Part shown: one piece after another, positions 1 to 64,000 of the stretch
Layout of the letters: every line of letters starts with the position of its first letter
Numbering within the stretch: position 1 is the first letter of the stretch
Notes under the pieces: generated by a model
Database searches by the model: none
What the model saw: the letters and a program-made list of their open reading frames with translations, nothing else
What the model was told of the DNA's origin: nothing
Made by a program: the position numbers and the translations under genes
DNA from: Bacteroidota bacterium
Lineage (GTDB): Bacteria > Bacteroidota > Bacteroidia > Bacteroidales > SKPS01
Assembly: GCA_022709695.1 (NCBI GenBank)
Contig: JAKLII010000008.1
Location: 1-64,000, forward strand
Direction: 5' to 3'
DNA length: 64,000 bases

Positions 1-464
1 AAGGTATTGTTTATATTGGATCCATAAATATTGTTCACGCGATAAAATGTTGTGTCGATTTCACCAGATTTTAAATAATCCCTTTTATACTTATATTCTC
101 CATCATGTACATAATAAATAGATTTCAAGCTACCTTCTGGAAAGTATTCGATTCTTAGATCGCCCCTTTTGCCTTGAAAAAAGAACAATGATGTTTTTGA
201 ACCATCATCATTAAAAATAGTACTCCAGCCATTGAGTTTACCCTTATCAAAATTCCCTTCATAAAGCTTTACCCCTTCCTTTGTGAAAAATTGCCCAAAA
301 CCATGAGGCTGATCGTTTTGATTGAATTGACCTTTGTAAATACTTTCGACGCCGTTCCATATGAAATCCACCTCAACATACTTTATATTATCAATATCAT
401 TTTTGCTTTGTTGGCAGGAAATGCCAATGAAAACAGTGATGAGAAAAAGAATTTTATAAGCCAT
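1..464 (-). CDS. MORN-repeat-like lipoprotein, candidate immunity protein (partial)
   Basis: The gene begins with ATG at 464 on the minus strand and stays open for 154 codons to the left edge of the window, so its C-terminus is missing. The first residues, MAYKILFLITVFIGISC, form a lipoprotein signal peptide with the lipid-accepting Cys at 17. Two MORN-like stretches follow (YKGQF...PHGFG near residue 46 and YEGNF...GKLNGW near 70). Its ATG overlaps the last 11 bases of the upstream RHS C-terminal cassette, a tight coupling. In polymorphic-toxin systems the gene just after the toxin tip usually encodes the immunity protein, so that role is a reasonable inference, but MORN lipoproteins also occur as unrelated envelope proteins. 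The reading frame and lipobox are seen directly; the immunity role is inferred from position only. Confidence 0.7.
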   Translation of the reverse strand, partial: MAYKILFLITVFIGISCQQSKNDIDNIKYVEVDFIWNGVESIYKGQFNQNDQPHGFGQFFTKEGVKLYEGNFDKGKLNGWSTIFNDDGSKTSLFFFQGKRGDLRIEYFPEGSLKSIYYVHDGEYKYKRDYLKSGEIDTTFYRVNNIYGSNINNT

Positions 465-1545
465 TAGTGTATTTTTTTAATTGTTGATACTGTTTAAATG
501 TCAATGGATTTCCCCAAGAATGGTTTGGCGAGCAGGATCTGAGGAAGTTTTGTGCTTTTTTATTATCATCAGGCACTTTGAACGATACTTTGAAACCTTC
601 TGGATTGACATAAAAGGCTTCAAATGAGGAACTGGCTTCCCAATCAGCTTTGGTATTAATTATAAGCTGTTCTCCTTCCTTGACAGCTCCATACAAACTG
701 GAAGCACTTTCTGCAAGACTCTCAATTGGACTTGCAGAAGAAGGTTTGGGGCCTGGGACACGAAGGCCAACTGCTGCAGCAAGATAATCCACTTTTGCCA
801 TTCTTGCATCAGAATTTGGGCCCACTTTTGCGGTTTCCTTGTTTCGACCACTTTTTGAATAAAAATGAATTCCTCCTCGATTACTGTATCCGTCTGACTG
901 TTCTAATGAAGGTGATGAGGTAAATATGGATCGCAACCAATTTCCAATTCGATTCAAGAATTTTGGTTTCTCACTTTTTCGAATTGAAGGGCTTGAATCT
1001 TTCGACACAGAGGCTGTCACGACCATGGTCGTAAGAAATTCTGGGAAGTAAGGATTTGAAGAAATTATTTGTTTCTCAGGATCATCACTTAGCATTCCAT
1101 TGGGATCAATTAACCGAAGCGGTCTTAATTCGCAATAATTATATGGTGACAGCCATGATAGGATGTCAGCCATCGGATCCACACTCAACCACACACTCAC
1201 ATTCGGATCGTAATGTCTTGCGCCAAAGTAACTGTAGCCGGTTTCCAGTTCACGTTCTTTGGCTGAAAAGGTATAGGGGGTGTAGTAATCGGTGGTGGCG
1301 CGTTGCTGTATAGTCCGATGCACCTCAACCCCCAACCCCATCTCCTCAAGGAGAAGGGGAGTTGGGTGGGCGGGATGTTGGATTGCACCAGTAAAAATCC
1401 ATGGTTTAGGAGTAATTTCAATAGTTCGTTGGTAACCCTGTGATATCTCTGTCATCGCAGTCCTCATCTCCTTAGCTCTGGTAAGATGGTTCTCAGGAGC
1501 ATCCGGATGAAGTATAAACTGTATGGTTCTTCGAAGCTTTACCAT
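454..1545 (-). CDS. RHS repeat-associated core protein, C-terminal cassette (truncated at the 5' side)
   Basis: A 363-residue reading frame. Residues about 85-150 carry the RHS-associated core signature (YTFSAKERELETGYSYFGAR, then HYDP...WLSVDPMAD and a closing IDPNGM), which in intact RHS toxins lies just before the variable toxin tip. About 210 residues of unrecognised sequence follow, the expected place of a toxin domain. An intact Bacteroidota RHS protein has well over 1000 residues; here the N-terminal signal and YD repeats are absent and only decayed pieces lie upstream (see 1742-1822 and 2474-2596). Residues about 59-77 are encoded by an inserted intergenic repeat, so the first part is not native RHS sequence. 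It overlaps the lipoprotein gene downstream. It may be a silent tip cassette or a pseudogene; whether the start at 1545 is used is unknown. Confidence 0.6.
   Translation of the reverse strand: MVKLRRTIQFILHPDAPENHLTRAKEMRTAMTEISQGYQRTIEITPKPWIFTGAIQHPAHPTPLLLEEMGLGVEVHRTIQQRATTDYYTPYTFSAKERELETGYSYFGARHYDPNVSVWLSVDPMADILSWLSPYNYCELRPLRLIDPNGMLSDDPEKQIISSNPYFPEFLTTMVVTASVSKDSSPSIRKSEKPKFLNRIGNWLRSIFTSSPSLEQSDGYSNRGGIHFYSKSGRNKETAKVGPNSDARMAKVDYLAAAVGLRVPGPKPSSASPIESLAESASSLYGAVKEGEQLIINTKADWEASSSFEAFYVNPEGFKVSFKVPDDNKKAQNFLRSCSPNHSWGNPLTFKQYQQLKKYTNGL
1321..1372 (-). repeat. Intergenic hairpin repeat inserted inside the RHS frame
   Basis: On the minus strand this reads CTCCTTGAGGAGA followed by GGGGTTGGGGG and TGAGGTG, nearly the same as the element at 1600-1641 in the neighbouring tandem array, but in inverted orientation. 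The palindromic core is CTCCTTGAGGAG. It is read in frame and adds about 18 residues to the RHS protein. Confidence 0.75.
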
Positions 1546-1599
1546 AATTCATTGCTATTCGCTGTGCAATATACATAAAATAAACACAAACATACTTCT

Positions 1600-1748
1600 A
1601 CCCCCCCTCTCCTTGAGGAGAGGGGGTTGGGGGGTGAGGTGCATGATCCATGAGAAGGGGTTAGGGGGTGAGGTGCATGATCCATGAGAAGGGTTAGGGG
1701 GTGAGGTGCATGATCCATGAGAGGGGGTTGGGGGGTGAGGTGCGTGTG
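1600..1748 (+). repeat. G-rich tandem array, about 34-bp unit, four copies
   Basis: After a CTCCTTGAGGAG palindrome at 1608-1619, a unit of the type GAGAGGGGTTAGGGGGTGAG + GTGCATGATCCAT is repeated at 1618, 1652, 1686 and 1719 (spacing 34, 34, 33; the last copy is degenerate). The copies are contiguous with no unique spacers. The GGGGTT/GGGGG tracts are very purine-strand biased. Confidence 0.85.
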
Positions 1749-1822
1749 TAAGTGATTAACTCCATGTCTCTGCCACCAGGCATTACAAAGGTATGTTCGT
1801 TTTTGATAAGTTCTTTTTTGTA
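1742..1822 (-). pseudogene. RHS/YD-repeat relic (fragment)
   Basis: In one minus-strand frame this short stretch reads YKKELIKNEHTFVMPGG, closely similar to EIIQNIHTFVLPQHH in the other relic at 2474-2596. That pattern is typical of the spacer between YD repeats in Bacteroidota RHS proteins. The frame then runs into the G-rich tandem array and has no start. It is best explained as a remnant of a second RHS copy or of a repeat unit of the same gene. The match is short, so this is tentative. Confidence 0.4.
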
Positions 1823-2037
1823 GCTGCATAGCGACTGCGCCTGGGGCTTCCCGCCATGGGTTCATTTCTTTGTAAGCGGTGCCTGAGGCTCCCGAAGGCA
1901 CCGCTCCGGCCAAGGCTGCTCTGCAGCTACAGGCCGCTTTTTTTCATTTCATACATACAAAATTGTCCAGAATACATTCCCTTATTGAATTATGGAATCT
2001 GAGACCCCGGAGGCGGTGCCCTGAGCCTGCCGAAGGG
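1823..2037. other. Non-coding stretch with small palindromes
   Basis: No gene is supported here. The stretch contains GCCTGAGGCTCCCGAAGGC near 1881 and, at 2019-2037, CCCTGAGCCTGCCGAAGGG, a short imperfect palindrome of the kind found scattered between genes in many bacterial genomes. The remainder shows no clear structure. Confidence 0.5.
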
Positions 2038-2404
2038 GGTCGAATATTTGTAGCCCCGGATGCAGTGACCACAGGAATACCCATGGTTTCCGGATTCCCT
2101 TTGATGGTCACGAAATCCGGGGATTGACGGCGCCCACGTGCCCCCATGACCCCGGAGGGGTCAAATATTGGTAGCCCCGGATGCAGTGACCATTGGGAAA
2201 TCTATGGTTTCACGAAACTCTTTGCTGGTCACGAAATCCGGGGATTTATGGCGCCCGTGTGCCCCCCAACGACCCCATAGGGGTCCAATATTGGTAGCCC
2301 CGGATGCAGTGACCATTGGGAAATCTATGGTTTCACGAAACCCTTTGCTGGTCACGGAATCCGGGGATTGACGGCGCCCGCGTGCCCCCATGACCCCGGA
2401 GGGG
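2038..2404 (+). repeat. Three tandem copies of a composite hairpin element (121-123 bp)
   Basis: The unit begins at TCGAAT 2040, TCAAAT 2161 and TCCAAT 2284, and a partial fourth start follows at TCGAAC 2405; spacings are 121, 123 and 121. Each unit contains a long inverted repeat (CCCCGGATGCAGTGACC paired with GGTCACGAAATCCGGGG) and an outer hairpin of the type GACCCC-GGA-GGGGTC at the unit boundary. A conserved GGCGCCCGNGTGCCCC lies between inner and outer hairpins. Related elements occur at 3114-3201 and 33909-33998. Confidence 0.9.
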
Positions 2405-2473
2405 TCGAACAGGAGTGTGAGGAGCAGTGTGAGTAGTGAGGGGTTGGGCGTTCCCTGAGCGGAGCAGAAGGAG

Positions 2474-2596
2474 GGTTCCAGCTGTCGTACGCAAAGTTCA
2501 TCTGCAGCGTATAGGTGTGGTGCTGGGGTAGGACAAAGGTATGGATATTCTGAATGATTTCGCCCATGGCGCCGTAAGAAAAATGTTGCACCCCCG
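2474..2596 (-). pseudogene. RHS/YD-repeat relic (fragment)
   Basis: On the minus strand about 40 codons read GVQHFSYGAMGEIIQNIHTF followed by VLP...YTLQMNFAYDSWN, the recognisable Bacteroidota RHS pattern of a YG-x-MGE motif, a HTF-VLP spacer and a FAYDSWN repeat. The match then ends abruptly where the 121-bp repeats begin. No start codon or other RHS domains are present. Together with 1742-1822 and 454-1545 it indicates a once larger RHS gene or gene array on this strand, split by repeats. Confidence 0.65.
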
Positions 2597-2701
2597 CGAA
2601 CCTCATAGGTATTAAAATAATAAAATTCTGAGCATTGGTGAAACAACCTGTCGAAAGGTTGCTTATGTTTGATCCTCCCAAATCACTTAAAAACATAAAT
2701 T

Positions 2702-3097
2702 ATGTATTGGTATGTGAAAGTATTGAAACAGTATGCAGATTTTGAAGGAAGAGCACGAAGAAAGGAGTATTGGATCTTTGCCTTATTCAATGTAATCTTT
2801 GGCGTAACTGCCATAGTGCTGGATACTTTGCTTGAGATTTCGTTTACCGAAAGTGGTTATGGCCCGATATATTTACTCTACATGCTTGCCATGCTGATCC
2901 CCGGACTGGCAGTTGGCGTCAGGCGTTTACACGACGTTGGTAAAAGCGGTGCTATGATTCTTGTTGGCCTGATCCCCTTTGTTGGGGGGATTTGGCTTTT
3001 GGTTCTGTTTTTAAGGGACAGTGAGGCAGGAGAAAACCAATACGGCCCGAATCCCAAAGAAGAACAGGAAGAATATTTCGATACCCTGAGAGAATAG
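2702..3097 (+). CDS. DUF805 family inner-membrane protein
   Basis: 131 residues, the usual length for DUF805 (YhaH/YhaI type). The opening MYWYVKVLKQYADFEGRARR followed by KEYW matches the family's N-terminal signature, in which an aromatic segment and RxRRxEYW precede the first membrane helix. Hydrophobic helices span about residues 25-43, 55-72 and 82-104, and the conserved GVRRLHDVGKSG lies at about 72-83. The C-terminal tail is charged (EEQEEYFDTLRE). The function of DUF805 proteins is not known. The gene stands alone between the RHS relics and a composite repeat. A possible -7 element TATGTTTG lies at 2664-2671, although no matching -33 element is at the usual distance. Confidence 0.9.
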   Translation: MYWYVKVLKQYADFEGRARRKEYWIFALFNVIFGVTAIVLDTLLEISFTESGYGPIYLLYMLAMLIPGLAVGVRRLHDVGKSGAMILVGLIPFVGGIWLLVLFLRDSEAGENQYGPNPKEEQEEYFDTLRE

Positions 3098-3113
3098 ACG
3101 GTCATTCCTGTTC

Positions 3114-3201
3114 AACCCACGCCGTGGGTTAGGGAGGGTTGTGGCGCCCTTTTCCCCGGATGCAATCCGGGGCTGTTCTTTTTCAACCCACTTCGTGGGT
3201 T
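3114..3201 (+). repeat. Composite three-hairpin intergenic element, possibly acting as a terminator
   Basis: Outer hairpins AACCCAC-GCC-GTGGGTT (3114-3130) and AACCCAC-TTC-GTGGGTT (3185-3201) enclose an inner hairpin CCCCGGAT-GCA-ATCCGGGG (3154-3172). The inner hairpin is followed by CTGTTCTTTTTC, so it could also end transcription of the DUF805 gene. The same arrangement, inverted, is found at 33909-33998. Confidence 0.85.
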
Positions 3202-3250
3202 TCTGATGTCTGGTCTTTGTTAAGTTAAATATTTCTCCATCCAAAGACCA

Positions 3251-3303
3251 AAACAACTCAACGCCTAAACAACTCAACGCCTAAACAACTCAACAACTCA
3301 ACA
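3251..3303 (+). repeat. Short direct repeats (16-bp unit)
   Basis: AAACAACTCAACGCCT occurs at 3251-3266 and 3267-3282, followed by partial copies (AAACAACTCAAC, then CAACTCAAC). This is simple-sequence expansion in an intergenic region. Confidence 0.85.
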
Positions 3304-3317
3304 TTCTCAAAAAAACC

Positions 3318-3325
3318 TATCTTTG
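3318..3325 (+). promoter_or_regulatory. Bacteroidota -7 promoter element upstream of the DUF3127 gene
   Basis: TATCTTTG matches the TAnnTTTG consensus exactly, 26 bases before the ATG at 3352. No TTTG -33 element is evident at the usual spacing. Confidence 0.55.
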
Positions 3326-3351
3326 TATCCGAACATGAACCTGAACAAACT

Positions 3352-3759
3352 ATGGAATTACAATTAGAAGGTGTTGTAAGAGAGATACTTCCGCTGCAGG
3401 AAGGGGAAGGCCGCAATGGCCGCTGGAGGAAACAGTCGTATGTGCTCGAAACCCAGGGAGGGCAGTATCCCAAGCTGGTGTGTATGATGGCCTGGGGCGA
3501 TCGTATCGACCAGTTCAACCTGAAGGTGGGTGATAACGTTACCGCCAGTATTGATATCGAGAGCCGTGAGTTTAACGGCAGATGGTACACCGATGTGAAG
3601 GTGTGGAAGGTGGAGAAGAAAGCTGCAGAGGCAGAACCCGGATTTACTCCGGCACCTGCAGCAAGCCCGGATTTTGCGGCCGATCTGCCGGGAAGCGTTG
3701 AACCGGAAGGCAATGATGCTTTTGGCACCTCTGCAGAGGAGGATGACCTTCCGTTTTAA
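3352..3759 (+). CDS. DUF3127 domain protein, SSB-like OB-fold candidate
   Basis: 135 residues. The N-terminal 85 residues (MELQLEGVVREILPLQEGEG, then GRWRKQSYVLETQGGQYPKL and FNGRWYTDVKVW) match the DUF3127 family found throughout Bacteroidota. The beta-rich pattern is compatible with an OB fold. After a Pro/Ala-rich linker (about 90-120) the protein ends in EEDDLPF, an acidic tail with terminal Phe that closely resembles the protein-interaction tip of single-stranded DNA-binding proteins. Family name and tip are seen in the sequence; a DNA-binding role is inferred from that likeness. It is preceded by a good -7 element and is followed after 38 bases by ppnP. Confidence 0.85.
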   Translation: MELQLEGVVREILPLQEGEGRNGRWRKQSYVLETQGGQYPKLVCMMAWGDRIDQFNLKVGDNVTASIDIESREFNGRWYTDVKVWKVEKKAAEAEPGFTPAPAASPDFAADLPGSVEPEGNDAFGTSAEEDDLPF

Positions 3760-3797
3760 TTTCAGGTATTTGTCATTCAGATTTAAACAGCATTGCC

Positions 3798-4079
3798 ATG
3801 ATCAATGTAAACGAATATTTTGGCGGGAATGTGAAATCGCTTGGGATGGAAACGGCAGAAGGCCGTGCCACCCTGGGAGTAATGAAACCCGGCGAATATG
3901 AATTTGGCACCTCCACTGTGGAGTATATGACGGTGGTTTACGGCACCATGATGGTGTTGTTTCCGGGCTCAGAAGAGTGGCAGGCATTCACCCCTTTTGA
4001 AACCTTCAGGGTGGAGAAGGATGTGAAGTTCAGGGTTAAGGTAGCCGCAGATACCGGGTACCTCTGCACCTATCAGTAA
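3798..4079 (+). CDS. ppnP: Pyrimidine/purine nucleoside phosphorylase PpnP
   Basis: 93 residues, the normal length of the small cupin-fold family formerly DUF1255/YaiE. Characteristic segments are VNEYFGGNVKSLG at 3-15, ATLGVMKPGEYEFGT at 25-39 and a C-terminal FRVKVAADTGYLCTYQ with the usual near-terminal Cys. In Escherichia coli PpnP cleaves diverse nucleosides with phosphate to give the base and ribose 1-phosphate. The gene lies 38 bases after the DUF3127 gene on the same strand and probably shares its transcript; it converges on the CoA-binding protein gene. Confidence 0.93.
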   Translation: MINVNEYFGGNVKSLGMETAEGRATLGVMKPGEYEFGTSTVEYMTVVYGTMMVLFPGSEEWQAFTPFETFRVEKDVKFRVKVAADTGYLCTYQ

Positions 4080-4085
4080 GAAACA

Positions 4086-4541
4086 TCACTTCGGATACTT
4101 ACCGAAGAACTTCAGGATGGCACGATGAAAGCCATGAACCGATTTTACCGGTTCGGCGAACATCATGATGCACCGTTTCTGCACCACACTGATGCCGGCC
4201 TCTTCGGCTGCTTTCAGGGCTGCTTCATTCTGCGATCCCTGCTGCATCCACACCAGTCCGATCCCTTTGGCGCCAGCTTCCTTTACCAGGCTTTCCGTTA
4301 CTTCAGGCTTGGTAACGGTTACCAGTGCGGTTACGGTATCAGGTAGGGAACTGATATCCCTGTAGCATCGGGTATCAGCAATTTCATCCACGTTCGGATT
4401 GATGGGGTAGACCGTATATCCGCTCTTCTTCAGATGGTCAAATACGATATATCCGAATTTGCTTTTGTTGCGGGACACCCCGGCAACGGCAACATGTTTC
4501 TGTTGCAGGATCTGATCAATGATTGGTTTTTCGCTGGCCAT
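4086..4541 (-). CDS. CoA-binding domain protein (YccU family)
   Basis: 151 residues with a Rossmann-type CoA_binding_2 domain. The segment VAVAGVSRNKSKFGYIVFDH at about 17-36 holds the glycine-rich nucleotide/CoA loop, and YTVYPINPNVDEI at about 41-53 the following strand. CxxDxxxxP-like positions near 60 and VWMQQGSQNEAALKAAEEAG at about 104-123 are typical of stand-alone YccU proteins, followed by a conserved QKRCIMM. These proteins resemble the CoA-binding part of succinyl-CoA synthetase alpha but lack the catalytic domain, so a physiological role is not established. It is transcribed with the ModE-type gene, which ends 16 bases upstream. Confidence 0.9.
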   Translation of the reverse strand: MASEKPIIDQILQQKHVAVAGVSRNKSKFGYIVFDHLKKSGYTVYPINPNVDEIADTRCYRDISSLPDTVTALVTVTKPEVTESLVKEAGAKGIGLVWMQQGSQNEAALKAAEEAGISVVQKRCIMMFAEPVKSVHGFHRAILKFFGKYPK

Positions 4542-4557
4542 GGGTCAGGGATTTGAG

Positions 4558-4935
4558 TTATTGTTGGTTTACCTTCTTTTGGAAAGACTGAAATGCCTCA
4601 TCTACCTTGCGGTTCACCTCCTTTTTCAGTGCGGTCCAGGCATCCAGCAGACGGATGGCTTGTGGGGTAAGAACCGAGCTTCCTCCATCTTTGCCACCCC
4701 GGTGTTTTTCTGTAAGTGGGTATCCAAGGAGAGATTCAGCCTTCTTAATATCCCCCCATGCTTTGCGGTAGCTGAGTCCCATGGCTGTTGCCGCAGCGCT
4801 GAGCGAACCCCGCTCCCTGATTTCCAGCAAAAGGTGGATCTTCCCTTCGCCAATAATCCCTTCCCCCGAAACACTTTCGAGCCAGAGCTTGTATTGCAGA
4901 AATACATCTTCGCGGCTGGTTTTTTTTGGTCGCAT
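4558..4935 (-). CDS. ModE-type LysR-fold transcriptional regulator (DNA-binding domain only)
   Basis: 125 residues from the ATG at 4935. A winged helix-turn-helix of the ModE N-terminal type covers about residues 12-100: GEGKIHLLLEIRERGSLSAA, then AMGLSYRKAWGDIKKAESLL and the wing GGKDGGSSVLTPQAIRLLDA. The molybdate-binding MOP domains of full ModE are absent. Short ModE-like proteins of this kind are common next to molybdenum genes. An in-frame ATG at 4959 exists, but it sits inside the minus-strand -7 element (4957-4964), so 4935 is preferred. It diverges from the molybdenum-cofactor island and is well placed to control it; no ModE-type palindrome was found, so the operator is unknown. Confidence 0.85.
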   Translation of the reverse strand: MRPKKTSREDVFLQYKLWLESVSGEGIIGEGKIHLLLEIRERGSLSAAATAMGLSYRKAWGDIKKAESLLGYPLTEKHRGGKDGGSSVLTPQAIRLLDAWTALKKEVNRKVDEAFQSFQKKVNQQ

Positions 4936-4956
4936 GATTCCCCGGATTTCGCATGC

Positions 4957-4964
4957 CAAAAGTA
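4957..4964 (-). promoter_or_regulatory. -7 promoter element of the ModE-type regulator
   Basis: On the minus strand the sequence is TACTTTTG, an exact TAnnTTTG match, 21 bases before the ATG at 4935. This placement argues against translation from the upstream ATG at 4959. Confidence 0.55.
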
Positions 4965-4995
4965 AGGTTTCTGTGCAAAAAGTGATAGTAAATTC

Positions 4996-5003
4996 TATTT
5001 TTG
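4996..5003 (+). promoter_or_regulatory. -7 promoter element of the IDDTD-protein transcription unit
   Basis: TATTTTTG matches TAnnTTTG and ends 18 bases before the ATG at 5022. It lies back to back with the regulator's promoter, so one protein bound in the 86-base divergent region could affect both units. Confidence 0.6.
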
Positions 5004-5021
5004 CGGCATTAACTTCTGCTT

Positions 5022-5756
5022 ATGCAACTATTCATTGGCATTGATGATACTGACAATCTTGAAACCAGGGGTACAGGATTCCGCGCCAGGGAGATGGCCG
5101 GGCTGATGGCCGCTGATGAACGCACCTCCATTCTGGGAATTACCCGCCACCAGCACTTCGTACATCCCGATATCCCCTACACCTCCCACAATGGTTCGGC
5201 ATGCGTGGTGGCGGATACCAATGACCCGGCAAGGATCTGGGAGGTTTGCAGTGTTTATCTGAAATCCCATGCGGCAGAAGGGAGTGATGTGGGGCTGGCT
5301 CTTGCCCTGCCGGAACAGATATCCCCTGAGCTGATCCGCTGGGCTTACGCCACCAAGAAACAGGTGGTTACCATGGAACAGGCCTATTCCCTGTCCCATG
5401 ACACCGGTATACGCCTCGAAGGATTCACCGGCAACCGTCAGGGGATTATCGGGGCAATTGCTTCTGTGGCATTGCGTTACAACGGGAATGACGGTCGTTT
5501 TATCGCCACGGCAGGCAACTTCCACCTGCGCGATCTCGCTCCCGGAACCTACCCTGCGGCCTGGCTTCTCAACACCCTGAAAGCCGACATCATCACGGAC
5601 CTCTCGGGCAATCCTGTGGACAGGTCCGGTCAGATAGTGGCGGGACAGTACCTCAGGCCTGTCCTCATTAACGGAAAATGTACTATTTTAGTCACGCAAA
5701 CTTCACAAGCAAATGTCTGGACAGCGGCCCCAAAAGATATCATTGCAGGTTATTGA
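5022..5756 (+). CDS. TiaS/COG1571-like IDDTD-motif protein of unknown function
   Basis: 244 residues. It opens with MQLFIGIDDTDNLETRGTGF, the hallmark (IGIDDTDxxxxxGTG) of the catalytic domain of archaeal TiaS, the tRNA-Ile2 agmatidine synthetase, in which the paired aspartates sit at the nucleotide site. A second conserved segment, TRHQHFVHPDIPYTSHNGSA, lies near 41-60, and a C-terminal domain contains GNRQGIIGAIASVAL. It is much shorter than TiaS (about 420 residues) and lacks its zinc and OB domains, and bacteria normally use TilS instead. The next gene overlaps it by 44 bases. Its position between a ModE-type regulator and moeA suggests a link to molybdenum or another metabolite, but no activity can be assigned. 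Confidence 0.65.
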   Translation: MQLFIGIDDTDNLETRGTGFRAREMAGLMAADERTSILGITRHQHFVHPDIPYTSHNGSACVVADTNDPARIWEVCSVYLKSHAAEGSDVGLALALPEQISPELIRWAYATKKQVVTMEQAYSLSHDTGIRLEGFTGNRQGIIGAIASVALRYNGNDGRFIATAGNFHLRDLAPGTYPAAWLLNTLKADIITDLSGNPVDRSGQIVAGQYLRPVLINGKCTILVTQTSQANVWTAAPKDIIAGY

Positions 5757-6291
5757 TAATCAAGCTCTCAGAACGGTATTTGAATGGATTTTTCCATTCG
5801 GATGCGGAATGCTGGCCTATGCGCTGCATGGTGTTCTGAAGAATTCCCTGGGGATACCCGGTCATCACGGGCTCCTGTTTATGGCCTTCCTGGTAATGGC
5901 AAAATCTGCGACCAGAAACCGGGCATCAGGGATAGTCTCTTCCCTGGGGGTGGGTACCATTATGCTTCTCGGTCCTTTGGGTTTCTCCGATCCTTTCAAA
6001 ATGGTTACCTATATGCTTCCGGGCCTGATGCTGGATGCACTCCTGCTGCCGGATTTCCGGGTCAAGGGTAAATGGCTCCGGAACATGCTCCCGGTTTTTG
6101 CCGGCGGAATCGCCTATATGATGGTTCCCCTGTTCCGCATTGCCGTAACCGGAGTCTCCGGATTGCCTTACCCTGCAGCCGTCAAGCAAGGGACTGTACT
6201 TCCCCTGATCGGCTTTTTTGTATTCGGACTTCTTGGCAGCCTGATAGGCTGGTCGGTTCAGCGCATCACCCGTCCGGTCTTCAAAAAATAA
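5713..6291 (+). CDS. Small integral membrane protein (ECF S-component-like?)
   Basis: 192 residues with about five hydrophobic segments: roughly 22-45, 50-66, 72-92, 118-142 and 160-182. The small glycine-rich helices and the closing basic tail (RITRPVFKK) recall substrate-binding S components of ECF transporters, but no family motif is recognised with certainty. It overlaps the end of the IDDTD gene by 44 bases, implying translational coupling. No ECF ATPase or T component is nearby. The start at 5713 is the only ATG that precedes the first helix. Function unknown; a transport role linked to the neighbouring gene is an inference. Confidence 0.55.
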   Translation: MSGQRPQKISLQVIDNQALRTVFEWIFPFGCGMLAYALHGVLKNSLGIPGHHGLLFMAFLVMAKSATRNRASGIVSSLGVGTIMLLGPLGFSDPFKMVTYMLPGLMLDALLLPDFRVKGKWLRNMLPVFAGGIAYMMVPLFRIAVTGVSGLPYPAAVKQGTVLPLIGFFVFGLLGSLIGWSVQRITRPVFKK

Positions 6292-6336
6292 TGGCTGATC
6301 CAGAGTTCAGGTAGTTATAATTAAACACCGTTCGTT

Positions 6337-7227
6337 GTGCTGAATCATTCATATCGTCTAATGGGACTGCTGGCAACAGCAATCTGTGTAATGTTGCTGT
6401 TAATCGCCGCCGGATGTAAAAAAGAGACAACAGGTACTCCGCCTTTACTGGAGTTGGTACAGGGGGCTACCGTGATCTCAGGGGATACTTCCGCCGGTCA
6501 GGGCGATTCACTATGTTTCCGGGTACGTGTTGTATCGGGGAGCGATCCTGTGGTGCTGTACAAGATTTTTATCAATGGTGAATCCTACAAGGACAGTACG
6601 ATGAGCAGCCCGGGGTTTGAGCTGACCGAGCATCTGCTGAAAGGGGCAGATACCCTTGAAGAGATCCGGTTCATGGTACGGGACCGTTATAGCCGTGAAG
6701 CGTCTGTTATAGTGAAAGTTACCCTCGAAGGGGAGGTCACCTGGGGCCCAGTGGTGCATTATTCCGGCATTATGCTCGGGGCTCAGAACCAGGCTGCACA
6801 GGGGGGATTCTACAGCCTTCAGGGAAATCAGGTGTTCACCCTGGCACAGGCATTCGGACAGCAGCAACTCATTGACCTGCTGTACTATTATGAGGCCGGA
6901 GATGAAAACACCATTGCCTCGCCGGGAGCCAACATTTCTTCATCCATCTTTACCGGACCCAATGGACTCGATAACTGGACCCTGAAGCGTACCACCCGTT
7001 TCAGAACAATCAGCCTTTCTGCTGGCGATTTTTCCGGATGCACCAATGACAGCCTGCTGATTAATTCCTACGGCACCTCCGAGGGGAACAGAAAGGCGAA
7101 GAACCTGACTGCAGGGAACTACTACAGCTTTCTCACACAGGACCAGCGCTATGGAATCTTCAGGGTAGTTTCCGTCACGGGGACCGATGCCGGCACAATC
7201 GTTATTGACCTGGTAACACAGCAATGA
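6337..7227 (+). CDS. Predicted outer-membrane lipoprotein paired with a TonB-dependent receptor
   Basis: 296 residues from a GTG at 6337; an ATG at 6361 would shorten it by eight. The signal MGLLATAICVMLLLIAAGC ends in a lipobox with Cys 27 (GTG numbering) followed by KKE, a Bacteroidota surface-lipoprotein pattern. The GTG start is favoured slightly because it adds a basic residue before the hydrophobic core. The rest is beta-rich, with Ig-like character near 35-130 and a C-terminal domain near 140-290. No named family is recognised. It lies 8 bases upstream of the TonB-dependent receptor, the usual arrangement for a lipoprotein that helps the receptor capture its substrate. Confidence 0.75.
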   Translation: MLNHSYRLMGLLATAICVMLLLIAAGCKKETTGTPPLLELVQGATVISGDTSAGQGDSLCFRVRVVSGSDPVVLYKIFINGESYKDSTMSSPGFELTEHLLKGADTLEEIRFMVRDRYSREASVIVKVTLEGEVTWGPVVHYSGIMLGAQNQAAQGGFYSLQGNQVFTLAQAFGQQQLIDLLYYYEAGDENTIASPGANISSSIFTGPNGLDNWTLKRTTRFRTISLSAGDFSGCTNDSLLINSYGTSEGNRKAKNLTAGNYYSFLTQDQRYGIFRVVSVTGTDAGTIVIDLVTQQ

Positions 7228-7235
7228 ACTGAAGG

Positions 7236-9305
7236 ATGAAACTAAGCAGATATCTGTTGATCATGTCCGGGATTCTGATGCTGCCTGCCACGGGAACGGC
7301 GCAGGAGCGGGTGGATTCACTGGCCCGTGTGGTGGTAACGGCCACCCTGCATCCGGCTTCCGTCGACAATGTGCCTGCCAGGGTTACCGTAACCGACAGT
7401 ATGACCCTGGCCACTGCCGCGATCACCAATACCGACGAGGTGCTGGTTACCGTGCCCGGTGTGCTGGTCAACCGGTCGTGGGGGATTTTCAGCAAGAACA
7501 GTGCGGTGACCATGCGGGGCCTTAACGGATCGGCGCGGGTGCTTACGCTCCTTGATGGCGTTCCGCTGAACCTGTCAGGGGGAGGTGGCATCAACTGGCA
7601 CCTGCTCGGGCCTGAGCAGATTTCCCGTATTGAAGTACTAAACGGGCCTGCCTCTGCATTGTATGGGCAAAACGCCATGGGAGGTGTGATCCAGTTGTTC
7701 ACCAGGCAGAAACCGGAGAATGCCTCTCTGCGGATTGGTGGTGAATACGGCAGCTATGGAACAGCGGGTATAGGTGCCTCCTGGCTGCAGCCAATGGAAA
7801 GACGTAACGGATGGATAGCTGTAGGTGGATTTTCCAGGGCAGGGGATGGGTATATCCTTACACCTGAAGATCTGCGCACCCCTTATGATACCCTAGCCTG
7901 GCTAAGAGAGGCATCCGGACGTGTTTCCGGAGGGCTGGATATTGCCCCGGGTCATCATGCTGATTTTTCATGTATCATCCAGGGAGACCGAAGAGGCTCA
8001 GGCACAAGGGTGTATGAAGAAAACGGAGCTTTCGTTCAAACAGGAACAGGGCTATTTTCTGCACGGTTTAAAGGAACGTTCACTCCTTCCGCTGCCTACA
8101 GCGTTGTGTTCTATAGTCTGATGGAGAGCACCTTTACCGTTGATGAGAAGGTCAACAACCAGGATGCCTACAAGCTGGCAGATATTTTTACCTACCGGCG
8201 TGACGCCGGAATGCAGATGCACATTACCCGCCCCTTTCATGCACATCTTCTGACAGCTGGAGCCGACTTCCGTTCCGGAATCCTTGAAGGGAGCACCCAA
8301 TACAGATCCGCTACAGACAGTCTGGGATCGGGGGGTCATATTGCCGTGGCAAGTATATTCCTCCAGGATGAATGTGAGCTGATTCCGGAGAAACTGATGG
8401 TACAGGCGGGGTTGCGTTATGATGCAGCGCTGTTTAACGAAGGGTTTCTGGCAGTTGAGAACCCCACCGGTGAAACCGGTTTTGCTGAGGATACCCTTCA
8501 GCAGTTTCCATCAGGTCAGTGGGGTGCTTTATCACCCAAACTGGGGCTGCGGTATCGGTTTTCGCCGAAGCACAGCCTGTATCTCTCTGCCGGACAGGGT
8601 TTTTCGGCTCCGAAGCTGAATGACCTGACCTCTTCGGGAAAGATCCGGCGGGGATTCAAACTTGCCAATCCCGCCCTTGAACCCGAATGGATATGGACGG
8701 TTGAAACAGGGGGTAATCTCTCACCTGCTGTCGGATTGCATCTGAACCCCACCGTTTTTTACTCTTTTGCCAGATCATTGCAATACCAGGTTTCAACCGG
8801 CGACTCGATGGAGGTTACCGGGGAGATGAAGCCTGTATTGCAGGTGCGAAATGTCGCAGGGATGAAAGTGGCCGGAGCCGAGATGCGCATCGAATGGTTT
8901 CTGCGAAAGGCATGGTACCTTTACGGAGCTTACAGCTTCAGCCAGTCCCTGCTGATGACGGCTGATGCGGAAGATTCCCTTGTAAGAAAACTCGACGGAA
9001 AATTCATCAGTGAAGTTCCGGCACACCTCGCCTCTGCCGGTCTGATGTTCAGAATGCCGGCATGGTTTGCCCGTATCGACTGGAGTTACACCGGCGAGCT
9101 TTGGTACGACGACGAAAACCTCATTCTTACCGAAGCTTTTCACCAGTTCAACCTGAAAGCAGGGTGTCTCCTGCATAAAAACTGGTTTGTAAGCCTCACT
9201 GTACAGGATTTGTTCGATCATCCGCATATCGATAAAAAAGGACTCCTCTCACCCGGAAGGTATATCACCGCAGGGATCCGGTACCAGACAGACTGGGAGC
9301 GCTGA
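7236..9305 (+). CDS. TonB-dependent outer-membrane receptor
   Basis: 689 residues with signal peptide MKLSRYLLIMSGILMLPATG ending near TAQ at 23. A plug domain follows (about 30-150): ARVVVTATLHP is TonB-box-like, then VPGVLVNRSW, TMRGLNGSARVLTLLDGVPL and IEVLNGPASALYGQNAMGGV are classical plug motifs. The remainder is the 22-stranded barrel, ending LSPGRYITAGIRYQTDW with an aromatic near the C-terminus. It imports an unknown substrate across the outer membrane using ExbB/D-TonB energy. It lacks the SusC-type carboxypeptidase-like N-terminal extension, so it is closer to metal, vitamin or siderophore receptors than to glycan SusC proteins. Its position just before moeA makes molybdate or a related compound a candidate, by inference only. 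Confidence 0.93.
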   Translation: MKLSRYLLIMSGILMLPATGTAQERVDSLARVVVTATLHPASVDNVPARVTVTDSMTLATAAITNTDEVLVTVPGVLVNRSWGIFSKNSAVTMRGLNGSARVLTLLDGVPLNLSGGGGINWHLLGPEQISRIEVLNGPASALYGQNAMGGVIQLFTRQKPENASLRIGGEYGSYGTAGIGASWLQPMERRNGWIAVGGFSRAGDGYILTPEDLRTPYDTLAWLREASGRVSGGLDIAPGHHADFSCIIQGDRRGSGTRVYEENGAFVQTGTGLFSARFKGTFTPSAAYSVVFYSLMESTFTVDEKVNNQDAYKLADIFTYRRDAGMQMHITRPFHAHLLTAGADFRSGILEGSTQYRSATDSLGSGGHIAVASIFLQDECELIPEKLMVQAGLRYDAALFNEGFLAVENPTGETGFAEDTLQQFPSGQWGALSPKLGLRYRFSPKHSLYLSAGQGFSAPKLNDLTSSGKIRRGFKLANPALEPEWIWTVETGGNLSPAVGLHLNPTVFYSFARSLQYQVSTGDSMEVTGEMKPVLQVRNVAGMKVAGAEMRIEWFLRKAWYLYGAYSFSQSLLMTADAEDSLVRKLDGKFISEVPAHLASAGLMFRMPAWFARIDWSYTGELWYDDENLILTEAFHQFNLKAGCLLHKNWFVSLTVQDLFDHPHIDKKGLLSPGRYITAGIRYQTDWER

Positions 9306-9320
9306 TTGGCACTTTGTTGT

Positions 9321-9328
9321 TACCTTTG
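9321..9328 (+). promoter_or_regulatory. Possible internal -7 promoter element before moeA
   Basis: TACCTTTG, an exact TAnnTTTG match 25 bases before the moeA ATG at 9354, lies just after the receptor stop. No -33 element is at the right distance (the nearest TTG is only 12 bases upstream). Confidence 0.45.
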
Positions 9329-9353
9329 TCAAAATTTACGGAAGATTTCCATT

Positions 9354-10529
9354 ATGATACCATTTGAGGAGGCGCTAAGGATCATAGCGTCACAGCCGTT
9401 ATCAGGCGGAACAGAGGAGATCTCTTTCTCAGAGAGCCTGGGAAAGGTGTTGGCAGAAGGGGTATTTTCGGATATGGATATGCCTCCGTTTGATAAATCG
9501 GCTATGGACGGATATGCCTGCCGCAGCAAGGATGCGCACCAGCCCATGGTGGTGATTGAAGAGATTCCCGCCGGTAAGATGCCGCAGTTGAGCCTTGCTC
9601 CCGGCACCTGCAGCCGGATCTTTACGGGAGCTCCCCTGCCTGTAGGGGCTGATTGTGTGCTGATGGACGAAGAGGTGAAACTGGACGAGGAGGGCAGGGT
9701 GGTATTTCTGAAGAAGGAGACCAAACCCAATATCTGTTACAGGGGCGAAGACGTAAAAGCGGGTACCCTGCTGATAGCACCCGGCACCCTGATCCGGCCC
9801 GAACACATCGCTATTATGGCCTCTGCGGGTGCAGTCCGGGTAAAAACAGCCCTTCTGCCTCTGATCGGTGTGTTCTCAACCGGAAATGAACTTACCGAGC
9901 CGTCCGTCAAACCAGAGGGATCCCAGATACGCAACAGCAACGGATTTCAGGTGGTTGCCCAGCTGCAGCAGGCAGGATTCCCAGCAGAGTATCTGGGGAT
10001 TATCCCCGACCGGGCTGAAGATACAGAGTATGCAGTACGTGGTGCTTTGGTGTATAAGGATATAGTGGTGTTGACGGGAGGTGTTTCGATGGGCGATTAC
10101 GATTTTGTGCCCGAAGTGATGGAGCGCTGTGGCGTAGAGATCCTCTTTCACCATCTGGCTGTTCAACCCGGGAAGCCCAGTCTTTTTGGAAAAACCCGCA
10201 ACAACCGGTATGTGTTCGGACTTCCGGGCAACCCGGTTTCCTCCTTCATCCAGACGGAACTTCTGGTGAAGTTGCTCTGCTACAGGATTCAGGGACATAC
10301 CCCTGATATTCCCCGGATTATGCTGCCCATGGGGGTTACCTACGGCAGGAAGCGTGCAACCCGAAAGTCTTTTATACCGGTAAGGATCGCGGATTCGAAA
10401 GTCTTTCCGGTGGAATACCACGGATCCGCTCATATCCAGGCACTCAACGGAGTGCATGGAATCATAGCCATGGATCCCGGACAGGAATTTATAGCGGAAG
10501 GGGAGGCAGTGCATGTACGACTCTTTTAA
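9354..10529 (+). CDS. moeA: Molybdopterin molybdenumtransferase MoeA
   Basis: 391 residues, close to the usual 400. MoeA inserts molybdenum into adenylylated molybdopterin, hydrolysing the AMP. Signature segments are MPPFDKSAMDGYA near 44-56 (catalytic Asp and Asn-type residues around DKSAMDGYA), IFTGAPLPVGADCVLMDEE near 85-103, STGNEL near 178, VVLTGGVSMGDYDFV near 235-250 and the closing FGLPGNPVSSF near 288-298. The ATG at 9354 is chosen; the frame is open upstream only to a TTG at 9306 that adds 16 residues without homology. It overlaps moaA by 17 bases, forming the head of a cofactor operon. Confidence 0.96.
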   Translation: MIPFEEALRIIASQPLSGGTEEISFSESLGKVLAEGVFSDMDMPPFDKSAMDGYACRSKDAHQPMVVIEEIPAGKMPQLSLAPGTCSRIFTGAPLPVGADCVLMDEEVKLDEEGRVVFLKKETKPNICYRGEDVKAGTLLIAPGTLIRPEHIAIMASAGAVRVKTALLPLIGVFSTGNELTEPSVKPEGSQIRNSNGFQVVAQLQQAGFPAEYLGIIPDRAEDTEYAVRGALVYKDIVVLTGGVSMGDYDFVPEVMERCGVEILFHHLAVQPGKPSLFGKTRNNRYVFGLPGNPVSSFIQTELLVKLLCYRIQGHTPDIPRIMLPMGVTYGRKRATRKSFIPVRIADSKVFPVEYHGSAHIQALNGVHGIIAMDPGQEFIAEGEAVHVRLF

Positions 10530-11313
10530 CCGCCCCATCACCTACCTCAGGGTGTCGGTAACCGACCGGTGCAACCTTCGCTGCAGCTATTGCATGCCCG
10601 CCGGAGGTGTGGATCTGATGTCGCATCAGGATATCTTATCATTCGAGGAGATCGCAGCGGTGGTGAAACACGGTGCAAAACAGGGGATCACCAAAGTAAG
10701 GATCACAGGGGGAGAACCGCTTGTCCGCAGGAATATTTCAGCACTTGTGGCGATGCTCGCTTCTGTGCCGGGCATCACTGACCTGGCCATGACCACCAAC
10801 GGAACCCTCCTTGAGGGGATGGCCCGGGAACTGAAGGATGCAGGACTAAACCGCATTAATATCAGCCTCGACACCATGGATCCGGAACGATATGCTGAAA
10901 TCACCCGTGGCGGTGATTTGCAGCCTGTACTCAGAGGGATCAGGGAAGCCGTAAAGGTGGGGTTGCTTCCTGTAAAACTCAATTGTGTGATCAGGGAACA
11001 TTCCGGAGAGCCTGATGCCCGCTCTGTGGCCGAATGGGGCCGCGAGGTTGGTGCAGAGGTGCGTTATATCCATATGATGACACTCCATCAGGGGAGCTTT
11101 TCACAGGTAGAGGGTGGTGATGGCGGCAACTGCGCATCCTGCAACCGGTTGCGGCTTACCGCCAACGGGCTGCTGAAGCCTTGTTTGTTTCACAACAGCG
11201 GGTTCAGCATCCGTGAGCTGGGCATTGGGCAGGCTTATGCGGAGGCACTGAAGCACAAACCGGTCTGCGGAAGCTTTAACAATACGGGAACATTTTACAA
11301 TATCGGAGGATGA
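10513..11313 (+). CDS. moaA: GTP 3',8-cyclase MoaA (short form)
   Basis: Radical SAM enzyme that converts GTP to 3',8-cyclo-GTP, the first step of molybdopterin synthesis. The SAM cluster is C20-C24-C27 in VTDRCNLRCSYC, followed by RITGGEPLVRRN near 73-84. The substrate-side second cluster is C207, C210 and C224, and the essential C-terminal GG ends the protein. At 266 residues it is about 60 shorter than typical MoaA (about 325). The missing part lies between the region near 187 (EVRYIHMMTLHQ) and C207, where family members carry the longer segment after the FMPLG-like motif. All catalytic cysteines are present, so it may work, but this compaction is unusual. It overlaps moeA by 17 bases; moaC follows after 3 bases. 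Confidence 0.93.
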   Translation: MYDSFNRPITYLRVSVTDRCNLRCSYCMPAGGVDLMSHQDILSFEEIAAVVKHGAKQGITKVRITGGEPLVRRNISALVAMLASVPGITDLAMTTNGTLLEGMARELKDAGLNRINISLDTMDPERYAEITRGGDLQPVLRGIREAVKVGLLPVKLNCVIREHSGEPDARSVAEWGREVGAEVRYIHMMTLHQGSFSQVEGGDGGNCASCNRLRLTANGLLKPCLFHNSGFSIRELGIGQAYAEALKHKPVCGSFNNTGTFYNIGG

Positions 11314-11316
11314 ACC

Positions 11317-11784
11317 ATGAAAAAAACACTGAGTCATACTGATGCTGAAGGCCGGGCGCGCATGGTGGATGTGGGGGACAAACCTGAATCGGACCGGATG
11401 GCCTTAGCCGAAGGATTTATCCGGCTTAACAGGGATACCATGGCTCTTGTGCGCGACAATGCCCTGAAAAAGGGGGATGTGCTTACCCTGGCAGAGGTGG
11501 CCGGTACCATGGCCGCCAAGCAGACCCCGGCACTGATACCCCTGTGCCATCCCCTGCTGCTGAACAAGGTGCAGATGGTCTCACACATTGAGAATGATGG
11601 CATAAGGGTGGAGGCCACGGTGATCTGTTCCGGAAAAACCGGTGTGGAGATGGAAGCCCTGACCGCCGTGAGTGTGGCCCTCCTCACGATCTACGACATG
11701 TGCAAGGCAGTCGACAAAGCGATGGTGATTTCGGATATCAGGCTTCTGCAGAAAACAAAACAGGAAAGGAGCGGAGTACAATGA
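11317..11784 (+). CDS. moaC: Cyclic pyranopterin monophosphate synthase MoaC
   Basis: 155 residues, the standard length. MoaC converts 3',8-cyclo-GTP made by MoaA into cyclic pyranopterin monophosphate. Family segments are [18 protein letters not shown] at 16-33, [20 protein letters not shown] at 66-85 with the active-site [24 protein letters not shown] near 110-129 and CKAVDKAM near 130. The conserved K in DVGDK and in CKAVDK are both present. It starts 3 bases after moaA and its stop overlaps the next ATG (ATGA), consistent with a translationally coupled operon. Confidence 0.97.
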
Positions 11785-12701
11785 AAGTGCTTTCGGTGAA
11801 TATTTCAGAGGCAAAAGGAACCGTAAAAACTCCTGTAGATTCGATTTTACTGAATGCCACAGGGGTGGAGGGGGATGCCCATGCCGGAAACTGGCACAGG
11901 CAGGTATCGATGCTGGGAAAAGAGAGCTTTGATAAATTCGGGGCTATGGCCGGTCGTTCGCTGGCATGGGGTGAATTTGGAGAGAACATTACCACCGAAG
12001 GGCTGCTGCTCTGCGAATGCAAGCCTTTTGACCGGTTTGAGATCGGAGAAACCATTCTGGAGGTGACCCAGATCGGGAAAAAGTGTCATGGAGAAGGGTG
12101 TGCCATTTTTCAGGAAGTGGGAAACTGCGTGATGCCCAAAGAGGGGATCTTCTGTCGCGTGATCCGTGGAGGGGAAGTCCGTCCGGGGGATAGGTTTTTT
12201 TACCACCCCAAAGTGATGAAGGTACTGGTAATTACGTTGAGCGACCGGGCATACGAAGGGGTATATGCCGATCGGAGTGGCCCCCGTATTGCGGAGAGGA
12301 CCGAAACCTGTTTTGGCAGGAAGGGATGGCCTACCGACGTGACACTGCAGTGTATTCCGGATGATGCAGGTCGTTTGGATGCCCTGCTGGCAGAAGCTTC
12401 TGACCGTTATGATCTGATTTTCACCACCGGAGGTACTGGTCTGGGGCCCCGTGATATCACCGTGAATACCCTGAAAAAGCACCTCAGGATGGAAATCCCG
12501 GGTGTGATGGATTATATCCGCATGACTGCAGGAGCCACCAACCCCAATGCGCTCATCAGCCGCAGCGTGGCAGGCCTCATCGGCAATACACCCCTGTTTG
12601 CCCTGCCGGGTAGCGTAAAGGCAGTGAATGAGTACATGGATACCATCGAAAAGGTACTGGAGCACCTGATATTTACCATTCAGGGCATCGACACACACTG
12701 A
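11781..12701 (+). CDS. MOSC-MogA fusion protein (molybdopterin adenylyltransferase with MOSC domain)
   Basis: 306 residues with two domains. Residues about 1-140 are a MOSC domain ([30 protein letters not shown], and a cysteine pair C102/C107 in KKCHGEGC). Residues about 146-306 are MogA/MoaB-like: [38 protein letters not shown] and a [12 protein letters not shown] near the end. MogA adenylylates molybdopterin for MoeA. MOSC domains are thought to carry sulfur or to bind the cofactor (as in the C-terminal part of MOCOS). The start at 11781 overlaps the moaC stop by 4 bases; the frame is open further upstream inside moaC, but that part has no MOSC homology. The fusion would place adenylylation and sulfur handling on one protein. 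Confidence 0.9.
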
Positions 12702-12758
12702 CCTTTTTTATTTAGGTGTAAATGATGTAATTTAGCACCCTTAATCAAACGCTATCCG

Positions 12759-13535
12759 ATGAGGAAATTTGTTAAGGGTTCGCCTGTCTGGATACTTCTG
12801 CTGGCAGTGGTACTGCTGGGTTCCTGTGTGCCGCAGAAACGTCTCCGGTACCTGCAGCATGGCTCGGGTAACATCTACAACGATTCGGTGCAGTCGAAAG
12901 TGCCGGTGTATACCATTGCCCCGTATGATCTGCTCCATATCCAGATTGTGAGTGTCGGGGTCGAGACGTCAAAGGTTCCGGGCTACGATGCCGGTACCAA
13001 TGTAGGTACCGAAGCCTCGGTATACCTGCAGGGATATCCGGTGGAGGAAAACGGGAACCTTACCCTTCCTGCACTCGGTGTTTTTCAGGTGAATGGTATG
13101 ACCACGGAAGAACTGCAGAAAGAGCTCACCCGTGTTGCTCGGCAGAAGGTTAGCCTTGATGCTGAGGTGTTTGTAAGGCTGCTTAATTTCAGGATTACGA
13201 TCCTGGGTGAAGTAAAAAACCCCGGATTGCTCGAGATTTATGATCAGAAAATCTCCATCCTCGATGCGCTGGCACTGGCTGGTGACCTGAGTCCCTATGG
13301 AGACAGGGAAAAGGTAATGCTGGTGCGTAACTGCAATGGCGTGAAAGAGATACACTACATCGACCTGACGCAGAAAGACCTCCTGAGCTCCCCCTATTAC
13401 TATCTGAAAAGCCATGACCTGATTTATGTGGAACCGCTGGATGCCAAAAGCTATGGGTTCGGCCAGGTGAACTGGGGTATGATCTTCTCAGCCATGTCAA
13501 CGGTTATTGCCATTCTGGCCATTGTGATCAAGTAA
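12759..13535 (+). CDS. wza: Polysaccharide export outer-membrane lipoprotein (Wza family)
   Basis: 258 residues. The signal peptide ends in LLGSC (lipid Cys near 22). A poly_export domain (about 48-125, PVYTIAPYDLLHIQIVSVG...GNLTLPALGVFQVNGMTTEE) is followed by a SLBB-type soluble domain (about 140-200, ITILGEVKNPGLLEIYDQKI...LDALALAGDLSPYGDREKVM). It ends in a single hydrophobic helix (about 232-257) in place of the amphipathic helix of E. coli Wza; this C-terminal anchor is common in Bacteroidota homologues. It forms the outer-membrane or periplasm-spanning channel for capsule or exopolysaccharide export and is paired with the Wzc-like kinase 25 bases downstream. Confidence 0.93.
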   Translation: MRKFVKGSPVWILLLAVVLLGSCVPQKRLRYLQHGSGNIYNDSVQSKVPVYTIAPYDLLHIQIVSVGVETSKVPGYDAGTNVGTEASVYLQGYPVEENGNLTLPALGVFQVNGMTTEELQKELTRVARQKVSLDAEVFVRLLNFRITILGEVKNPGLLEIYDQKISILDALALAGDLSPYGDREKVMLVRNCNGVKEIHYIDLTQKDLLSSPYYYLKSHDLIYVEPLDAKSYGFGQVNWGMIFSAMSTVIAILAIVIK

Positions 13536-13560
13536 TTGCATTCGCACAAATTCAGCAACT

Positions 13561-16020
13561 GTGGAACAGAAACAAAAGGTACAGGCAGCACGGGACGAAT
13601 TCATCGACTTCAGGTCGTTCTTCTTCAAGATCATACAGAACTGGTACTTCCTGATTCTGTCCATTGTCGCTGCCCTGGTGATAGCACACTACTACATCCA
13701 GTTAAAACAGCCTGTGTACAAGGTCACCTCAACCTTGCTGATCAAAGACGAAGGAAATAACCTCCTCATGGATCCCACCTTCTACAAACCTCAGCTCAAT
13801 CTGAAAAATGAAGTGGGAATCCTCTCTTCCTATGCCCTCGCTGAAAGAACCGTTCGTGAACTAAACTTTCACGTCTCCTATTTCCGGCAGGGCCGTTTCA
13901 GATCTTCGGAATTATACCGTAACCTCCCGTTCCAGGTCGAATTCGACACCTCCCATCTCCAGCTGGCCAATGTGCTCTTCTCCATCGAATTCCAGTCTCC
14001 TTCCAAATACACCCTGTCCATCCAGGGTACAAAAGACTGTTATCTGTACGACTACGCCACTGACAATGGATACCCCATTGGCAATGCAGAATCATTCCTG
14101 TTTAAAAAAGAGTTGCAGGTGAATGATAAAGTGAGTGAAAACTATTTCTCGTTCACCATCCGGAAAAATCCGGCACTGCCCGATTTTAACCTCTCCGGCT
14201 TGTCCTACCAGTTTCGGTTCAACAGCATCACAGATATTATTGATGAATTCAACCGAATTGTCATCGCCCCTATCGATAACGAATCCTCCATCATCTCCAT
14301 CTCTCTGAATTCCCCGGTTACCGATAAAGCCATCGCTTATATCGACAAACTGGGTGAAGTGTATCTGCAGAATGACCTGGACAGGATCAATAAAAAATCG
14401 CTTCGCACCATCGAGTTTATCGATGCACAGCTGTCAGCGCTCCAGGATTCCATTGGGGTGATCCAGCAACATATGCAGTCGACCCGCTCAAACAATCTGG
14501 TGGATATCGACATTGAGCTGCAGACTGCCTATTCCCGCCTGAAGGATCTTACATCAGAAAAGGCACAGGAGGTGATCCGTGGCAGATATTACAACTTCAT
14601 TCTTGACAATCTTAAGGCTGAAATACCTGAGAAAGAGATGCTTGCACCCTCAGCTATGGGAATTTCAGATCCCACGCTCAACAATTTGGTGAACGAACTG
14701 AACAAGCTGATCCTGGATATGGAGGTGCTGCAGCGTACCCTGCCCACGGAGCATCCCAGATACAAAGCGCATGTGGCCAAAATCGATCTTACCCGAAAAA
14801 CCCTGATCCGGAATCTCGAGGATGCCAGAAAGATGTCGGACATCAACCTCCGCAATTACAGCGACCGTATCAGCCAGGCACGGGGTGAGATCAACAGGGT
14901 TCCTGCCGCCGAAGGGCAGCTCGCCAATATCAAACGGGATTACCAGGTGAATGACCAGGTGTTCACCTTTCTGAAGGAGAAGCGGGCAGAAGCCGCCATC
15001 ACGCTGGCATCCAACAATTCACCGCATCAGATCATCGACAGCGCCAAATACACCGAGAAGGTAAGCCCGAAGGAGACCTTCATCCGGTTGACCGCAATCC
15101 TGCTGGGATTGTTCATCCCGCTGATTATTATCCTGTTAAGGGACATCTTCAACAACAAGATCACCTCCCGGGCCGATATCGAAGAGAATAGCCCGGTTCC
15201 GATTCTCGGTTTCATAATCCACAATGAAAACCACGAATCAAGCACAGTCGTTATCAGCCATCCGAACTCAACTGTCGCTGAATCACTCCGTTCGATACGC
15301 ACCAACCTGCGGTACTTCAGATCAGAAAATGAGCATAAAGTGATCGCGGTTACCTCCAGCGTTTCGGGTGAAGGGAAGACCTTCTGCTCGGTGAACCTGG
15401 CCTCGATATTTGCCATTTCGGGGAAAAAGACCATTCTGGTATCATGTGACCTTCGTAAACCCAAGGTGCTCACGGAGTTCAATATTCCGAACAACGAAAG
15501 GGGATTGACCTCTTACCTGATCGGGCGAAATACCCTGGAGGAGATCATCGTCAACTCAGGGCAGGTAAACCTCGATCTGATCCCTTCGGGGCAGGTTCCC
15601 CCGAACCCGGCCGAGTTACTCGAATCACCCTCCATGGCACAGCTCATCGACATGCTGCGGGATGAGTACGAGTTTGTGATCATCGACACTTCTCCGGTAG
15701 GACTGGTAGCAGATGCCCTCCAGATTATGAAACTGGCCGACATTTCCCTCTTTGTGGTGAGGCAGAATTATTCTGTGAAAACCTCGGTGATGCTGGTGAA
15801 TGACATTCTGGATATGACAGGTTCCAAAAACCTCGGTATCATTGTCAATGATGTGGATATCAACAAGAAAGGATACGGCAACTACTTCAAGGGCAAATAT
15901 GGATATGGCTATGGCTACGGCTATGGCTACGGCTATGGCTATGGTTACGGCTACGGAAATTATCATTCGGATGAATCACGCAAAAAGAAGCCCTGGCTGC
16001 AACGCCTGCTGGGAGGATAA
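13561..16020 (+). CDS. wzc: Wzc-type polysaccharide copolymerase and BY-kinase with Tyr-Gly tail
   Basis: 819 residues from a GTG. A Wzz domain runs from the first membrane helix (about 28-46) to the second (about 505-528), with periplasmic coiled-coil between. The cytoplasmic BY-kinase follows: Walker A TSSVSGEGKT at about 598-607, Walker A' TILVSCDLRKPKV near 625, and Walker B FVIIDTSPVG near 704. The C-terminus is a (Tyr-Gly) run of ten dipeptides at about 780-800, with flanking GYGNY and NYH, about 13 tyrosines in all, the expected autophosphorylation cluster. Cycles of tyrosine phosphorylation in such proteins control chain length and export. It follows wza directly and heads the polysaccharide region. 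Confidence 0.94.
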   Translation: MEQKQKVQAARDEFIDFRSFFFKIIQNWYFLILSIVAALVIAHYYIQLKQPVYKVTSTLLIKDEGNNLLMDPTFYKPQLNLKNEVGILSSYALAERTVRELNFHVSYFRQGRFRSSELYRNLPFQVEFDTSHLQLANVLFSIEFQSPSKYTLSIQGTKDCYLYDYATDNGYPIGNAESFLFKKELQVNDKVSENYFSFTIRKNPALPDFNLSGLSYQFRFNSITDIIDEFNRIVIAPIDNESSIISISLNSPVTDKAIAYIDKLGEVYLQNDLDRINKKSLRTIEFIDAQLSALQDSIGVIQQHMQSTRSNNLVDIDIELQTAYSRLKDLTSEKAQEVIRGRYYNFILDNLKAEIPEKEMLAPSAMGISDPTLNNLVNELNKLILDMEVLQRTLPTEHPRYKAHVAKIDLTRKTLIRNLEDARKMSDINLRNYSDRISQARGEINRVPAAEGQLANIKRDYQVNDQVFTFLKEKRAEAAITLASNNSPHQIIDSAKYTEKVSPKETFIRLTAILLGLFIPLIIILLRDIFNNKITSRADIEENSPVPILGFIIHNENHESSTVVISHPNSTVAESLRSIRTNLRYFRSENEHKVIAVTSSVSGEGKTFCSVNLASIFAISGKKTILVSCDLRKPKVLTEFNIPNNERGLTSYLIGRNTLEEIIVNSGQVNLDLIPSGQVPPNPAELLESPSMAQLIDMLRDEYEFVIIDTSPVGLVADALQIMKLADISLFVVRQNYSVKTSVMLVNDILDMTGSKNLGIIVNDVDINKKGYGNYFKGKYGYGYGYGYGYGYGYGYGYGNYHSDESRKKKPWLQRLLGG
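15898..15963 (+). repeat. In-frame TAY-GGN hexamer repeats coding the Tyr-Gly tail
   Basis: Ten TAT/TAC-GGN units in tandem, with near-identical blocks TATGGCTACGGC repeated. Slippage or recombination could add or remove Tyr-Gly pairs without changing the frame. Confidence 0.85.
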
Positions 16021-16081
16021 ACCCCCGGCACGGATGTGAACTTTTCCCGATTACATTTTCAACAAACTTTATACTTCAGGA

Positions 16082-17218
16082 ATGAAACCCCTCAGAATGG
16101 TCGACCTTCAGGGTCAGTACGAAAAGATTAAGCCGGAGATTGATACAGCGATTCAGGAGGTTGTTGATCAGACTGCCTTTATTAATGGTCCTGCTGTCCA
16201 ACGATTTCAGAAGCACCTGGAGCAGTATCTGGGTGTAAAACATGTAATTCCGTGTGCCAACGGCACTGATGCCCTGCAGTGTTCCATGATGGCCCTCGAC
16301 CTGCAGCCCGGTGATGAAGTGATTACGACCTCATTCACCTTCATTGCCACGGTGGAAGTCATTGCCCTCCTCAGGCTTACCCCGGTACTGGTAGATGTGC
16401 TTCCCGATACCTTCAATATCGACCCGGAGGCCATCCGGAAAGCCATCACACCTAGAACCAAAGCCATTGTACCGGTGCACCTCTTCGGCCAGTGCGCCGA
16501 TATGGAGGCCATCCTGAAAATCGCCGCTGACCACAACCTGTTTGTGATCGAAGATGCCTGCCAGTCGATTGGTGCTGTATGGCATGCCTGCGATGGAACC
16601 TCTCATCACTCCGGTACCATCGGGCATCTGGGCTGCACCTCCTTCTTCCCGTCGAAGAATCTTGGATGTTACGGCGACGGGGGTGCAATCTATACCCAGG
16701 ATGACACGCTGGCAGCAAAGCTCAGAGTGATTGTAAACCATGGTATGACAGTACGTTATTACCACGACATGGTGGGGGTGAACTCACGACTCGACGCCAT
16801 TCAGGCAGCGGTACTGGATGTAAAACTGGGCCGGCTGGATGCTTATATTGAAGCCAGGCAAAAGGCCGCCAATTATTACAACAAAGCCTTCGGAAGCCAT
16901 CCGCTGCTCGTGACCCCACAAACGGCACCCTTTACAAGCCATGTGTTTCATCAGTACACCTTGCAGATAAAGGGGGGGCACCGCGATGCCCTGCACCAGC
17001 ACCTGAACGGACTGGGAATTCCCAATGCGATCTATTATCCGGTGCCGTTGCACATGCAAAAAGCCTATATCGATCCGCGTTACCGTGAAGGTGATTTCCC
17101 GGTAACGGAACAGCTGTGCCGCGAGGTGATCTCTCTGCCAATGCATACTGAACTGGACGAGGAGCAGCTGGCATACCTCACCAGGACAATAACCGACTTC
17201 CTCAATACCTGCAAGTAG
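16082..17218 (+). CDS. DegT/DnrJ/EryC1 sugar aminotransferase (WbpE/WlbC-like)
   Basis: 378 residues. Opens [20 protein letters not shown], then [18 protein letters not shown] (PLP phosphate loop) near 56, [11 protein letters not shown] near 156 (Asp to the pyridine nitrogen), and [17 protein letters not shown] near 185-200 with the PLP lysine in PSKN. Such enzymes in this company convert UDP-3-keto-GlcNAc uronic acid to the 3-amino sugar using glutamate. The next genes are the matching acetyltransferase and 3-dehydrogenase, so the three together fit the WbpE, WbpD and WbpB steps toward UDP-2,3-diacetamido-2,3-dideoxy-glucuronate. The acetyltransferase begins one base after this gene's stop. 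Confidence 0.93.
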
Positions 17219-17219
17219 T

Positions 17220-17795
17220 ATGGAAAAGGAGTACTTTGCACATGAAACCGCCGTGATTGATGAGGGGTGCCGCATCGGGAAAGGGACGCGCATCTGGCAC
17301 TTTACCCACATCATGTCCGATTGTGTGATCGGTGAGCGCTGCAACCTGGGGCAGAATGTGGTGGTATCGCCCGGTGTTACCCTGGGAAACAACGTGAAGG
17401 TGCAGAACAACGTATCCATTTACACCGGAGTCCATTGCGAGGATGATGTTTTTCTCGGCCCTTCGATGGTGTTTACCAATGTGATCAATCCACGGAGTGC
17501 GGTCAACCGGAAATCAGAATATCTGCCCACCCCGGTCAGAAAGGGAGCCTCGATTGGCGCCAATGCTACCATTGTGTGCGGAAATGAGATAGGTGCCTAT
17601 GCTATGATCGGGGCAGGAGCGGTGGTAACCAAAGACATACCTCCCTATGCCCTGGTGGTCGGAAATCCGGCACGCCAGATCGGATGGGTAAGCGAGTACG
17701 GGCACAGGCTCAGTTTTGATGAAACGGGCCGGGCGATTTGCCCCGAAACCGGAGAACAATACAGATTGGAAAATCAAAAGGTTATAAAAATTTAG
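17220..17795 (+). CDS. UDP-3-amino-sugar N-acetyltransferase (WbpD/WlbB-like, left-handed beta helix)
   Basis: 191 residues made largely of hexapeptide repeats forming a left-handed beta helix: [20 protein letters not shown] at about 12-31, [18 protein letters not shown] near 35-52, and [20 protein letters not shown] near 100-119. The insert [17 protein letters not shown] near 82-98 and the terminal sequence PCPETG-like zinc/CoA segment ([12 protein letters not shown]) are typical of WbpD. It acetylates the 3-amino group from acetyl-CoA. It sits between the aminotransferase (1 base gap) and the oxidoreductase (4 bases), strongly supporting the pathway assignment. Confidence 0.93.
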
Positions 17796-17799
17796 TCCG

Positions 17800-18837
17800 A
17801 TGATGGTACATATTGAAAATCAGGTTCGTTTTGCAGTAGTGGGTTGTGGACATATCGGCAAGCGCCATGCAGAAATGGTCATCAGAAATCCTGAGGCAAG
17901 GCTGGTGGCGATGTGCGATATACTGCCCGCCTCAGAGCTGAACATCGACCATTTCGATGCTCCTTTTTATCCATCCATGGAGGAGATGATGGAGCACAAA
18001 AAGGATGAAATTGATGTAGTATGCATCTGCACCCCCAATGGCATTCATACCAGCCAGTCGCTCCTGGCCCTTGAGTATGGGAAACATGTGGTGTGTGAAA
18101 AGCCCCTTGCCTTGTCGAAGTCCGATGCCGAAAAGGTGATTTTCAAATCGCTTCAGGTATCAAAAAATGTGTTCACGGTGATGCAGAACCGGTACAGCCC
18201 GCCCTCGCAGTGGATTAAAGAAGTGGTGGAACGGGGTGTCATGGGAAAAATCTACATGGTGCAGCTGAACTGTTACTGGAACCGCGACAAGCGCTATTAT
18301 AAAAAAGGGGGATGGAAGGGAACCCGCGATCTTGATGGCGGAACCCTGTTTACCCAGTTTTCCCATTTTATCGACATCATGTATTGGTTGTTCGGCGACA
18401 TCGACGATATACGGGCCATCTTCCAGAACTTTAACCACGACGATACCATCCAGTTTGAGGACTCCGGAATCATTTCCTTCAGGTTTATCAACGGAGGGAT
18501 GGGTTCCATCAATTATTCCACCGCAGTGTGGGATAAAAATCTGGAAAGCAGCATCATCATTATCGGAGACCGTGGAAGCGTGAAGCTGGGCGGGCAATAT
18601 ATGAACGAGGTGGAATATTGCCATATTGAGGGTTACGAAATGCCGGAGCTGGACCCTGTTTCTCCTGCCAACGACTATGGACAGTACAAGGGCTCCGCGG
18701 CAAATCACCATTTTGTGATCGAAAATGTGGTAAATACACTGAAAGGGCGGAGCAGCATTACCACCAATGCCCTTGAGGGTTTGAAAGTGGTGGAGATCAT
18801 CGAAAGGATCTATGCCATGAAACCAAAAGGTCTCTAA
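17800..18837 (+). CDS. Gfo/Idh/MocA oxidoreductase (WbpB/WlbA-like 3-dehydrogenase)
   Basis: 345 residues. An N-terminal Rossmann fold (VRFAVVGCGHIGKRHAEMV at about 9-27) is followed by the family motif VVCEKPLALS near 103-112, whose EKP lysine is catalytic, and by a C-terminal alpha/beta domain with YWNRDKRYYKKGGWKGTRDL and GGTLFTQFSHFIDIMYWLFG near 160-190. WbpB-type enzymes oxidise the C3 hydroxyl of UDP-GlcNAc uronate, supplying the ketosugar to the aminotransferase two genes upstream. NAD is regenerated with 2-oxoglutarate in characterised relatives. Confidence 0.92.
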   Translation: MMVHIENQVRFAVVGCGHIGKRHAEMVIRNPEARLVAMCDILPASELNIDHFDAPFYPSMEEMMEHKKDEIDVVCICTPNGIHTSQSLLALEYGKHVVCEKPLALSKSDAEKVIFKSLQVSKNVFTVMQNRYSPPSQWIKEVVERGVMGKIYMVQLNCYWNRDKRYYKKGGWKGTRDLDGGTLFTQFSHFIDIMYWLFGDIDDIRAIFQNFNHDDTIQFEDSGIISFRFINGGMGSINYSTAVWDKNLESSIIIIGDRGSVKLGGQYMNEVEYCHIEGYEMPELDPVSPANDYGQYKGSAANHHFVIENVVNTLKGRSSITTNALEGLKVVEIIERIYAMKPKGL

Positions 18838-18881
18838 AGAACGAACTGAAGGGTTTATCTGTCAGCATAAAAATAAGATAC

Positions 18882-20177
18882 ATGAATATTTACGATTCAC
18901 TATTGAAAAAAGAGACCGCCCTCTCGGTGATTGGTCTGGGGTATGTGGGTTTGCCGATTGCACTTGAGTTTGCGAAAAAGATCAGGGTGATCGGGTTCGA
19001 TATCCGGCAGGATCGTGTGGAGATGATGCAGCGGGGCGAAGACCCCAGCCGGGAGCTGCCCGATGCAGCATTTGAGGGGTGTGACATCGTTTTTACTTCC
19101 GACCTCAATGATCTGAAAGGCGCCTCCTTCCATATCATCGCTGTCCCTACCCCGATTGACGACTCCAATATGCCTGATCTGCTTCCCCTGATCCGTGCCA
19201 GCGAGGCTGTGGGGAAAATCCTGAAAAAGGGAGATTATGTGGTATACGAATCTACTGTCTATCCCGGAGCCACCGAAGAGGATTGTGTACCCGTGCTGGA
19301 GCAGTGGAGCGGATTAAAATTCTCGCAGGATTTTAAGGTGGGATATTCTCCTGAAAGAATTAATCCCGGCGATAAGGTAAATACCCTCACCAGCGTGGTG
19401 AAGGTAGTATCGGGGTGTGACGGGGAGTCCCTTGAGCAGGTTGCAAAAACCTACGAACTGGTAATCCGTGCAGGGGTCCATCGTGCCCCCTCCATCAAGG
19501 TGGCAGAGGCTGCCAAAATCATCGAAAACACCCAGCGGGATGTGAACATCGGCCTGATGAACGAACTTTCGATCATCTTTAACCGAATGGGTATCAATAC
19601 GTATGACGTGCTTGAGGCAGCCGGCACCAAATGGAACTTCCTGAAGTTCTACCCGGGGCTGGTAGGCGGACATTGCATCGGCGTGGATCCCTATTATCTG
19701 GCATTCAAGGCCAAAAAACTCCGTTACCACACCCAGATCATTAACTCCGGCCGGTTTGTGAACGATTCGATGGGCTTTTATGTAGCCAAGCAAACGGTCA
19801 AGAAGATCATTGCGGCCGGCAAACCGGTACTCAACACCAAGGTGCTTATCATGGGTTCCACCTTCAAGGAGGATGTGGCCGACATCAGGAACTCAAAGGT
19901 GGTGGATGTGTACCGCGAACTTCAGTCGTACGGCGTCCATGTTGAGATGGTGGATCCCCATGCCAGCCCTGCAGAGATGGAACATGAATATGGCGTCCCG
20001 CTGCAAAAAGCCCCGGCCGGGAAATATGATGCAGTAATCGTTGCCGTGGCACACCGTGAATATGCGAACCTTGGAGAGGGGTATTTTCAGTCGCTCCTGA
20101 ATGAGAACGGAATACTCGTGGATGTAAAGGGAATCTATCGAAACCGGATAAAAAATATCCCTTACTGGAGCCTGTAA
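18882..20177 (+). CDS. UDP-N-acetylhexosamine 6-dehydrogenase (WbpO/TviB/WbpA family)
   Basis: 431 residues. NAD-binding VIGLGYVGLPIALEFAKK at about 16-33, then AVPTPIDDSNMPDL near 89-102, YESTVYPGATEEDCVPVL near 122-139, YSPERINPGDK near 156-166, AKIIENTQRDVNIGLMNELS near 212-231, and the catalytic Cys in PGLVGGHCIGVDPYYLAFKA near 261-280. The residue pattern follows TviB/WbpO, which oxidise UDP-GlcNAc or UDP-GalNAc to the uronic acid in two NAD-dependent steps. It would supply the substrate of the 3-dehydrogenase immediately upstream, completing the four-enzyme diacetamido uronate route. Confidence 0.93.
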   Translation: MNIYDSLLKKETALSVIGLGYVGLPIALEFAKKIRVIGFDIRQDRVEMMQRGEDPSRELPDAAFEGCDIVFTSDLNDLKGASFHIIAVPTPIDDSNMPDLLPLIRASEAVGKILKKGDYVVYESTVYPGATEEDCVPVLEQWSGLKFSQDFKVGYSPERINPGDKVNTLTSVVKVVSGCDGESLEQVAKTYELVIRAGVHRAPSIKVAEAAKIIENTQRDVNIGLMNELSIIFNRMGINTYDVLEAAGTKWNFLKFYPGLVGGHCIGVDPYYLAFKAKKLRYHTQIINSGRFVNDSMGFYVAKQTVKKIIAAGKPVLNTKVLIMGSTFKEDVADIRNSKVVDVYRELQSYGVHVEMVDPHASPAEMEHEYGVPLQKAPAGKYDAVIVAVAHREYANLGEGYFQSLLNENGILVDVKGIYRNRIKNIPYWSL

Positions 20178-20209
20178 AAACCCCGGAAAGCAAAACCATC
20201 CATCGGTAT

Positions 20210-21274
20210 ATGAAAAAGATCCTTGTGACCGGAGCAGCTGGATTTATCGGATTTCATCTGGTAAACAGGCTGATAAATGAGGGATGGGAAGTGATAGGGC
20301 TCGATAACCTCAACCACTACTACGACCCGATGCTGAAGTTTAACAGGCTGAAAGCCTGTGGTATTGAGCCCGAAAAGCTGAAGGTCAACAAGCCGGTTAT
20401 CTCTTCACTGCACAGGAACTACCGTTTCATTCAGGCCGATATCACCGACCGCGACACAATTAACACACTCTTCCGCAAAGAATCCTTTGATGTGGTGGGC
20501 CACCTGGCAGCTCAGGCAGGGGTACGGTACAGTCTCGAGAATCCCCATTCCTATACCGACAGCAATATCACGGGATTTCTGAATATGCTTGAGGCAGTCA
20601 GGCACCATCAAACCGGTCATCTGGTATATGCAAGCAGCAGCAGCGTGTACGGCCTCAATACCCGGCTCCCCCTTTCGGAACACGCCGGCGTGGACCATCC
20701 GGTGAGCCTCTACGCTGCCACCAAAAGGAGCAACGAGCTGATGGCGCATACGTACAGCCATCTTTTCGACATCCCCACCACCGGACTCCGTTTCTTCACG
20801 GTGTATGGTCCCTGGGGAAGGCCCGATATGGCACTTTTCCTGTTTACCCGTGCCATCCTGAATGATGAACCTGTGGTACTGTATAACCATGGCAATATGC
20901 TGCGCGATTTCACCTATGTGGACGACATTGTGGATGGCGTATTCAGGGTCCTTTCAAGCCCTCAGAAGTCAAACCAGGGCGGTCATCCCGGCGACCTTAC
21001 CGACCCGGCCGGTTCCACCGCCCCCTTCAGGATCTACAACATTGGGAATGCAAATCCTGTTCGGCTCGAAGCCTTTGTGGATGCCATCGAAGCACGTCTG
21101 GGGAAAAAAGCACGGAGGGAATATATGCCGCTGCAGCCCGGCGACGTGGTGAAGACCTTTTCCGATGTAGCGGACCTGCAGGCCGATTTCGGCTACCAAC
21201 CCCATGTGAATGTAGAAGAAGGAATCCGCAGGTTCATCGAATGGTATCTTGAGTATTTTAATATAAAAATCTGA
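20210..21274 (+). CDS. UDP-glucuronate 4-epimerase-like SDR
   Basis: 354 residues of the extended SDR family. [19 protein letters not shown] at about 4-22 is the NAD loop, with [20 protein letters not shown] near 35-54, the catalytic Tyr-Lys in [15 protein letters not shown] near 168-182 and serine in YASSSSVYG near 141. The YYDP...LKFNRL insert is typical of bacterial UDP-glucuronate 4-epimerases, which give UDP-galacturonate. In this cluster it could act on UDP-GlcA or on the N-acetylated uronic acid made by the upstream dehydrogenase; the sequence does not settle which. Confidence 0.88.
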
Positions 21275-21275
21275 T

Positions 21276-22154
21276 ATGAAAGCCATTATACTATCAGGCG
21301 GCTCCGGAACCCGGCTCTTTCCCCTTACCCGGGTGGTCTCAAAACAGCTGATGCCCATTTACGATAAACCGATGATCTATTACCCCCTGTCGGTACTGAT
21401 GCTGGCAGGAATCAGAGAGATCCTGATCATCTCCACCCCCCACGATTTGCCTTTGTACAGGGAGCTTTTCGGGGATGGCAGCCAGATTGGACTGGATATA
21501 TCCTATGCGGAGCAACCAAGTCCCGACGGACTGGCCCAGGCCTTTCTGATCGGCGAGGAATTTATTGGGGGTGAAGATGTATGCCTGATTTTGGGCGACA
21601 ATATTTTTTATGGGGCAGGCCTGAGCAAACTCCTTGAAAATGCGGTGAATACGGTTACCCATGAGCGTAAGGCTGTGGTATTCGGCTATTGGGTAAACGA
21701 CCCTGAACGGTATGGTGTGGCCGAGATTGACCCGCAGGGGAATGTGCTTTCTATTGAAGAAAAGCCGCAAAACCCCAAATCCAACTTTGCCGTGGTGGGG
21801 CTCTATTTCTATCCGAACAGTGTGATAGAAATTACAAAAACCATCAAGCCGTCGGCCCGTGGCGAGCTTGAAATCACCACCGTAAACCAGGAATACCTTG
21901 CCCTGCAGTCGCTGAAAATCGAACTGATGGGCCGTGGATATGCATGGCTTGATACCGGAACGCACGAGAGCCTCCTGGAGGCCTCCAATTTTATCGAAAC
22001 CATCGAAAAACGGCAGGGGCTGAAAATCGCCTGCATCGAAGAAATCGCCTGGAGTAAAGGCTTTATCGGAAAGGAACAGCTTCTGGATCTTGCCGAACCG
22101 ATGAAAAAAAACCAGTATGGTGAGTATCTGTTCCGGTTACTGAAGGACCAATAG
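21276..22154 (+). CDS. rfbA: Glucose-1-phosphate thymidylyltransferase
   Basis: 292 residues, standard RfbA/RmlA length. [20 protein letters not shown] begins the nucleotide-binding loop (GGSGTRLFP with Arg), followed by [20 protein letters not shown] near 23-42, [10 protein letters not shown] near 107-116, and the typical [12 protein letters not shown] near 250. It makes dTDP-glucose from dTTP and glucose 1-phosphate. No rfbB, rfbC or rfbD lies beside it. The dTDP-sugar is likely the start of the 2,6-dideoxyhexose pathway whose later enzymes are at 43.9-48.2 kb; the 4,6-dehydratase step would need RfbB from elsewhere or a local substitute. Confidence 0.96.
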
Positions 22155-22190
22155 CCCCTGTTGCGGAGTTTTACATCTGTAATCATTTGT

Positions 22191-23474
22191 ATGATGAAAA
22201 ACCTGCTGAACCATAAACTGTTGCAAAAAGAAACAATCCCGTTTACAGGGTTGTTGATAGGGGTGGTTGCAGCAGCTGTGCGAGCCATTTCCATCAGATT
22301 TCCGGCCGGTTTTTCGGGGGATGAGCTGTTTTACTGGCGGGAGGTTGTTCGTCTTCAGGAAATAGGATGGTGGAATATGCTGACCACCGGTACCTCTTTT
22401 CTGTACATTGGGTTGTCAGGGCTCCTTACCCATCTTACCGGAAGCATCTTGTTGTCGAACCGGCTGCTTTCGCTGATCCCCGGATTGCTCGTGATCTGGT
22501 CCCTCTGGAAAATGGCGGGTTTATGGGATATCTCCCTTCCGGTGAAAAGGGTAATGCTGCTTACTGCCCTGGCCTTTGTATTCGACCCCTCGCGCAGTCC
22601 GTTCCTGTTCGGCACAAACGACGCCCTGATGTTTGCCTGTGTGGCTGAAGGGGTATACCGTTTGTTCTGCTGGCTGAAATACAATAAGCTGAGCAGTCTG
22701 GTGGCTTCAGCCGTGTTGTTCGGGATGGGGTTCTGGGTGAGGGAAATCACCCTGATGTACCTGATACCCCTGTATGGTGCTGCCTTGCTGTATCTGATTT
22801 TTCCCTCCTGGAAGCCAGTATCCCGTCGTATCGGGGCAATTGCGTTGTTTAGCGGTATCCTTTTGTGTACAGGCATCCTTGTACATCTGCCAGCGTTGTC
22901 AGTCAATGGCACATCTGGTTTTGAAGACAAAAACTATATGGGCAACTGGCGCGAAAGGGATTACCTCTCTCAAATCAGGAGGCAGCCATCCGGGTCTGTA
23001 TTTGCCTATGAACGTGTGGAATGGGCTGAAGTGCGTGCATACAAAAACTCAGGACTCAAACCTGAATTACCTGCAACCCGTCTGGAGATCCTCAGGCGCG
23101 ACCCAAAAATGGTAGCCGATGCCTTTGCATCCAACCTGCTGATCCGGTGTACATACCTGTTCACCCTCAGAAATGGCCTCCTGTTTTTCCTGTTCCTCGC
23201 ATCGTTCTGGTTATTCCCGTGGGTCAGAAGAAAAGCGATCTTTTCGCAATGGATCCTGCTGATTTTGCTGATTACAGGATATACCCTCGAGATTTCAGCC
23301 ATCACGCTGCACCGGATCGAAATCCGGTGGCTCACCCTCTCAATCCTGTTTGTGACACTTGCAGGTTCTTATATGCTTGATTTGCTGCGTATTGAACGAC
23401 CAAAGCTCTACAGAACCGCTCTCTGGCTGCAATATGCCGTCATCGGCTTGTCGCTGGCAATGATATTAATTTGA
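22191..23474 (+). CDS. Multi-pass membrane GT-C-type glycosyltransferase candidate
   Basis: About 427 residues from the ATG at 22191 (a TTG at 22161 would add ten). Around ten hydrophobic segments are visible. The first loop holds FSGDELFYWREV near 42-53, resembling the acidic DE motif of GT-C enzymes such as ArnT/GT39, which transfer sugars from polyprenyl phosphate donors. A long extracytoplasmic loop (about 240-315, SGFEDKNYMGNWRERDYLSQ) separates the helix groups. No family was recognised more specifically. It lies between rfbA and the LegB-like dehydratase and ends 2 bases before it. Confidence 0.65.
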   Translation: MMKNLLNHKLLQKETIPFTGLLIGVVAAAVRAISIRFPAGFSGDELFYWREVVRLQEIGWWNMLTTGTSFLYIGLSGLLTHLTGSILLSNRLLSLIPGLLVIWSLWKMAGLWDISLPVKRVMLLTALAFVFDPSRSPFLFGTNDALMFACVAEGVYRLFCWLKYNKLSSLVASAVLFGMGFWVREITLMYLIPLYGAALLYLIFPSWKPVSRRIGAIALFSGILLCTGILVHLPALSVNGTSGFEDKNYMGNWRERDYLSQIRRQPSGSVFAYERVEWAEVRAYKNSGLKPELPATRLEILRRDPKMVADAFASNLLIRCTYLFTLRNGLLFFLFLASFWLFPWVRRKAIFSQWILLILLITGYTLEISAITLHRIEIRWLTLSILFVTLAGSYMLDLLRIERPKLYRTALWLQYAVIGLSLAMILI

Positions 23475-23476
23475 TT

Positions 23477-24466
23477 ATGAAGACACAAGATAAGAAAAAC
23501 ATCCTGGTCACCGGTGCCGACGGATTCATTGGATCCCACCTGACTGAGCTTTTGCTTCAGGAGGGATACCGGGTGAGAGCCCTGTCGCTGTATAACTCCT
23601 TCAACTTCCACGGCTGGCTTGAGGGGATTTCCCATCCCGATCTGGAGGTGGTTACGGGTGATATCCGCGACCCTTATCTCTGCCGCAAACTCACGGAGGA
23701 TGCTGATCTGGTATTCAACCTTGCCGCCCTGATTGCAATACCATTCTCGTACGTGGCTCCGGACCTTTATGTGGAAACGAATGTAAAGGGTACCCTCAAC
23801 CTGTGCCAGGCCGCCCTTGACAACAAGGTACAGAGGTTTGTGCAGGTTTCTACCTCTGAAGTATACGGCACTGCCCGATACGTACCTATCGACGAGAAAC
23901 ATCCCAAACAGCCGCAATCCCCTTATTCCGCCACTAAAATCGGGGCCGATGCCATGGCACTCAGTTACTGCCATGCCTACGGATTGCCGGTGACCGTTGC
24001 CAGACCCTTCAATACATACGGCCCCAGGCAGTCGGCACGTGCCGTAATCCCCACCATCATCTCCCAGCTTCTGGCAGGCGCTGTTGAAATCCACCTGGGC
24101 GACACAACCCCCACCCGCGATTTCTGTTTCGTTACTGATACCTGCAGAGCGCTACTGGCCCTTGCAAATGCCCCTGCAGAAGGGATTGAGGTGAATATTG
24201 CCACCGGTAGCGAGATCTCCATAGGTGATCTGTTTATGCTGATTCGGGATCTTACGGGGAAAGAGGCCGTGATAGTAGCGGACAACGAACGTTTCAGGCC
24301 GAAAAATTCCGAAGTATTTCGCCTCTGCGGCGATACCACGCTGCTTCAGCAGCTTACCGGATTCAAACCCGCCACTCCGCTGCGTGAGGGACTGCGTGCC
24401 ACCATCAGTTGGTTCAGCCACTCCGAAAACCTGAAGCAATACAAAACGGGTATCTACAACATCTGA
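23477..24466 (+). CDS. legB: LegB-like NAD-dependent 4,6-dehydratase (SDR)
   Basis: 329 residues from the ATG at 23477. NILVTGADGFIGSHLTELLL near 8-27, then LSLYNSFNFHGWLEG near 38-52, FVQVSTSEVYGTARYVPIDE near 117-136, and the YSATK active site near 146-150 are the signature of the LegB clade, which removes water from UDP- or GDP-GlcNAc to give the 4-keto-6-deoxy sugar that begins legionaminic-acid synthesis. The downstream neuC/neuB/neuA homologues at 35-39 kb fit that pathway, although they are separated by about 11 kb. The next two genes encode a PLP enzyme and an acyltransferase, the same order of reactions as LegC and LegH. Confidence 0.83.
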   Translation: MKTQDKKNILVTGADGFIGSHLTELLLQEGYRVRALSLYNSFNFHGWLEGISHPDLEVVTGDIRDPYLCRKLTEDADLVFNLAALIAIPFSYVAPDLYVETNVKGTLNLCQAALDNKVQRFVQVSTSEVYGTARYVPIDEKHPKQPQSPYSATKIGADAMALSYCHAYGLPVTVARPFNTYGPRQSARAVIPTIISQLLAGAVEIHLGDTTPTRDFCFVTDTCRALLALANAPAEGIEVNIATGSEISIGDLFMLIRDLTGKEAVIVADNERFRPKNSEVFRLCGDTTLLQQLTGFKPATPLREGLRATISWFSHSENLKQYKTGIYNI

Positions 24467-24475
24467 ATCATTGAT

Positions 24476-25561
24476 ATGTCAGCCCGCTGGATTATTGGAG
24501 GAGAGTTAATTCCGAACCCTCAGGCGGATCCGGAGAAAAAATATCTTTCCCCACAGGCATGGGCTGAGCGCCACCACCCCGGATATTATGCGAACCTGAC
24601 AGGCGGAGGGTACTACTCGCTCAAAGTGCTGCTGGCAAACCTGAAGAATCGAATGCCGACGCCTGCAGTACTGCTCCCTTCCTACCTGTGTTCAGATATC
24701 ATCAGCACTTTCAGGGAGATGGAGGTTGCTTACACCTTCTATCCCGTGGATGAACACCTCCAGATCGATCTCGGAGCACTTGGTAAGCTGTTGGCAGATC
24801 CGGAAAATCAGGTGCTGTACATCATCCCCTGGTTTGGATTCCCTTTGCCGGATCATGCGACTGAGGCTATCCGCGCCTGGAAAGTACAGGGGCTCACTGT
24901 ATGGGAAGACCGGGCCCAATGCCTCTTCCCCGAATTTGCACCCTTGGGTGATGCCATCTTTTACAGCTTCAGGAAATTCCTCCCCCTCGACGGCAGCCTG
25001 TTGCTGACAAAAGAGGAGGTGGAGTGTCGTCCCGATCATTTCAACGATGTGTATCTGGCCTGGCGAAGGCAGGGACAGGCCTTCAGAAGCTGGTTTGTGC
25101 ATGACAACCTCCCCTTTGAGGCTGAATGCCTCGAATGTTTTGCCCGGGCCAACGATTATTACCATCAGCCCGGTGTGGCAGGTATGGATGTGAAAAGCCT
25201 TGCATGGTTTGAACAAACCGATATTGATACCGAAACCGCTGCCCGGCGAAGGGTTTACACCCTGTTGCATGAACGGCTGAAGGAGTATGCCCTGTTTCCT
25301 GATCCCGAAATCTCAGCTGCATCGCCCCATTGCTTTCCGGTTGTGATTGACCACCGCGATTGGGTTTTTGATACCCTGAAAGCGCAACAGATCTTCGCCC
25401 CGATCCTCTGGAGATTTGATGAAGGAGAGGTGCCCGTACATTTTACCGGGTCCCATGCCCTTTCGGGCCGTATCCTCAACCTGCCGGTAAGAACAGGTTT
25501 TCCGGATGATGCATGGGAATACATGGCCGGTGTTTTTCTTGAATCCCTCCGCCATGGATAG
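24476..25561 (+). CDS. Divergent DegT-like PLP-dependent aminotransferase
   Basis: 361 residues. It keeps the fold-type I layout of DegT/DnrJ enzymes but is divergent: GGGYYSLKVLLANL near 42 (PLP phosphate region), LPSYLCSDIISTFREMEV near 66-83, VWEDRAQCLFPE near 142 (Asp for the pyridine nitrogen) and SFRKFLPLDGSLLLT near 164-178 with the presumptive Schiff-base lysine. It is not close to classic LegC. It follows the LegB-like dehydratase by 9 bases and overlaps the GNAT/FemAB-like gene by 8 bases, so amination of the 4-keto sugar is the likeliest role, by inference. The first 20 residues are atypical and may mark a separate subfamily. Confidence 0.7.
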   Translation: MSARWIIGGELIPNPQADPEKKYLSPQAWAERHHPGYYANLTGGGYYSLKVLLANLKNRMPTPAVLLPSYLCSDIISTFREMEVAYTFYPVDEHLQIDLGALGKLLADPENQVLYIIPWFGFPLPDHATEAIRAWKVQGLTVWEDRAQCLFPEFAPLGDAIFYSFRKFLPLDGSLLLTKEEVECRPDHFNDVYLAWRRQGQAFRSWFVHDNLPFEAECLECFARANDYYHQPGVAGMDVKSLAWFEQTDIDTETAARRRVYTLLHERLKEYALFPDPEISAASPHCFPVVIDHRDWVFDTLKAQQIFAPILWRFDEGEVPVHFTGSHALSGRILNLPVRTGFPDDAWEYMAGVFLESLRHG

Positions 25562-26660
25562 TCACCTGATCACTATGCCTGAATATCCCGAAGGAAAGCT
25601 GCTCACCCTGGCGGATGCTGAGGAATGGAGGGCTGCTTTCAGAAGACTGCCTGTATTCCGGCAGGATGTCTACTTCACCCCGGAATATTACCGGCTTTTC
25701 GAAGCATGGCAGGGGGGGCGAGCCGCCTGCTTTGTGTTTACACATGCCGGCGATACAGCTCTCTATCCGTTTCTGATGAACCCTGTGCCGGGATCATTCG
25801 GGGATGAGTACAGAAATTATATAGATATTCAGGGAGCATACGGGTACAACGGGGTAGCTTCCGGAAATGATACAGAAGAGTTTTCGCAGCGGTTTTATGC
25901 GAAATTCCATGACTGGTGTCTGAGTAACGGGGTGATTGCCGAGTTTACCCGTTTTAATCCGGTGCTGGACAACATTGGTTTCAGCAGGCGGGTGATGGAG
26001 GTGGAGGAAGATCGCACCACTGTGCTCCTGCCGCTTCCTCCCGGTACCACTATGGAATCAGTCAGGACAGGTTACCGGAAAGAAACCCGGAAGAATGTGA
26101 AACATGCACTTGTTTCACCCATTACCTGGCGGAAGGGTTCTGAATCAGCAGATTATAAATCTTTTGGGTCACTCTACCGTTATGCCATGCAGCATCGGGG
26201 AGCTGCCCCCTTTTACCTGTTTGATGATTCCTTTTTTGAAAGACTCCGCAGTACTCCCAAGGATCTTGTGCACCTTCTGTTGTTTGAGGTGGACGGTGAA
26301 TTTGCCGGAGGTTTTTTGCTGTTTACCGGTGGATTATATGCCCACAACTTCCTCTCGGCGGTGAACGACACCGGCCGCCGGGCAGGGATAAGCGAGCTGA
26401 TGCAGGATGTGGCGGTTGCGGTGACACTTGAGCAGGGGTGTACCATGCTGCACCTTGGGGGCGGCAGCACCCGTGATCCGTACGACAGCCTGCTGAAATT
26501 CAAAAAAGGATTTTCAGGCCATACAGCCAGGTTTTATATTGGTAAAAAGATCCATAACCCTGTGGTTTATTGCGAAGTAATGGAAGCCTGGAAACAAAAA
26601 TATCCTGCCCTGGCCTCCCGAATAGGTCACAGGTTGCTGGCGTACCGGGAAAGGGAGTAA
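25554..26660 (+). CDS. FemAB/GNAT-like acyltransferase
   Basis: 368 residues from the ATG at 25554, which overlaps the previous stop by 8 bases; the frame is open a further 16 codons upstream. The C-terminal half has the acyl-transferase features GYRKETRKNVKHAL near 174-187, SLYRYAMQHRG near 206, LLFEVDGEFAGGFLLFTGGL near 242-261 and GISELMQDVAVAVTLEQGCTM followed by LHLGGGS...SLLKFKKGF near 300-325, the pattern of the FemAB-related GNAT group that transfers acyl or aminoacyl groups onto sugars or peptides. In this location it could acylate the amino sugar made by the preceding enzyme (a LegH-like step). The acyl donor is unknown. Confidence 0.7.
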   Translation: MDSHLITMPEYPEGKLLTLADAEEWRAAFRRLPVFRQDVYFTPEYYRLFEAWQGGRAACFVFTHAGDTALYPFLMNPVPGSFGDEYRNYIDIQGAYGYNGVASGNDTEEFSQRFYAKFHDWCLSNGVIAEFTRFNPVLDNIGFSRRVMEVEEDRTTVLLPLPPGTTMESVRTGYRKETRKNVKHALVSPITWRKGSESADYKSFGSLYRYAMQHRGAAPFYLFDDSFFERLRSTPKDLVHLLLFEVDGEFAGGFLLFTGGLYAHNFLSAVNDTGRRAGISELMQDVAVAVTLEQGCTMLHLGGGSTRDPYDSLLKFKKGFSGHTARFYIGKKIHNPVVYCEVMEAWKQKYPALASRIGHRLLAYRERE

Positions 26661-26710
26661 GTAGTTTGTAGAAAGTAGAAAGTAGAAAGAACAATTAATC
26701 TCTATTCTGC

Positions 26711-28090
26711 ATGCAATGGAATGGTCGCCTTATTTCGATGATTGTGGTGGTGGCGCTCACCTCCTTTATGGGTACATTTCTGATCTCTTCGGTCAATATT
26801 GCCCTTCCGGCCATTGAAAAGTCCTTTCTACTGGATGCGGTGTCACTTAGCCGCATCGTCACGGCCTTTCTGCTTTCCACTGCCATCTTCCTGCTTCCGG
26901 CGGGGCGCTGGGGCGACCTGATGGGTATCAGGAGGCTTTTCAGGATCGGGCTGTTTATTTTTGTGATTTCGTCGTTGGGCGGAGGATTAGCCCCATCCGG
27001 CAACTGGCTGATTTTGTGCAGATTTATTCAGGGCATTGGAGCAGCTTTCAGTAATACCACCGGTCCGGCCATTCTGGTATCAGCATTTCCTCCGCAGCAT
27101 CGTGGGCGCGTACTGGGGATATCGGTTTCGGGGGTATATACTGGTCTTGCAGCAGGTCCGTTTATCGGTGGGATGCTCACGGAGTATGCCGGCTGGAGGT
27201 CGATCTTTTTTACCGGAGCAGCCCTGGGGTTGTTCTGTATCGTGCTTGCATGGATTTATCTTGGAAAGGATGAAACAAGTACCTCAGCCAGAAGGCGTTT
27301 TGACTATCCCGGCACCGGATTGTACATGACTGGCTTTGTTTTGCTTGTTGCAGGGTCCTCTATGATCCCTTTCCTGGCGGGATGGCTTTTTCTGGCTTTT
27401 GGGACCTTTGCCCTCATTCTGTTCTGGTTTGTGGAAACACGAACGGAAATGCCGGTTCTGGACACCAGGCTGTTCAAAGGCAACCGGCTGTTTGCCTATT
27501 CCAATATTGCAGCCCTGATCAACTACAGTGCTACTTTCGCCATTGTGTTCTACCTGAGCCTGTTCCTGCAGAAGATCCAGGGTATGCCTCCCCGCACCGC
27601 CGGCACCATCCTGGTAGCCCAGCCGGTGATGATGGCCCTGATGTCGCCTATCACAGGCAGGTTGTCGGATCGGATACAACCCCGGTTTTTCACCAGCACC
27701 GGGATGTTCATGTGTGCCCTCGGACTGCTTGCCATGGCTTTCCTCACAGCTGCCACACCGGTGTGGGCCATCGTGCTGCTGCTGCTATGGGTGGGTACCG
27801 GCTTTGCACTGTTCTCTTCCCCCAACATGAACACCATCATGGGCTCTGTACAGAAACACCAGCTTGGACTGGCAAGCGGCACCGCAGCCACCATGCGTGT
27901 GGCAGGGCAGATCATCAGCATGACCATCGCAACCCTCTTTATCGCCCTCTACATCGGCAACCAAACTGTAAAAACCGTCCCCGATGCCATCTTTCTCAGA
28001 ACCATGCATTACGGTTTTATCACCTTCGCCCTCATCTGCGGTCTTGGGGTCTGGTTCTCGATGAAACGCGGGAAAGTGACATTTGGCTGA
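26711..28090 (+). CDS. MFS drug/proton antiporter (DHA2/EmrB-QacA-like)
   Basis: 459 residues with about 14 hydrophobic segments. Motifs include SSVNIALPAIEKSF near 25-38 (the motif of helix 1 in DHA2 members), AGRWGDLMGIRRLFRIGL near 65-82 (loop 2-3 motif A), RFIQGIGAAFSNTTGPAIL near 102-120 and GPFIGGMLTEYAGWRSIFF near 150-168 (motif C). It exports unknown compounds using proton exchange. It is preceded by a 50-base gap with AGAAAGT repeats and is not obviously part of the sugar cluster. The 54-bp repeat array begins about 100 bases after its stop. Confidence 0.9.
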   Translation: MQWNGRLISMIVVVALTSFMGTFLISSVNIALPAIEKSFLLDAVSLSRIVTAFLLSTAIFLLPAGRWGDLMGIRRLFRIGLFIFVISSLGGGLAPSGNWLILCRFIQGIGAAFSNTTGPAILVSAFPPQHRGRVLGISVSGVYTGLAAGPFIGGMLTEYAGWRSIFFTGAALGLFCIVLAWIYLGKDETSTSARRRFDYPGTGLYMTGFVLLVAGSSMIPFLAGWLFLAFGTFALILFWFVETRTEMPVLDTRLFKGNRLFAYSNIAALINYSATFAIVFYLSLFLQKIQGMPPRTAGTILVAQPVMMALMSPITGRLSDRIQPRFFTSTGMFMCALGLLAMAFLTAATPVWAIVLLLLWVGTGFALFSSPNMNTIMGSVQKHQLGLASGTAATMRVAGQIISMTIATLFIALYIGNQTVKTVPDAIFLRTMHYGFITFALICGLGVWFSMKRGKVTFG

Positions 28091-28106
28091 TGATGTTGAG
28101 CGCTAC

Positions 28107-28182
28107 GCTGTTGAGGAGGTTTAGGAAGTTGAGGAGGCGGAGCGAAGCGGAGTCCCGATAGCGAAGCGTATCGGGATTGAGG
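28107..28182. repeat. Short palindromes after the MFS gene
   Basis: TCCCGATA (28153-28160) pairs with TATCGGGA across GCGAAGCG, and GGAGCGAAGCGGAG repeats nearby. A related sequence with TCCCGG and TCGCTTCGCT is at 63360-63385. No T-run follows, so a terminator role is uncertain. Confidence 0.6.
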
Positions 28183-28194
28183 GAATTGAGTTTG

Positions 28195-28606
28195 AGAACC
28201 CCGAAGGGGTGCCAGAATTAAAGGGTGAGGGCGCACGCAGAAAAGAAAGAACCCCGAAGGGTTGCCAGGATTATAGGGTGAGGGATGCATGCAGAAAAGA
28301 AAGAACCCCGAAAGGATGCCAGGATTATAGGGTGAGGGATGCACGCAGAAAAGAAAGAACCCCGAAGGGGTGTCAGAATTATAGGGTGAGGGATGCACGC
28401 AGAAAAGAAAGAACCCCGAAGGGTTGCCAGGATTATAGGGTGAGGGATGCACGCTGAAAAGAAAGAACCCCGAAGGGGTGCCAGGATTATAGGGTGAGGG
28501 ATGCACCATGAAAAGAAAGAACCCCGAAGGGGTGTCAGGATTATAGGGTGACGGATGCACCATGAAAAGAAAGAACCCCGAAGGGGTGATAGGATTATCG
28601 GAGAAA
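28195..28606 (+). repeat. Eight-copy 54-bp hairpin array beside the RAYT gene
   Basis: AACCCCGAA begins at 28197, 28250, 28304, 28358, 28412, 28466, 28520 and 28574; the spacing is 54 (53 once). Each unit holds the hairpin ACCCC-GAA-GGGGT (two copies degenerate), then GYCAGGATTATAGGGTGAGG, then GATGCACGCAGAAAAGAA. There are no unique spacers. Because 54 is a multiple of three the array stays open on both strands, giving artefactual 18-residue repeat proteins. The last unit differs after the hairpin (GATAGGATTAT) and forms the left end of the RAYT element. Confidence 0.93.
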
Positions 28607-29201
28607 GGGGCTACACCATTTCGGGTTCATCATCATACCATTCAAAAAGATACGGCTCCTGAAATTCTATTTCAAACCTTTTAAGAAGCTCAAGATATTC
28701 CTCCCTGAATGACCGTTTTTTATGATGTTGCTCTTGATTCTGTATATACCGATACACGTCATCGAGTTGCGAATGACCATAGGAAAAAGCTCCGTAACCT
28801 TCCTGCCACTGGAAATGCCACGGCAACCATCGTTTGGAATTGATGAAATTGGAAGAGTTGTTTTTAATATCCCTTGCCAGGTCTGAGATTCGCATACTTG
28901 GTTTCAATCCCACGAATGCATGCACATGGTTGGAAACACCGTTGACAATGATGGCCTTTTGATTTTTCTCTCGTATGATACCGGACATGTATTTGAATAC
29001 ATTCTGCCTCCATTCAGGTTTAAGAAGGTTTTCCCGGCCTTTTACGGCAAATACATATTGTATATAGATTTGGGTATAGGTTCCGGCCATGGGTTTGATT
29101 TTTAACAAAGAAATAAAATTTTACAAGATGAATTTAATAATCATGTCCAAAATCATCATTCATTATCATCTCATCTATAATCATATCACCCCTTCGGGGT
29201 T
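28574..29201 (-). mobile_element. RAYT element bounded by 25-bp inverted repeats
   Basis: The left end at 28574-28598 and the reverse complement of the right end at 29177-29201 agree at 24 of 25 positions. Each end consists of AACCCCGAAGGGGT (a hairpin) followed by GATAGGATTAT on the left and GATATGATTAT on the right. The REP-associated tyrosine transposase gene lies between them, 12 bases from the left end and 86 from the right. This is the layout of a RAYT gene framed by inverted REP-like hairpins. Confidence 0.75.
28611..29090 (-). CDS. REP-associated tyrosine transposase (RAYT, IS200-like Y1 family)
   Basis: 159 residues from the ATG at 29090 (MAGTYTQIYIQYVFAVKGRE). A further in-frame ATG lies 6 codons upstream, but TYTQIY-x(4)-VFAVKGR is the usual start of these proteins. 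The HUH motif appears as VSNHVHAFVGLKP near 53-65 (histidines flanking a hydrophobic residue), and the tyrosine nucleophile is expected in the helix AFSYGHSQLDDVYRYIQNQEQHH near 101-123. WHFQWQEGYGAFSYGHS near 91-107 is also typical. Such enzymes cut and join single-stranded REP hairpins. The neighbouring array and inverted ends supply candidate substrates. The C-terminus (EPYLFEWYDDEPEMV) is the standard tail. Confidence 0.9.
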   Translation of the reverse strand: MAGTYTQIYIQYVFAVKGRENLLKPEWRQNVFKYMSGIIREKNQKAIIVNGVSNHVHAFVGLKPSMRISDLARDIKNNSSNFINSKRWLPWHFQWQEGYGAFSYGHSQLDDVYRYIQNQEQHHKKRSFREEYLELLKRFEIEFQEPYLFEWYDDEPEMV

Positions 29202-29291
29202 TTGCGATTGCTGATGGCTCCCATGTGCTATAATCCTGACACCCCTTCAGGGTTTTAAATTGGATAATTGGCACATTGGATAATTGGCACA
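29177..29291. repeat. Right-flank hairpin repeats and 16-bp direct repeat
   Basis: Besides the right end of the RAYT element (29177-29201), a second inverted copy of the array unit, TATAATCCTGACACCCCTTC plus AGGG, lies at 29229-29253. Two direct copies of TTGGATAATTGGCACA follow at 29260-29275 and 29276-29291. The region between 29091 and 29375 contains no gene. Confidence 0.85.
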
Positions 29292-29375
29292 TTATCTTCA
29301 ACCTCCCAAACAACCAAACAAACTTTTTGCATGCCGGATTGTTTGGTGCTAGAGCCGTTACCAAACTTTCCGGAT

Positions 29376-30086
29376 ATGTTTCGAAAAATTGTGATGTTTA
29401 TTGCGCTGGGGCTGGCTATAAATAATTTGTACGCGCAGGATTTTGGCCTCAGCTTGGCGTATGCCCCTATGCGGCCACTGAACCATATCATCGACCGGTA
29501 CAATGATACCCGCCCCTGGCTCGACGAGCAGATGCCGAATATCAGGTATCTCCCCGGTTTCACATTCAGCTTCGGGGTATCCGAATGGGATGATGACGTT
29601 TCGATGGAGCTTTTTGCCTGGAAATACCAGCGGCAGACCGTTTCATCAGGCTACGGTGGAACCGGGTACCGGAAACTTCGGGTGCGGATGACCACCCTCT
29701 CTATCGTTGGTGGTGCCTGGTATCCGGTTAGAAATGACAGGTATAAACTGGGATTGGGTGCCCGGCCGGTGGAACTCTCCATCTTTAAAGTCAAGGGAAA
29801 AACCCAGGACGATGCGAAGTGGCAGGTGCACTTCGCCTCCCCGGCGTTTCTGTTTATCCCCCTTTCCGCTTCATCTACGGTATTTGTTGAGTATCTCAGA
29901 CGGATGAAAGATCCCAGGAGTGCCTGGAAACTGAGACTGTACTGGCAGGCGCCATGGTGGCAGGGACAGGATATGATCTTTGTAAATCAGGCACTTAACC
30001 CGGGTACCTACAACGATACCTGGCAGAACCAGGAAATGGGGATCGGAAACATTGGATTACAACTTCTGATAACCGGAGGGAAATGA
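29376..30086 (+). CDS. Predicted outer-membrane beta-barrel protein, envelope module gene 1
   Basis: 236 residues from the ATG at 29376. The frame is open 36 codons further up, but that part covers the 16-bp direct repeat and has no signal peptide. MFRKIVMFIALGLAINNLYA followed by QDFG is a clean signal peptide. The mature part alternates polar and aromatic residues with many short strands (FGLSLAYAPMR, YLPGFTFSFGVSEW, KLRLYWQAPWW), suggesting a small barrel. No named family is recognised. The last 4 bases overlap the next gene, and two further secreted proteins follow in the same unit. Confidence 0.65.
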   Translation: MFRKIVMFIALGLAINNLYAQDFGLSLAYAPMRPLNHIIDRYNDTRPWLDEQMPNIRYLPGFTFSFGVSEWDDDVSMELFAWKYQRQTVSSGYGGTGYRKLRVRMTTLSIVGGAWYPVRNDRYKLGLGARPVELSIFKVKGKTQDDAKWQVHFASPAFLFIPLSASSTVFVEYLRRMKDPRSAWKLRLYWQAPWWQGQDMIFVNQALNPGTYNDTWQNQEMGIGNIGLQLLITGGK

Positions 30087-30919
30087 TCATGAAAAAGCAG
30101 ATGATAATAGCATTACTGGCGCTGCTGCCGGTGTTGGGTTGGGGCCAGAAATACGACGGGATCCGGGTCAGCTATCATGCAGGCCCAACCGCACATTTCT
30201 GGAATCCAAAACCGTTCAACACCTTCGTGGAATCCTACAACACCTATATGGCAAGCCTCCTGGAATCTCCTCTTACCGAATTTAAAAGTACATCATCCTC
30301 GTTTTCAAGAGGATTCGGTGGCTGGTCGGAAAGTAATGGTTTCGTATTCGGTATGGATTACCTTAAATCACAATTTAACCCCACTATTGAATCCTCTTTT
30401 AAAAATGGCAGGGGCAACCTCATTGAACTCGAGTTCACCGACTGGATGGTGAATGTGGAGCTTGGCAAGCGTTTCGGTACCCGCTGGGTAATCAACAGCA
30501 TAACGGGGGTCAACCTCCGAAGTGGCGTGGTAAGGGTGAATGTAATCCATTTCGATGGTTCGCTGTCGCAGGGGGATGAATTTTATTTTGCAGGTGTGTA
30601 CCGAAGCGTGGTGCAGAGCGACTTTACCCTCGGTGTAAAACTCCGGTTCGATCTTGCCCCCTTTGCATCCATCACTTTCAGCGGCATCCGTACACTCCCC
30701 TTCTTCGATACGGAGGAGAGCCGCAGCCTGCGTACCTTCGAAGATGACAGACCGGGGAAAGCGTTGTCGACCATCGTCTTTCCGGCCGATTACCAGAAAT
30801 ACGAAGAGAATGCCCAGAACGGAATCTATGATTACGAAAACAATATTATCCCCATGGACTTCAGAGGCTGGTACATCAATGCTTCCCTCGCACTTAACCT
30901 TAAAATCCTGAAGCTGTGA
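30083..30919 (+). CDS. Predicted outer-membrane beta-barrel protein, envelope module gene 2
   Basis: 278 residues from the ATG at 30083 (or 276 from the ATG at 30089). The signal peptide MIMKKQMIIALLALLPVLGW ends GQ-KYDG near 22-24. The mature chain is rich in alternating strands, with GNLIELEFTDWMVNVELGKR and FGTRWVINSITGVNLRSG in the middle and a closing WYINASLALNLKILKL that fits a C-terminal barrel strand. The family is unknown. ATGA overlap with the upstream gene and a 4-base overlap with the downstream lipoprotein gene show that the three are made together. Confidence 0.65.
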   Translation: MIMKKQMIIALLALLPVLGWGQKYDGIRVSYHAGPTAHFWNPKPFNTFVESYNTYMASLLESPLTEFKSTSSSFSRGFGGWSESNGFVFGMDYLKSQFNPTIESSFKNGRGNLIELEFTDWMVNVELGKRFGTRWVINSITGVNLRSGVVRVNVIHFDGSLSQGDEFYFAGVYRSVVQSDFTLGVKLRFDLAPFASITFSGIRTLPFFDTEESRSLRTFEDDRPGKALSTIVFPADYQKYEENAQNGIYDYENNIIPMDFRGWYINASLALNLKILKL

Positions 30920-31443
30920 AAACAAGTAATCTACTGATATTGATGGTGATATCACTCCTGTTGGCCTCCTGCGGGAAGGATGATTTTGTGAATTATGAGG
31001 ATGCCTTGTTCAAAGAACTCTCCAGGGGTGGTGGCATCTGGACCGTAGAGTCGATTGCTGATTTCCAGGTGTTGCCTGATGGAACCGACAGTCTTTTATC
31101 GGAACAAACCCCTGATGTGCAATACATTGTTTATTCTTATGCCAATCTGGAAAACGGACTCGTAACCTACGTGAACACTCTTACCACGGCAAGCCGCGAC
31201 AGCAGCGGACAGGTAAGTACATTCCATTACAGCATCTGGGCTGAAAAATCACGGATTACCTTATATGATGGCATCAACTCCCAATATGTGTATACCATTG
31301 TGGAGAGATCACGGAACACGCATATTTGGCAGCGCTTTACGGTAGATTATACCACCCAGGTGACCACAAAGAGGGTCATTACCCTGAAGCACTGCAGCTC
31401 CTGTGAACCTTATTACAAGGAGCATCTCCATATATCCATCTGA
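30916..31443 (+). CDS. Small lipoprotein, envelope module gene 3
   Basis: 175 residues from a GTG at 30916 that overlaps the upstream stop by 4 bases. MKTSNLLILMVISLLLASCG carries the lipobox LLASC with Cys 19, followed by GKDD, a surface-export-like acidic signal. The rest is a beta-rich lipocalin-like domain of unknown family (WTVESIADFQVLP near 43, RVITLKHCSSCEPYY near 154 with two cysteines close together). It ends the three-gene secreted module. Confidence 0.65.
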   Translation: MKTSNLLILMVISLLLASCGKDDFVNYEDALFKELSRGGGIWTVESIADFQVLPDGTDSLLSEQTPDVQYIVYSYANLENGLVTYVNTLTTASRDSSGQVSTFHYSIWAEKSRITLYDGINSQYVYTIVERSRNTHIWQRFTVDYTTQVTTKRVITLKHCSSCEPYYKEHLHISI

Positions 31444-31475
31444 GGAAAGAAATCCTCTCAACCGGAATGGTTTTA

Positions 31476-31483
31476 TATATTTG
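31476..31483 (+). promoter_or_regulatory. -7 promoter element before the EF-hand-like membrane protein
   Basis: TATATTTG, an exact TAnnTTTG match 20 bases before the ATG at 31504. No TTTG is seen at the normal -33 distance. Confidence 0.5.
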
Positions 31484-31503
31484 CGTGATAAAACCATGAG
31501 GCT

Positions 31504-33714
31504 ATGCTCAGAATCAATTCAGGCCAGCACATCTGGCAGTTTTCGCGTGTTGGCGGAGTAAACCGTGTAAACCTGGAACGGGGAGCCGATCTGGAACACC
31601 TTGGAGAGCTCGACCAGAAACTATGGACAGCCCTGAGCTGTCCTGTGGATGGGCTGGAGATCGATTCAGCCACCCTGAAGCTATTCGATACCGATCATGA
31701 TGGCAAGATCAGGGTGCCTGAAATCATTGAAGCGGTACGCTGGCTTCTTTCAGTGATTTATGAGCCCGATGACCTGCTGAAGAGGCCCACCTCCATGCCT
31801 CTGTCGGTGATCAACAAGGACAATCCTGAAGGGGCGGTATTGCTTGCCTCAGCACGGCAGATACTGATCCATCTGGATAAGCCGCATGCCACTGAACTTT
31901 CAATCGCCGACACCTCCGACACCCAGGCGATCTTTGCCGGCACCGGCTTCAACGGTGACGGGGTTATTACAGCCATCTCCACCGATGACCCCGGATTGCA
32001 GGAATGGATCACACGAATTATCAGCAGCTGTGGTGCTGTCACCGACCGAAGCGGCCTTGATGGGATCAGCGCCGAAATCCTCGATACCTTCCTGGCGGAA
32101 TGTGAGGCTTATGCCGCCTGGCACCAAAAAGCGCAGGACAATCAGGCCGGAATCCTCCCTTTTGCCGCCGCTACAGAGGAGGCTTATGCCCTGTTCCTGG
32201 CCCTCCGCTCAAAAATCGACGATTATTTCCTCCGTTGTCAGCTCGCTGAATTTGACCCCGCCTCGGCCGAACTGCTCAACAACCTGGCTGCAAGGATCGA
32301 AGGGATCAATCATAAGGATATCTCAGCCAGCCTGGATGAACTCGAGACTTTTCCCATTGCCCGGATTGCTGCCGGGAAAGCGATCTCCTTCAAAGAACCC
32401 CTGAATCCTGCCTGGCGGAGTCGTGCTGCACGGTTCTTTGAACTGATCCGTTCAGCACGCCTCGTGACTTCGGATAAACTTACGGAAGAGGGATGGAAAA
32501 AAGTCTCTGAAAGCTTTGATCCCTTCCAGTCATGGATGGCAGAGAAAGCGGGTGTATCAGTCGAGCCCCTGGGAATTGAGCTGATCAGGGAGTACCTTCA
32601 CAACGGTATCGACGGTACCCTGCGCGAATTGCTGGATAAAGACATGGCGCTGGAGACTGAAGCAGGCAATATCCTGCTGGTCGACAAACTGGTGCGCTAC
32701 TATTGCGATATCTATACCCTGCTCAACAACTTCGTCTCATTCTCCGACTTCTATTCTCCCGACTTCAGGGGGATATTCCAGGCCGGAACCCTCTATTTCG
32801 ACCAGCGGAGCTGCGACCTCTGCATCAGGGTGTCCGATATGGTAAAGCATAACCTGATGGCTGCCTCCAGCGGCATCTGCCTGGTGTATTTTAACTGTAT
32901 ATCAAGGGTTAAAGACAAGCAGATGGTAATTGTGGCTGCCTTCACCGATGGTGACGTGGACAACCTGGAGTTGGGAAGGAATGCGGTATTTTACGACAAC
33001 AACGGTCTCGACTGGGATGCCTCCATCATAAAGATCATTGATAATCCGATCAGCATCCGGCAGGCTTTCTGGTCGCCATACCGGAAGATCTCGAAGATGA
33101 TCGGCAACCAGGTGAAAAAGATCGCAGCCTCTCAGGAGGACAAAGTAACCTCTGCTGCAGCCTCCTCTGTAGACCAGGCTGGAACCACGGTTGACAAAGG
33201 GATTAATCAGGCTGTGCAGCAGCCCGCCGGAGTTCCTGCAAAACCGGTGGAAGCCCCCAAACCGGCCCCTTTCGACATCGGCAAGTTTGCCGGGATCTTT
33301 GCCGCTGTGGGATTGGCTTTTGCAGCGATTGGTTCTGTGCTCACCTCCATCATCGGCGGCTTTATGAAGCTGGCCTGGTGGAAAATGCCGCTGGCACTGA
33401 TCGGGGTGATGCTGCTGATCTCCGGCCCTTCGATGTTTCTTGCCTGGCTGAAGCTCAGAAAACGCAACCTGGCACCGGTGCTCGATGCCAATGGCTGGGC
33501 TGTGAATGCCAGAGCAGTCATCAATATTCCGTTTGGCGGCACCCTGACGCACCTGGCCAGGTTGCCTAAAAACGCCAGGCTTAACCTCAAGGATCCCTTC
33601 AGGAAGAAGAGAAACCCATGGATTCCGGTGTTTTTTGCTCTCGCAATAGTAATCGCGCTGCTGTTTTTGCTCCGCTATCTGGGATTCGTCCATTTTTCAC
33701 TGCCCTGGTTCTGA
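31504..33714 (+). CDS. Large membrane protein with EF-hand-like loop, unknown function
   Basis: 736 residues. LFDTDHDGKIRVPEI near 60-74 is a canonical calcium-binding loop (D-x-D-x-D-G-x-I-x-x-x-E). A weaker GFNGDGVITAI lies near 144-154. The middle (about 160-560) is a long soluble, partly helical region without a recognised domain. Residues about 545-590 are Ala/Pro/Val-rich (a flexible linker), followed by hydrophobic helices near 598-620, 629-650 and 700-718, so the protein is anchored at its C-terminus. No homologous domain of known function is recognised. It has its own promoter element and no close operon partner. Confidence 0.7.
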   Translation: MLRINSGQHIWQFSRVGGVNRVNLERGADLEHLGELDQKLWTALSCPVDGLEIDSATLKLFDTDHDGKIRVPEIIEAVRWLLSVIYEPDDLLKRPTSMPLSVINKDNPEGAVLLASARQILIHLDKPHATELSIADTSDTQAIFAGTGFNGDGVITAISTDDPGLQEWITRIISSCGAVTDRSGLDGISAEILDTFLAECEAYAAWHQKAQDNQAGILPFAAATEEAYALFLALRSKIDDYFLRCQLAEFDPASAELLNNLAARIEGINHKDISASLDELETFPIARIAAGKAISFKEPLNPAWRSRAARFFELIRSARLVTSDKLTEEGWKKVSESFDPFQSWMAEKAGVSVEPLGIELIREYLHNGIDGTLRELLDKDMALETEAGNILLVDKLVRYYCDIYTLLNNFVSFSDFYSPDFRGIFQAGTLYFDQRSCDLCIRVSDMVKHNLMAASSGICLVYFNCISRVKDKQMVIVAAFTDGDVDNLELGRNAVFYDNNGLDWDASIIKIIDNPISIRQAFWSPYRKISKMIGNQVKKIAASQEDKVTSAAASSVDQAGTTVDKGINQAVQQPAGVPAKPVEAPKPAPFDIGKFAGIFAAVGLAFAAIGSVLTSIIGGFMKLAWWKMPLALIGVMLLISGPSMFLAWLKLRKRNLAPVLDANGWAVNARAVINIPFGGTLTHLARLPKNARLNLKDPFRKKRNPWIPVFFALAIVIALLFLLRYLGFVHFSLPWF

Positions 33715-33744
33715 CACCCCAGGGAAGTTGTTCAGGGATAGAGT

Positions 33745-33886
33745 TTGTTCCGCATTCGCCCTGGTTTCCCCGGGTACGACCCGGGGCTATCTTTGTTGAA
33801 CCCCGCAAGCGGGGTTGTTCCGCATTCGCCCTGGTTTCCCCGGGTACAACCCGGGGCTAACTTTGTTTAACTCCGCAGGCGGGGTT
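33745..33886 (+). repeat. Two tandem 70-bp composite hairpin elements
   Basis: TTGTTCCGCATTCGCCCTGG begins two copies (33745 and 33815) of a unit containing CCCCGGGT-ACG-ACCCGGGG, then CTATCTTTGTT, then AACCCCGC-AA-GCGGGGTT (copy 2: CTCCGCAGGCGGGGTT). The plan of inner CCCCGG hairpin, CTA spacer and outer hairpin is the same as in the other composite elements of this window. Confidence 0.9.
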
Positions 33887-33908
33887 TCTTGGGTCCAAAA
33901 TGTTTAAA

Positions 33909-33998
33909 AACCCACGCAGTGGGTTGAATAATATTAGCCCCGGATTGCATCCGGGGAAATCGACGCCCCTCGTGCCCTTGCAACCCACGAAGTGGGTT
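33909..33998 (-). repeat. Composite three-hairpin element, inverted relative to 3114-3201
   Basis: AACCCAC-GCA-GTGGGTT (33909-33925), CCCCGGAT-TGC-ATCCGGGG (33938-33956) and AACCCAC-GAA-GTGGGTT (33982-33998). Its reverse complement matches the element at 3114-3201 in order, spacing and the GGGGCT segment after the inner hairpin. Confidence 0.88.
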
Positions 33999-34067
33999 GA
34001 ACAGCATTGCACCACCATCTTATCTTATAAAAATATTAAAGTTTGGCCGGTTGGATCAAATGAGATG

Positions 34068-34097
34068 TTGACTATTGATGATATTGGCTTATCTTTG
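34068..34097 (+). promoter_or_regulatory. Strong Bacteroidota promoter of the HEPN/MNT pair
   Basis: TTG (34068-34070), a 19-base spacer and TATCTTTG (34090-34097) match the full consensus. The ATG at 34103 is only 6 bases after the -7 element, so the transcript should begin at or within a few bases of the start codon: a leaderless messenger is predicted. Confidence 0.7.
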
Positions 34098-34102
34098 CTT
34101 TC

Positions 34103-34495
34103 ATGGATGATAAACTCGACCATTTAGTTCAGTATTGGATTGATACCTCAGAGAAGGATCGTTTGACAATGCAAAATCTCCTCAAATCCGGAGATTATAG
34201 CTGGGCTTTGTTCCTTGGGCATCTGGTTCTTGAAAAACTACTAAAGGCTCATTATGTAAAGAACCAGGGAAGGCATGCATTTTTTACTCATGACTTACTC
34301 AGACTCGCTACCAATGCAGGTCTCATTCTTGATAAAGACTTTGAAGAGTGGCTTGATGACATCTCCTCATTCAACATCAATGCCCGTTATGATAATTACA
34401 AACAGGATTTTTACCGACTCTGCACCAAGGAGTTTGCAGAGGAATGGACTGAACGAATCGAAACATTGCGATCATGGTTAATCCGGGAATTATAG
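34103..34495 (+). CDS. HEPN domain protein (HEPN/MNT toxin-antitoxin)
   Basis: 130 residues, all-helical. ALFLGHLVLEKLLKAHYVKN near 33-52 is the central HEPN helix, and GRHAFFTHDLLRLATNAG near 54-71 carries the conserved R-x5-H type stretch and the (T)HDLLRLA signature of MNT-linked HEPN proteins. DISSFNINARYDNYKQDFYR near 89-108 is the usual later motif. HEPN partners in these pairs are RNases or targets that are silenced by nucleotidylation from the MNT protein. It overlaps the MNT gene by 22 bases. Confidence 0.9.
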   Translation: MDDKLDHLVQYWIDTSEKDRLTMQNLLKSGDYSWALFLGHLVLEKLLKAHYVKNQGRHAFFTHDLLRLATNAGLILDKDFEEWLDDISSFNINARYDNYKQDFYRLCTKEFAEEWTERIETLRSWLIREL

Positions 34496-34779
34496 ACACC
34501 GTCAGGCAGTATGTTCTGATGATCCCTAAAGATCTTGGGGTGAAAAAAGTATACTTGTTTGGTTCATTTGCCAAAGGAACCGAAACCGATAACAGTGACA
34601 TTGATGTTGCACTGGTTCTTGAAAACATGAGTGACTTTTTTGCTACCCAGAAGCAATTGATGAAGCTCAGACGAAAGATTGACCTAAGGATTGAACCTCA
34701 TCCCATCAATGAGAAGGATTTTAATTCGTTCAATCCATTTGCTTATGAGATTGAACAGACAGGAATCCTCGTTTCGTGA
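34474..34779 (+). CDS. MNT-type minimal nucleotidyltransferase (antitoxin)
   Basis: 101 residues. VYLFGSFAKGTETDNSDIDV at about 26-45 is the intact nucleotidyltransferase motif (GSx10DxD), and KIDLRIEPHPINEKDF near 68-83 supplies the third acidic position (D at 70). In characterised MNT/HEPN pairs this enzyme adds AMP to the HEPN tyrosine and blocks its RNase activity. Its start lies inside the HEPN gene, consistent with coupled translation. The unit sits at the boundary between the repeat-rich segment and the nonulosonic-acid operon. Confidence 0.92.
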   Translation: MVNPGIIDTVRQYVLMIPKDLGVKKVYLFGSFAKGTETDNSDIDVALVLENMSDFFATQKQLMKLRRKIDLRIEPHPINEKDFNSFNPFAYEIEQTGILVS

Positions 34780-35063
34780 GCTAACTGAAATGATTGTAAT
34801 TCTACGGAGTTGCAATGGGCTGATTCCCAAATTTGCCCTGAAGGGTGGTGATGCTGGACTCACTTCATATAATTCCTCTGACGGTTATTTCCTTTTGGGT
34901 CGGGTAAAGACCAACGGAGGGATAGAAGTGTGAGATTGGCAGTATCCTGTGGTTTTTGAATAGTGCATGTTCATTGCAAGGCATACTAACCTGAGAAAAA
35001 ATTCCGGCAGCTGAGGCAAATCCAAAATCCTGCGTTACCTTTGGCGGTGGAATTAATCATCTG
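34780..35063. other. Intergenic segment with promoter, no gene
   Basis: A non-coding stretch of 284 bases. Short frames exist but carry no recognisable protein. Its right end holds the promoter element of the nonulosonic-acid operon. Confidence 0.55.
35036..35043 (+). promoter_or_regulatory. -7 promoter element of the nonulosonic-acid operon
   Basis: TACCTTTG matches TAnnTTTG and lies 20 bases before the neuC ATG at 35064. The genes that follow up to the flippase are tightly spaced or overlapping, so they form one probable transcript. Confidence 0.6.
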
Positions 35064-36272
35064 ATGAGAAGGATTGCCGTATGTTCTTTTGCCCGCTCAG
35101 AATACGGGCTGCTGAAAAGGGTAATTTCCCTCATGTCGCAACAGGCAGAGACCTTTCTGATTGCGGGTGGGGGGCACCTCGACACCCATTCCGGCTATTC
35201 AATGCAGGAGGTGCTGGAGGATGCCATACTGCCGGAATCCCATCTGCTGAAAGCTCCGTTTGCTCCCTCGTCCGGTGATGCCACCGGAGCCCCTAAAATG
35301 GTTTCATCAGGGTTGACGGTTCTTACCAACTTGCTGAATCACCACCATTTTGATGCGGTGATGGTGATGGGAGACCGGTATGAGCTGTTTACGGTGACCA
35401 TCCCGGCCCTGTTGCTGGGTATCCCGGTGATCCATATCAGCGGTGGCGAAGTTACCGAAGGGGCTATTGACGACAGCATCCGGCACGCCACCACCAAGCT
35501 GGCTCACCTCCATCTGGTTTCAAATGCCGTATACGCAGAAAACGTGAGCCGCATGGGCGAGGAGGATTGGCGAATCGTAATTACAGGGGAACCCGGACTC
35601 GATAATATTCACCACGGGGTATTTGCTACAGACGACGAATTGCAGTCGCAATACGGGCTGGATCCGGATAAACCGCTGATCCTGGTAACCTATCACCCAT
35701 CCACCCTTGAACCCGGCCTCTCTCCGGCAGACCAATGCCGGCCACTTGTCGAAGCCTTGAAGGAATCCGATGATTACCAGGTAGTAATCACAGCACCGGG
35801 TGCCGATCCCGGAAGCCATGAAATTGTGCGGATTATGTCGGCCCTGGCTGGTTCCTGCCCCCATGTGCGGTATATTCCTCATCTGGGCAGCCGTAATTAT
35901 CTGGCGTTGTTGCGGAAAGCCGCCGTGGTGGCGGGAAATTCCTCCAGCGGACTGGTGGAAGCTCCGTCGCTTAAAATCCCGGCAGTGAATATTGGCAACC
36001 GCCAGAAAAACAGAATGGCTGCAGACAGCGTGATCCACTGCGGATATGATACCCGAGAAATCCTGCATGCCATCCGGGAAGCCACCTCTGCAGCCCACAG
36101 GGAGTTATGCACCATCACCGAAAACCCTTACGACCCTTTCTGCGACGGAAACAACAGCGAAAGAGCAGTGAAAGCTGCACTGGCATTTATGAACCTCCCG
36201 ATCCGGCAGCAACTGGTAAAAAAATTCGACACCGCCCTATCCAAACACCTATGGAATCAACTGTTGGCCTGA
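35064..36272 (+). CDS. neuC: UDP-N-acetylglucosamine 2-epimerase, hydrolysing (NeuC/LegG)
   Basis: 402 residues, normal for NeuC-type enzymes. MRRIAVCSFARSEYGLLKRV opens with the family's R-S-E-Y-G-L motif, VMVMGDRYELF near 98-108 is the conserved GDR segment, IHISGGEVTEGAIDDSIRHA near 123-142 carries the active-site residues, and GNSSSGLVEAPSLKIPAVNIG near 292-312 is the UDP-binding loop. The enzyme inverts C2 and releases UDP, giving ManNAc or its 2,4-diacetamido-6-deoxy analogue for the synthase encoded next. Which substrate is used is not settled by the sequence, but LegB-like and PtmE-like genes in the region favour the legionaminic version. Confidence 0.93.
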   Translation: MRRIAVCSFARSEYGLLKRVISLMSQQAETFLIAGGGHLDTHSGYSMQEVLEDAILPESHLLKAPFAPSSGDATGAPKMVSSGLTVLTNLLNHHHFDAVMVMGDRYELFTVTIPALLLGIPVIHISGGEVTEGAIDDSIRHATTKLAHLHLVSNAVYAENVSRMGEEDWRIVITGEPGLDNIHHGVFATDDELQSQYGLDPDKPLILVTYHPSTLEPGLSPADQCRPLVEALKESDDYQVVITAPGADPGSHEIVRIMSALAGSCPHVRYIPHLGSRNYLALLRKAAVVAGNSSSGLVEAPSLKIPAVNIGNRQKNRMAADSVIHCGYDTREILHAIREATSAAHRELCTITENPYDPFCDGNNSERAVKAALAFMNLPIRQQLVKKFDTALSKHLWNQLLA

Positions 36273-37273
36273 ATCGTGAACCAGTGCTCGTGATTGCTGA
36301 AGCTGGTGTAAACCACAACGGCAATCTGGATATGGCCTTCAGGCTTTGCGATGCTGCCCGGGAAGCCGGGGCTGATATTGTGAAATTTCAGACCTGGAAG
36401 ACCGATGCCCTGATGCTTAGGGAGGCTGAACTTGCTGAGTACCAGAAGCAGAATGCCGGATTCTACCCATCTCAATATGAGATGTCGAAACAACTGGAAA
36501 TCAGCTATGAAGACTTCAGAAAAATCCGGGATTACTGCCAGCATACCGGCATTCGGTTCCTTTCGACCCCTGACGAAGAGGAGAGCCTGAATTTTCTCGC
36601 TGATGACCTGCAAATGGAGCTTATCAAGATCGGATCGGGGGAAATTACCAACCTGCTGTACCTTTCGCAGGTAGGTCGAAAAGGGAAAGATGTGATCCTG
36701 TCAACGGGCATGGCCGATCTGACGGAGGTGGGTACGGCATTCCGTATCCTGAAGGATTCAGGCGCCCGCTCGGTGATACTGCTCCACTGTACCAGCAACT
36801 ACCCCACACCTTTTTGGGAAGTGAACCTGCGGGCTATGATGACCCTGAAAGATCATTTCGGTGTGCCGGTAGGTTATTCGGACCATACAATGGGCATCGA
36901 AGCTGCTGTGGCTGCAGTGGCCCTGGGAGCAGTGGTTGTGGAGAAGCACCTTACCCTTGACCGGACACTGCCGGGGCCTGATCACAAAGCCAGCCTGGAA
37001 CCCGGAGAGTTCGGAAATATGGTGCGGGCGATCAGAAATATCGAAAAAGCACTGGGCGATGGTGTAAAACAACCGCAGGATTCAGAACGGAGGATCCGCC
37101 CTGTGGTGCAGAAAAGCCTTGTGGCAAAGACCACCATCACGAAGGGCGAACCTTTTTCGGAGGAGAACGTAACAGCCAAGCGCGCCGGCCGCGGCATCCC
37201 CGCCAGCCGGTGGCCGGAAATTACAGGCCGTACTGCAGGTCGCAGTTATCAGCCGGATGATCTGCTGGAATGA
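36251..37273 (+). CDS. neuB: N-acetylneuraminate/legionaminate synthase (NeuB/LegI)
   Basis: 340 residues from the ATG at 36251, which overlaps neuC by 22 bases; an upstream in-frame ATG at 36107 adds only out-of-family sequence. PVLVIAEAGVNHNGNLDMAF near 11-30 and GADIVKFQTW near 40 begin the TIM barrel. LIKIGSGEITNLLYL near 119, GYSDHTMGIEAAVAAVALGA near 204-223 and EKHLTLDRTLPGPDH near 227-241 carry the PEP and metal residues. A C-terminal SAF (antifreeze-like) domain lies near 275-338. It condenses PEP with the hexosamine to make a nine-carbon nonulosonic acid. The next gene overlaps the stop by ATGA. Confidence 0.95.
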   Translation: MESTVGLNREPVLVIAEAGVNHNGNLDMAFRLCDAAREAGADIVKFQTWKTDALMLREAELAEYQKQNAGFYPSQYEMSKQLEISYEDFRKIRDYCQHTGIRFLSTPDEEESLNFLADDLQMELIKIGSGEITNLLYLSQVGRKGKDVILSTGMADLTEVGTAFRILKDSGARSVILLHCTSNYPTPFWEVNLRAMMTLKDHFGVPVGYSDHTMGIEAAVAAVALGAVVVEKHLTLDRTLPGPDHKASLEPGEFGNMVRAIRNIEKALGDGVKQPQDSERRIRPVVQKSLVAKTTITKGEPFSEENVTAKRAGRGIPASRWPEITGRTAGRSYQPDDLLE

Positions 37274-38430
37274 AAAAAACAAAGAGGTTTTTACTCCTTG
37301 GAGCCAGCGAAGAGATGCTGCCCCTCATCCGCCTTGCGCAGGCTGAAGGGTATGCAGTGATTGCCACCGACCGCAACCCGGAGGCTCCCGGGCTGAAAAC
37401 AGCAGATCACCCTTTCTGCATGGATGCTTCTGAACTGCCGGCAACCTGGAAATTGGCCAGGGAGTGGAAACCGTGTGCCATTACCACCCGCACCGAGCTC
37501 CTGTTGCCGGTAGTGGCGTCAGTTTGCCATGAACTGCAACTGCCCGGTCCGGATAAAACCTGTGCTGAACTCTCGGTGGATAAATACCGTTTCAGGGAGA
37601 CCATGCAGCGGGCAGGAATCCGCACGCCCCGCTTTGCCTCTCCTGAAAATGAGGCAGCACTTTTGGAAACGCTTGCAAGTATCGGCCTTCCTGCCATCAT
37701 CAAACCGGTCGACTTCAGCGGAAGCACCGGAGTATCCCTGATCAGAACATCGGAAGATGCTGTCCCGGCATTTCTCCGCGCCAGAAATGCTTCTCCGGCA
37801 GGCTGGGTAATTCTGGAGGAATTTGTCAACGGAAAAGAGATCAGCGTGGAAACCTGGAGCCAGCATGGAAAAATCCATTTTGTGGCATTCACAGACAAAC
37901 AGGTTTCCGGAAACGGCCATTTCGTGGAGCTGCGGCATACCATCCCTTCAGCGCTCAGCCTGACAGAGCAACGGCTGGTAATGGGGGAGGTGGAGAAAAT
38001 GGCTGCTGCCATGAACCTTAACGATACCATTGCACATACCGAAGTGATTTTATCAGAAAATGGCCCTGTGATCGTTGAAACCGGAGCCCGCCCGGGAGGC
38101 GACCATATTGCGTTCAGGTTGGTCCCGCTGGCCACTGGTATCGACATGTATCGTATTATGTTCCAACTGGCTGCAGGTATTGAAGTACCTTCCCATACCC
38201 CCACCGCAAAGGCAGCGGCCATCCAGTACAGTACATCAGAAAACTATCAATATATCGATAAAATACATCAATCGGTTATTTCAGATGATAATTTTGTCGA
38301 ATACATTGAACATTTTTCACACAAACCGGAAAAGCTGACCTGTTCAGCCGACCGCAGCGGGGCCTGGCTTTTTGCAGCTCCCGGGGCAGCCAGTCTTGCA
38401 AAAAGTTTGCGTATTTTTGAAGGCCTTTAG
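37270..38430 (+). CDS. ATP-grasp ligase inside the nonulosonic-acid operon
   Basis: 386 residues. An N-terminal preATP-grasp domain (FLLLGASEEMLPLIRLAQAE near 7-26) is followed by the ATP-grasp fold: LSVDKYRFRETMQRAGIRTP near 98-117, IKPVDFSGSTGVSLIRT near 140-156 (P-loop-like glycine region), VILEEFVNGKEISVE near 178-192 and VIVETGARPGGDHI near 264-277 with metal-binding residues. These enzymes join a carboxylate to an amine or thiol using ATP. Its position between the synthase and the CMP transferase, coupled by ATGA overlap, suggests that the nonulosonate (whose C1 is a carboxylate) or an attached amino acid is the substrate. That is inference only. Confidence 0.85.
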   Translation: MKKTKRFLLLGASEEMLPLIRLAQAEGYAVIATDRNPEAPGLKTADHPFCMDASELPATWKLAREWKPCAITTRTELLLPVVASVCHELQLPGPDKTCAELSVDKYRFRETMQRAGIRTPRFASPENEAALLETLASIGLPAIIKPVDFSGSTGVSLIRTSEDAVPAFLRARNASPAGWVILEEFVNGKEISVETWSQHGKIHFVAFTDKQVSGNGHFVELRHTIPSALSLTEQRLVMGEVEKMAAAMNLNDTIAHTEVILSENGPVIVETGARPGGDHIAFRLVPLATGIDMYRIMFQLAAGIEVPSHTPTAKAAAIQYSTSENYQYIDKIHQSVISDDNFVEYIEHFSHKPEKLTCSADRSGAWLFAAPGAASLAKSLRIFEGL

Positions 38431-38432
38431 GT

Positions 38433-39128
38433 ATGAAACATCTGGCCATCATCACAGCACGTAGCGGATCCCGCGGGCTGCCCGGTAAAAACATCAGGCT
38501 GCTCAACGGTCATCCCATGCTCGCATGGAGTATCGCAGCTGCCCTTAAAAGCGGGTTATACGACAGGGTAATTGTATCGACCGATGATGAAGCGTATGCT
38601 GACATCGCACAACAATACAGGGCTGAGGTGCCATGGCTGCGGAATGCATCCCTTTCGGGCGATGACGCAACAAGTACGGATGTGATTGTTGATTTGCTGG
38701 AGAACCTTACGAATCATGGTGAGGTGTACGATTATTTCACCCTGTTGCAACCCACTTCTCCGCTTCGGACGGCAGAGGACCTTAAAGGGGCATGGCGGAT
38801 GATGCAAGAGAAAAAGGCTTCTGCCGTGGTCGGGGTATCTGCCTGTGATCATCCACCCCAGTGGGCCGGGCTGCTGCCCGAAGATCTGTCGATGGAGGCG
38901 TTTGTAAACCCTTTGTTCAACCGGCCACGTCAGCAGTTACAACCTTATTACCGCATCAATGGGGCGGTGTATATGTCTTCGGTTGAAGCCTTTATAAGGG
39001 AAAAGGGCTTTTTGCACAGCGGAACCTATGCCCTGGTGATGCCTAAGGAACGATCTGTAGATATTGATGATGAGAGCGATTTCCTGTTGGCCGGCCTGTT
39101 GATGGAGAAATTGAACTACAAGATATGA
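38433..39128 (+). CDS. neuA: CMP-nonulosonate cytidylyltransferase (NeuA/LegF family)
   Basis: 231 residues. LAIITARSGSRGLPGKNIRL at about 4-23 is the CTP-binding loop (R-SGSRGLPGKN), followed by SIAAALKSGLYDRVIVSTDD near 33-52, LLQPTSPLRTAEDL near 106-119 and the terminal VMPKERSVDIDDESDFLLA near 204-222 with the metal-binding acidic pair. It activates the nonulosonic acid as CMP-sugar, the donor for glycosyltransferases. It overlaps the CBS/nucleotidyltransferase gene by 4 bases. Confidence 0.94.
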   Translation: MKHLAIITARSGSRGLPGKNIRLLNGHPMLAWSIAAALKSGLYDRVIVSTDDEAYADIAQQYRAEVPWLRNASLSGDDATSTDVIVDLLENLTNHGEVYDYFTLLQPTSPLRTAEDLKGAWRMMQEKKASAVVGVSACDHPPQWAGLLPEDLSMEAFVNPLFNRPRQQLQPYYRINGAVYMSSVEAFIREKGFLHSGTYALVMPKERSVDIDDESDFLLAGLLMEKLNYKI

Positions 39129-40177
39129 AGGATAGAGTAATCATTCAGCACACCCTTTCGGTGCAGCAGGCTTTGGAGATTCTGGACGACAGCCCTGTTA
39201 AAACGCTGTTCCTCACAGATGGGGATGGGCGTTTGTGCGGGAGCCTTACCGACGGTGATGTGCGCCGGTGGATTCTCCGTAACGGAGACATCAGCGGTAC
39301 CGTGTCGGATGCCTGTAACCCTTCCCCCTACACACTCAGGTTACCCTTCGACCGCCATGAAGTGTTGCATCAGATGAAGGAGAAACATCTGAATGCGGCT
39401 CCGGTGGTGGATGTCGCAGGAAAGATCGACTCCATAGTACTGATTTCCGAGTTGTCGGACCAAGGGTCTTCCGACGCATCCGCGCTCCATGGCGTGCCGG
39501 TGGTGATTATGGCCGGTGGCAAGGGAACCCGCCTTGACCCCTTTACGCGCATTCTCCCCAAGCCGCTTATTCCTATCGGGAACCAGCCGGTTATTGAGGT
39601 GATCATGCATGAACTTGCACGCTATGGTGCTGATCGGTTTATTATCTCCCTCAACCACCAGGCACGCCTCATTAAGGCCTATTTTGAAGATCAGCAATAT
39701 CCCTACGACATCTCCTTTCTGGAAGAAGATCAGCCATTGGGTACCGCCGGAGCCCTGAAGATGCTTGAAGGAAAGATTGAGGGTGATCTGCTGGTGAGTA
39801 ACTGCGATGTGATCATCAAATCGGATGTGGGGGAGATGCTGCGGTTCCACCGTTCCGGCGGATTTTCCATCACGGTGGTGGCCGCACTCTATAACCTGTC
39901 GGTACCCTATGGGGTTTGCGATGTGGATGAAAAGGGTGTGCTGCTCCGCATAACTGAGAAACCCGAGTTCAGTATGCTTATCAATTCGGGGATGTATGTG
40001 CTTGGTTCGGATTGCCTTTCGATGATTCCTGAAAGCCGGATGTTTCACATCACCCATCTGATTGAAGCTGTTCAGGCAGCAGGCAAGCCCGTGGGGGTAT
40101 TCCCGATCCCGGGATCAGCCTACCATGATATCGGACAATGGGATGCCTATCACTCAGCCCTTCCAAAACTTACCTGA
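39125..40177 (+). CDS. CBS-domain sugar nucleotidyltransferase (PtmE/LegK-like)
   Basis: 350 residues. Two CBS domains occupy about 1-118 (TLFLTDGDGRLCGSLTDGDVRRWILRNG near 29-56, AAPVVDVAGKIDSIVLISEL near 92-111). The nucleotidyltransferase follows: VVIMAGGKGTRLDPFTRILP near 126-145, IGNQPVIEVI near 151, SFLEEDQPLGTAGALKMLEG near 197-216. In legionaminic-acid clusters of Campylobacter the same architecture (PtmE) makes GDP-glucosamine from glucosamine 1-phosphate, the GDP-linked starting sugar. The CBS pair may sense a nucleotide or the final product. Together with NeuC, NeuB and NeuA it completes much of a legionaminic route. Confidence 0.88.
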   Translation: MKDRVIIQHTLSVQQALEILDDSPVKTLFLTDGDGRLCGSLTDGDVRRWILRNGDISGTVSDACNPSPYTLRLPFDRHEVLHQMKEKHLNAAPVVDVAGKIDSIVLISELSDQGSSDASALHGVPVVIMAGGKGTRLDPFTRILPKPLIPIGNQPVIEVIMHELARYGADRFIISLNHQARLIKAYFEDQQYPYDISFLEEDQPLGTAGALKMLEGKIEGDLLVSNCDVIIKSDVGEMLRFHRSGGFSITVVAALYNLSVPYGVCDVDEKGVLLRITEKPEFSMLINSGMYVLGSDCLSMIPESRMFHITHLIEAVQAAGKPVGVFPIPGSAYHDIGQWDAYHSALPKLT

Positions 40178-40196
40178 CGACCTATCCCTTTCCCAG

Positions 40197-41552
40197 ATGA
40201 CTGAACATCCCCTGATTTTTATACCGGTTGAGTCGAAGAAACGGGAGCTTGACGGGAAAATACTGCTCGCCTCGGCCCTTATAGCCAGAGGCTGGAAGGT
40301 GATCATCGGAACCAAAGCCGGTATACGGCGCGAAATGCTGCACCACCGCAATGCCCTCTACCTGGCTAAAAGTGTATCCTCGGATTTTATCCCCTTTTAC
40401 CGTGAAATCCAGTCCCTCGGCCATCGTATGGTAGCCCTGGATGTGGAAGGGGGAGCCCTGACCAGAGAGATTCGCAATGATCTGCTCAGGTCGTATCAAC
40501 AGGATGCAGTTGAATATTTCGATTATATTTATGTTTTTGGAGATAAAATTAAAAAAGATATCGCCGAACACATTCCGTACATTCCCCAGGAGAAGATACT
40601 TGTAACAGGTGAGCCCAGATTCGACCTGCTGAAACCGGTACACGATCCCTATTATGCGGCAGATATAGAGCACATCAGGAACACCTACGGAAATTGTGTG
40701 CTGATCAATACCAGTTTCGGGTTATCGAATTCGGTGCTGGGGGAAGAGTGGATCAGGCAGTTTCTTGAGACCACAGGGGATATCCCGGAGGAGCAGCGCC
40801 CTTTGTACCTGCTGAAACACCGGGAGGGAAAAATCCTGATGCAGGAGTTCATCGCCATGGCAAAAAGGTTGGCAGAAAGATTTCCTGCGTTGAATTTTGT
40901 GCTCAGACCTCACCCGGATGAAGCGCAGGAAGTTTACCGTGAGGCTTTTGCGGGCATACTGAATCTTTTTGTGGATGGCACGGGCAGTGTTCAACCATGG
41001 ATTAAATCGGCGAAAGCAGTGATCCACCACGATTGCACCACCGGTTTGGAGGCGGTATTGGCGATGAAACCCACCATCTCCTATATTCCCCGAACAGATG
41101 AGCGCATCACTGCCTGGCTTCCCGTTTTTGTGAGTGTTGCCTGTACCAGTGAAAATGCAGTGGCGAATGCATTGGAAACTGCCCTGCAGCAACCTGAAAG
41201 TTTGTCTGCCCCGGAGAAAGAAAAAGGGGATGTACTGGCCTCCTATTTCGCTAATTTCAGGGAGGAAGCTTCCGATATGCTGGCTGATCATCTTTCGGTA
41301 GCGTACTGCCAACCCTCAACGGGGCCTTTTGGACTGGTACGGCTCAGCCTCGCCAGGCTCAGGTCAAGGGTGAATATTGTGCGGCTCCGGAATAAGAGCC
41401 GCAAAGATGGGTGGGACCGGTTCATCCGCATGGACAGGGAAGAACTGTGCAAACGGCTCCCCCTTACCGGTAATCTGAACGATATTTCTGCATTGCGGAT
41501 TAGCATCCGTGGAGGAAATACCGCGTACCTTCAATCTTTGAGAAAATCGTGA
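40197..41552 (+). CDS. Surface carbohydrate biosynthesis protein (TIGR04396-like)
   Basis: 451 residues from the ATG at 40197, 19 bases after the previous stop; the frame is open earlier but only within the upstream gene. MTEHPLIFIPVESKKRELDG then ASALIARGWKVIIGTKAG and a DVEGGALTREIRNDLLR segment near 80-97 are recognisable features of a family found with neuB-type genes. FVLRPHPDEAQEVYREAF near 237-254 and AVIHHDCTTGLEAVLAMKPT near 276-295 resemble the UDP-binding part of GT-B proteins such as CDP-glycerol or PseG-like enzymes. It is probably a transferase or glycosyltransferase that handles the nonulosonate; the reaction is not known. Confidence 0.75.
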   Translation: MTEHPLIFIPVESKKRELDGKILLASALIARGWKVIIGTKAGIRREMLHHRNALYLAKSVSSDFIPFYREIQSLGHRMVALDVEGGALTREIRNDLLRSYQQDAVEYFDYIYVFGDKIKKDIAEHIPYIPQEKILVTGEPRFDLLKPVHDPYYAADIEHIRNTYGNCVLINTSFGLSNSVLGEEWIRQFLETTGDIPEEQRPLYLLKHREGKILMQEFIAMAKRLAERFPALNFVLRPHPDEAQEVYREAFAGILNLFVDGTGSVQPWIKSAKAVIHHDCTTGLEAVLAMKPTISYIPRTDERITAWLPVFVSVACTSENAVANALETALQQPESLSAPEKEKGDVLASYFANFREEASDMLADHLSVAYCQPSTGPFGLVRLSLARLRSRVNIVRLRNKSRKDGWDRFIRMDREELCKRLPLTGNLNDISALRISIRGGNTAYLQSLRKS

Positions 41553-42379
41553 ACCCTGTCATAAAAAATCTGGCCCGAACGTTCCTTCCGGCATGGTTGC
41601 TGGCGGTACGGCGCCATTGCGGCGGATACCAGCGTGATGGACGCCTCTTTGCCGCCAACCTGCTGACCCCGGACCTCCCTTCAGACTTTTACAGCCGCAT
41701 TGCCAGCCACCTGATTTTCCCGAACGGGGTCCGAAAATCCACCTATCCCGGCAGAAATGCCCCGCTGTTCGAAGCCCTTTTCACTGCTGAAGGATACCAT
41801 CCTGGGAAACCCCTGAAAATACTCGATATCGGCGCCTCCTTCGGGATGGATTCCATGAGCAACCTGAGTGCCATCCGCCGGTATGCAGAGGTTGAATCCT
41901 ATACGCTGGCAGACCTGTATACCGAGGTATTGTATGATCCGCAATCCGGTATTATCTTCGACCAGGACCATATTCCCGTGCAGATAAAGCGGGGGAAAGG
42001 ATTTTTTAATCTTTGGTTTGAGTTCAAATACCCGGTTGAAAAGCTCTATCATCTCTGTAATCAGAATAAAACACGCAGAATCCGGCAACAGTACAAAAAT
42101 GCAAAACCCGACCCCGGGCATGTGCGCTCCATTCCACTGTTTCATCCGGAGATCATGAAAAACAGTCTCTTCAATACAGCCCGTCTCGATGTGTTCACCC
42201 CCATCCCTGAGACCTATGATCTGGTGATCTGCCTCAATCTGCTGCAAACCAGGTATTTTGAGCCAGGTAAGGTAGAGCAGGGGATGCAGAACCTGAAAAA
42301 TTGCCTGAATCCGGGAGGGGTGCTGGTAACCGGTGTAACCGATGCAGTAAAGTATTACTTTGCACCCCCTAAAGCATAG
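41549..42379 (+). CDS. SAM-dependent methyltransferase-like protein
   Basis: 276 residues from a GTG that overlaps the upstream stop. The class I methyltransferase motif I appears as LKILDIGASFGMDSMSNLSA near 90-109 (D-x-G-x-x-x-G). YDLVICLNLLQTRYFEPGKV near 215-234 and NPGGVLVTGVTDA near 248-260 fit motifs IV to VI. The N-terminal 80 residues have a HCGGYQRDGRL segment and are not recognised. It may methylate the sugar or its product. It ends 10 bases before the flippase start. Confidence 0.7.
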   Translation: MNPVIKNLARTFLPAWLLAVRRHCGGYQRDGRLFAANLLTPDLPSDFYSRIASHLIFPNGVRKSTYPGRNAPLFEALFTAEGYHPGKPLKILDIGASFGMDSMSNLSAIRRYAEVESYTLADLYTEVLYDPQSGIIFDQDHIPVQIKRGKGFFNLWFEFKYPVEKLYHLCNQNKTRRIRQQYKNAKPDPGHVRSIPLFHPEIMKNSLFNTARLDVFTPIPETYDLVICLNLLQTRYFEPGKVEQGMQNLKNCLNPGGVLVTGVTDAVKYYFAPPKA

Positions 42380-42389
42380 CCCGGATCGT

Positions 42390-43898
42390 ATGGCAAATCT
42401 CGGATTTTATCTGAAGAAACTGGCAGCCGGAAGCCTTGCCATGTCGCTCGAAAAAGCGTCTCAAAACATGGTGGGACTCGTGTTGCTGCCTGTTTTTGCC
42501 ATGTTCCTCAGTCCGGCCGATTTTGGCATCCTATCAATGTTCTCCATGGTCATTACAGCGCTGGGGCTCCTGTACAACCCGGGCACGGTTTCGGCGGCTG
42601 TAAGGCTGTATTACGATCATAAGGACAATGAAGATAGGCAGAAAGAGATTTTTGCTTCTGCCCACAGTTTCTTTATGCTGATTCCGATCCCTTTTACGCT
42701 GATATTGCTGTTTTTCGGGAATGCAATTTTTCAAAAGATTTTTACAGAATTCAGCTTCTATCCCTATGGGCTGCTTGGGGTCATACTGGCTTTTTTTTCA
42801 CAGCCGGTAAGGGTGTGGACGGAATTCATGGTGGTGAAATTCAGGGTGGTACAACTGGCGATAACTACCTTTTCAGCTTTCGTCCTCGGCTCGGCCGTGT
42901 CACTGATCTGCATTGCCGGTCTGGAAATGGGCGTAATGGGACGGATCATCGGAATGTATGCAGCACCCGTATCGCTGTTTGTGGTATCGGTGGTTTCCAT
43001 GCAACGTTATGCCGGTGGGCACATGCGCTGGAAAACCATGCTGGAAACGGTAAGGTTCGGATTGCCCCTGATCGGTGCCATCTGGGCCTATTCCATTCTG
43101 CAGTATACCGGATCGTATCTGCTGGAATACTTTATGACACTTAAGGATGTGGGTATCTACAATATTGCCTACAAGCTTGCCGGAGTCCCGCTATTTATTA
43201 CACTGGGCTTCAGGCAGATGTGGGTTCCGGTGTTCTATGAGAACATGGCATCGGAGAATTATTCGGTAATCCGCAGGCTGATGTCGCTGTTTATCCTGCT
43301 CATGACCTTTGTTTCCGGGGTATCCATTTTATTTGCAAAGGAGGCGATTTTACTGCTGTTCGACAACCGATACCACGAAGCCATCCCTATTGTGGCCTGG
43401 ATTGTGAGCGGGGTATTCCTGCTGGGCGTATTACCCCTGTCGAACTCATTTCTGGGATACGCCAAAAAATTCGGGCTCACATCTTGGATTGCCCTTGCCT
43501 CAGGGATTACCAACATTGTGCTTAATATTCTGCTGATCCCCCGGTTTGGGGTACGGGGAGCCGCCTTTACACTGATCATCTCCTACATGGTGTATCTGGG
43601 AGGGGGTATTTTATTCACCTACCGTGATTTTGCCAAAGTTACTGACTTCAGGGCTATCCTGATGACGGCGATCCTGTTTGTACCGGCCGTGCTTTTTGCT
43701 GAGTTAACGTCAGAGCCGGTATTTAACTGGGTTGAAACGGCCCTCAAAACCGGTTTCCTGTTGTTGTGGACGATTGCTTTGTTCAAACTGGGTTTTGTTT
43801 CCCTGGCTGAAGTCAGGAAATTCCTCTCCTCAGTCACCGAACGGTTAAAGCAGAAAAAAGGCAAAGCACCGGTTGATGAAGAGATCCCTGCCGAGTAG
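42390..43898 (+). CDS. wzx: Polysaccharide repeat-unit flippase (Wzx family)
   Basis: 502 residues from the ATG at 42390. It has about 12 to 14 hydrophobic segments in the MOP/MATE-like layout. The start MANLGFYLKKLAAGSLAMSL then EKASQNMVGLVLLPVFAMFLSPADFGILSMFSM (P-A-D-F-G motif) is characteristic of Wzx proteins. The C-terminal cytoplasmic tail is basic. It would move the lipid-linked repeat unit across the inner membrane. It is the last gene before the TTTG-N18-TATATTTG promoter of the next unit. Confidence 0.93.
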   Translation: MANLGFYLKKLAAGSLAMSLEKASQNMVGLVLLPVFAMFLSPADFGILSMFSMVITALGLLYNPGTVSAAVRLYYDHKDNEDRQKEIFASAHSFFMLIPIPFTLILLFFGNAIFQKIFTEFSFYPYGLLGVILAFFSQPVRVWTEFMVVKFRVVQLAITTFSAFVLGSAVSLICIAGLEMGVMGRIIGMYAAPVSLFVVSVVSMQRYAGGHMRWKTMLETVRFGLPLIGAIWAYSILQYTGSYLLEYFMTLKDVGIYNIAYKLAGVPLFITLGFRQMWVPVFYENMASENYSVIRRLMSLFILLMTFVSGVSILFAKEAILLLFDNRYHEAIPIVAWIVSGVFLLGVLPLSNSFLGYAKKFGLTSWIALASGITNIVLNILLIPRFGVRGAAFTLIISYMVYLGGGILFTYRDFAKVTDFRAILMTAILFVPAVLFAELTSEPVFNWVETALKTGFLLLWTIALFKLGFVSLAEVRKFLSSVTERLKQKKGKAPVDEEIPAE

Positions 43899-43900
43899 AA

Positions 43901-43930
43901 TTTGGGGTTCTTCATAATTTCCTATATTTG
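43901..43930 (+). promoter_or_regulatory. Strong Bacteroidota promoter of the dideoxyhexose/glycosyltransferase unit
   Basis: TTTG (43901-43904), an 18-base spacer and TATATTTG (43923-43930) match the consensus; the ATG at 43956 is 25 bases downstream. It divides the sugar locus into two transcription units. Confidence 0.75.
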
Positions 43931-43955
43931 TTGATTCTTTCATAACCACTGGCGG

Positions 43956-45398
43956 ATGGAGTATTCCCCTGCAAATCATGCTGCATATGCGTTTTTCCGG
44001 TCGGCTTTTTCCATCAGGGAGGCCGTACATTCTACCGCCCGAATCGAGGCGTGGCTGAAGGAGAAAAACCTTTGTGTATCGGTGATGGTAGAGCAGGTTC
44101 CGCTGCATGCCCTTCAACAGTGGGAGGTGGAGCCCGGCACCGGTAACATCCGGCACCAATCCGGAAAATTCTTTTCGATCGAAGGGGTTAGGGTGAAAAC
44201 CAATGCCGGAATTGTATCCCTGTGGGAACAACCCATCATCAACCAGCCCGAGATAGGGATTCTGGGTATCCTGACAAAGAAAATCAACGGATTACTCCAT
44301 TTTCTGATGCAGGCCAAGATTGAACCCGGCAATATCAATACGGTCCAGCTTTCCCCAACGCTTCAGGCTACCCGGAGCAATTACATGAGGGTACATCAGG
44401 GGAAAACCCCGCTCTTTCTGGAGTATTTCAACGGCGAAAAACCGGTGGAGGTGTTGCTCGATCAGCTGCAGTCGGAGCAGGGGGCCAGGTTTCTGAGAAA
44501 GCGGAACCGCAACATCATAGTGGAGGTGGCACCCGATGAACTTCCTGAAATCCCTGATCAGTTTATCTGGGTAACGCTGGCACAGATCAAAGAGCTGATC
44601 TGCAAGGACAATCTGGTGAATATGGACACCCGGACTGTTATCTCAGGGATCCCTTTTGCGCCTGGAGAGGCTTTTCCGGAAGCTGATCGCCTTTCGGAAG
44701 CTATTGCAGGAAAGAATAACCGGGCAGGATTGCTGTTGCTGAATTCTTTGCTGAGCACAGCCACCCCTGTGCATGACCTCACCGGACTGATTTCTTGGAT
44801 TACCCGGCTTAAAACCCTCTATGAACTTGATGCAGAGCGGATTTCACTGAATTCTGTGCAGGGCTGGCACTACGATGGCACTTCCTGGGTACACCATCTG
44901 CAGCGGTATTTTTCTGTGATTGGGGTAAATGTCTCCATCGGAAACCGTGAAGTCATCTCCTGGGACCAGCCCATGATCAAACCTGCACAGGAGGGTGTGA
45001 TCGCCTTTATCGTAAAAGAGATTGGTGGTATTCTGCATTTCCTGGTACAGGCAAAAGTTGAGGTGGGTAATTTTGACATCCTTGAACTTGCACCCACGGT
45101 GCAATGCCTTACCGGAAATTACCGGGAAGGGGTGAATGAGTACTCTGTTCCCTTCATTTCGGAAGTCCTGAAAGCTCCGTCCGATCGGGTCTGGTATAGT
45201 GCCATGCAGTCGGAAGAGGGAGGGAGGTTCTACCGGGAGCAGAACCTTAACCGGATTGTTGAAGCAGATAATTCCTTTCCGGTTGAAGTGCCGGAAAATT
45301 ATTGCTGGATGACCCTGAATCAGCTGATGAACTTCATTCAGTACAACAACTATCTGAACATTGCTGCACGCAGTCTTATTGCAGCCATACGATTCTGA
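43956..45398 (+). CDS. NDP-hexose 2,3-dehydratase
   Basis: 480 residues made of two homologous halves. GKFFSIEGVRVKTNAGIVSL followed by WEQPIINQPEIGILGILTKK near 70-110 is repeated as RYFSVIGVNVSIGNREVISW then DQPMIKPAQEGVIAFIVKEI near 315-355; each half also has a LLHFLMQAKIEPGN/ILHFLVQAKVEVGN stretch. This is the architecture of TylX3/EvaA/SpnO-type enzymes, which remove the C2 hydroxyl of dTDP-4-keto-6-deoxyglucose to a 3,4-diketo 2,6-dideoxy sugar. They are well known in actinomycete antibiotic clusters and less often described in Bacteroidota polysaccharide loci. The ketoreductase that normally acts next is the following gene. Confidence 0.92.
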   Translation: MEYSPANHAAYAFFRSAFSIREAVHSTARIEAWLKEKNLCVSVMVEQVPLHALQQWEVEPGTGNIRHQSGKFFSIEGVRVKTNAGIVSLWEQPIINQPEIGILGILTKKINGLLHFLMQAKIEPGNINTVQLSPTLQATRSNYMRVHQGKTPLFLEYFNGEKPVEVLLDQLQSEQGARFLRKRNRNIIVEVAPDELPEIPDQFIWVTLAQIKELICKDNLVNMDTRTVISGIPFAPGEAFPEADRLSEAIAGKNNRAGLLLLNSLLSTATPVHDLTGLISWITRLKTLYELDAERISLNSVQGWHYDGTSWVHHLQRYFSVIGVNVSIGNREVISWDQPMIKPAQEGVIAFIVKEIGGILHFLVQAKVEVGNFDILELAPTVQCLTGNYREGVNEYSVPFISEVLKAPSDRVWYSAMQSEEGGRFYREQNLNRIVEADNSFPVEVPENYCWMTLNQLMNFIQYNNYLNIAARSLIAAIRF

Positions 45399-45400
45399 CG

Positions 45401-46369
45401 ATGAAGAAGGTGATCGGAACAGGAGTTATGGGGTGTGCGGCCATTGCCGACCGGTCGTTTATACCGGCTATCAAGGCTATGCCTGAACATTTCAGGCTCG
45501 TCGCCGTTGCCAGCCGCGATCCCCGAAAAGCCGGTGATTTTGCAGAAAGACATGGTTGTGAAGGGCATGCAGGATATGAAAAGCTGCTTGCCCGGGATGA
45601 TATTGATGCCCTGTATATCCCTTTGCCCACCGGATTGCACAAAGAGTGGGTTATACGTGCACTGGAAGCCGGCAAGCATGTGTATGCCGAGAAGGCCTTT
45701 GCAATTAACCACCGGGACGCCTCCATGATGGTGGATGTGGCAACCAGGAAAGGTTTGGCGCTGATGGAGGGTTATATGTTTCAGTATCATGCACAGCAGG
45801 GATTTGTGAAGCAGCTCCTTGCTGATGGGGCGATCGGGGAGTTGCGCCATTTCGAGGCCGCTTTCGGATTTCCGCTGCTTCCGCCGGGTAACTTCCGTTA
45901 CGATATGGAAATCGGAGGTGGTGTACTCACCGATGCTGCAGGATACCCTGTACGGGCAGCCTTTTTCTGGCTGGGCGACAACCTGCAGCTCTCCGGAGCC
46001 TCCTTGTTCAGGGACCAGTCCTCCGGTACAGAAATGTTTGGCAGCGCTTATCTGTCTGGTCCCGGAGGTGTTGGTGCTTCCATTGCTTTTGGTTTTGGCA
46101 GTTTTTACCAGTGCCGTGTTACTTTCTGGGGCTCTTCGGGGAAGCTGAGTATGATGCGGGCATTTACCCCGAGGCCCGACGACCAGCCTTTGCTGATTCT
46201 GGAAACGCCTGCGGGCACAACCTCCCTGAATGCGCCGGCCGACAACCATTTTGTGGGTGCTTTAAAGGCCTTTCATGATGCTATTAGCGGTACCGGCAGG
46301 GAGAGGTTGTATACCGACATTCTGCAACAGAGCAAAACCATTGAAATGATCAGAAAAATATCCGGGTAA
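45401..46369 (+). CDS. Gfo/Idh/MocA 3-ketoreductase for the 2,6-dideoxy sugar
   Basis: 322 residues from the ATG at 45401, 2 bases after the dehydratase stop. An in-frame upstream start would lie inside the dehydratase and lacks homology. VIGTGVMGCAAIADRSFIPA near 4-23 opens the NADP fold; VYAEKAFAINHRDASMMVDV near 93-112 contains the EKA variant of the catalytic EKP motif. In the KijD10/TylC1/SpnN family, members reduce the 3-keto group after the 2,3-dehydratase. The replacement of Pro by Ala in EKP is seen in several deoxysugar ketoreductases. Confidence 0.85.
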   Translation: MKKVIGTGVMGCAAIADRSFIPAIKAMPEHFRLVAVASRDPRKAGDFAERHGCEGHAGYEKLLARDDIDALYIPLPTGLHKEWVIRALEAGKHVYAEKAFAINHRDASMMVDVATRKGLALMEGYMFQYHAQQGFVKQLLADGAIGELRHFEAAFGFPLLPPGNFRYDMEIGGGVLTDAAGYPVRAAFFWLGDNLQLSGASLFRDQSSGTEMFGSAYLSGPGGVGASIAFGFGSFYQCRVTFWGSSGKLSMMRAFTPRPDDQPLLILETPAGTTSLNAPADNHFVGALKAFHDAISGTGRERLYTDILQQSKTIEMIRKISG

Positions 46370-46370
46370 T

Positions 46371-47324
46371 ATGGAACAGATCCCTTACATATCCGTTGTG
46401 AGTCCGGTCTATGGAGCTGCATCCCTGCTGCCCGAACTGGTACGCAGAACGGCTGATGCTTTATCTGCCATCCGGGGGGGCTTTGAACTCATCCTTGTGG
46501 AGGATCATAGTCCGGATGAAAGCTGGGAAGCCATTATGGCAGAAGCGAAGAAAGACCCACGCGTTAGAGGAATCAGCCTCAGCCGCAATTTCGGCCAGCA
46601 AAGCGCCATCCAGGCAGGACTTGATGCCGCACGGGGAACCTGGGTAGTAACCCTCGACTGTGATTTGCAGGACACTCCGGAGGTGATACCCATGATGCTG
46701 AATAAGGCAGCGGAGGAGAACCTGGATCTGTTGTTTGCCGCCCGCAGAAACCGGCAGGACGGATTTCTGAAAAAAGCAGCGTCCCGTTTGTTTTACCGGT
46801 TGCTTGGGTATCTCTCCGAAACCCCTGTCGACCCGGATGTAGCCAACTTCGTGCTGTACCATCGCAGGGTTGTGGATGCCATGAAAAACCTGGGTGATTT
46901 TTACCGGTATTACCCTATGATCAACCGCTGGGTGGGATTTAAAAGTGCCACTTTACCCATAGAACACGCTGCCCGTACTGATAACCGCCGCTCCTCCTAT
47001 TCATTCCGGAAAAGGATCGTACTGGCCATCCACACCATCCTTTCATTCTCCGACAAACCTTTGCGCATGGTAATGAAGCTGGGGGTGATGCTGGTTTCTT
47101 TTACCATGCTGGTGGCTATTGCGCTGGTAATCCGGTATTTTTTGGTGGGTACCGTGGTGAGTGGCTGGCTTAGTGTGTTTCTTTCAATCTGGTTCCTCTC
47201 AGGAATCATTATCCTGATTCTGGGCATTGTGGGATTATATCTCGGAAAGACCTTCGAAACGGTAAAGCGGAGACCCACCTATATCATTCGTGAAACCACT
47301 TCAGAAACTGGTACCCATGAATGA
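46371..47324 (+). CDS. Family 2 glycosyltransferase, polyprenyl-phosphate type
   Basis: 317 residues. YISVVSPVYGAASLLPELVR near 6-25, LILVEDHSPDESWEAI near 40-55 (D for UDP), LSRNFGQQSAIQAGLDAARG near 74-93 and VVTLDCDLQDTPE near 96-108 (DxD) are the DPM1/GtrB-like signature. Two hydrophobic helices near 236-258 and 268-292 end in a basic region. Such proteins make undecaprenyl-phosphate sugars used by GT-C enzymes. It lies between the deoxysugar ketoreductase and the SDR, which suggests that it may use the dideoxy sugar. It overlaps the next gene by 8 bases. Confidence 0.9.
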   Translation: MEQIPYISVVSPVYGAASLLPELVRRTADALSAIRGGFELILVEDHSPDESWEAIMAEAKKDPRVRGISLSRNFGQQSAIQAGLDAARGTWVVTLDCDLQDTPEVIPMMLNKAAEENLDLLFAARRNRQDGFLKKAASRLFYRLLGYLSETPVDPDVANFVLYHRRVVDAMKNLGDFYRYYPMINRWVGFKSATLPIEHAARTDNRRSSYSFRKRIVLAIHTILSFSDKPLRMVMKLGVMLVSFTMLVAIALVIRYFLVGTVVSGWLSVFLSIWFLSGIIILILGIVGLYLGKTFETVKRRPTYIIRETTSETGTHE

Positions 47325-48240
47325 AAACGGAAAGTTGTGCATAGTGGTCGGCGCCAACGGTTACCTGGGCGGCCACATGGTGCTGTGGCTCAAGTCACAC
47401 GGATACCCGGTGCTCGCCTGCGACCGGCATCAGGATTCCTATCATTCCGGGATTCCGTATCAGCAACTGGACATCCTGCACCGTGATGCATTTGACCTTT
47501 TGCCTGAGGGTGCCGGAGTGATTTACTACTTTGCCGGACTTACCGGTACCCGTGAAGGATTTTCAAGATACAGAGACTATCTGGAAGTCAATGAACTCGG
47601 ATTACTGAACCTGCTCCACTATGTTTCGGGTCTTGCCCGTCCCCCCCGTATCGTTTACCCTTCCACACGGCTTGTATACCGGGGCAGTAAGGGACTCCTC
47701 AATGAAAACGATGCCAGGGAAGCAAAAACAGTGTATGCTGCCAATAAGATCGCCGCAGAGCTGTATCTCGAAGCATGGGGGAATGCGCGCCGGATCTCCT
47801 GGAGTGTATGCCGTATCTGTGTGCCCTATGGAAACCACCTCCAGCAGGAGTATTCGTTTGGTACAATTGGATATTTCATCCGTTGTGCCCGCGCGGGCAA
47901 CCCTATTATCCTGTATGGCGATGGCAGTTTGCGTCGTACTTTCAGCCATGTGGACGACATCTGTCGCCAGCTGAATATCATTGCAGCCCATCCTGATGCG
48001 CACCAACAGATTTATAATATTGCAGGAGAAGAATATACGCTGCTTAATGCAGCCCTGATGGTGGCAGAAAAGGCTAAAGTACAGGTTGAGTTTGCTCCCT
48101 GGCCACCCGAAGACCTGCTGATCGAATCGGGCGATACCGTTTTTGATGCAGAAAAAATATCCGGATTGGTAACCGATGCAGTATCGGTTCAGTTCAGTGA
48201 TTGGGTGTCATCACTCTCGTTGATAAATAAACGTTCATAA
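47317..48240 (+). CDS. NAD-dependent epimerase/4-ketoreductase-like SDR
   Basis: 307 residues from the ATG at 47317, which overlaps the previous stop (the GTG at 47290 is less likely). KLCIVVGANGYLGGHMVLWL near 5-24 carries the NAD loop GANGYLGG. IYYFAGLTGTREGFSRYRDY near 67-86, VYPSTRLVYRGSKG near 109-122 and the active-site YAANKIAAELYL near 135-146 follow. It resembles 4-ketoreductases and epimerases that finish deoxysugars. In context it could reduce the 4-keto group of the 2,6-dideoxyhexose made by the preceding enzymes. The specificity is not known. Confidence 0.82.
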   Translation: MNENGKLCIVVGANGYLGGHMVLWLKSHGYPVLACDRHQDSYHSGIPYQQLDILHRDAFDLLPEGAGVIYYFAGLTGTREGFSRYRDYLEVNELGLLNLLHYVSGLARPPRIVYPSTRLVYRGSKGLLNENDAREAKTVYAANKIAAELYLEAWGNARRISWSVCRICVPYGNHLQQEYSFGTIGYFIRCARAGNPIILYGDGSLRRTFSHVDDICRQLNIIAAHPDAHQQIYNIAGEEYTLLNAALMVAEKAKVQVEFAPWPPEDLLIESGDTVFDAEKISGLVTDAVSVQFSDWVSSLSLINKRS

Positions 48241-48241
48241 T

Positions 48242-49243
48242 ATGGCTGTCCTGGGAATATTAACAGAGCCTTCGGGCTGGGAAAAGCATTACATTGCCGC
48301 CTGCGAAGAGCTGAACGTGCCCTACAGGGTAATTGACATTGTCAGCAATAAATGGTGGGAAAACATTAAGAATGAGCCGGTTGACGGCTATCTGGTACGG
48401 GCTGCCGGCGACACGGAGGTGCGAAAGCAGATGTACAATGAACGGTTGTATTTCATCGAAAAATACCTGCCCGACACTCCGATGTACCCTTCCTATTTCG
48501 GAAGCCTGCTGTATGAAAACAAACGGATGCAATCGTACTGGATGAAAATCCATGATATTCCCCATCCCGAAACATGGATTTTTTACCGCCGGGATGAAGC
48601 AAAGGCATTTATCAGAGATCATTACCGCTGGCCCATTGTCTCAAAGCCCAATCTCGGGGGTGCAGGTTCGGGAGTGCGGATTGTCAACACCGCTGCAAAA
48701 GCCCGCAGGCTTGCAAGAAAGGTTTTTACCCGCTTCAAATGGTACAATCCCGGCCTTCTGCGCTGGAAAAAATGGTGGTTTCTGCGGATTCCCGTGATGG
48801 ATGACCGGCAGCACAACTACCTGTTGTTTCAGGAATACATTCCGGCCCAATGGGAATGGAGAATTCTGAAAGCCGGGGATTCGTATTTCGGACAACAGAA
48901 ATTACCGCGCAAGGGTCTTCACTCAGGCAGCCGTCGCTCAGGCTGGGTTGACCCGCCGCGGGAGCTGCTGGAGATCACAAGGAAAATCAGCGAGTTGTCC
49001 GGAATCCGGTCACTCAATGTGGATATCCTCGAACATACCGATGGCAGTTATTATGTGAACGAAATTCAAACGTGGTGGGGCGTAAGAACACCCTACCAGA
49101 TGAAGATCAATGACAAACCTGCGCGCTACCTGTATACCGGAAACGGTGAATATGAGCTGCAATTCGGGGATTTCCACCGAAACAGAGGATGCAACCTGAG
49201 GGTATCCGATTTCCTGGCGCAGCTCAACCAACCCCTTACCTGA
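48242..49243 (+). CDS. ATP-grasp family protein (RimK/YheC-like)
   Basis: 333 residues. VLGILTEPSGWEKHYIAACE near 3-22 begins a preATP domain, IVSKPNLGGAGSGVRIVNTA near 131-150 the ATP-binding loop, LLFQEYIPAQWEWRILKAGD near 195-214 and LNVDILEHTDGSYYVNEIQT followed by WWGVRTPYQM near 259-289 the metal-binding and closing segments. Its substrate is unknown. In surface-polysaccharide loci ATP-grasp ligases can attach amino acids to uronic acids; that is a reasonable inference here because uronic-acid sugars are made upstream. It is the second of three ATP-grasp genes. Confidence 0.8.
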   Translation: MAVLGILTEPSGWEKHYIAACEELNVPYRVIDIVSNKWWENIKNEPVDGYLVRAAGDTEVRKQMYNERLYFIEKYLPDTPMYPSYFGSLLYENKRMQSYWMKIHDIPHPETWIFYRRDEAKAFIRDHYRWPIVSKPNLGGAGSGVRIVNTAAKARRLARKVFTRFKWYNPGLLRWKKWWFLRIPVMDDRQHNYLLFQEYIPAQWEWRILKAGDSYFGQQKLPRKGLHSGSRRSGWVDPPRELLEITRKISELSGIRSLNVDILEHTDGSYYVNEIQTWWGVRTPYQMKINDKPARYLYTGNGEYELQFGDFHRNRGCNLRVSDFLAQLNQPLT

Positions 49244-49249
49244 TCTGCT

Positions 49250-50656
49250 ATGTCACAAACCATCCTGGCCATACTGATTGGTGTACCGCTGCTGATTTTC
49301 GGACTGCTGCGGAAATCCAACATCATGTTTGTGCTGTTTCTCATTATATACTTCCAGGGGGTTTTTTCGATGCTGGGGTTCTCGATGACCCTGGTGAAGG
49401 CAGTGATTGAAATTTTAGTCTGGCTCTTCTTCTTAGTGGCACTTCTGGATCGGGCTACCGAAAACCGGAATCTGCCGGGCAGCATGATCATTTTAGGTAT
49501 GACCATCACTTACCTGATCGGATTAATCCTGGCAGGTGCCCTGAATTTCGATGCATATTCCTATTTCCGGCATTACATGAATGCATTTCTGATTTTTGCA
49601 GGAACCTATATGTATACCTTCAAGCCCAAAACCCTCTTCCGGCTTAATCGCTTTATATTTTTCATTTTTCTGATACAGATCGTTGCTTCATTTGTGAAAT
49701 ATTTTACCATCGGAAGATCCGAAGAGCATGTGGGCACAATGATTATCTCCACTGGATCTTTACATACAGTTTTTCCACTATTTGCAATTGGGTTTATGAT
49801 TTATTCATGGCTTCATCTCGGACGCAGATGGCGTTACCTAATTTTTACACTGGGTTTCCTTTTTATGGGTTGGGTTGGGGATAAAAGGGGCATTTACTTT
49901 TATCTGGTTTTACTGCTGGCCTTCCTGTTCTGGAAGCGGTTCCGCGACAACCGCCAGGGACGATTTATCCCGGTTTCCTTTATCTGGTGGTCACCGCTAA
50001 TTTTACTGGGGATGATCGGTGTTTTTTATCTTGGAGTACGTTTAACACCTACTCTGAATCCCGAAAAGAAAGTGTGGGGCAGATATGATGGGAAATACCT
50101 TTCCTCCTATATCTATGTGTATAATGTTATGGATCAGAGCAGTGGTGACTACCGCGGGAGATTTGGAGGCACCTATCTGGTCTTGAGCGAGTTTTTTACC
50201 GGGGAAGGATTGATGATCAAACAGAAGGCAACGGTAAAAACCATCCTTACGGGTTTTGGAGCCGATAAATATGTGGGCGATGTAGCTGAAAGGCTGGAAA
50301 AGCAACGGGATATCGGTATTATCAAAGCCCGGGGACTGATTGACACAGGTCTTATCCAGGCGTTACTGGCTACCGGTATCCTGGGAGTCGTATTTCTGTT
50401 ATGGTTCTATTTTTACTACATTAGGCGTGTTTCGGCGGTAAGCCGGTATGCTGAGCTTACTCCCTACTGGAAAACCATTGCATCCGGTACCTTCCTGATG
50501 GGGGTTGTCTTTATACTCGACTTCTTCACCTATTCCTCCACCTTTAATACCATTAACACCGTGTATCTCACCTTTTTCTTTTTTGTCGGGCAGCTCATCA
50601 GGCCCGATTTTATGGAAAGGTACAATACCGAAGAATCCCCAAGTTATCTGGTATGA
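49250..50656 (+). CDS. wzy: Wzy-like O-antigen polymerase/ligase family membrane protein
   Basis: 468 residues with about 10 to 11 hydrophobic helices and a large periplasmic loop near 275-365 (YLGVRLTPTLNPEKKVWGRY through LVLSEFFTGEG), the Wzy layout. Sequence similarity in this family is always low, so the assignment rests on topology and position among wzx, the glycosyltransferases and wza/wzc. It would link repeat units into long chains. It overlaps the next gene by 4 bases. Confidence 0.75.
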   Translation: MSQTILAILIGVPLLIFGLLRKSNIMFVLFLIIYFQGVFSMLGFSMTLVKAVIEILVWLFFLVALLDRATENRNLPGSMIILGMTITYLIGLILAGALNFDAYSYFRHYMNAFLIFAGTYMYTFKPKTLFRLNRFIFFIFLIQIVASFVKYFTIGRSEEHVGTMIISTGSLHTVFPLFAIGFMIYSWLHLGRRWRYLIFTLGFLFMGWVGDKRGIYFYLVLLLAFLFWKRFRDNRQGRFIPVSFIWWSPLILLGMIGVFYLGVRLTPTLNPEKKVWGRYDGKYLSSYIYVYNVMDQSSGDYRGRFGGTYLVLSEFFTGEGLMIKQKATVKTILTGFGADKYVGDVAERLEKQRDIGIIKARGLIDTGLIQALLATGILGVVFLLWFYFYYIRRVSAVSRYAELTPYWKTIASGTFLMGVVFILDFFTYSSTFNTINTVYLTFFFFVGQLIRPDFMERYNTEESPSYLV

Positions 50657-51831
50657 GTAATGTTATACCCAAAAAGTTGCTGTATCTGCACAATGGCAGA
50701 GTTGACTCCCGGGAGGCGAACCTGGTGCAGGTGGTGTCGATGTGCAATGCCTTCAGCCGGTTTGGTTACAGGGTAACGCTGGTACTGAATGCCCGGAGTA
50801 TGTCTGATGCAGAGGCAGAAAGGAAGCTTCAGTCTGCTTTTTCCATGGATCATACGGTAAGGGTTAAGCTTATCCGCCAGAGGCTGCACAGAAAGCTGGC
50901 AAAACATCTGTCTTGTTTACAGATTCCATCCATCATAAGGAGTGAGTCGCCAGATGTGATATTTGTGAGAGACCCTCGGTATTTCAGAATGTCGCTCAGA
51001 AGTGCCAAACCTGTTCTGCTCGAAATCCACAATACCCATATGCATCTCGGAAACCGCTGGTTGAATGCCATTTTCTGCCGGTGGATCCTTACAGGTGCCG
51101 GAAAAAAGGGATGTGAAAAGGTAATCTGTATCAGTGAAGCATTGCGGGATTATTGGGTTTCCAATGGGATCCCGGAAGAAAAGACCATGGTATTGCATGA
51201 TGGATTTTCAACGGAGCTTTTTACGGAAGTCATCCCTTTGCCGATAGCCCGCAGTACATTGGGGATAGATCCTGAGGCTACCCTGGTGGTATATTCCGGA
51301 AATCTGCAGGCAAACCGGGGGATCCACTACATCCTTGATCTTTCAGTAGCTTTTCCGCATGTGCTTTTCCTCCTGGTGGGGGGGAATCCTGAACGGAGAA
51401 TTCTGTACGAGGAGGTGTGCAGAAACCGTGGAATTGTCAATATTCGGTTCGAGGGGCAACAGCCTCATAACAGGATTCCTCTTTACCTCTATGCAGCCGA
51501 TGTGCTGCTGGCCATGTGGTCCAGGGAAGTCCCCACCATCAATTTCTGTTCGCCGTTAAAAGTGTTTGAATATCTGGCCACCGGAATCCCGATGGTGATA
51601 CCCGGATACCCGACCATAATGGAGGTGGTTGAAGACGGTAAGGATGCTTTTGTCTGCCTTCCGGATGACCCGCTGAGTTTTGAAAAAACCCTCCAAAGGG
51701 CGCTTGATGCAGATTCGGAGAGTCTCCGCATGATGGCCAGTAATGCCCGGAAGAAGGCAACAGAAAGTTATTCCTGGAATACCAGGGCACAACGGATAAT
51801 ACTTGCCATCCCAGAAAAACTTCGTCCATGA
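50653..51831 (+). CDS. Glycosyltransferase family 4
   Basis: 392 residues of GT-B type. The C-terminal nucleotide domain has LVVYSGNLQANRGIHYILDL near 213-232 (G-x-GN-like), IRFEGQQPHNRIPLYLYAAD near 262-281 and the E-x7-E region FCSPLKVFEYLATGIPMVIP near 299-318. The N-terminal acceptor domain begins KKLLYLHNGRVDSREANLVQ. It transfers a sugar from a nucleotide donor to the growing repeat unit. It overlaps the next GT4 gene by 4 bases. Confidence 0.92.
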   Translation: MSNVIPKKLLYLHNGRVDSREANLVQVVSMCNAFSRFGYRVTLVLNARSMSDAEAERKLQSAFSMDHTVRVKLIRQRLHRKLAKHLSCLQIPSIIRSESPDVIFVRDPRYFRMSLRSAKPVLLEIHNTHMHLGNRWLNAIFCRWILTGAGKKGCEKVICISEALRDYWVSNGIPEEKTMVLHDGFSTELFTEVIPLPIARSTLGIDPEATLVVYSGNLQANRGIHYILDLSVAFPHVLFLLVGGNPERRILYEEVCRNRGIVNIRFEGQQPHNRIPLYLYAADVLLAMWSREVPTINFCSPLKVFEYLATGIPMVIPGYPTIMEVVEDGKDAFVCLPDDPLSFEKTLQRALDADSESLRMMASNARKKATESYSWNTRAQRIILAIPEKLRP

Positions 51832-52811
51832 ATCCACAAAAGCTGAAAGTATTGTTTGTTTCCGGCGGAAATCACCCTGGTTTCAGCATTGCCCCATTCA
51901 TCAAGAGCCAGGCTGAGGCATTGATGGAAGCGGGAGTTTCAGTGGATTTTTTCAGGATCACCCGTAAAGGGCTCAGGGGCTACCTGTCGCATATCAGACC
52001 TCTGCGCAAAGTTATCAGGGAAGGACAATACGACCTGGTCCATGCCCATTATACCTTTTGCGGGTGGGTAGCCCGACTTGCCAACAGCCGTATACCCCTT
52101 GTAGTTTCCTATATGGGTTCTGATACCTATGGCAGCGTCAACTCAAGCGGACGAAGAAAACTGAAAAGTATCCCGGTGGTTCTGCAGGGGATGCTGCTCA
52201 ATTTTTTCGTGGATGCCATTATCGTTAAATCGAAGAACCTCAGAAAGATGATACTGCGAAAAAGTATTGCTTCTGTAATTCCAAATGGTGTAGATTTTAA
52301 AGCATTTATGCCGATGGAGAAAGAGATTGCACTGCAAAAGCTGGGGTTATCGGACAATACCCGTTATGTGCTGTTTATGGGCAATCCTGCTGATCCGCGA
52401 AAGAATTTTTCCCTGGCATTCAAGGCATGTCAGCTTGCAGAAAAACAGGTGAAATTTCGTTTGCTTTCTCCTTATCCTGTAAAGCCGGAGGATGTCCCCC
52501 TGTATCTGAATGCAGCCGACTTGCTGCTGGTTACTTCCTGGCTGGAGGGATCCCCGAATATTGTGAAAGAAGCAATGGCCTGCAATTGTCCCATCATTGC
52601 CACCCCTTCGGGTGACATTGCAGAAGTGCTTGGCCAGACCAAACAGTGTTACCTGCTTCCTTTCGATGCCGAGATGCTGGCAAAAGGAATATCTGAGGTG
52701 CTGTCGGCAGCCGGGCGATCAAACGGACGTGAACTCATGCAGCATCTCGACAATACCGTAGTGGCCAGGCAGATCATAGAACTATACAAACGATTGAAAA
52801 TAAATGAGTAA
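51828..52811 (+). CDS. Glycosyltransferase family 4
   Basis: 327 residues. VLFVSGGNHPGFSIAPFIKS near 7-26 (acceptor domain), LVHAHYTFCGWVARLANSRI near 68-87, VVSYMGSDTYGSV near 90, VIPNGVDFKAFMP near 146-158, and the C-terminal TSWLEGSPNIVKEAMACNCP near 237-256 with the E-x7-E motif. The overlap with the genes on both sides indicates coordinated expression. Confidence 0.92.
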   Translation: MNPQKLKVLFVSGGNHPGFSIAPFIKSQAEALMEAGVSVDFFRITRKGLRGYLSHIRPLRKVIREGQYDLVHAHYTFCGWVARLANSRIPLVVSYMGSDTYGSVNSSGRRKLKSIPVVLQGMLLNFFVDAIIVKSKNLRKMILRKSIASVIPNGVDFKAFMPMEKEIALQKLGLSDNTRYVLFMGNPADPRKNFSLAFKACQLAEKQVKFRLLSPYPVKPEDVPLYLNAADLLLVTSWLEGSPNIVKEAMACNCPIIATPSGDIAEVLGQTKQCYLLPFDAEMLAKGISEVLSAAGRSNGRELMQHLDNTVVARQIIELYKRLKINE

Positions 52812-53955
52812 GGGAGCCATCATCATTGAAGGCCATGTACAGGGCTTATCCAATACCCGGGCGCTGGGTCGTGCCGGTATTCCGGTCTATGTCCTGAACC
52901 ATGGAGAAAAGTGTGTGGCCCGATACTCCCGGTACTGTGCGAAATATTTCCCATGCCCTCCTTACGATAGTGATGAACTGGCGCATTTTCTGAAGGACCT
53001 GGCTGAACATCATGATGTGCAGGGATGGGTGGTCTTTCCATCAAATGACCATGCAGTGCTTACCCTTAGTCGTAACCGGAAATTGCTGTCTCCCTTGTAT
53101 CACCTGATGGCACCGGAGCCGGAAACCGCTTTGCAGATCTGCGATAAATATCTCCTGATGCAGAAAGCGGTAGCAGCTGGCCTCCCGGTACCCTGCACCT
53201 GGAACCTTACAGCCCCTGTCCCCGAAAAAGCAGTGTGGCCTGTGCTGATCAAAGGCCGTCTTGGATTGTCTTTTTACCGGAAAACAGGGAAGAAAGTGGT
53301 AATATGCCGCAGTTTGAAGGAGTATCAATCTCAGAAGGAGGAATTTACTGCTTCTGGCTGGGAAGACCTTGTGATGGCGCAGGAGATGATTCCTGATGAA
53401 AAGGATCAATGTACGATATCTGTTGGCATTTATTGTGTTGAAGGGACTATAAAAGCCTCATGGACAGGCATAAAGGTGAGGCAGCATCCTGCCAGGTTCG
53501 GAACGGCCACCCTTGCCAGAAGCATCCATGACCAGGAGGCGGTAACGTATGCCGAAAACATGATGAAGGCATTGCAGTACAATGGAATATGTGAGATTGA
53601 GCTGCTTCGTGATCCCCGGGATGGCAGGCTCAGGCTCATTGAAATCAATCCCCGCACCTGGCTGTGGGTTGAGCTTGCCCGTGCCGCAGGGGTTGATCTG
53701 ACCCTGATCGCATGGCAGGATGCCGTGGGGATGTCTCCGGTGTTTCCGGATCATTATGCGGCAGATTTGGTATGGAGAAACTTTTATACCGATGTGTGGT
53801 TTGGCCTTGGTAGCCTGATCCGTGGTGATCTGGCACTGACAGCCTATTTTGGGCAGATGAAAGGTAAAAAGGTGCCGGCTGTCTGGGCAAAGGATGATCC
53901 CCGGCCATTTCTGAGGTTAACCTTACTGCTCCCTTATCTGATGAGAAACCGATGA
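52804..53955 (+). CDS. ATP-grasp ligase (COG3919-like)
   Basis: 383 residues. AIIIEGHVQGLSNTRALGRA near 5-24 starts a Rossmann-like preATP domain. ICDKYLLMQKAVAAGLPVP near 111-129, PVLIKGRLGLSFYRKTGKKV near 142-161, DLVMAQEMIPDEKDQCTISV near 187-206 and GICEIELLRDPRDGRLRLIE then INPRTWLWVELARAAGVDL near 260-300 are ATP-grasp segments with metal-binding E and N. This third ATP-grasp gene lies next to an aminotransferase homologue; together they could make and attach an amino-group-bearing residue. The substrate is unknown. Confidence 0.83.
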   Translation: MSKGAIIIEGHVQGLSNTRALGRAGIPVYVLNHGEKCVARYSRYCAKYFPCPPYDSDELAHFLKDLAEHHDVQGWVVFPSNDHAVLTLSRNRKLLSPLYHLMAPEPETALQICDKYLLMQKAVAAGLPVPCTWNLTAPVPEKAVWPVLIKGRLGLSFYRKTGKKVVICRSLKEYQSQKEEFTASGWEDLVMAQEMIPDEKDQCTISVGIYCVEGTIKASWTGIKVRQHPARFGTATLARSIHDQEAVTYAENMMKALQYNGICEIELLRDPRDGRLRLIEINPRTWLWVELARAAGVDLTLIAWQDAVGMSPVFPDHYAADLVWRNFYTDVWFGLGSLIRGDLALTAYFGQMKGKKVPAVWAKDDPRPFLRLTLLLPYLMRNR

Positions 53956-55160
53956 AAAGGATTATCCCCATATTCAATCCTTCAGTAACCCCATGGGTTT
54001 TGTTCCGGTCTTTGTGGGTCAGGGGGGCTCAGGCCTCCTGTGAAGCCTGGTTCAGGCAACACACCGGTAAAAAATTCGTACTGGTTACTGCATCATGCCG
54101 CAATGCTTTGTGGCTGGCTTATAAAGCTGCGGGAGCCGAGGGAGAGGTGATCACAACTCCTCTTATCTGCCACTCGGCAGTTGAGTCGGCTCTTGACGCC
54201 GGTCTTGACCTTCGTTTCTGCGACCTGGCGTCGGGCTCATTTCTAATGGATGTCTCCCGGATCGATACGCATATCAACTCGAAAACAAACGTTATTCAGG
54301 CTACCCATCATGGAGGCCAGATGGTAGATATGAAACCCCTGATGGAAGCTGCCGGAAAACACGGTCTTCTGGTTATTGAGGACTGTGCACAGGCTTTTTC
54401 TGCCTCGCTGTATGGCATACTGGCCGGTACATCAGGAGATATCTCCTGCTTCACCCTGTCGAAAAACTGCTATGGCATTGGTGGTGGGATTCTGGCTACC
54501 AACAGTGAAGATATCTATAACAAAGCAGCAGCAATGCAGCAGGGATGGCCCCGGTTTCAGTCAAAACTTCTTTGGTACCGGATCGTGAGATATATGCTGG
54601 AAACCGGACGTCAATACCCTTTGGCTGCCCATGCATACGAATGGATAATGGCCCGGCGAAAACACAAAAGAGCAAGGAATCCGCTTCTACGGGAGCATCC
54701 TGTTCGCAGGTACCGACCGGCAAAACTCTTCAGCCGGCTGTTTGTCGTTCAGCAACAACGATTTTCTGCGCTGAACAAAAAAACCGCCACCCATGCGGAC
54801 AGTTTGAATAAGGCTTTGGCGTCCGGTGGATTGGTGTCCTGCACCCCGATGGAGCAATTGAGTTTTCCAAAAATGTTCTTTTCACATCCACTGTTGAATG
54901 CCAAAGAAGCCATTCCGAAACTGAATGAAGCAGGAATTGAAGTCCGTCACCTCGAAAACAAGTATGGATCTCCTTTTCAGAAGCGGTTGGAAGAAATGGG
55001 GATGGGAAACCGATTGCAAGGACTTGAAAACTGTGTTCGTTACAGATGGCTGTACAACCGTATCGTAAGCCTTCCGATGCACCATGCCCTCAGGCCTTAT
55101 CAGATTAGTTTTATGGTTTTGACCCTCAAAGAATTGTTACGTGAAAAAGATATTGATTGA
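53952..55160 (+). CDS. DegT/DnrJ/EryC1-like aminotransferase
   Basis: 402 residues. VLVTASCRNALWLAYKAAGA near 37-56 is the PLP phosphate loop, VIEDCAQAFSASLYG near 141-155 has the PLP-nitrogen Asp, and SCFTLSKNCYGIGGGILATN near 164-183 holds the Schiff-base lysine in LSKN. It is longer and more divergent than WbpE-type members, with an insert of basic sequence (MARRKHKRARNPLLREH near 232-248). It overlaps the ATP-grasp gene by 4 bases and the DUF354 gene by 20, so it is part of the same run. The aminated sugar is not known. Confidence 0.85.
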   Translation: MKRIIPIFNPSVTPWVLFRSLWVRGAQASCEAWFRQHTGKKFVLVTASCRNALWLAYKAAGAEGEVITTPLICHSAVESALDAGLDLRFCDLASGSFLMDVSRIDTHINSKTNVIQATHHGGQMVDMKPLMEAAGKHGLLVIEDCAQAFSASLYGILAGTSGDISCFTLSKNCYGIGGGILATNSEDIYNKAAAMQQGWPRFQSKLLWYRIVRYMLETGRQYPLAAHAYEWIMARRKHKRARNPLLREHPVRRYRPAKLFSRLFVVQQQRFSALNKKTATHADSLNKALASGGLVSCTPMEQLSFPKMFFSHPLLNAKEAIPKLNEAGIEVRHLENKYGSPFQKRLEEMGMGNRLQGLENCVRYRWLYNRIVSLPMHHALRPYQISFMVLTLKELLREKDID

Positions 55161-56223
55161 GACAGGTCATCCGGGCCAGGTTCACCAGTTCAGGCATATT
55201 GCCGTGCAACTGATCAGCAGAGGGCATCAGGTGTTGTTTGTCACCCGCAGCAAACCTCTGTGCATTGAGCTGCTGAAGGCTTTTAATCTCCCCTATACGG
55301 TGCTGGCTGAACAAAGGCGAGATATCCTGACGAAACTGCTGCAGCTGCCCAGGCTGTACCTTCGCTATCTGATGATCCTGATCCGTTTCAAACCATCCCT
55401 TATCCTCAACAGGTTTACACCTCAGGGGTGCCATCTTGGCTGGCTGCTCAGGATCCCGGTGATAGGGTTCACCGATTCAGAACACACCAGGTTGATGGAT
55501 GCCATTACTGTACCGTTTACAAAGGTGAAAATCACAGCATTATCCTATTGGAAGGATCTGGGATACAACCACCTCAGATACAACGGGAACATAGAGCTTT
55601 TTTACCTGCATCCAAATCATTTTACGCCTGATCCGTCGATTTACCGCCTTATGGGCATTGCTCCCGATACCCCTTTTGCCATTTTGCGCTTTGTGTCATG
55701 GGACGCATACCACGATCTGGGGCAGCAGGGGCTGAACCTTAGCGACAAACAGGAACTTGTAGCGATGCTGGCTTCAGGGATGCGTGTGTTTATCACCTCT
55801 GAATCACCCCTGCCACCGGAATTTGAGCCATACCGGATCAGCTTCCCTCCCGAGAAGATCCATGATGCCCTGGCTTTTGCACAATTGTATATCGGCGAAG
55901 GTGCCACCATGGCTTCAGAGGCGGCGCTGCTGGGCACTCCGGCTATCTACGTGAACTCACTCACGGCCGGCAGTATCGAAGATGCTGCCGAAGCCGGACT
56001 GATCCGTTCTTTCCGCAACAGAAACGGTGTGGCTGAAGCTGTAAGGGAGTGGATGCAGATGCCGGGCCTTAAGGAAAAACATCTCCGGTTGAGGGATGAC
56101 TACATCCGGCAGAAGGTTGACATGGTTCCCCAAATCACACGGTTTGTTGAAATGTTCCCCGAAAGTCTTGCGTTTTTGCAGCAGAACCCGCACCTTTGGC
56201 AGACAAATTCAACGGATCAATAG
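55141..56223 (+). CDS. DUF354 family GT-B-like protein
   Basis: 360 residues from a GTG that overlaps the aminotransferase by 20 bases. KKILIETGHPGQVHQFRHIA near 2-21 is the diagnostic DUF354 opening (ETGHPxxVHxF). LIKFKPS-like MILIRFKPSLIL near 78, FTDSEHTRLMDAITVPFTKV near 110-129, and LYIGEGATMASEAALLGTPA near 248-267 are the UDP-binding type region. DUF354 proteins resemble the MurG/UDP-GlcNAc 2-epimerase fold and are common in surface-sugar loci; their exact reaction is mostly unknown. Confidence 0.9.
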   Translation: MKKILIETGHPGQVHQFRHIAVQLISRGHQVLFVTRSKPLCIELLKAFNLPYTVLAEQRRDILTKLLQLPRLYLRYLMILIRFKPSLILNRFTPQGCHLGWLLRIPVIGFTDSEHTRLMDAITVPFTKVKITALSYWKDLGYNHLRYNGNIELFYLHPNHFTPDPSIYRLMGIAPDTPFAILRFVSWDAYHDLGQQGLNLSDKQELVAMLASGMRVFITSESPLPPEFEPYRISFPPEKIHDALAFAQLYIGEGATMASEAALLGTPAIYVNSLTAGSIEDAAEAGLIRSFRNRNGVAEAVREWMQMPGLKEKHLRLRDDYIRQKVDMVPQITRFVEMFPESLAFLQQNPHLWQTNSTDQ

Positions 56224-56225
56224 GT

Positions 56226-57035
56226 ATGCAAAGGGATTTTACGATGCCGGTTTATAAAGAGCTGCTGATGATACTGGCTGAGGCAGGGTATGCCTTCCAA
56301 ACCTATTCGGATTTTGTTACCAATCCCGGGCCCCGTGTGGTAGTACTCAGGCATGACATCGACCGGAAGAAAGGTAATGCCCTTGTTTTTGCGGAAATAC
56401 AGCATGCCCGGGGTATCACCGGCAGCTATTATTTCAGAATTGTCCCTGAGAGCTGGGATGAGGATATCATCAGGGAAGTAGCACGCCTTGGGCATGAAGT
56501 GGGTTACCACTATGAAGATGTGGATCTGGTTCGCAAGAAAAAACACCTCTCGGGTTCAGCTTTAATTGAAGCTGCATACAGCCACTTCGCCATACAACTC
56601 GGCAGGTTTCGCGAGCTTGTTCCGGTGCATACCATCTGCAGCCATGGCAGCCCCCTTTCCCCTTTTGACAACAAAATGATCTGGAAACATTACAGTTACA
56701 GGGATCTGGGAATTCTTGCAGAGCCCTACCTCGATACCGATTTCTCCAGAATAGCCTACCTTACCGATACCGGGCGTCGCTGGAACGGACGCGCTGTTAC
56801 CATCCGGGATCATGCCGGCGCAAGCGCACTTGCCTTCCCGCACATCCGTAATACCCGCCAGCTTACTGCCGCTGTGAAGTCGAAACAGCTGCCTGATCAG
56901 ATTATGCTGAACTTCCATCCCCAGCGATGGAACGATGCGATGATTCCCTGGCTTACAGAGTGGAGTTGTCAGCCGGTGAAAAATCTGCTTAAAAGGGGGC
57001 TGCGTTTCATCCGAAGGATATTTGGACGTGGTTGA
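56226..57035 (+). CDS. Polysaccharide deacetylase-like (NodB fold) protein
   Basis: 269 residues from the ATG at 56226, 2 bases after the DUF354 stop. VVVLRHDIDRKKGNALVFAE near 38-57 contains the HD pair expected at the metal site of NodB-fold deacetylases, and GHEVGYHYEDVDLVRKKK near 93-110 the H-x3-5-H type residues. HTICSHGSPLSPFDNKMIWK near 139-158 and MLNFHPQRWND near 229-239 (histidine) follow. This clade often sits next to DUF354 genes and may act on an N-acetylated sugar. It closes the second sugar transcription unit. Confidence 0.82.
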   Translation: MQRDFTMPVYKELLMILAEAGYAFQTYSDFVTNPGPRVVVLRHDIDRKKGNALVFAEIQHARGITGSYYFRIVPESWDEDIIREVARLGHEVGYHYEDVDLVRKKKHLSGSALIEAAYSHFAIQLGRFRELVPVHTICSHGSPLSPFDNKMIWKHYSYRDLGILAEPYLDTDFSRIAYLTDTGRRWNGRAVTIRDHAGASALAFPHIRNTRQLTAAVKSKQLPDQIMLNFHPQRWNDAMIPWLTEWSCQPVKNLLKRGLRFIRRIFGRG

Positions 57036-57065
57036 CGCTGCGTATTACTTTTCCCTGTACCTTTG
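57032..57065 (+). promoter_or_regulatory. Promoter of the T9SS PKD protein gene
   Basis: TTG (57032-57034), a 23-base spacer and TACCTTTG (57058-57065), which is an exact -7 match. The ATG at 57101 is 36 bases downstream; an earlier in-frame ATG would lie before the transcription start, which supports 57101. Confidence 0.65.
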
Positions 57066-57100
57066 TATATTGGATTTGTGATAAAAACGTACAGTCCTCT

Positions 57101-60100
57101 ATGCACCGGAACATCTTGTTTTTAGGGCTATTATTTGCATGGCAGTTATCCCTGCCGGCTCAAAACGCATATCCGGTTTATCCTGCTCATGGACAGTTCC
57201 TTTCCGACTCCGTTGTCAGCTTCCTGTGGAACCCTTATCCCGGCTCCGGAATCACTTACCAGCTTCAGATTGCCACAGATACCCTGTTTCAGAACCTGGT
57301 TTTCGATCAGGCCGGCATCCCCCAGAACACACTCCAGGTAACCCTGGGGATGGGACAAACCCGGTGGTGGCGCACACGCCATTTTGTCTCCGGAAATCCA
57401 CAGGCATGGTCGCCCGGTTTTCAGTTCATCACATTCGTCCCCGCGATGATACCAAGAGTTACCGGTTGGTTTACAGCTGATTCCGGTATTACAAAAACCG
57501 GTAACCAGGTACAACACTGGCAAAGCCGTTCCGGTACCCTGGCACTGGAACAAACCGACCCCGGCCGCCGGCCGCTCTCTTCGGATACTGCGTTGTTCCT
57601 CAAGCCATCCTTATATATGGACGGCACCGACGATTTCCTTCAGAGCACATTCCTGAACTACCCATCAGGCTCTTTCTTTATCTTTCATAACCCGCTCAAC
57701 AAGAACAGCACCCTGATTTCCCAGGCCCGGTTCACCTTTTCCGGCTTTAATTTCTATCTGAACAACTCCCAGCGTCCGTCGGTAAATTGCCTGGCAACGC
57801 CAGCCGGTACCGGGTTTACCTTTAACGGATATGCTATCCCCGACACCATCCCCTCACATAGAGTGGGCGTTGAGGGGATTGTGCTTCAGCCCTCCGGCGC
57901 CAGAATCTTTACGGGGATGTCAGATTCCGTCAGCCAGCAATCGGTTGCCTATCTGGATCTGCCTACCCTGACCCCTTTCAGGGTAGGGGCCATGGGGAAC
58001 AACAGCGGGTATTACAAAGGGCATCTCTATGAACTCTTCATTGCCGATACATCTCTTACCAGGGCTCAGTATGACATGCTTTACAACTACGTTACCTGGA
58101 AGTACCAGCCCCCTGTTAATCTTGGCCCCGACATTCATAAAACCTATGGATTCTGTCCGTTAACACTCTCTGCAACCACGGTGTACAGTGCGTACATCTG
58201 GTCTACAGGGGATACAGTCCCGGCTATTCAGGTTAAAAATCCGGGTACCTATTGGTTGCAGACAACCGATTTTTTTGGGCGTATCTCACGTGATACCATT
58301 CTCATTACCAACTCGGTACCAGGTCTATCCCTCTCAGACACCATCATCTGCCTCAATACCCAGGCACATCTGCAATCGGGGTTCACCGGCGCCTATCAGT
58401 ACCTGTGGGACAACGATACCCTCCTGAACCAGCCATCCCTTCTGACCGGAACACCGGGACTTCATATCCTGGTGGTCAAAGACAGCTTCAACTGTACCAT
58501 ATCCGACACAGCACTTGTTTCACTGGATCTTTATGCCAGCACTATTTCTCTGGGGCCTGATAAATCAGTCTGCTCCGGCGAGCCGCTGGCACTTGTATCC
58601 GGTGCTCCGCAAACCGTTACGTATCAATGGAATACCGGCATCAATGATACCTTGCCGCAAATCATCATCTCTTCATCCGGCACTTATTTGGTCACCACTA
58701 CCAACCCAAGGGGGTGTGTGGCTACAAGCCAGGTGAATGTCTGGGTAAAGGGTGCCAGTCCACAGGCGCTGTTTCTCAAATCGGCCGTACAGGTGTGCAC
58801 CGGTGATACCCTCCATTGCACCGATGCTTCGGTTCCTGCCCTTCCGGCATTTCCTGTAACGAAGTGGCAGTGGGATTTCGGCAACGGCATGACCGATACG
58901 GTGCAAAACCCTGATGTCGTATATTCCCAGCCCGGCATCTATTACATCACCTTTACCGCAACCACCGATTCGGGGTGCTTTGCCACCTATTCAGACTCTG
59001 TGCTGGTTTTTGCACTTCCAATTCCCTGGATTACCACCGGAACCCGTTGCTCTGCACGGCCTGTTCAATTGAATGCCAATGCCATTGGAGGTACGGTAAC
59101 GGCCTACCTGTGGACCATTGAAAACGGATCGGCAACCCCGGATACAAGCAGCCTTTCAAACCCGCTGTACAGCTGGATTGTCGCCGGAAACTACTGGGTT
59201 AAACTTGAAGTGACCAATCAGAATGCCTGCACAAACAGCGACTCCCTGCTGGTGGAAATTCATCAGACCCCTTTTGCTGCCTTCAACTACACGCCGGCGT
59301 TATTGTGCACAGGTTCCGAAGTAGAGTTGACGGATAAAAGTCTCGCCGGAACCTTGTATCCGAATAACTTCTGGAGATGGAACTTCGGCGATGGATCCAG
59401 CCAGGTCACCGGGTTACCCAATCCTTCCCATACCTATCTGTCTCATGGCTTGTTTCCGGTTTCCCTGCTCGTCGGATCTTCGGTTACAGGGTGTTACGAT
59501 TCAGTGGTTGTTAATGTGGATGTAGGTGCCAACCCCATTGCGATCATCACGGATACCACCTTCTGCGCCGGACAGGCAAGAAATCTGGCAGAGGCATCCA
59601 CCACCATCAGCGACACCCTTGTATCATGGCAGTGGATCTCACCGGTTTTTGGTACACTGTCGGGGAAAAGCCCTGCCATTGTATGCCCCGATACGGGATC
59701 ATTTCCGCTGATGCTCATCGTAGAAACCCAGAGGGGATGCCGTGATACAGCTTCTTCATCACTGGTTTCCTATCCTACCCCCATTGCCGGCTTTTCAATG
59801 ACCCCCCTCTATGGAAATGCTCCTCTGCTGGTTCAGTTTACCAATAAAACGGTGAACGGTGATATCTACCTGTGGGATTTCGGCGACGGATATACCTCGG
59901 GGTTGCTCCATCCGGCACATACCTTTGACTCTGCCGGAATCTTTGATGTTTCCCTGCTCGCTACCTCCTCCAAAGGGTGTTTCAACAGCCATTCGGATAA
60001 AGTGTTTACGATAAAAACAGCATTCGATATTGAGGTAACGGGTGTACAGGCACTGATGGATCAGGACCGGATACAGATCTCGGCTGACATTAGAAACAAT

Positions 60101-60622
60101 GCTGCTTTTCCGGTGCATCGCATCGACCTCCAGTGCTGGATCAACTCACAAAATCCAGTGGTGGAGATCTGGCAGGCACAGGGGGTCAACGACCGCCTGC
60201 AGCCTGGTCATACATTCAGGTACCAGTTTGTCTCCAGGCCTATTCTTCCGAAAAACCCTGATCAATCACCCTATGCAGTATGTGTTAATGTCTCCGTGCC
60301 GGAGTATCCAACAGACGACAATACAGCCAATGACAGGGGTTGTGTGGCCATTACCGATGCGTTCCATATCAGCCAGCCCTACCCAAACCCTGCATCCGGC
60401 ACTGTATGGCTGGATGCTGTACTCGAGTTTTCGGACCAGCTCACCATAGAGTTGTACAATCTGAACGGACAAAAACTTAATACCCTTTTCGATCAGCCTG
60501 TGGAGAAAGGGTTCTCCAGAATCACACTGCATCTTCCGGCCAACCTTCCCGGTGGGGTTGCCCTGCTGAAAATCAGCTACCGTGATTATACAGGCGTAAG
60601 AAAAATCATCACTGTTGAATAA
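57101..60622 (+). CDS. Large secreted PKD-domain protein with T9SS sorting signal
   Basis: 1173 residues from the ATG at 57101. The signal peptide MHRNILFLGLLFAWQLSLPA ends AQ-NAYP. Residues about 20-115 form a fibronectin/sugar-binding-like start (YPVYPAHGQFLSD...FLWNPYPGSGITYQLQI). A LamG-like stretch (about 120-340, GTDDFLQSTFLNYPSGSFFI) follows. Several PKD domains come next, with WDFGNG near 590, WNFGDGSS near 760 and LWDFGDGYTSG near 922. The end, SQPYPNPASGTVWLDAVLEF to the terminal VRKIITVE, is a type A T9SS sorting domain (about 1090-1173). It should be exported and attached to the cell surface, perhaps through LPS. Its place inside the polysaccharide locus suggests an adhesive partner. 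Confidence 0.92.
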   Translation: MHRNILFLGLLFAWQLSLPAQNAYPVYPAHGQFLSDSVVSFLWNPYPGSGITYQLQIATDTLFQNLVFDQAGIPQNTLQVTLGMGQTRWWRTRHFVSGNPQAWSPGFQFITFVPAMIPRVTGWFTADSGITKTGNQVQHWQSRSGTLALEQTDPGRRPLSSDTALFLKPSLYMDGTDDFLQSTFLNYPSGSFFIFHNPLNKNSTLISQARFTFSGFNFYLNNSQRPSVNCLATPAGTGFTFNGYAIPDTIPSHRVGVEGIVLQPSGARIFTGMSDSVSQQSVAYLDLPTLTPFRVGAMGNNSGYYKGHLYELFIADTSLTRAQYDMLYNYVTWKYQPPVNLGPDIHKTYGFCPLTLSATTVYSAYIWSTGDTVPAIQVKNPGTYWLQTTDFFGRISRDTILITNSVPGLSLSDTIICLNTQAHLQSGFTGAYQYLWDNDTLLNQPSLLTGTPGLHILVVKDSFNCTISDTALVSLDLYASTISLGPDKSVCSGEPLALVSGAPQTVTYQWNTGINDTLPQIIISSSGTYLVTTTNPRGCVATSQVNVWVKGASPQALFLKSAVQVCTGDTLHCTDASVPALPAFPVTKWQWDFGNGMTDTVQNPDVVYSQPGIYYITFTATTDSGCFATYSDSVLVFALPIPWITTGTRCSARPVQLNANAIGGTVTAYLWTIENGSATPDTSSLSNPLYSWIVAGNYWVKLEVTNQNACTNSDSLLVEIHQTPFAAFNYTPALLCTGSEVELTDKSLAGTLYPNNFWRWNFGDGSSQVTGLPNPSHTYLSHGLFPVSLLVGSSVTGCYDSVVVNVDVGANPIAIITDTTFCAGQARNLAEASTTISDTLVSWQWISPVFGTLSGKSPAIVCPDTGSFPLMLIVETQRGCRDTASSSLVSYPTPIAGFSMTPLYGNAPLLVQFTNKTVNGDIYLWDFGDGYTSGLLHPAHTFDSAGIFDVSLLATSSKGCFNSHSDKVFTIKTAFDIEVTGVQALMDQDRIQISADIRNNAAFPVHRIDLQCWINSQNPVVEIWQAQGVNDRLQPGHTFRYQFVSRPILPKNPDQSPYAVCVNVSVPEYPTDDNTANDRGCVAITDAFHISQPYPNPASGTVWLDAVLEFSDQLTIELYNLNGQKLNTLFDQPVEKGFSRITLHLPANLPGGVALLKISYRDYTGVRKIITVE

Positions 60623-61712
60623 TCATGCTGTGAATACCCCTGCCGATACATCTGTAAAACCCAGAGTCGACTCCCAGATGCGGCAGCTCATTGTCAATGA
60701 AACCAATGAGCAGGTCTATCAGTTTGTGATGAAATATGCCGATCCGTCATTCCGGGAAACCCTGCTGCTGGCTACAACCACAAGGTTCAATATTGAAAAA
60801 CAACCGGATGATACTTTTTCCTGTATCATCAACCTGAAAAGACTAAATAACATTCGCCGGATCAATAAGTTCCTTGAAGTGATCAACTCCAAGCTGCCTT
60901 ATGGCGGATTGTTTATCGGGTGTGTTGAGACCAACTGGTTGCGTAAAATGCGCATCCTCAAGAAGAATCCTCCGGTATTGAACTATATCATATACACCTT
61001 TGATTACCTGATCCATCGGGTGATGCCGAAACTGAAATGGACCAAACGGTTTTACTTCCTGTTCACCAATGGTTTTAATCGTTTGATATCCAGGGCTGAA
61101 ACCTACGGAAGGCTTTATTCATGCGGATTTACCATTGTGGAAGAGGCGCGGTTGGTGGAGATGCATTATTTTGTAGTGCAGAAAGAGAAGGAACCGGCAT
61201 TCGATTACCACCCAACCTATGGAATGTTCATCCGCCTGAATCGTATCGGCAAGAACGGAAAGATGATCAAAGTGCTGAAGATGCGCACAATGCACCCTTA
61301 CAGTGAGTACCTTCAGGGCTTTATTTTCGACCGGTTCAACCTGCAGGAGGGCGGAAAGTTTGCAAACGATTTCAGGGTCACAACGTTGGGGCGTTTTATG
61401 CGCCGTTTCTGGATCGATGAGCTACCCATGCTGTACAATTTCTTCAAAGGGGATATGAAACTGGTAGGTGTGCGGCCCCTGAGCCCTCAGTATTTTAGTT
61501 TGTATACCAAGGAGTTACAGGAACAACGCATCAGATTCAAACCGGGTCTGATCCCGCCTTTCTATGCAGATCTGCCGAAAAATCTCGAAGAGATCATGGA
61601 ATCTGAAAAACGATATCTCGATGCCTATGCAAAACAACCTCTGCGCACCGATATCAGGTACTTTTTCAAAGCTACCTACAATATCCTCTTTAAAAAGGTC
61701 AGGAGTAAATAG
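60615..61712 (+). CDS. Sugar transferase with methyltransferase-like N-terminal domain
   Basis: 365 residues from the TTG at 60615, which overlaps the previous stop; GTG 60630 or ATG 60678 are alternatives. The C-terminal part (about 205-360) is a bacterial sugar transferase: IRLNRIGKNGKMIKVLKMRT then MHPYSEYLQG near 206-235, VTTLGRFMRRFWIDELPMLY then NFFKGDMKLVGVRPLS near 255-295. This half of the family transfers a sugar phosphate to undecaprenyl phosphate. The usual N-terminal membrane-anchoring KRxxD segment is absent. In its place is a soluble domain of about 190 residues with YGGLFIGCVETN near 95-106 and NGFNRLISRAETYGRLYSCG near 152-171, which resembles a degenerate methyltransferase fold. 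It could start repeat-unit synthesis if otherwise membrane-associated. Confidence 0.85.
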   Translation: MNNHAVNTPADTSVKPRVDSQMRQLIVNETNEQVYQFVMKYADPSFRETLLLATTTRFNIEKQPDDTFSCIINLKRLNNIRRINKFLEVINSKLPYGGLFIGCVETNWLRKMRILKKNPPVLNYIIYTFDYLIHRVMPKLKWTKRFYFLFTNGFNRLISRAETYGRLYSCGFTIVEEARLVEMHYFVVQKEKEPAFDYHPTYGMFIRLNRIGKNGKMIKVLKMRTMHPYSEYLQGFIFDRFNLQEGGKFANDFRVTTLGRFMRRFWIDELPMLYNFFKGDMKLVGVRPLSPQYFSLYTKELQEQRIRFKPGLIPPFYADLPKNLEEIMESEKRYLDAYAKQPLRTDIRYFFKATYNILFKKVRSK

Positions 61713-63339
61713 GCTGATTTTCCTGTGCTTATTCGGATTGGCAGGTATTTCAGGCAACCTTCATGCCCAGCCTGTTTATGAACATGTTAACAACAGCGGC
61801 ATTGTTGATTTTCTGGATGAAATGGCCAACCTGGGGTATATTGAGATCAATTCCACTGTGAAGCCTTATACTCGGTGGACCATCCGGACAAAACTTCTGG
61901 AACTGGTTACGAAAGACCTGCCTCTGTCCTCAAGACAGAAAAGCATGCTGTACCTGTACGACGCTTATTACAGGCAATCTCCTGCCGACAGGAAAATGGC
62001 GCTCAGGCTGCCACAGGCCGATCTGGCCTATAACGACCCCAATTTCTTTCTGCGGCTCCAACCCATTATTGGGGGTGCATTTGTGTTCAACCTTCCGGAG
62101 GAGGGGGCAAGGCCCATGCAGTTCAATCGCTTCAGTGGTGCCTCCATGGTGGCTTCCTACCGGAATAACTGGGGATTTTATGCCAGCCTCCGCGACCATT
62201 ATACCTCCAACCTGACCGTAACCCCTGATTATCTCGTAAGTTCACCCGGCGGCCAGTATAAGCCCGGACAAGGTAATGAAGCGGAATTCAGTGAGATGCG
62301 GGGAGGGATGGTTTGGCAAAATACACATATGACCTTCGCCCTGGTGAAGGATCATTTCGAATGGGGGAATCATTATGGCGGTGCTTCCATTTTTGCAGGT
62401 CGTGAACCCTCAACGGTGCAGTTCCGTTTTCAGATGACTCCGGTTAAGTGGTTTGAATTCAATTATCTGCACGCATGGCTCAATTCTGCGGTCATCGACA
62501 GTGCAAGATCCTATACCTATACCAGCGCCTATGGGAATGGCACCCGCCTGGTATACAGGCAAAAGTATCTGGCAGCCAATATGTTCACGATTAAACCATG
62601 GAAACGCACCACCATCTCATTCGGCAATTCCATCATTTACGCCGATATGGGTGTTCATCCTGCCTATCTTATCCCTTTCTCGTTCTTTAAATCCATTGAC
62701 CATACATTGAACGGGACCACCAACGATGCGGGCCAGAATTCACAGATGTTTGTGGATGTGAGTACCCGTCTGATCCCGCATACCCATGTCTTTGCAGTGC
62801 TGTTTATCGATGAACTTGCAACTACGGTTATGTTCCAGCCTGAAAAACATTCCAATTGCCTGAGTTTCAAAGGGGGATTCCGCATATCGGATTTTCCGGT
62901 GCCTGACCTGCATTTCACGGGCGAATACACCCGATCGAATCCCCTGGCATATAAGCACTTTGTCCCCACTACCACTTTTGAATCCAACCGGTACAACCTG
63001 GGTTATTATCTTACCGACAATGCTGAAGAAACGTATCTGGGCATAGCATGGGAGCCCTGGGGTGGATTGAAAGTGGAGTCCTCTTACCGATATGCCCGCA
63101 AAGGGCCTGATTACAATTCGCTTGGCGGGAAACGGCGCGGACTGCCCTTTATGAGTGAGGAACGATGGCACCGCAGCGATTTTGGTATTGAAGCCGGCTG
63201 GCAGTTCGCTGTAAATGCATATGCCCGACTGGGTTACCATTTCCTGCGCTCCGGCGGACCCGATGCTGAGCGCTACCTGCCTGAAGCCCTGCGCGGCCGG
63301 AAGCACCTTTTACAATGCGGGGTGAACCTTGGGTTGTAG
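61621..63339 (+). CDS. Capsule assembly Wzi-family outer-membrane protein
   Basis: About 572 residues if started at the ATG at 61621, inside the previous gene by 92 bases. A more natural start just before LIFLCLFGLAGISGNLHAQP (the signal peptide, near 61714) has no ATG, GTG or TTG, so an unusual start is possible. The mature part has the Wzi pattern: INSTVKPYTRWTIRTKLLEL, then YLYDAYYRQ, then FEWGNHYGGASIFAGREPST with VQFRFQMTPVKWFEFNYLHA, and many barrel strands to the end at GVNLGL. Wzi-type barrels bind capsular polysaccharide at the cell surface. The last gene of the polysaccharide region. Confidence 0.83.
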   Translation: MPMQNNLCAPISGTFSKLPTISSLKRSGVNRLIFLCLFGLAGISGNLHAQPVYEHVNNSGIVDFLDEMANLGYIEINSTVKPYTRWTIRTKLLELVTKDLPLSSRQKSMLYLYDAYYRQSPADRKMALRLPQADLAYNDPNFFLRLQPIIGGAFVFNLPEEGARPMQFNRFSGASMVASYRNNWGFYASLRDHYTSNLTVTPDYLVSSPGGQYKPGQGNEAEFSEMRGGMVWQNTHMTFALVKDHFEWGNHYGGASIFAGREPSTVQFRFQMTPVKWFEFNYLHAWLNSAVIDSARSYTYTSAYGNGTRLVYRQKYLAANMFTIKPWKRTTISFGNSIIYADMGVHPAYLIPFSFFKSIDHTLNGTTNDAGQNSQMFVDVSTRLIPHTHVFAVLFIDELATTVMFQPEKHSNCLSFKGGFRISDFPVPDLHFTGEYTRSNPLAYKHFVPTTTFESNRYNLGYYLTDNAEETYLGIAWEPWGGLKVESSYRYARKGPDYNSLGGKRRGLPFMSEERWHRSDFGIEAGWQFAVNAYARLGYHFLRSGGPDAERYLPEALRGRKHLLQCGVNLGL

Positions 63340-63534
63340 GGTGCATTCCCACATTTTCATCCCGGATCGCTTCGCTCCCGGGACTCGCTGCGCTCGGCTT
63401 CGCCCAGCATTTTCACATTTACACATTTACACATTTTCACATTGATTTTTCGCTCTATCTTTACGCAATCTAAATTAGCATTGTTAGGGCCGCTCTGAAA
63501 ATCAGACAATGCCCAGATTAACAGTATTATAGAG
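63340..63534. other. Intergenic segment with hairpin and simple repeats
   Basis: CCCGGATCGCTTCGCTCCCGGG (split here as CCCGGA, loop, TCCCGGG) at 63361-63382 can form a hairpin. ATTTACACATTTACACATTT-type repeats follow at 63408-63443. No gene is present. A weak TATCTTTA lies at 63456-63463, one base off the -7 consensus. Confidence 0.6.
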
Positions 63535-64000
63535 ATGAAAACCAAAGTAGAAGAGGTTCTGGCAACCGTGAAACATCCTGAATTCCATAGTGACATTATA
63601 TCCCTTGGGATGGCAGAAGTTGAGCGCTGCGATGAGAAAACGATTGAAGTGCATGTACAGGGCAAAAAGTTCCCTGATCCATTTCTGAAATCAGTAGGAA
63701 AGGTTGCCGAGCAAAAGCTGAAGAATGCCTTTGCCGGTGCCGCCATCCATATACGCATTACGGAGGCTGAAAGGCCCGACCCGAAACCTGTACTTCCTGA
63801 ATCGCTGAAGCAGGTGAAACACATCATTGCTGTTGCCTCCGGAAAAGGAGGAGTAGGGAAATCCACAGTGGCTGTAAATCTTGCTGTTGGGCTGGCCCGC
63901 ATGGGTCAGAAGGTAGCCCTGGTGGATGCCGATATCTACGGCCCCTCGATGCCCCTGATGCTCGGGGCAAAAGACGCCAAACCGGGAGGGGTTCCCTATG
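63535..64000 (+). CDS. mrp: Mrp/ApbC-family P-loop ATPase (partial)
   Basis: The first 155 residues of a larger protein cut by the window end. An N-terminal MIP18/DUF59-like domain (about 1-88, [20 protein letters not shown]) precedes the ATPase domain, which opens with [20 protein letters not shown] near 96-115 (deviant Walker A KGGVGKST) and [18 protein letters not shown] near 128-145 (Walker A' and the DADIYGPS signature of Mrp). Mrp proteins bind and transfer iron-sulfur clusters to apoproteins. The start ATG at 63535 is preceded by about 195 bases of non-coding repeats. Confidence 0.93.

Follow-up and report, generated by a model that had tools for sequence, protein, structure and literature searches.

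Organization of the nonulosonate operon

The window analysed here is a stretch of 64,000 nucleotides (contig C20:1-64000) from a 3.39-Mb genome that is 98% complete. It carries a tight operon with the gene order neuC-neuB-ATP-grasp-neuA-PtmE, in which the ATP-grasp gene is located between neuB and neuA (Table 1). The genes overlap or lie almost in contact: neuC and neuB share 19 bases, the TGA of neuB and the ATG of the ATP-grasp gene overlap in the aATGA at 37269-37273, the ATP-grasp stop codon TAG (38428-38430) is followed 2 bases further on by the ATG of neuA, and neuA has an ATGA in common with the CBS-domain/nucleotidyltransferase gene. Scans for promoters and terminators returned site numbers no higher than in shuffles.

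The NeuC_NnaA and NeuB_NnaB models of NCBIfam were both passed above their cut-offs, and the ATP-grasp protein scored 64 bits against PF13535, for which the cut-off is 27. The latter protein is claimed by no curated NCBIfam model, the top match being one of 119.5 bits to the N-terminal part of PRK02186, whose cut-off is 625. The textbook Neu, Leg and Pse pathways contain no ATP-grasp, and we agree in this respect with the initial annotation of the window, which had described the gene as foreign to the standard sialic, legionaminic and pseudaminic pathways.

Table 1. Positions of the genes discussed in the window and of ATP-grasp genes in surveyed loci (L numbers)
Feature	Position	Strand	Basis
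LegB-like NAD-dependent 4,6-dehydratase, 11 kb upstream	23471..24466	+	TIGR04180 'LegB' 440.8 bits, just below cut-off 475
PLP-enzyme-like protein	24476..25561	+	directly after LegB; homologous to an ORF of L123; relatives adjoin a FemAB-like gene in L121 and L123
FemAB/CelD-like acyltransferase (PF13480)	25506..26660	+	PF13480 2.3e-09; FemAB 8.5e-04
neuC/legG hydrolysing 2-epimerase	35064..36272	+	TIGR03568 334 bits, above cut-off; nearest solved structure GDP/UDP-N,N'-diacetylbacillosamine 2-epimerase
neuB/legI nonulosonate synthase	36254..37273	+	PF03102 2.3e-94; TIGR03569 450 bits, above cut-off 399.65
ATP-grasp_4 (PF13535) carboxylate-amine ligase (predicted), 386 aa	37270..38430	+	ATP-grasp_4 1.6e-17 (Pfam); AlphaFold2 model; ortholog in G380
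neuA/legF-type CMP-nonulosonate cytidylyltransferase	38433..39128	+	PF02348; CMP-NeuNAc synthetase structures
CBS-domain + nucleotidyltransferase protein, PtmE-like	39125..40177	+	CBS + NTP_transferase; seen beside neuB/neuC in 50 Leg-type loci
PRK12767/PF15632 ATP-grasp at LegH position, with a HAD-type phosphatase in L100 (5681-6637 and 6621-6935), L084 and L101	L100:5681-6935, L084:4938-6193, L101:5674-6927, L097:5677-6633, L113:5959-6894

Pathway type

The canonical Bacteroidales Leg operon has the order LegB-LegC-LegH-LegI-LegG-PtmE-LegF, which is also the usual order of the Leg-type loci surveyed below. Relatives of LegG, LegI, LegF and PtmE are all present in the window operon, and a LegB-like gene, by far the best TIGR04180 match of the genome though below the cut-off, is found elsewhere in the window. 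Unlike the canonical operon, the window has no LegH above the cut-off, carries an ATP-grasp between LegI and LegF, and places LegB and a FemAB-like gene 11 kb away. LegC is uncertain: the top aminotransferase candidate, whose neighbour on contig C15 is a sugar-transferase-like gene, reaches 402.8 bits against a cut-off of 420, where a LegC from a Leg operon reaches, for scale, 566 bits. In the whole 98%-complete genome no LegH/NeuD (TIGR03570) exceeds its cut-off of 160.8, the top score being 65 bits.

NeuC scores 216 bits against the bacillosamine 2-epimerase structures 5xvs/5zlr and 108 bits against human GNE, while the neuA product gives 177 bits with the PseF model, below the cut-off of 205.7. 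The CBS/nucleotidyltransferase protein is presumably of the PtmE type, the GlcN-1-P guanylyltransferase of the GDP-legionaminic route; in Campylobacter, PtmE makes the GDP-linked legionaminic acid precursor. An operon for Neu5Ac needs neither a 4,6-dehydratase nor PtmE, and its NeuC uses UDP-GlcNAc. Given the LegB-like and PtmE-like genes and the LegG-like NeuC, a plain Neu5Ac operon was set aside as the simple reading. As judged from the gene content, the same three features and the lack of a LegH above the cut-off point to a pathway that is probably legionaminic-type with an altered N-acylation step. Of the sialic or legionaminic context given in the initial annotation, the legionaminic part is thereby favoured over the sialic part.

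Predicted fold and active site of the putative ATP-grasp ligase

We examined the ATP-grasp protein through an AlphaFold2 model with a mean pLDDT of 93.7. The model shows the ATP-grasp fold over its full length, the top VIA-align match being the L-amino acid ligase 3vot (Z 39.0, rmsd 3.0, 374 residues), followed by 4dim (35.7) and BacD/YwfE (34.9). Residues K105, K145, E183 and R274 are invariant in 26 homologs, E258 and E270 are kept in 25 of the 26, and G276 and G277 are nearly invariant. In a profile alignment, E258, E270, R274 and H223 correspond to E311, E324, R328 and H276 of BacD, which are Mg2+ and substrate residues there, and D278 corresponds to W332, which is mutated in 3wo1.

The closest folds, BL00235 (3vot) and BacD/YwfE (3vmm, 3wnz), thus have the ATP/Mg2+ residues and the substrate-site Arg in common with the window ligase, and the substrate-site His of BacD is also present. 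They differ in sharing only ~20% identity with it, in the Asp that replaces W332 of BacD, and in their known substrates, which are free amino acids. Taken together, the fold matches, the kept lysines, the Mg2+ acidic residues and the substrate Arg give good support to the prediction of an active carboxylate-amine ligase.

Conservation of the neuB-ATP-grasp-neuA arrangement

One other genome in the collection is of the same family, the Lentimicrobiaceae MAG G380 (SKPS01000120.1), which also belongs to the same genus. It has the matching order neuC-neuB-ATP-grasp-(neuA), with an ATGA between neuB and the ATP-grasp gene and a neuA-like reading frame that starts over the ATP-grasp stop and is cut by the contig end. 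Protein identities between the two genomes are 57% for neuC, 57% for neuB and 48% for the ATP-grasp. Because both the order and the ATGA overlap recur in this genome, the coupling of neuB to the ATP-grasp gene, which the initial annotation had pointed out, is not a chance arrangement; the nonulosonate role that it had read from this coupling and from the place ahead of neuA is one with which we concur.

A scan of the genome collection for orthologs found the genus-mate alone, no further close sequence appeared in 296 phylum, 198 order and 395 class genomes, and no relative was found in viral contigs and phage records. The next-best relatives in a protein search show 29-35% identity and belong to other clusters, most of them for polysaccharides. 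As a gene between neuB and neuA, this subfamily is lineage-restricted, since the sampled phylum, order and class genomes contain no other close sequence, and its orthologs are known from just two genomes.

Other NeuB clusters also contain or adjoin PF13535 ligases like that of the window (L008, L010, L079, L080/L114 and L138). In the tree, the window and G380 proteins form a long branch of their own, which no starred link joins to these other ATP-grasps. A label test, in which the NeuB-linked ATP-grasps were compared only against the AG2 outgroup, gave a one-change result that says little. A single common origin of the NeuB-linked ATP-grasps was rejected, as the tree intermixes NeuB-linked with other rows and sets the window and G380 proteins apart. 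The recurrence at neuB loci that had been put forward as a check is seen only in part: this subfamily occupies the place between neuB and neuA in two genomes of one genus, and other ATP-grasp lineages are also found in NeuB loci (~8 of the 100 sampled NeuB regions); the earlier statement of a neuB association was too general.

Candidate alternatives to LegH in NeuB loci

On bacterial surfaces, nonulosonic acids serve as decorations and as mimics of the sialic acid of the host, and their N-acyl groups vary widely; several of the enzymes adding unusual N-acyl groups are unidentified. We surveyed 100 regions around PF03102 matches (60 of them from the order and 40 from the phylum), in a selection that took no account of ATP-grasps; of these regions, 50 qualify as Leg-type loci, defined by neuB, neuC and PtmE. 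An ATP-grasp is present in 0 of 37 LegH-bearing and 4 of 13 LegH-less Leg-type loci (Fisher p 0.003), an exclusion that rests on another ATP-grasp type than that of the window, the proteins of L084, L097, L100 and L101 (as well as that of L113) being PF15632/PRK12767-like and not of the PF13535 type. An ATP-grasp or a FemAB-like gene is found in 7 of 13 LegH-less against 1 of 37 LegH-bearing loci (p 0.0001), and in both comparisons the counts overstate the number of independent events, as some loci are related (L097, L100, L101).

Different genes are found in place of LegH. A HAD-type phosphatase of ~105 aa adjoins the ATP-grasp in L084, L100 and L101, and in L097 the matching gap is held by an opposite-strand ORF in the gene calls. 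As a speculation, the pair of ATP-grasp and HAD phosphatase might provide an acyl-phosphate route, for example ligation of phosphoglycerate followed by dephosphorylation to give an N-glyceroyl group. Formyltransferase-like proteins of 297-331 aa, judged from sequence alone, lie in or near the LegH slot in L169, L171, L172, L177 and L184, where they appear to stand in for LegH, which suggests that N-formyl legionaminic acids may be made. The formyltransferase of L121 was verified by Pfam. Homologs of the window's FemAB-like gene are located near neuB, at or near the LegH slot, in four other Leg operons, with a PLP-like gene in L121, L123 and L181 and without one in L188. The PLP-enzyme-like protein of the window itself gave no match in Pfam, NCBIfam or the PDB.

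This wider pattern of LegH alternatives is a more interesting result than the ATP-grasp of the window itself. Candidates for the missing N-acylation enzymes, as the survey indicates, are ATP-grasp ligases, whether on their own or paired with a HAD phosphatase. In the case of Tannerella forsythia, the gene for the N-glyceroyl group has been termed elusive (PMC6120980), and the pattern makes this gap testable, with the loci named above.

Proposed function of the ligase

In the mechanism that we propose, a PF13535 enzyme of the L-amino-acid-ligase kind would have been recruited into a legionaminic-type nonulosonate operon, where it would activate an amino acid or a comparable small acid by phosphorylating its carboxylate and join the activated acid, as an amide, to the free amine of the nonulosonate or to the amine of the 4-amino sugar that becomes the C7 amine. 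Ligation would precede CMP activation by the neuA product, and the resulting N-aminoacyl (or related N-acyl) legionaminic-type acid would carry this group in place of the usual 7-N-acetyl from LegH. To the core of this proposal, the addition of an aminoacyl-type group to the amine of a legionaminic-type nonulosonate or its precursor before the CMP step, we give an even chance. Counting against it, both the LegB and the LegC candidates fall below the curated cut-offs and the latter lies on another contig; moreover, the FemAB-like acyltransferase may already perform the LegH step, and the ligase has orthologs in no more than the two genomes.

We infer a nonulosonate amine as the acceptor and an amino acid as the donor because relatives of the ligase are enriched beside DegT aminotransferases, which make sugar amines, and because two genetic precedents exist; the timing ahead of CMP activation is inferred too. 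Of 24 ligase relatives, 13 have a DegT aminotransferase no more than two genes away, where random genes taken from these loci give 7.2 (p 0.006), and the E. hirae and P. distasonis plasmid capsule loci hold an aminotransferase, a sugar transferase and an ATP-grasp together. In the literature on ATP-grasps associated with nonulosonates, the relevant proteins are described by genetics, and enzymology was not found. The involvement of PF13535 ATP-grasps in glycan modification is already known; what is new is a legionaminic-type operon with such a ligase placed between its LegI and LegF genes.

The first precedent is Shewanella oneidensis sfmABCDE, in which, as in the window, a PF13535 ATP-grasp (sfmE) shares an operon with a NeuB-type synthase (sfmA), and where deletion of sfmE leads to an intermediate mass shift of flagellin (PMC3765264), as expected for the loss of a substituent. 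Unlike the window, the sfm operon has a short NeuB-type gene of 290 aa, a TPP enzyme, an SDR and a methyltransferase, and lacks neuC, neuA and PtmE. Among the surveyed loci, L010:6990-11500 (G193, same phylum) holds ORFs resembling this set (TPP-enzyme-like, SDR-like, ATP-grasp and short NeuB), and its ATP-grasp is not near that of the window in the tree.

The second precedent is Clostridioides difficile CDR20291_0244-0247, where a FemAB-like gene, a PF13535 ATP-grasp, a cyclodeaminase and FdtB are adjacent; the type B flagellin cap consists of taurinyl-Ala-Gly attached to N-3 of Fuc3N, and a mutant of the PF13535 gene CDR20291_0245 lacks the amino-acid-capped Fuc3N (PMC5207246, PMC5207245). 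The window shares with this system a PF13535 ATP-grasp and a FemAB-like acyltransferase in the company of an amino-sugar aminotransferase, and differs from it in that the C. difficile sugar is Fuc3N and no nonulosonate. The same gene set lends itself to another explanation, in which the product of the ATP-grasp would be a small peptide or an aminoacyl donor, to be passed on to the sugar amine by the FemAB-like protein; both kinds of gene are present in the window and genome, and dipeptide ligases are the top structural match. We consider this unlikely, as 11 kb separates the two genes, Leg operons with FemAB-like genes exist in genomes without the window-type ATP-grasp (G374, G078 and G141), and the sole FemAB-like item of G380 is a distant fragment outside the cluster. 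The presence of FemAB-like relatives in genomes lacking the ATP-grasp likewise leaves the notion of an obligate partnership between the two genes unsupported.

A somewhat less probable alternative is that the ligase serves another amino sugar of the polysaccharide cluster and that its position between neuB and neuA is incidental. Relatives of the ligase reside mostly in NeuB-less polysaccharide clusters, often adjoining DegT aminotransferases, and the window contains such a pathway, for example that of the deoxy amino sugar implied by a hexose 2,3-dehydratase at 43956 and a DegT at 53952, but the ATGA coupling to neuB and the place before neuA have been kept in G380 although the ATP-grasp proteins have diverged to the identity given above. 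Least of all do we expect the ligase to activate the nonulosonate at its C1 carboxylate and link this to an amine, one of the two options that the initial annotation had named: ATP-grasps of this fold activate carboxylates and the nonulosonate has one, but the relatives of the ligase accompany aminotransferases producing sugar amines, and a free carboxylate is commonly regarded as a requirement of CMP-nonulosonate synthetases and transferases. The carboxylate-amine ligation that the initial annotation had envisaged agrees with the fold and with the preserved active site, with the amine a much likelier point of attachment on the sugar than C1.

Returning to aminoacylation of the amine, we advance more tentatively, and with somewhat less than an even chance, that the operon makes an undescribed nonulosonate, an N-aminoacyl legionaminic acid, through the ATP-grasp acting between the LegI and LegF steps, as one case of a swappable LegH slot in Bacteroidota. 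If true, the choice among LegH, an ATP-grasp with or without a HAD phosphatase, a formyltransferase, or the FemAB-like/PLP-like alternatives would be a general rule in Bacteroidota.

Other features of the window

Two further ORFs of the same polysaccharide cluster recall ATP-grasps: that at 52804-53955 gives a weak match, and that at 48242-49243 is ATP-grasp-like by eye without a Pfam match. At 28009-29108, a tandem repeat with a short unit, the minus-strand translation of which contains repeats like VHPSPYNPGTPSGFFLF, directly adjoins an ORF resembling a REP-associated (IS200-type) transposase. Just upstream of the neuC operon, at 34103-34779, a HEPN-domain protein is followed by a nucleotidyltransferase-like ORF, probably forming a HEPN/MNT toxin-antitoxin pair.
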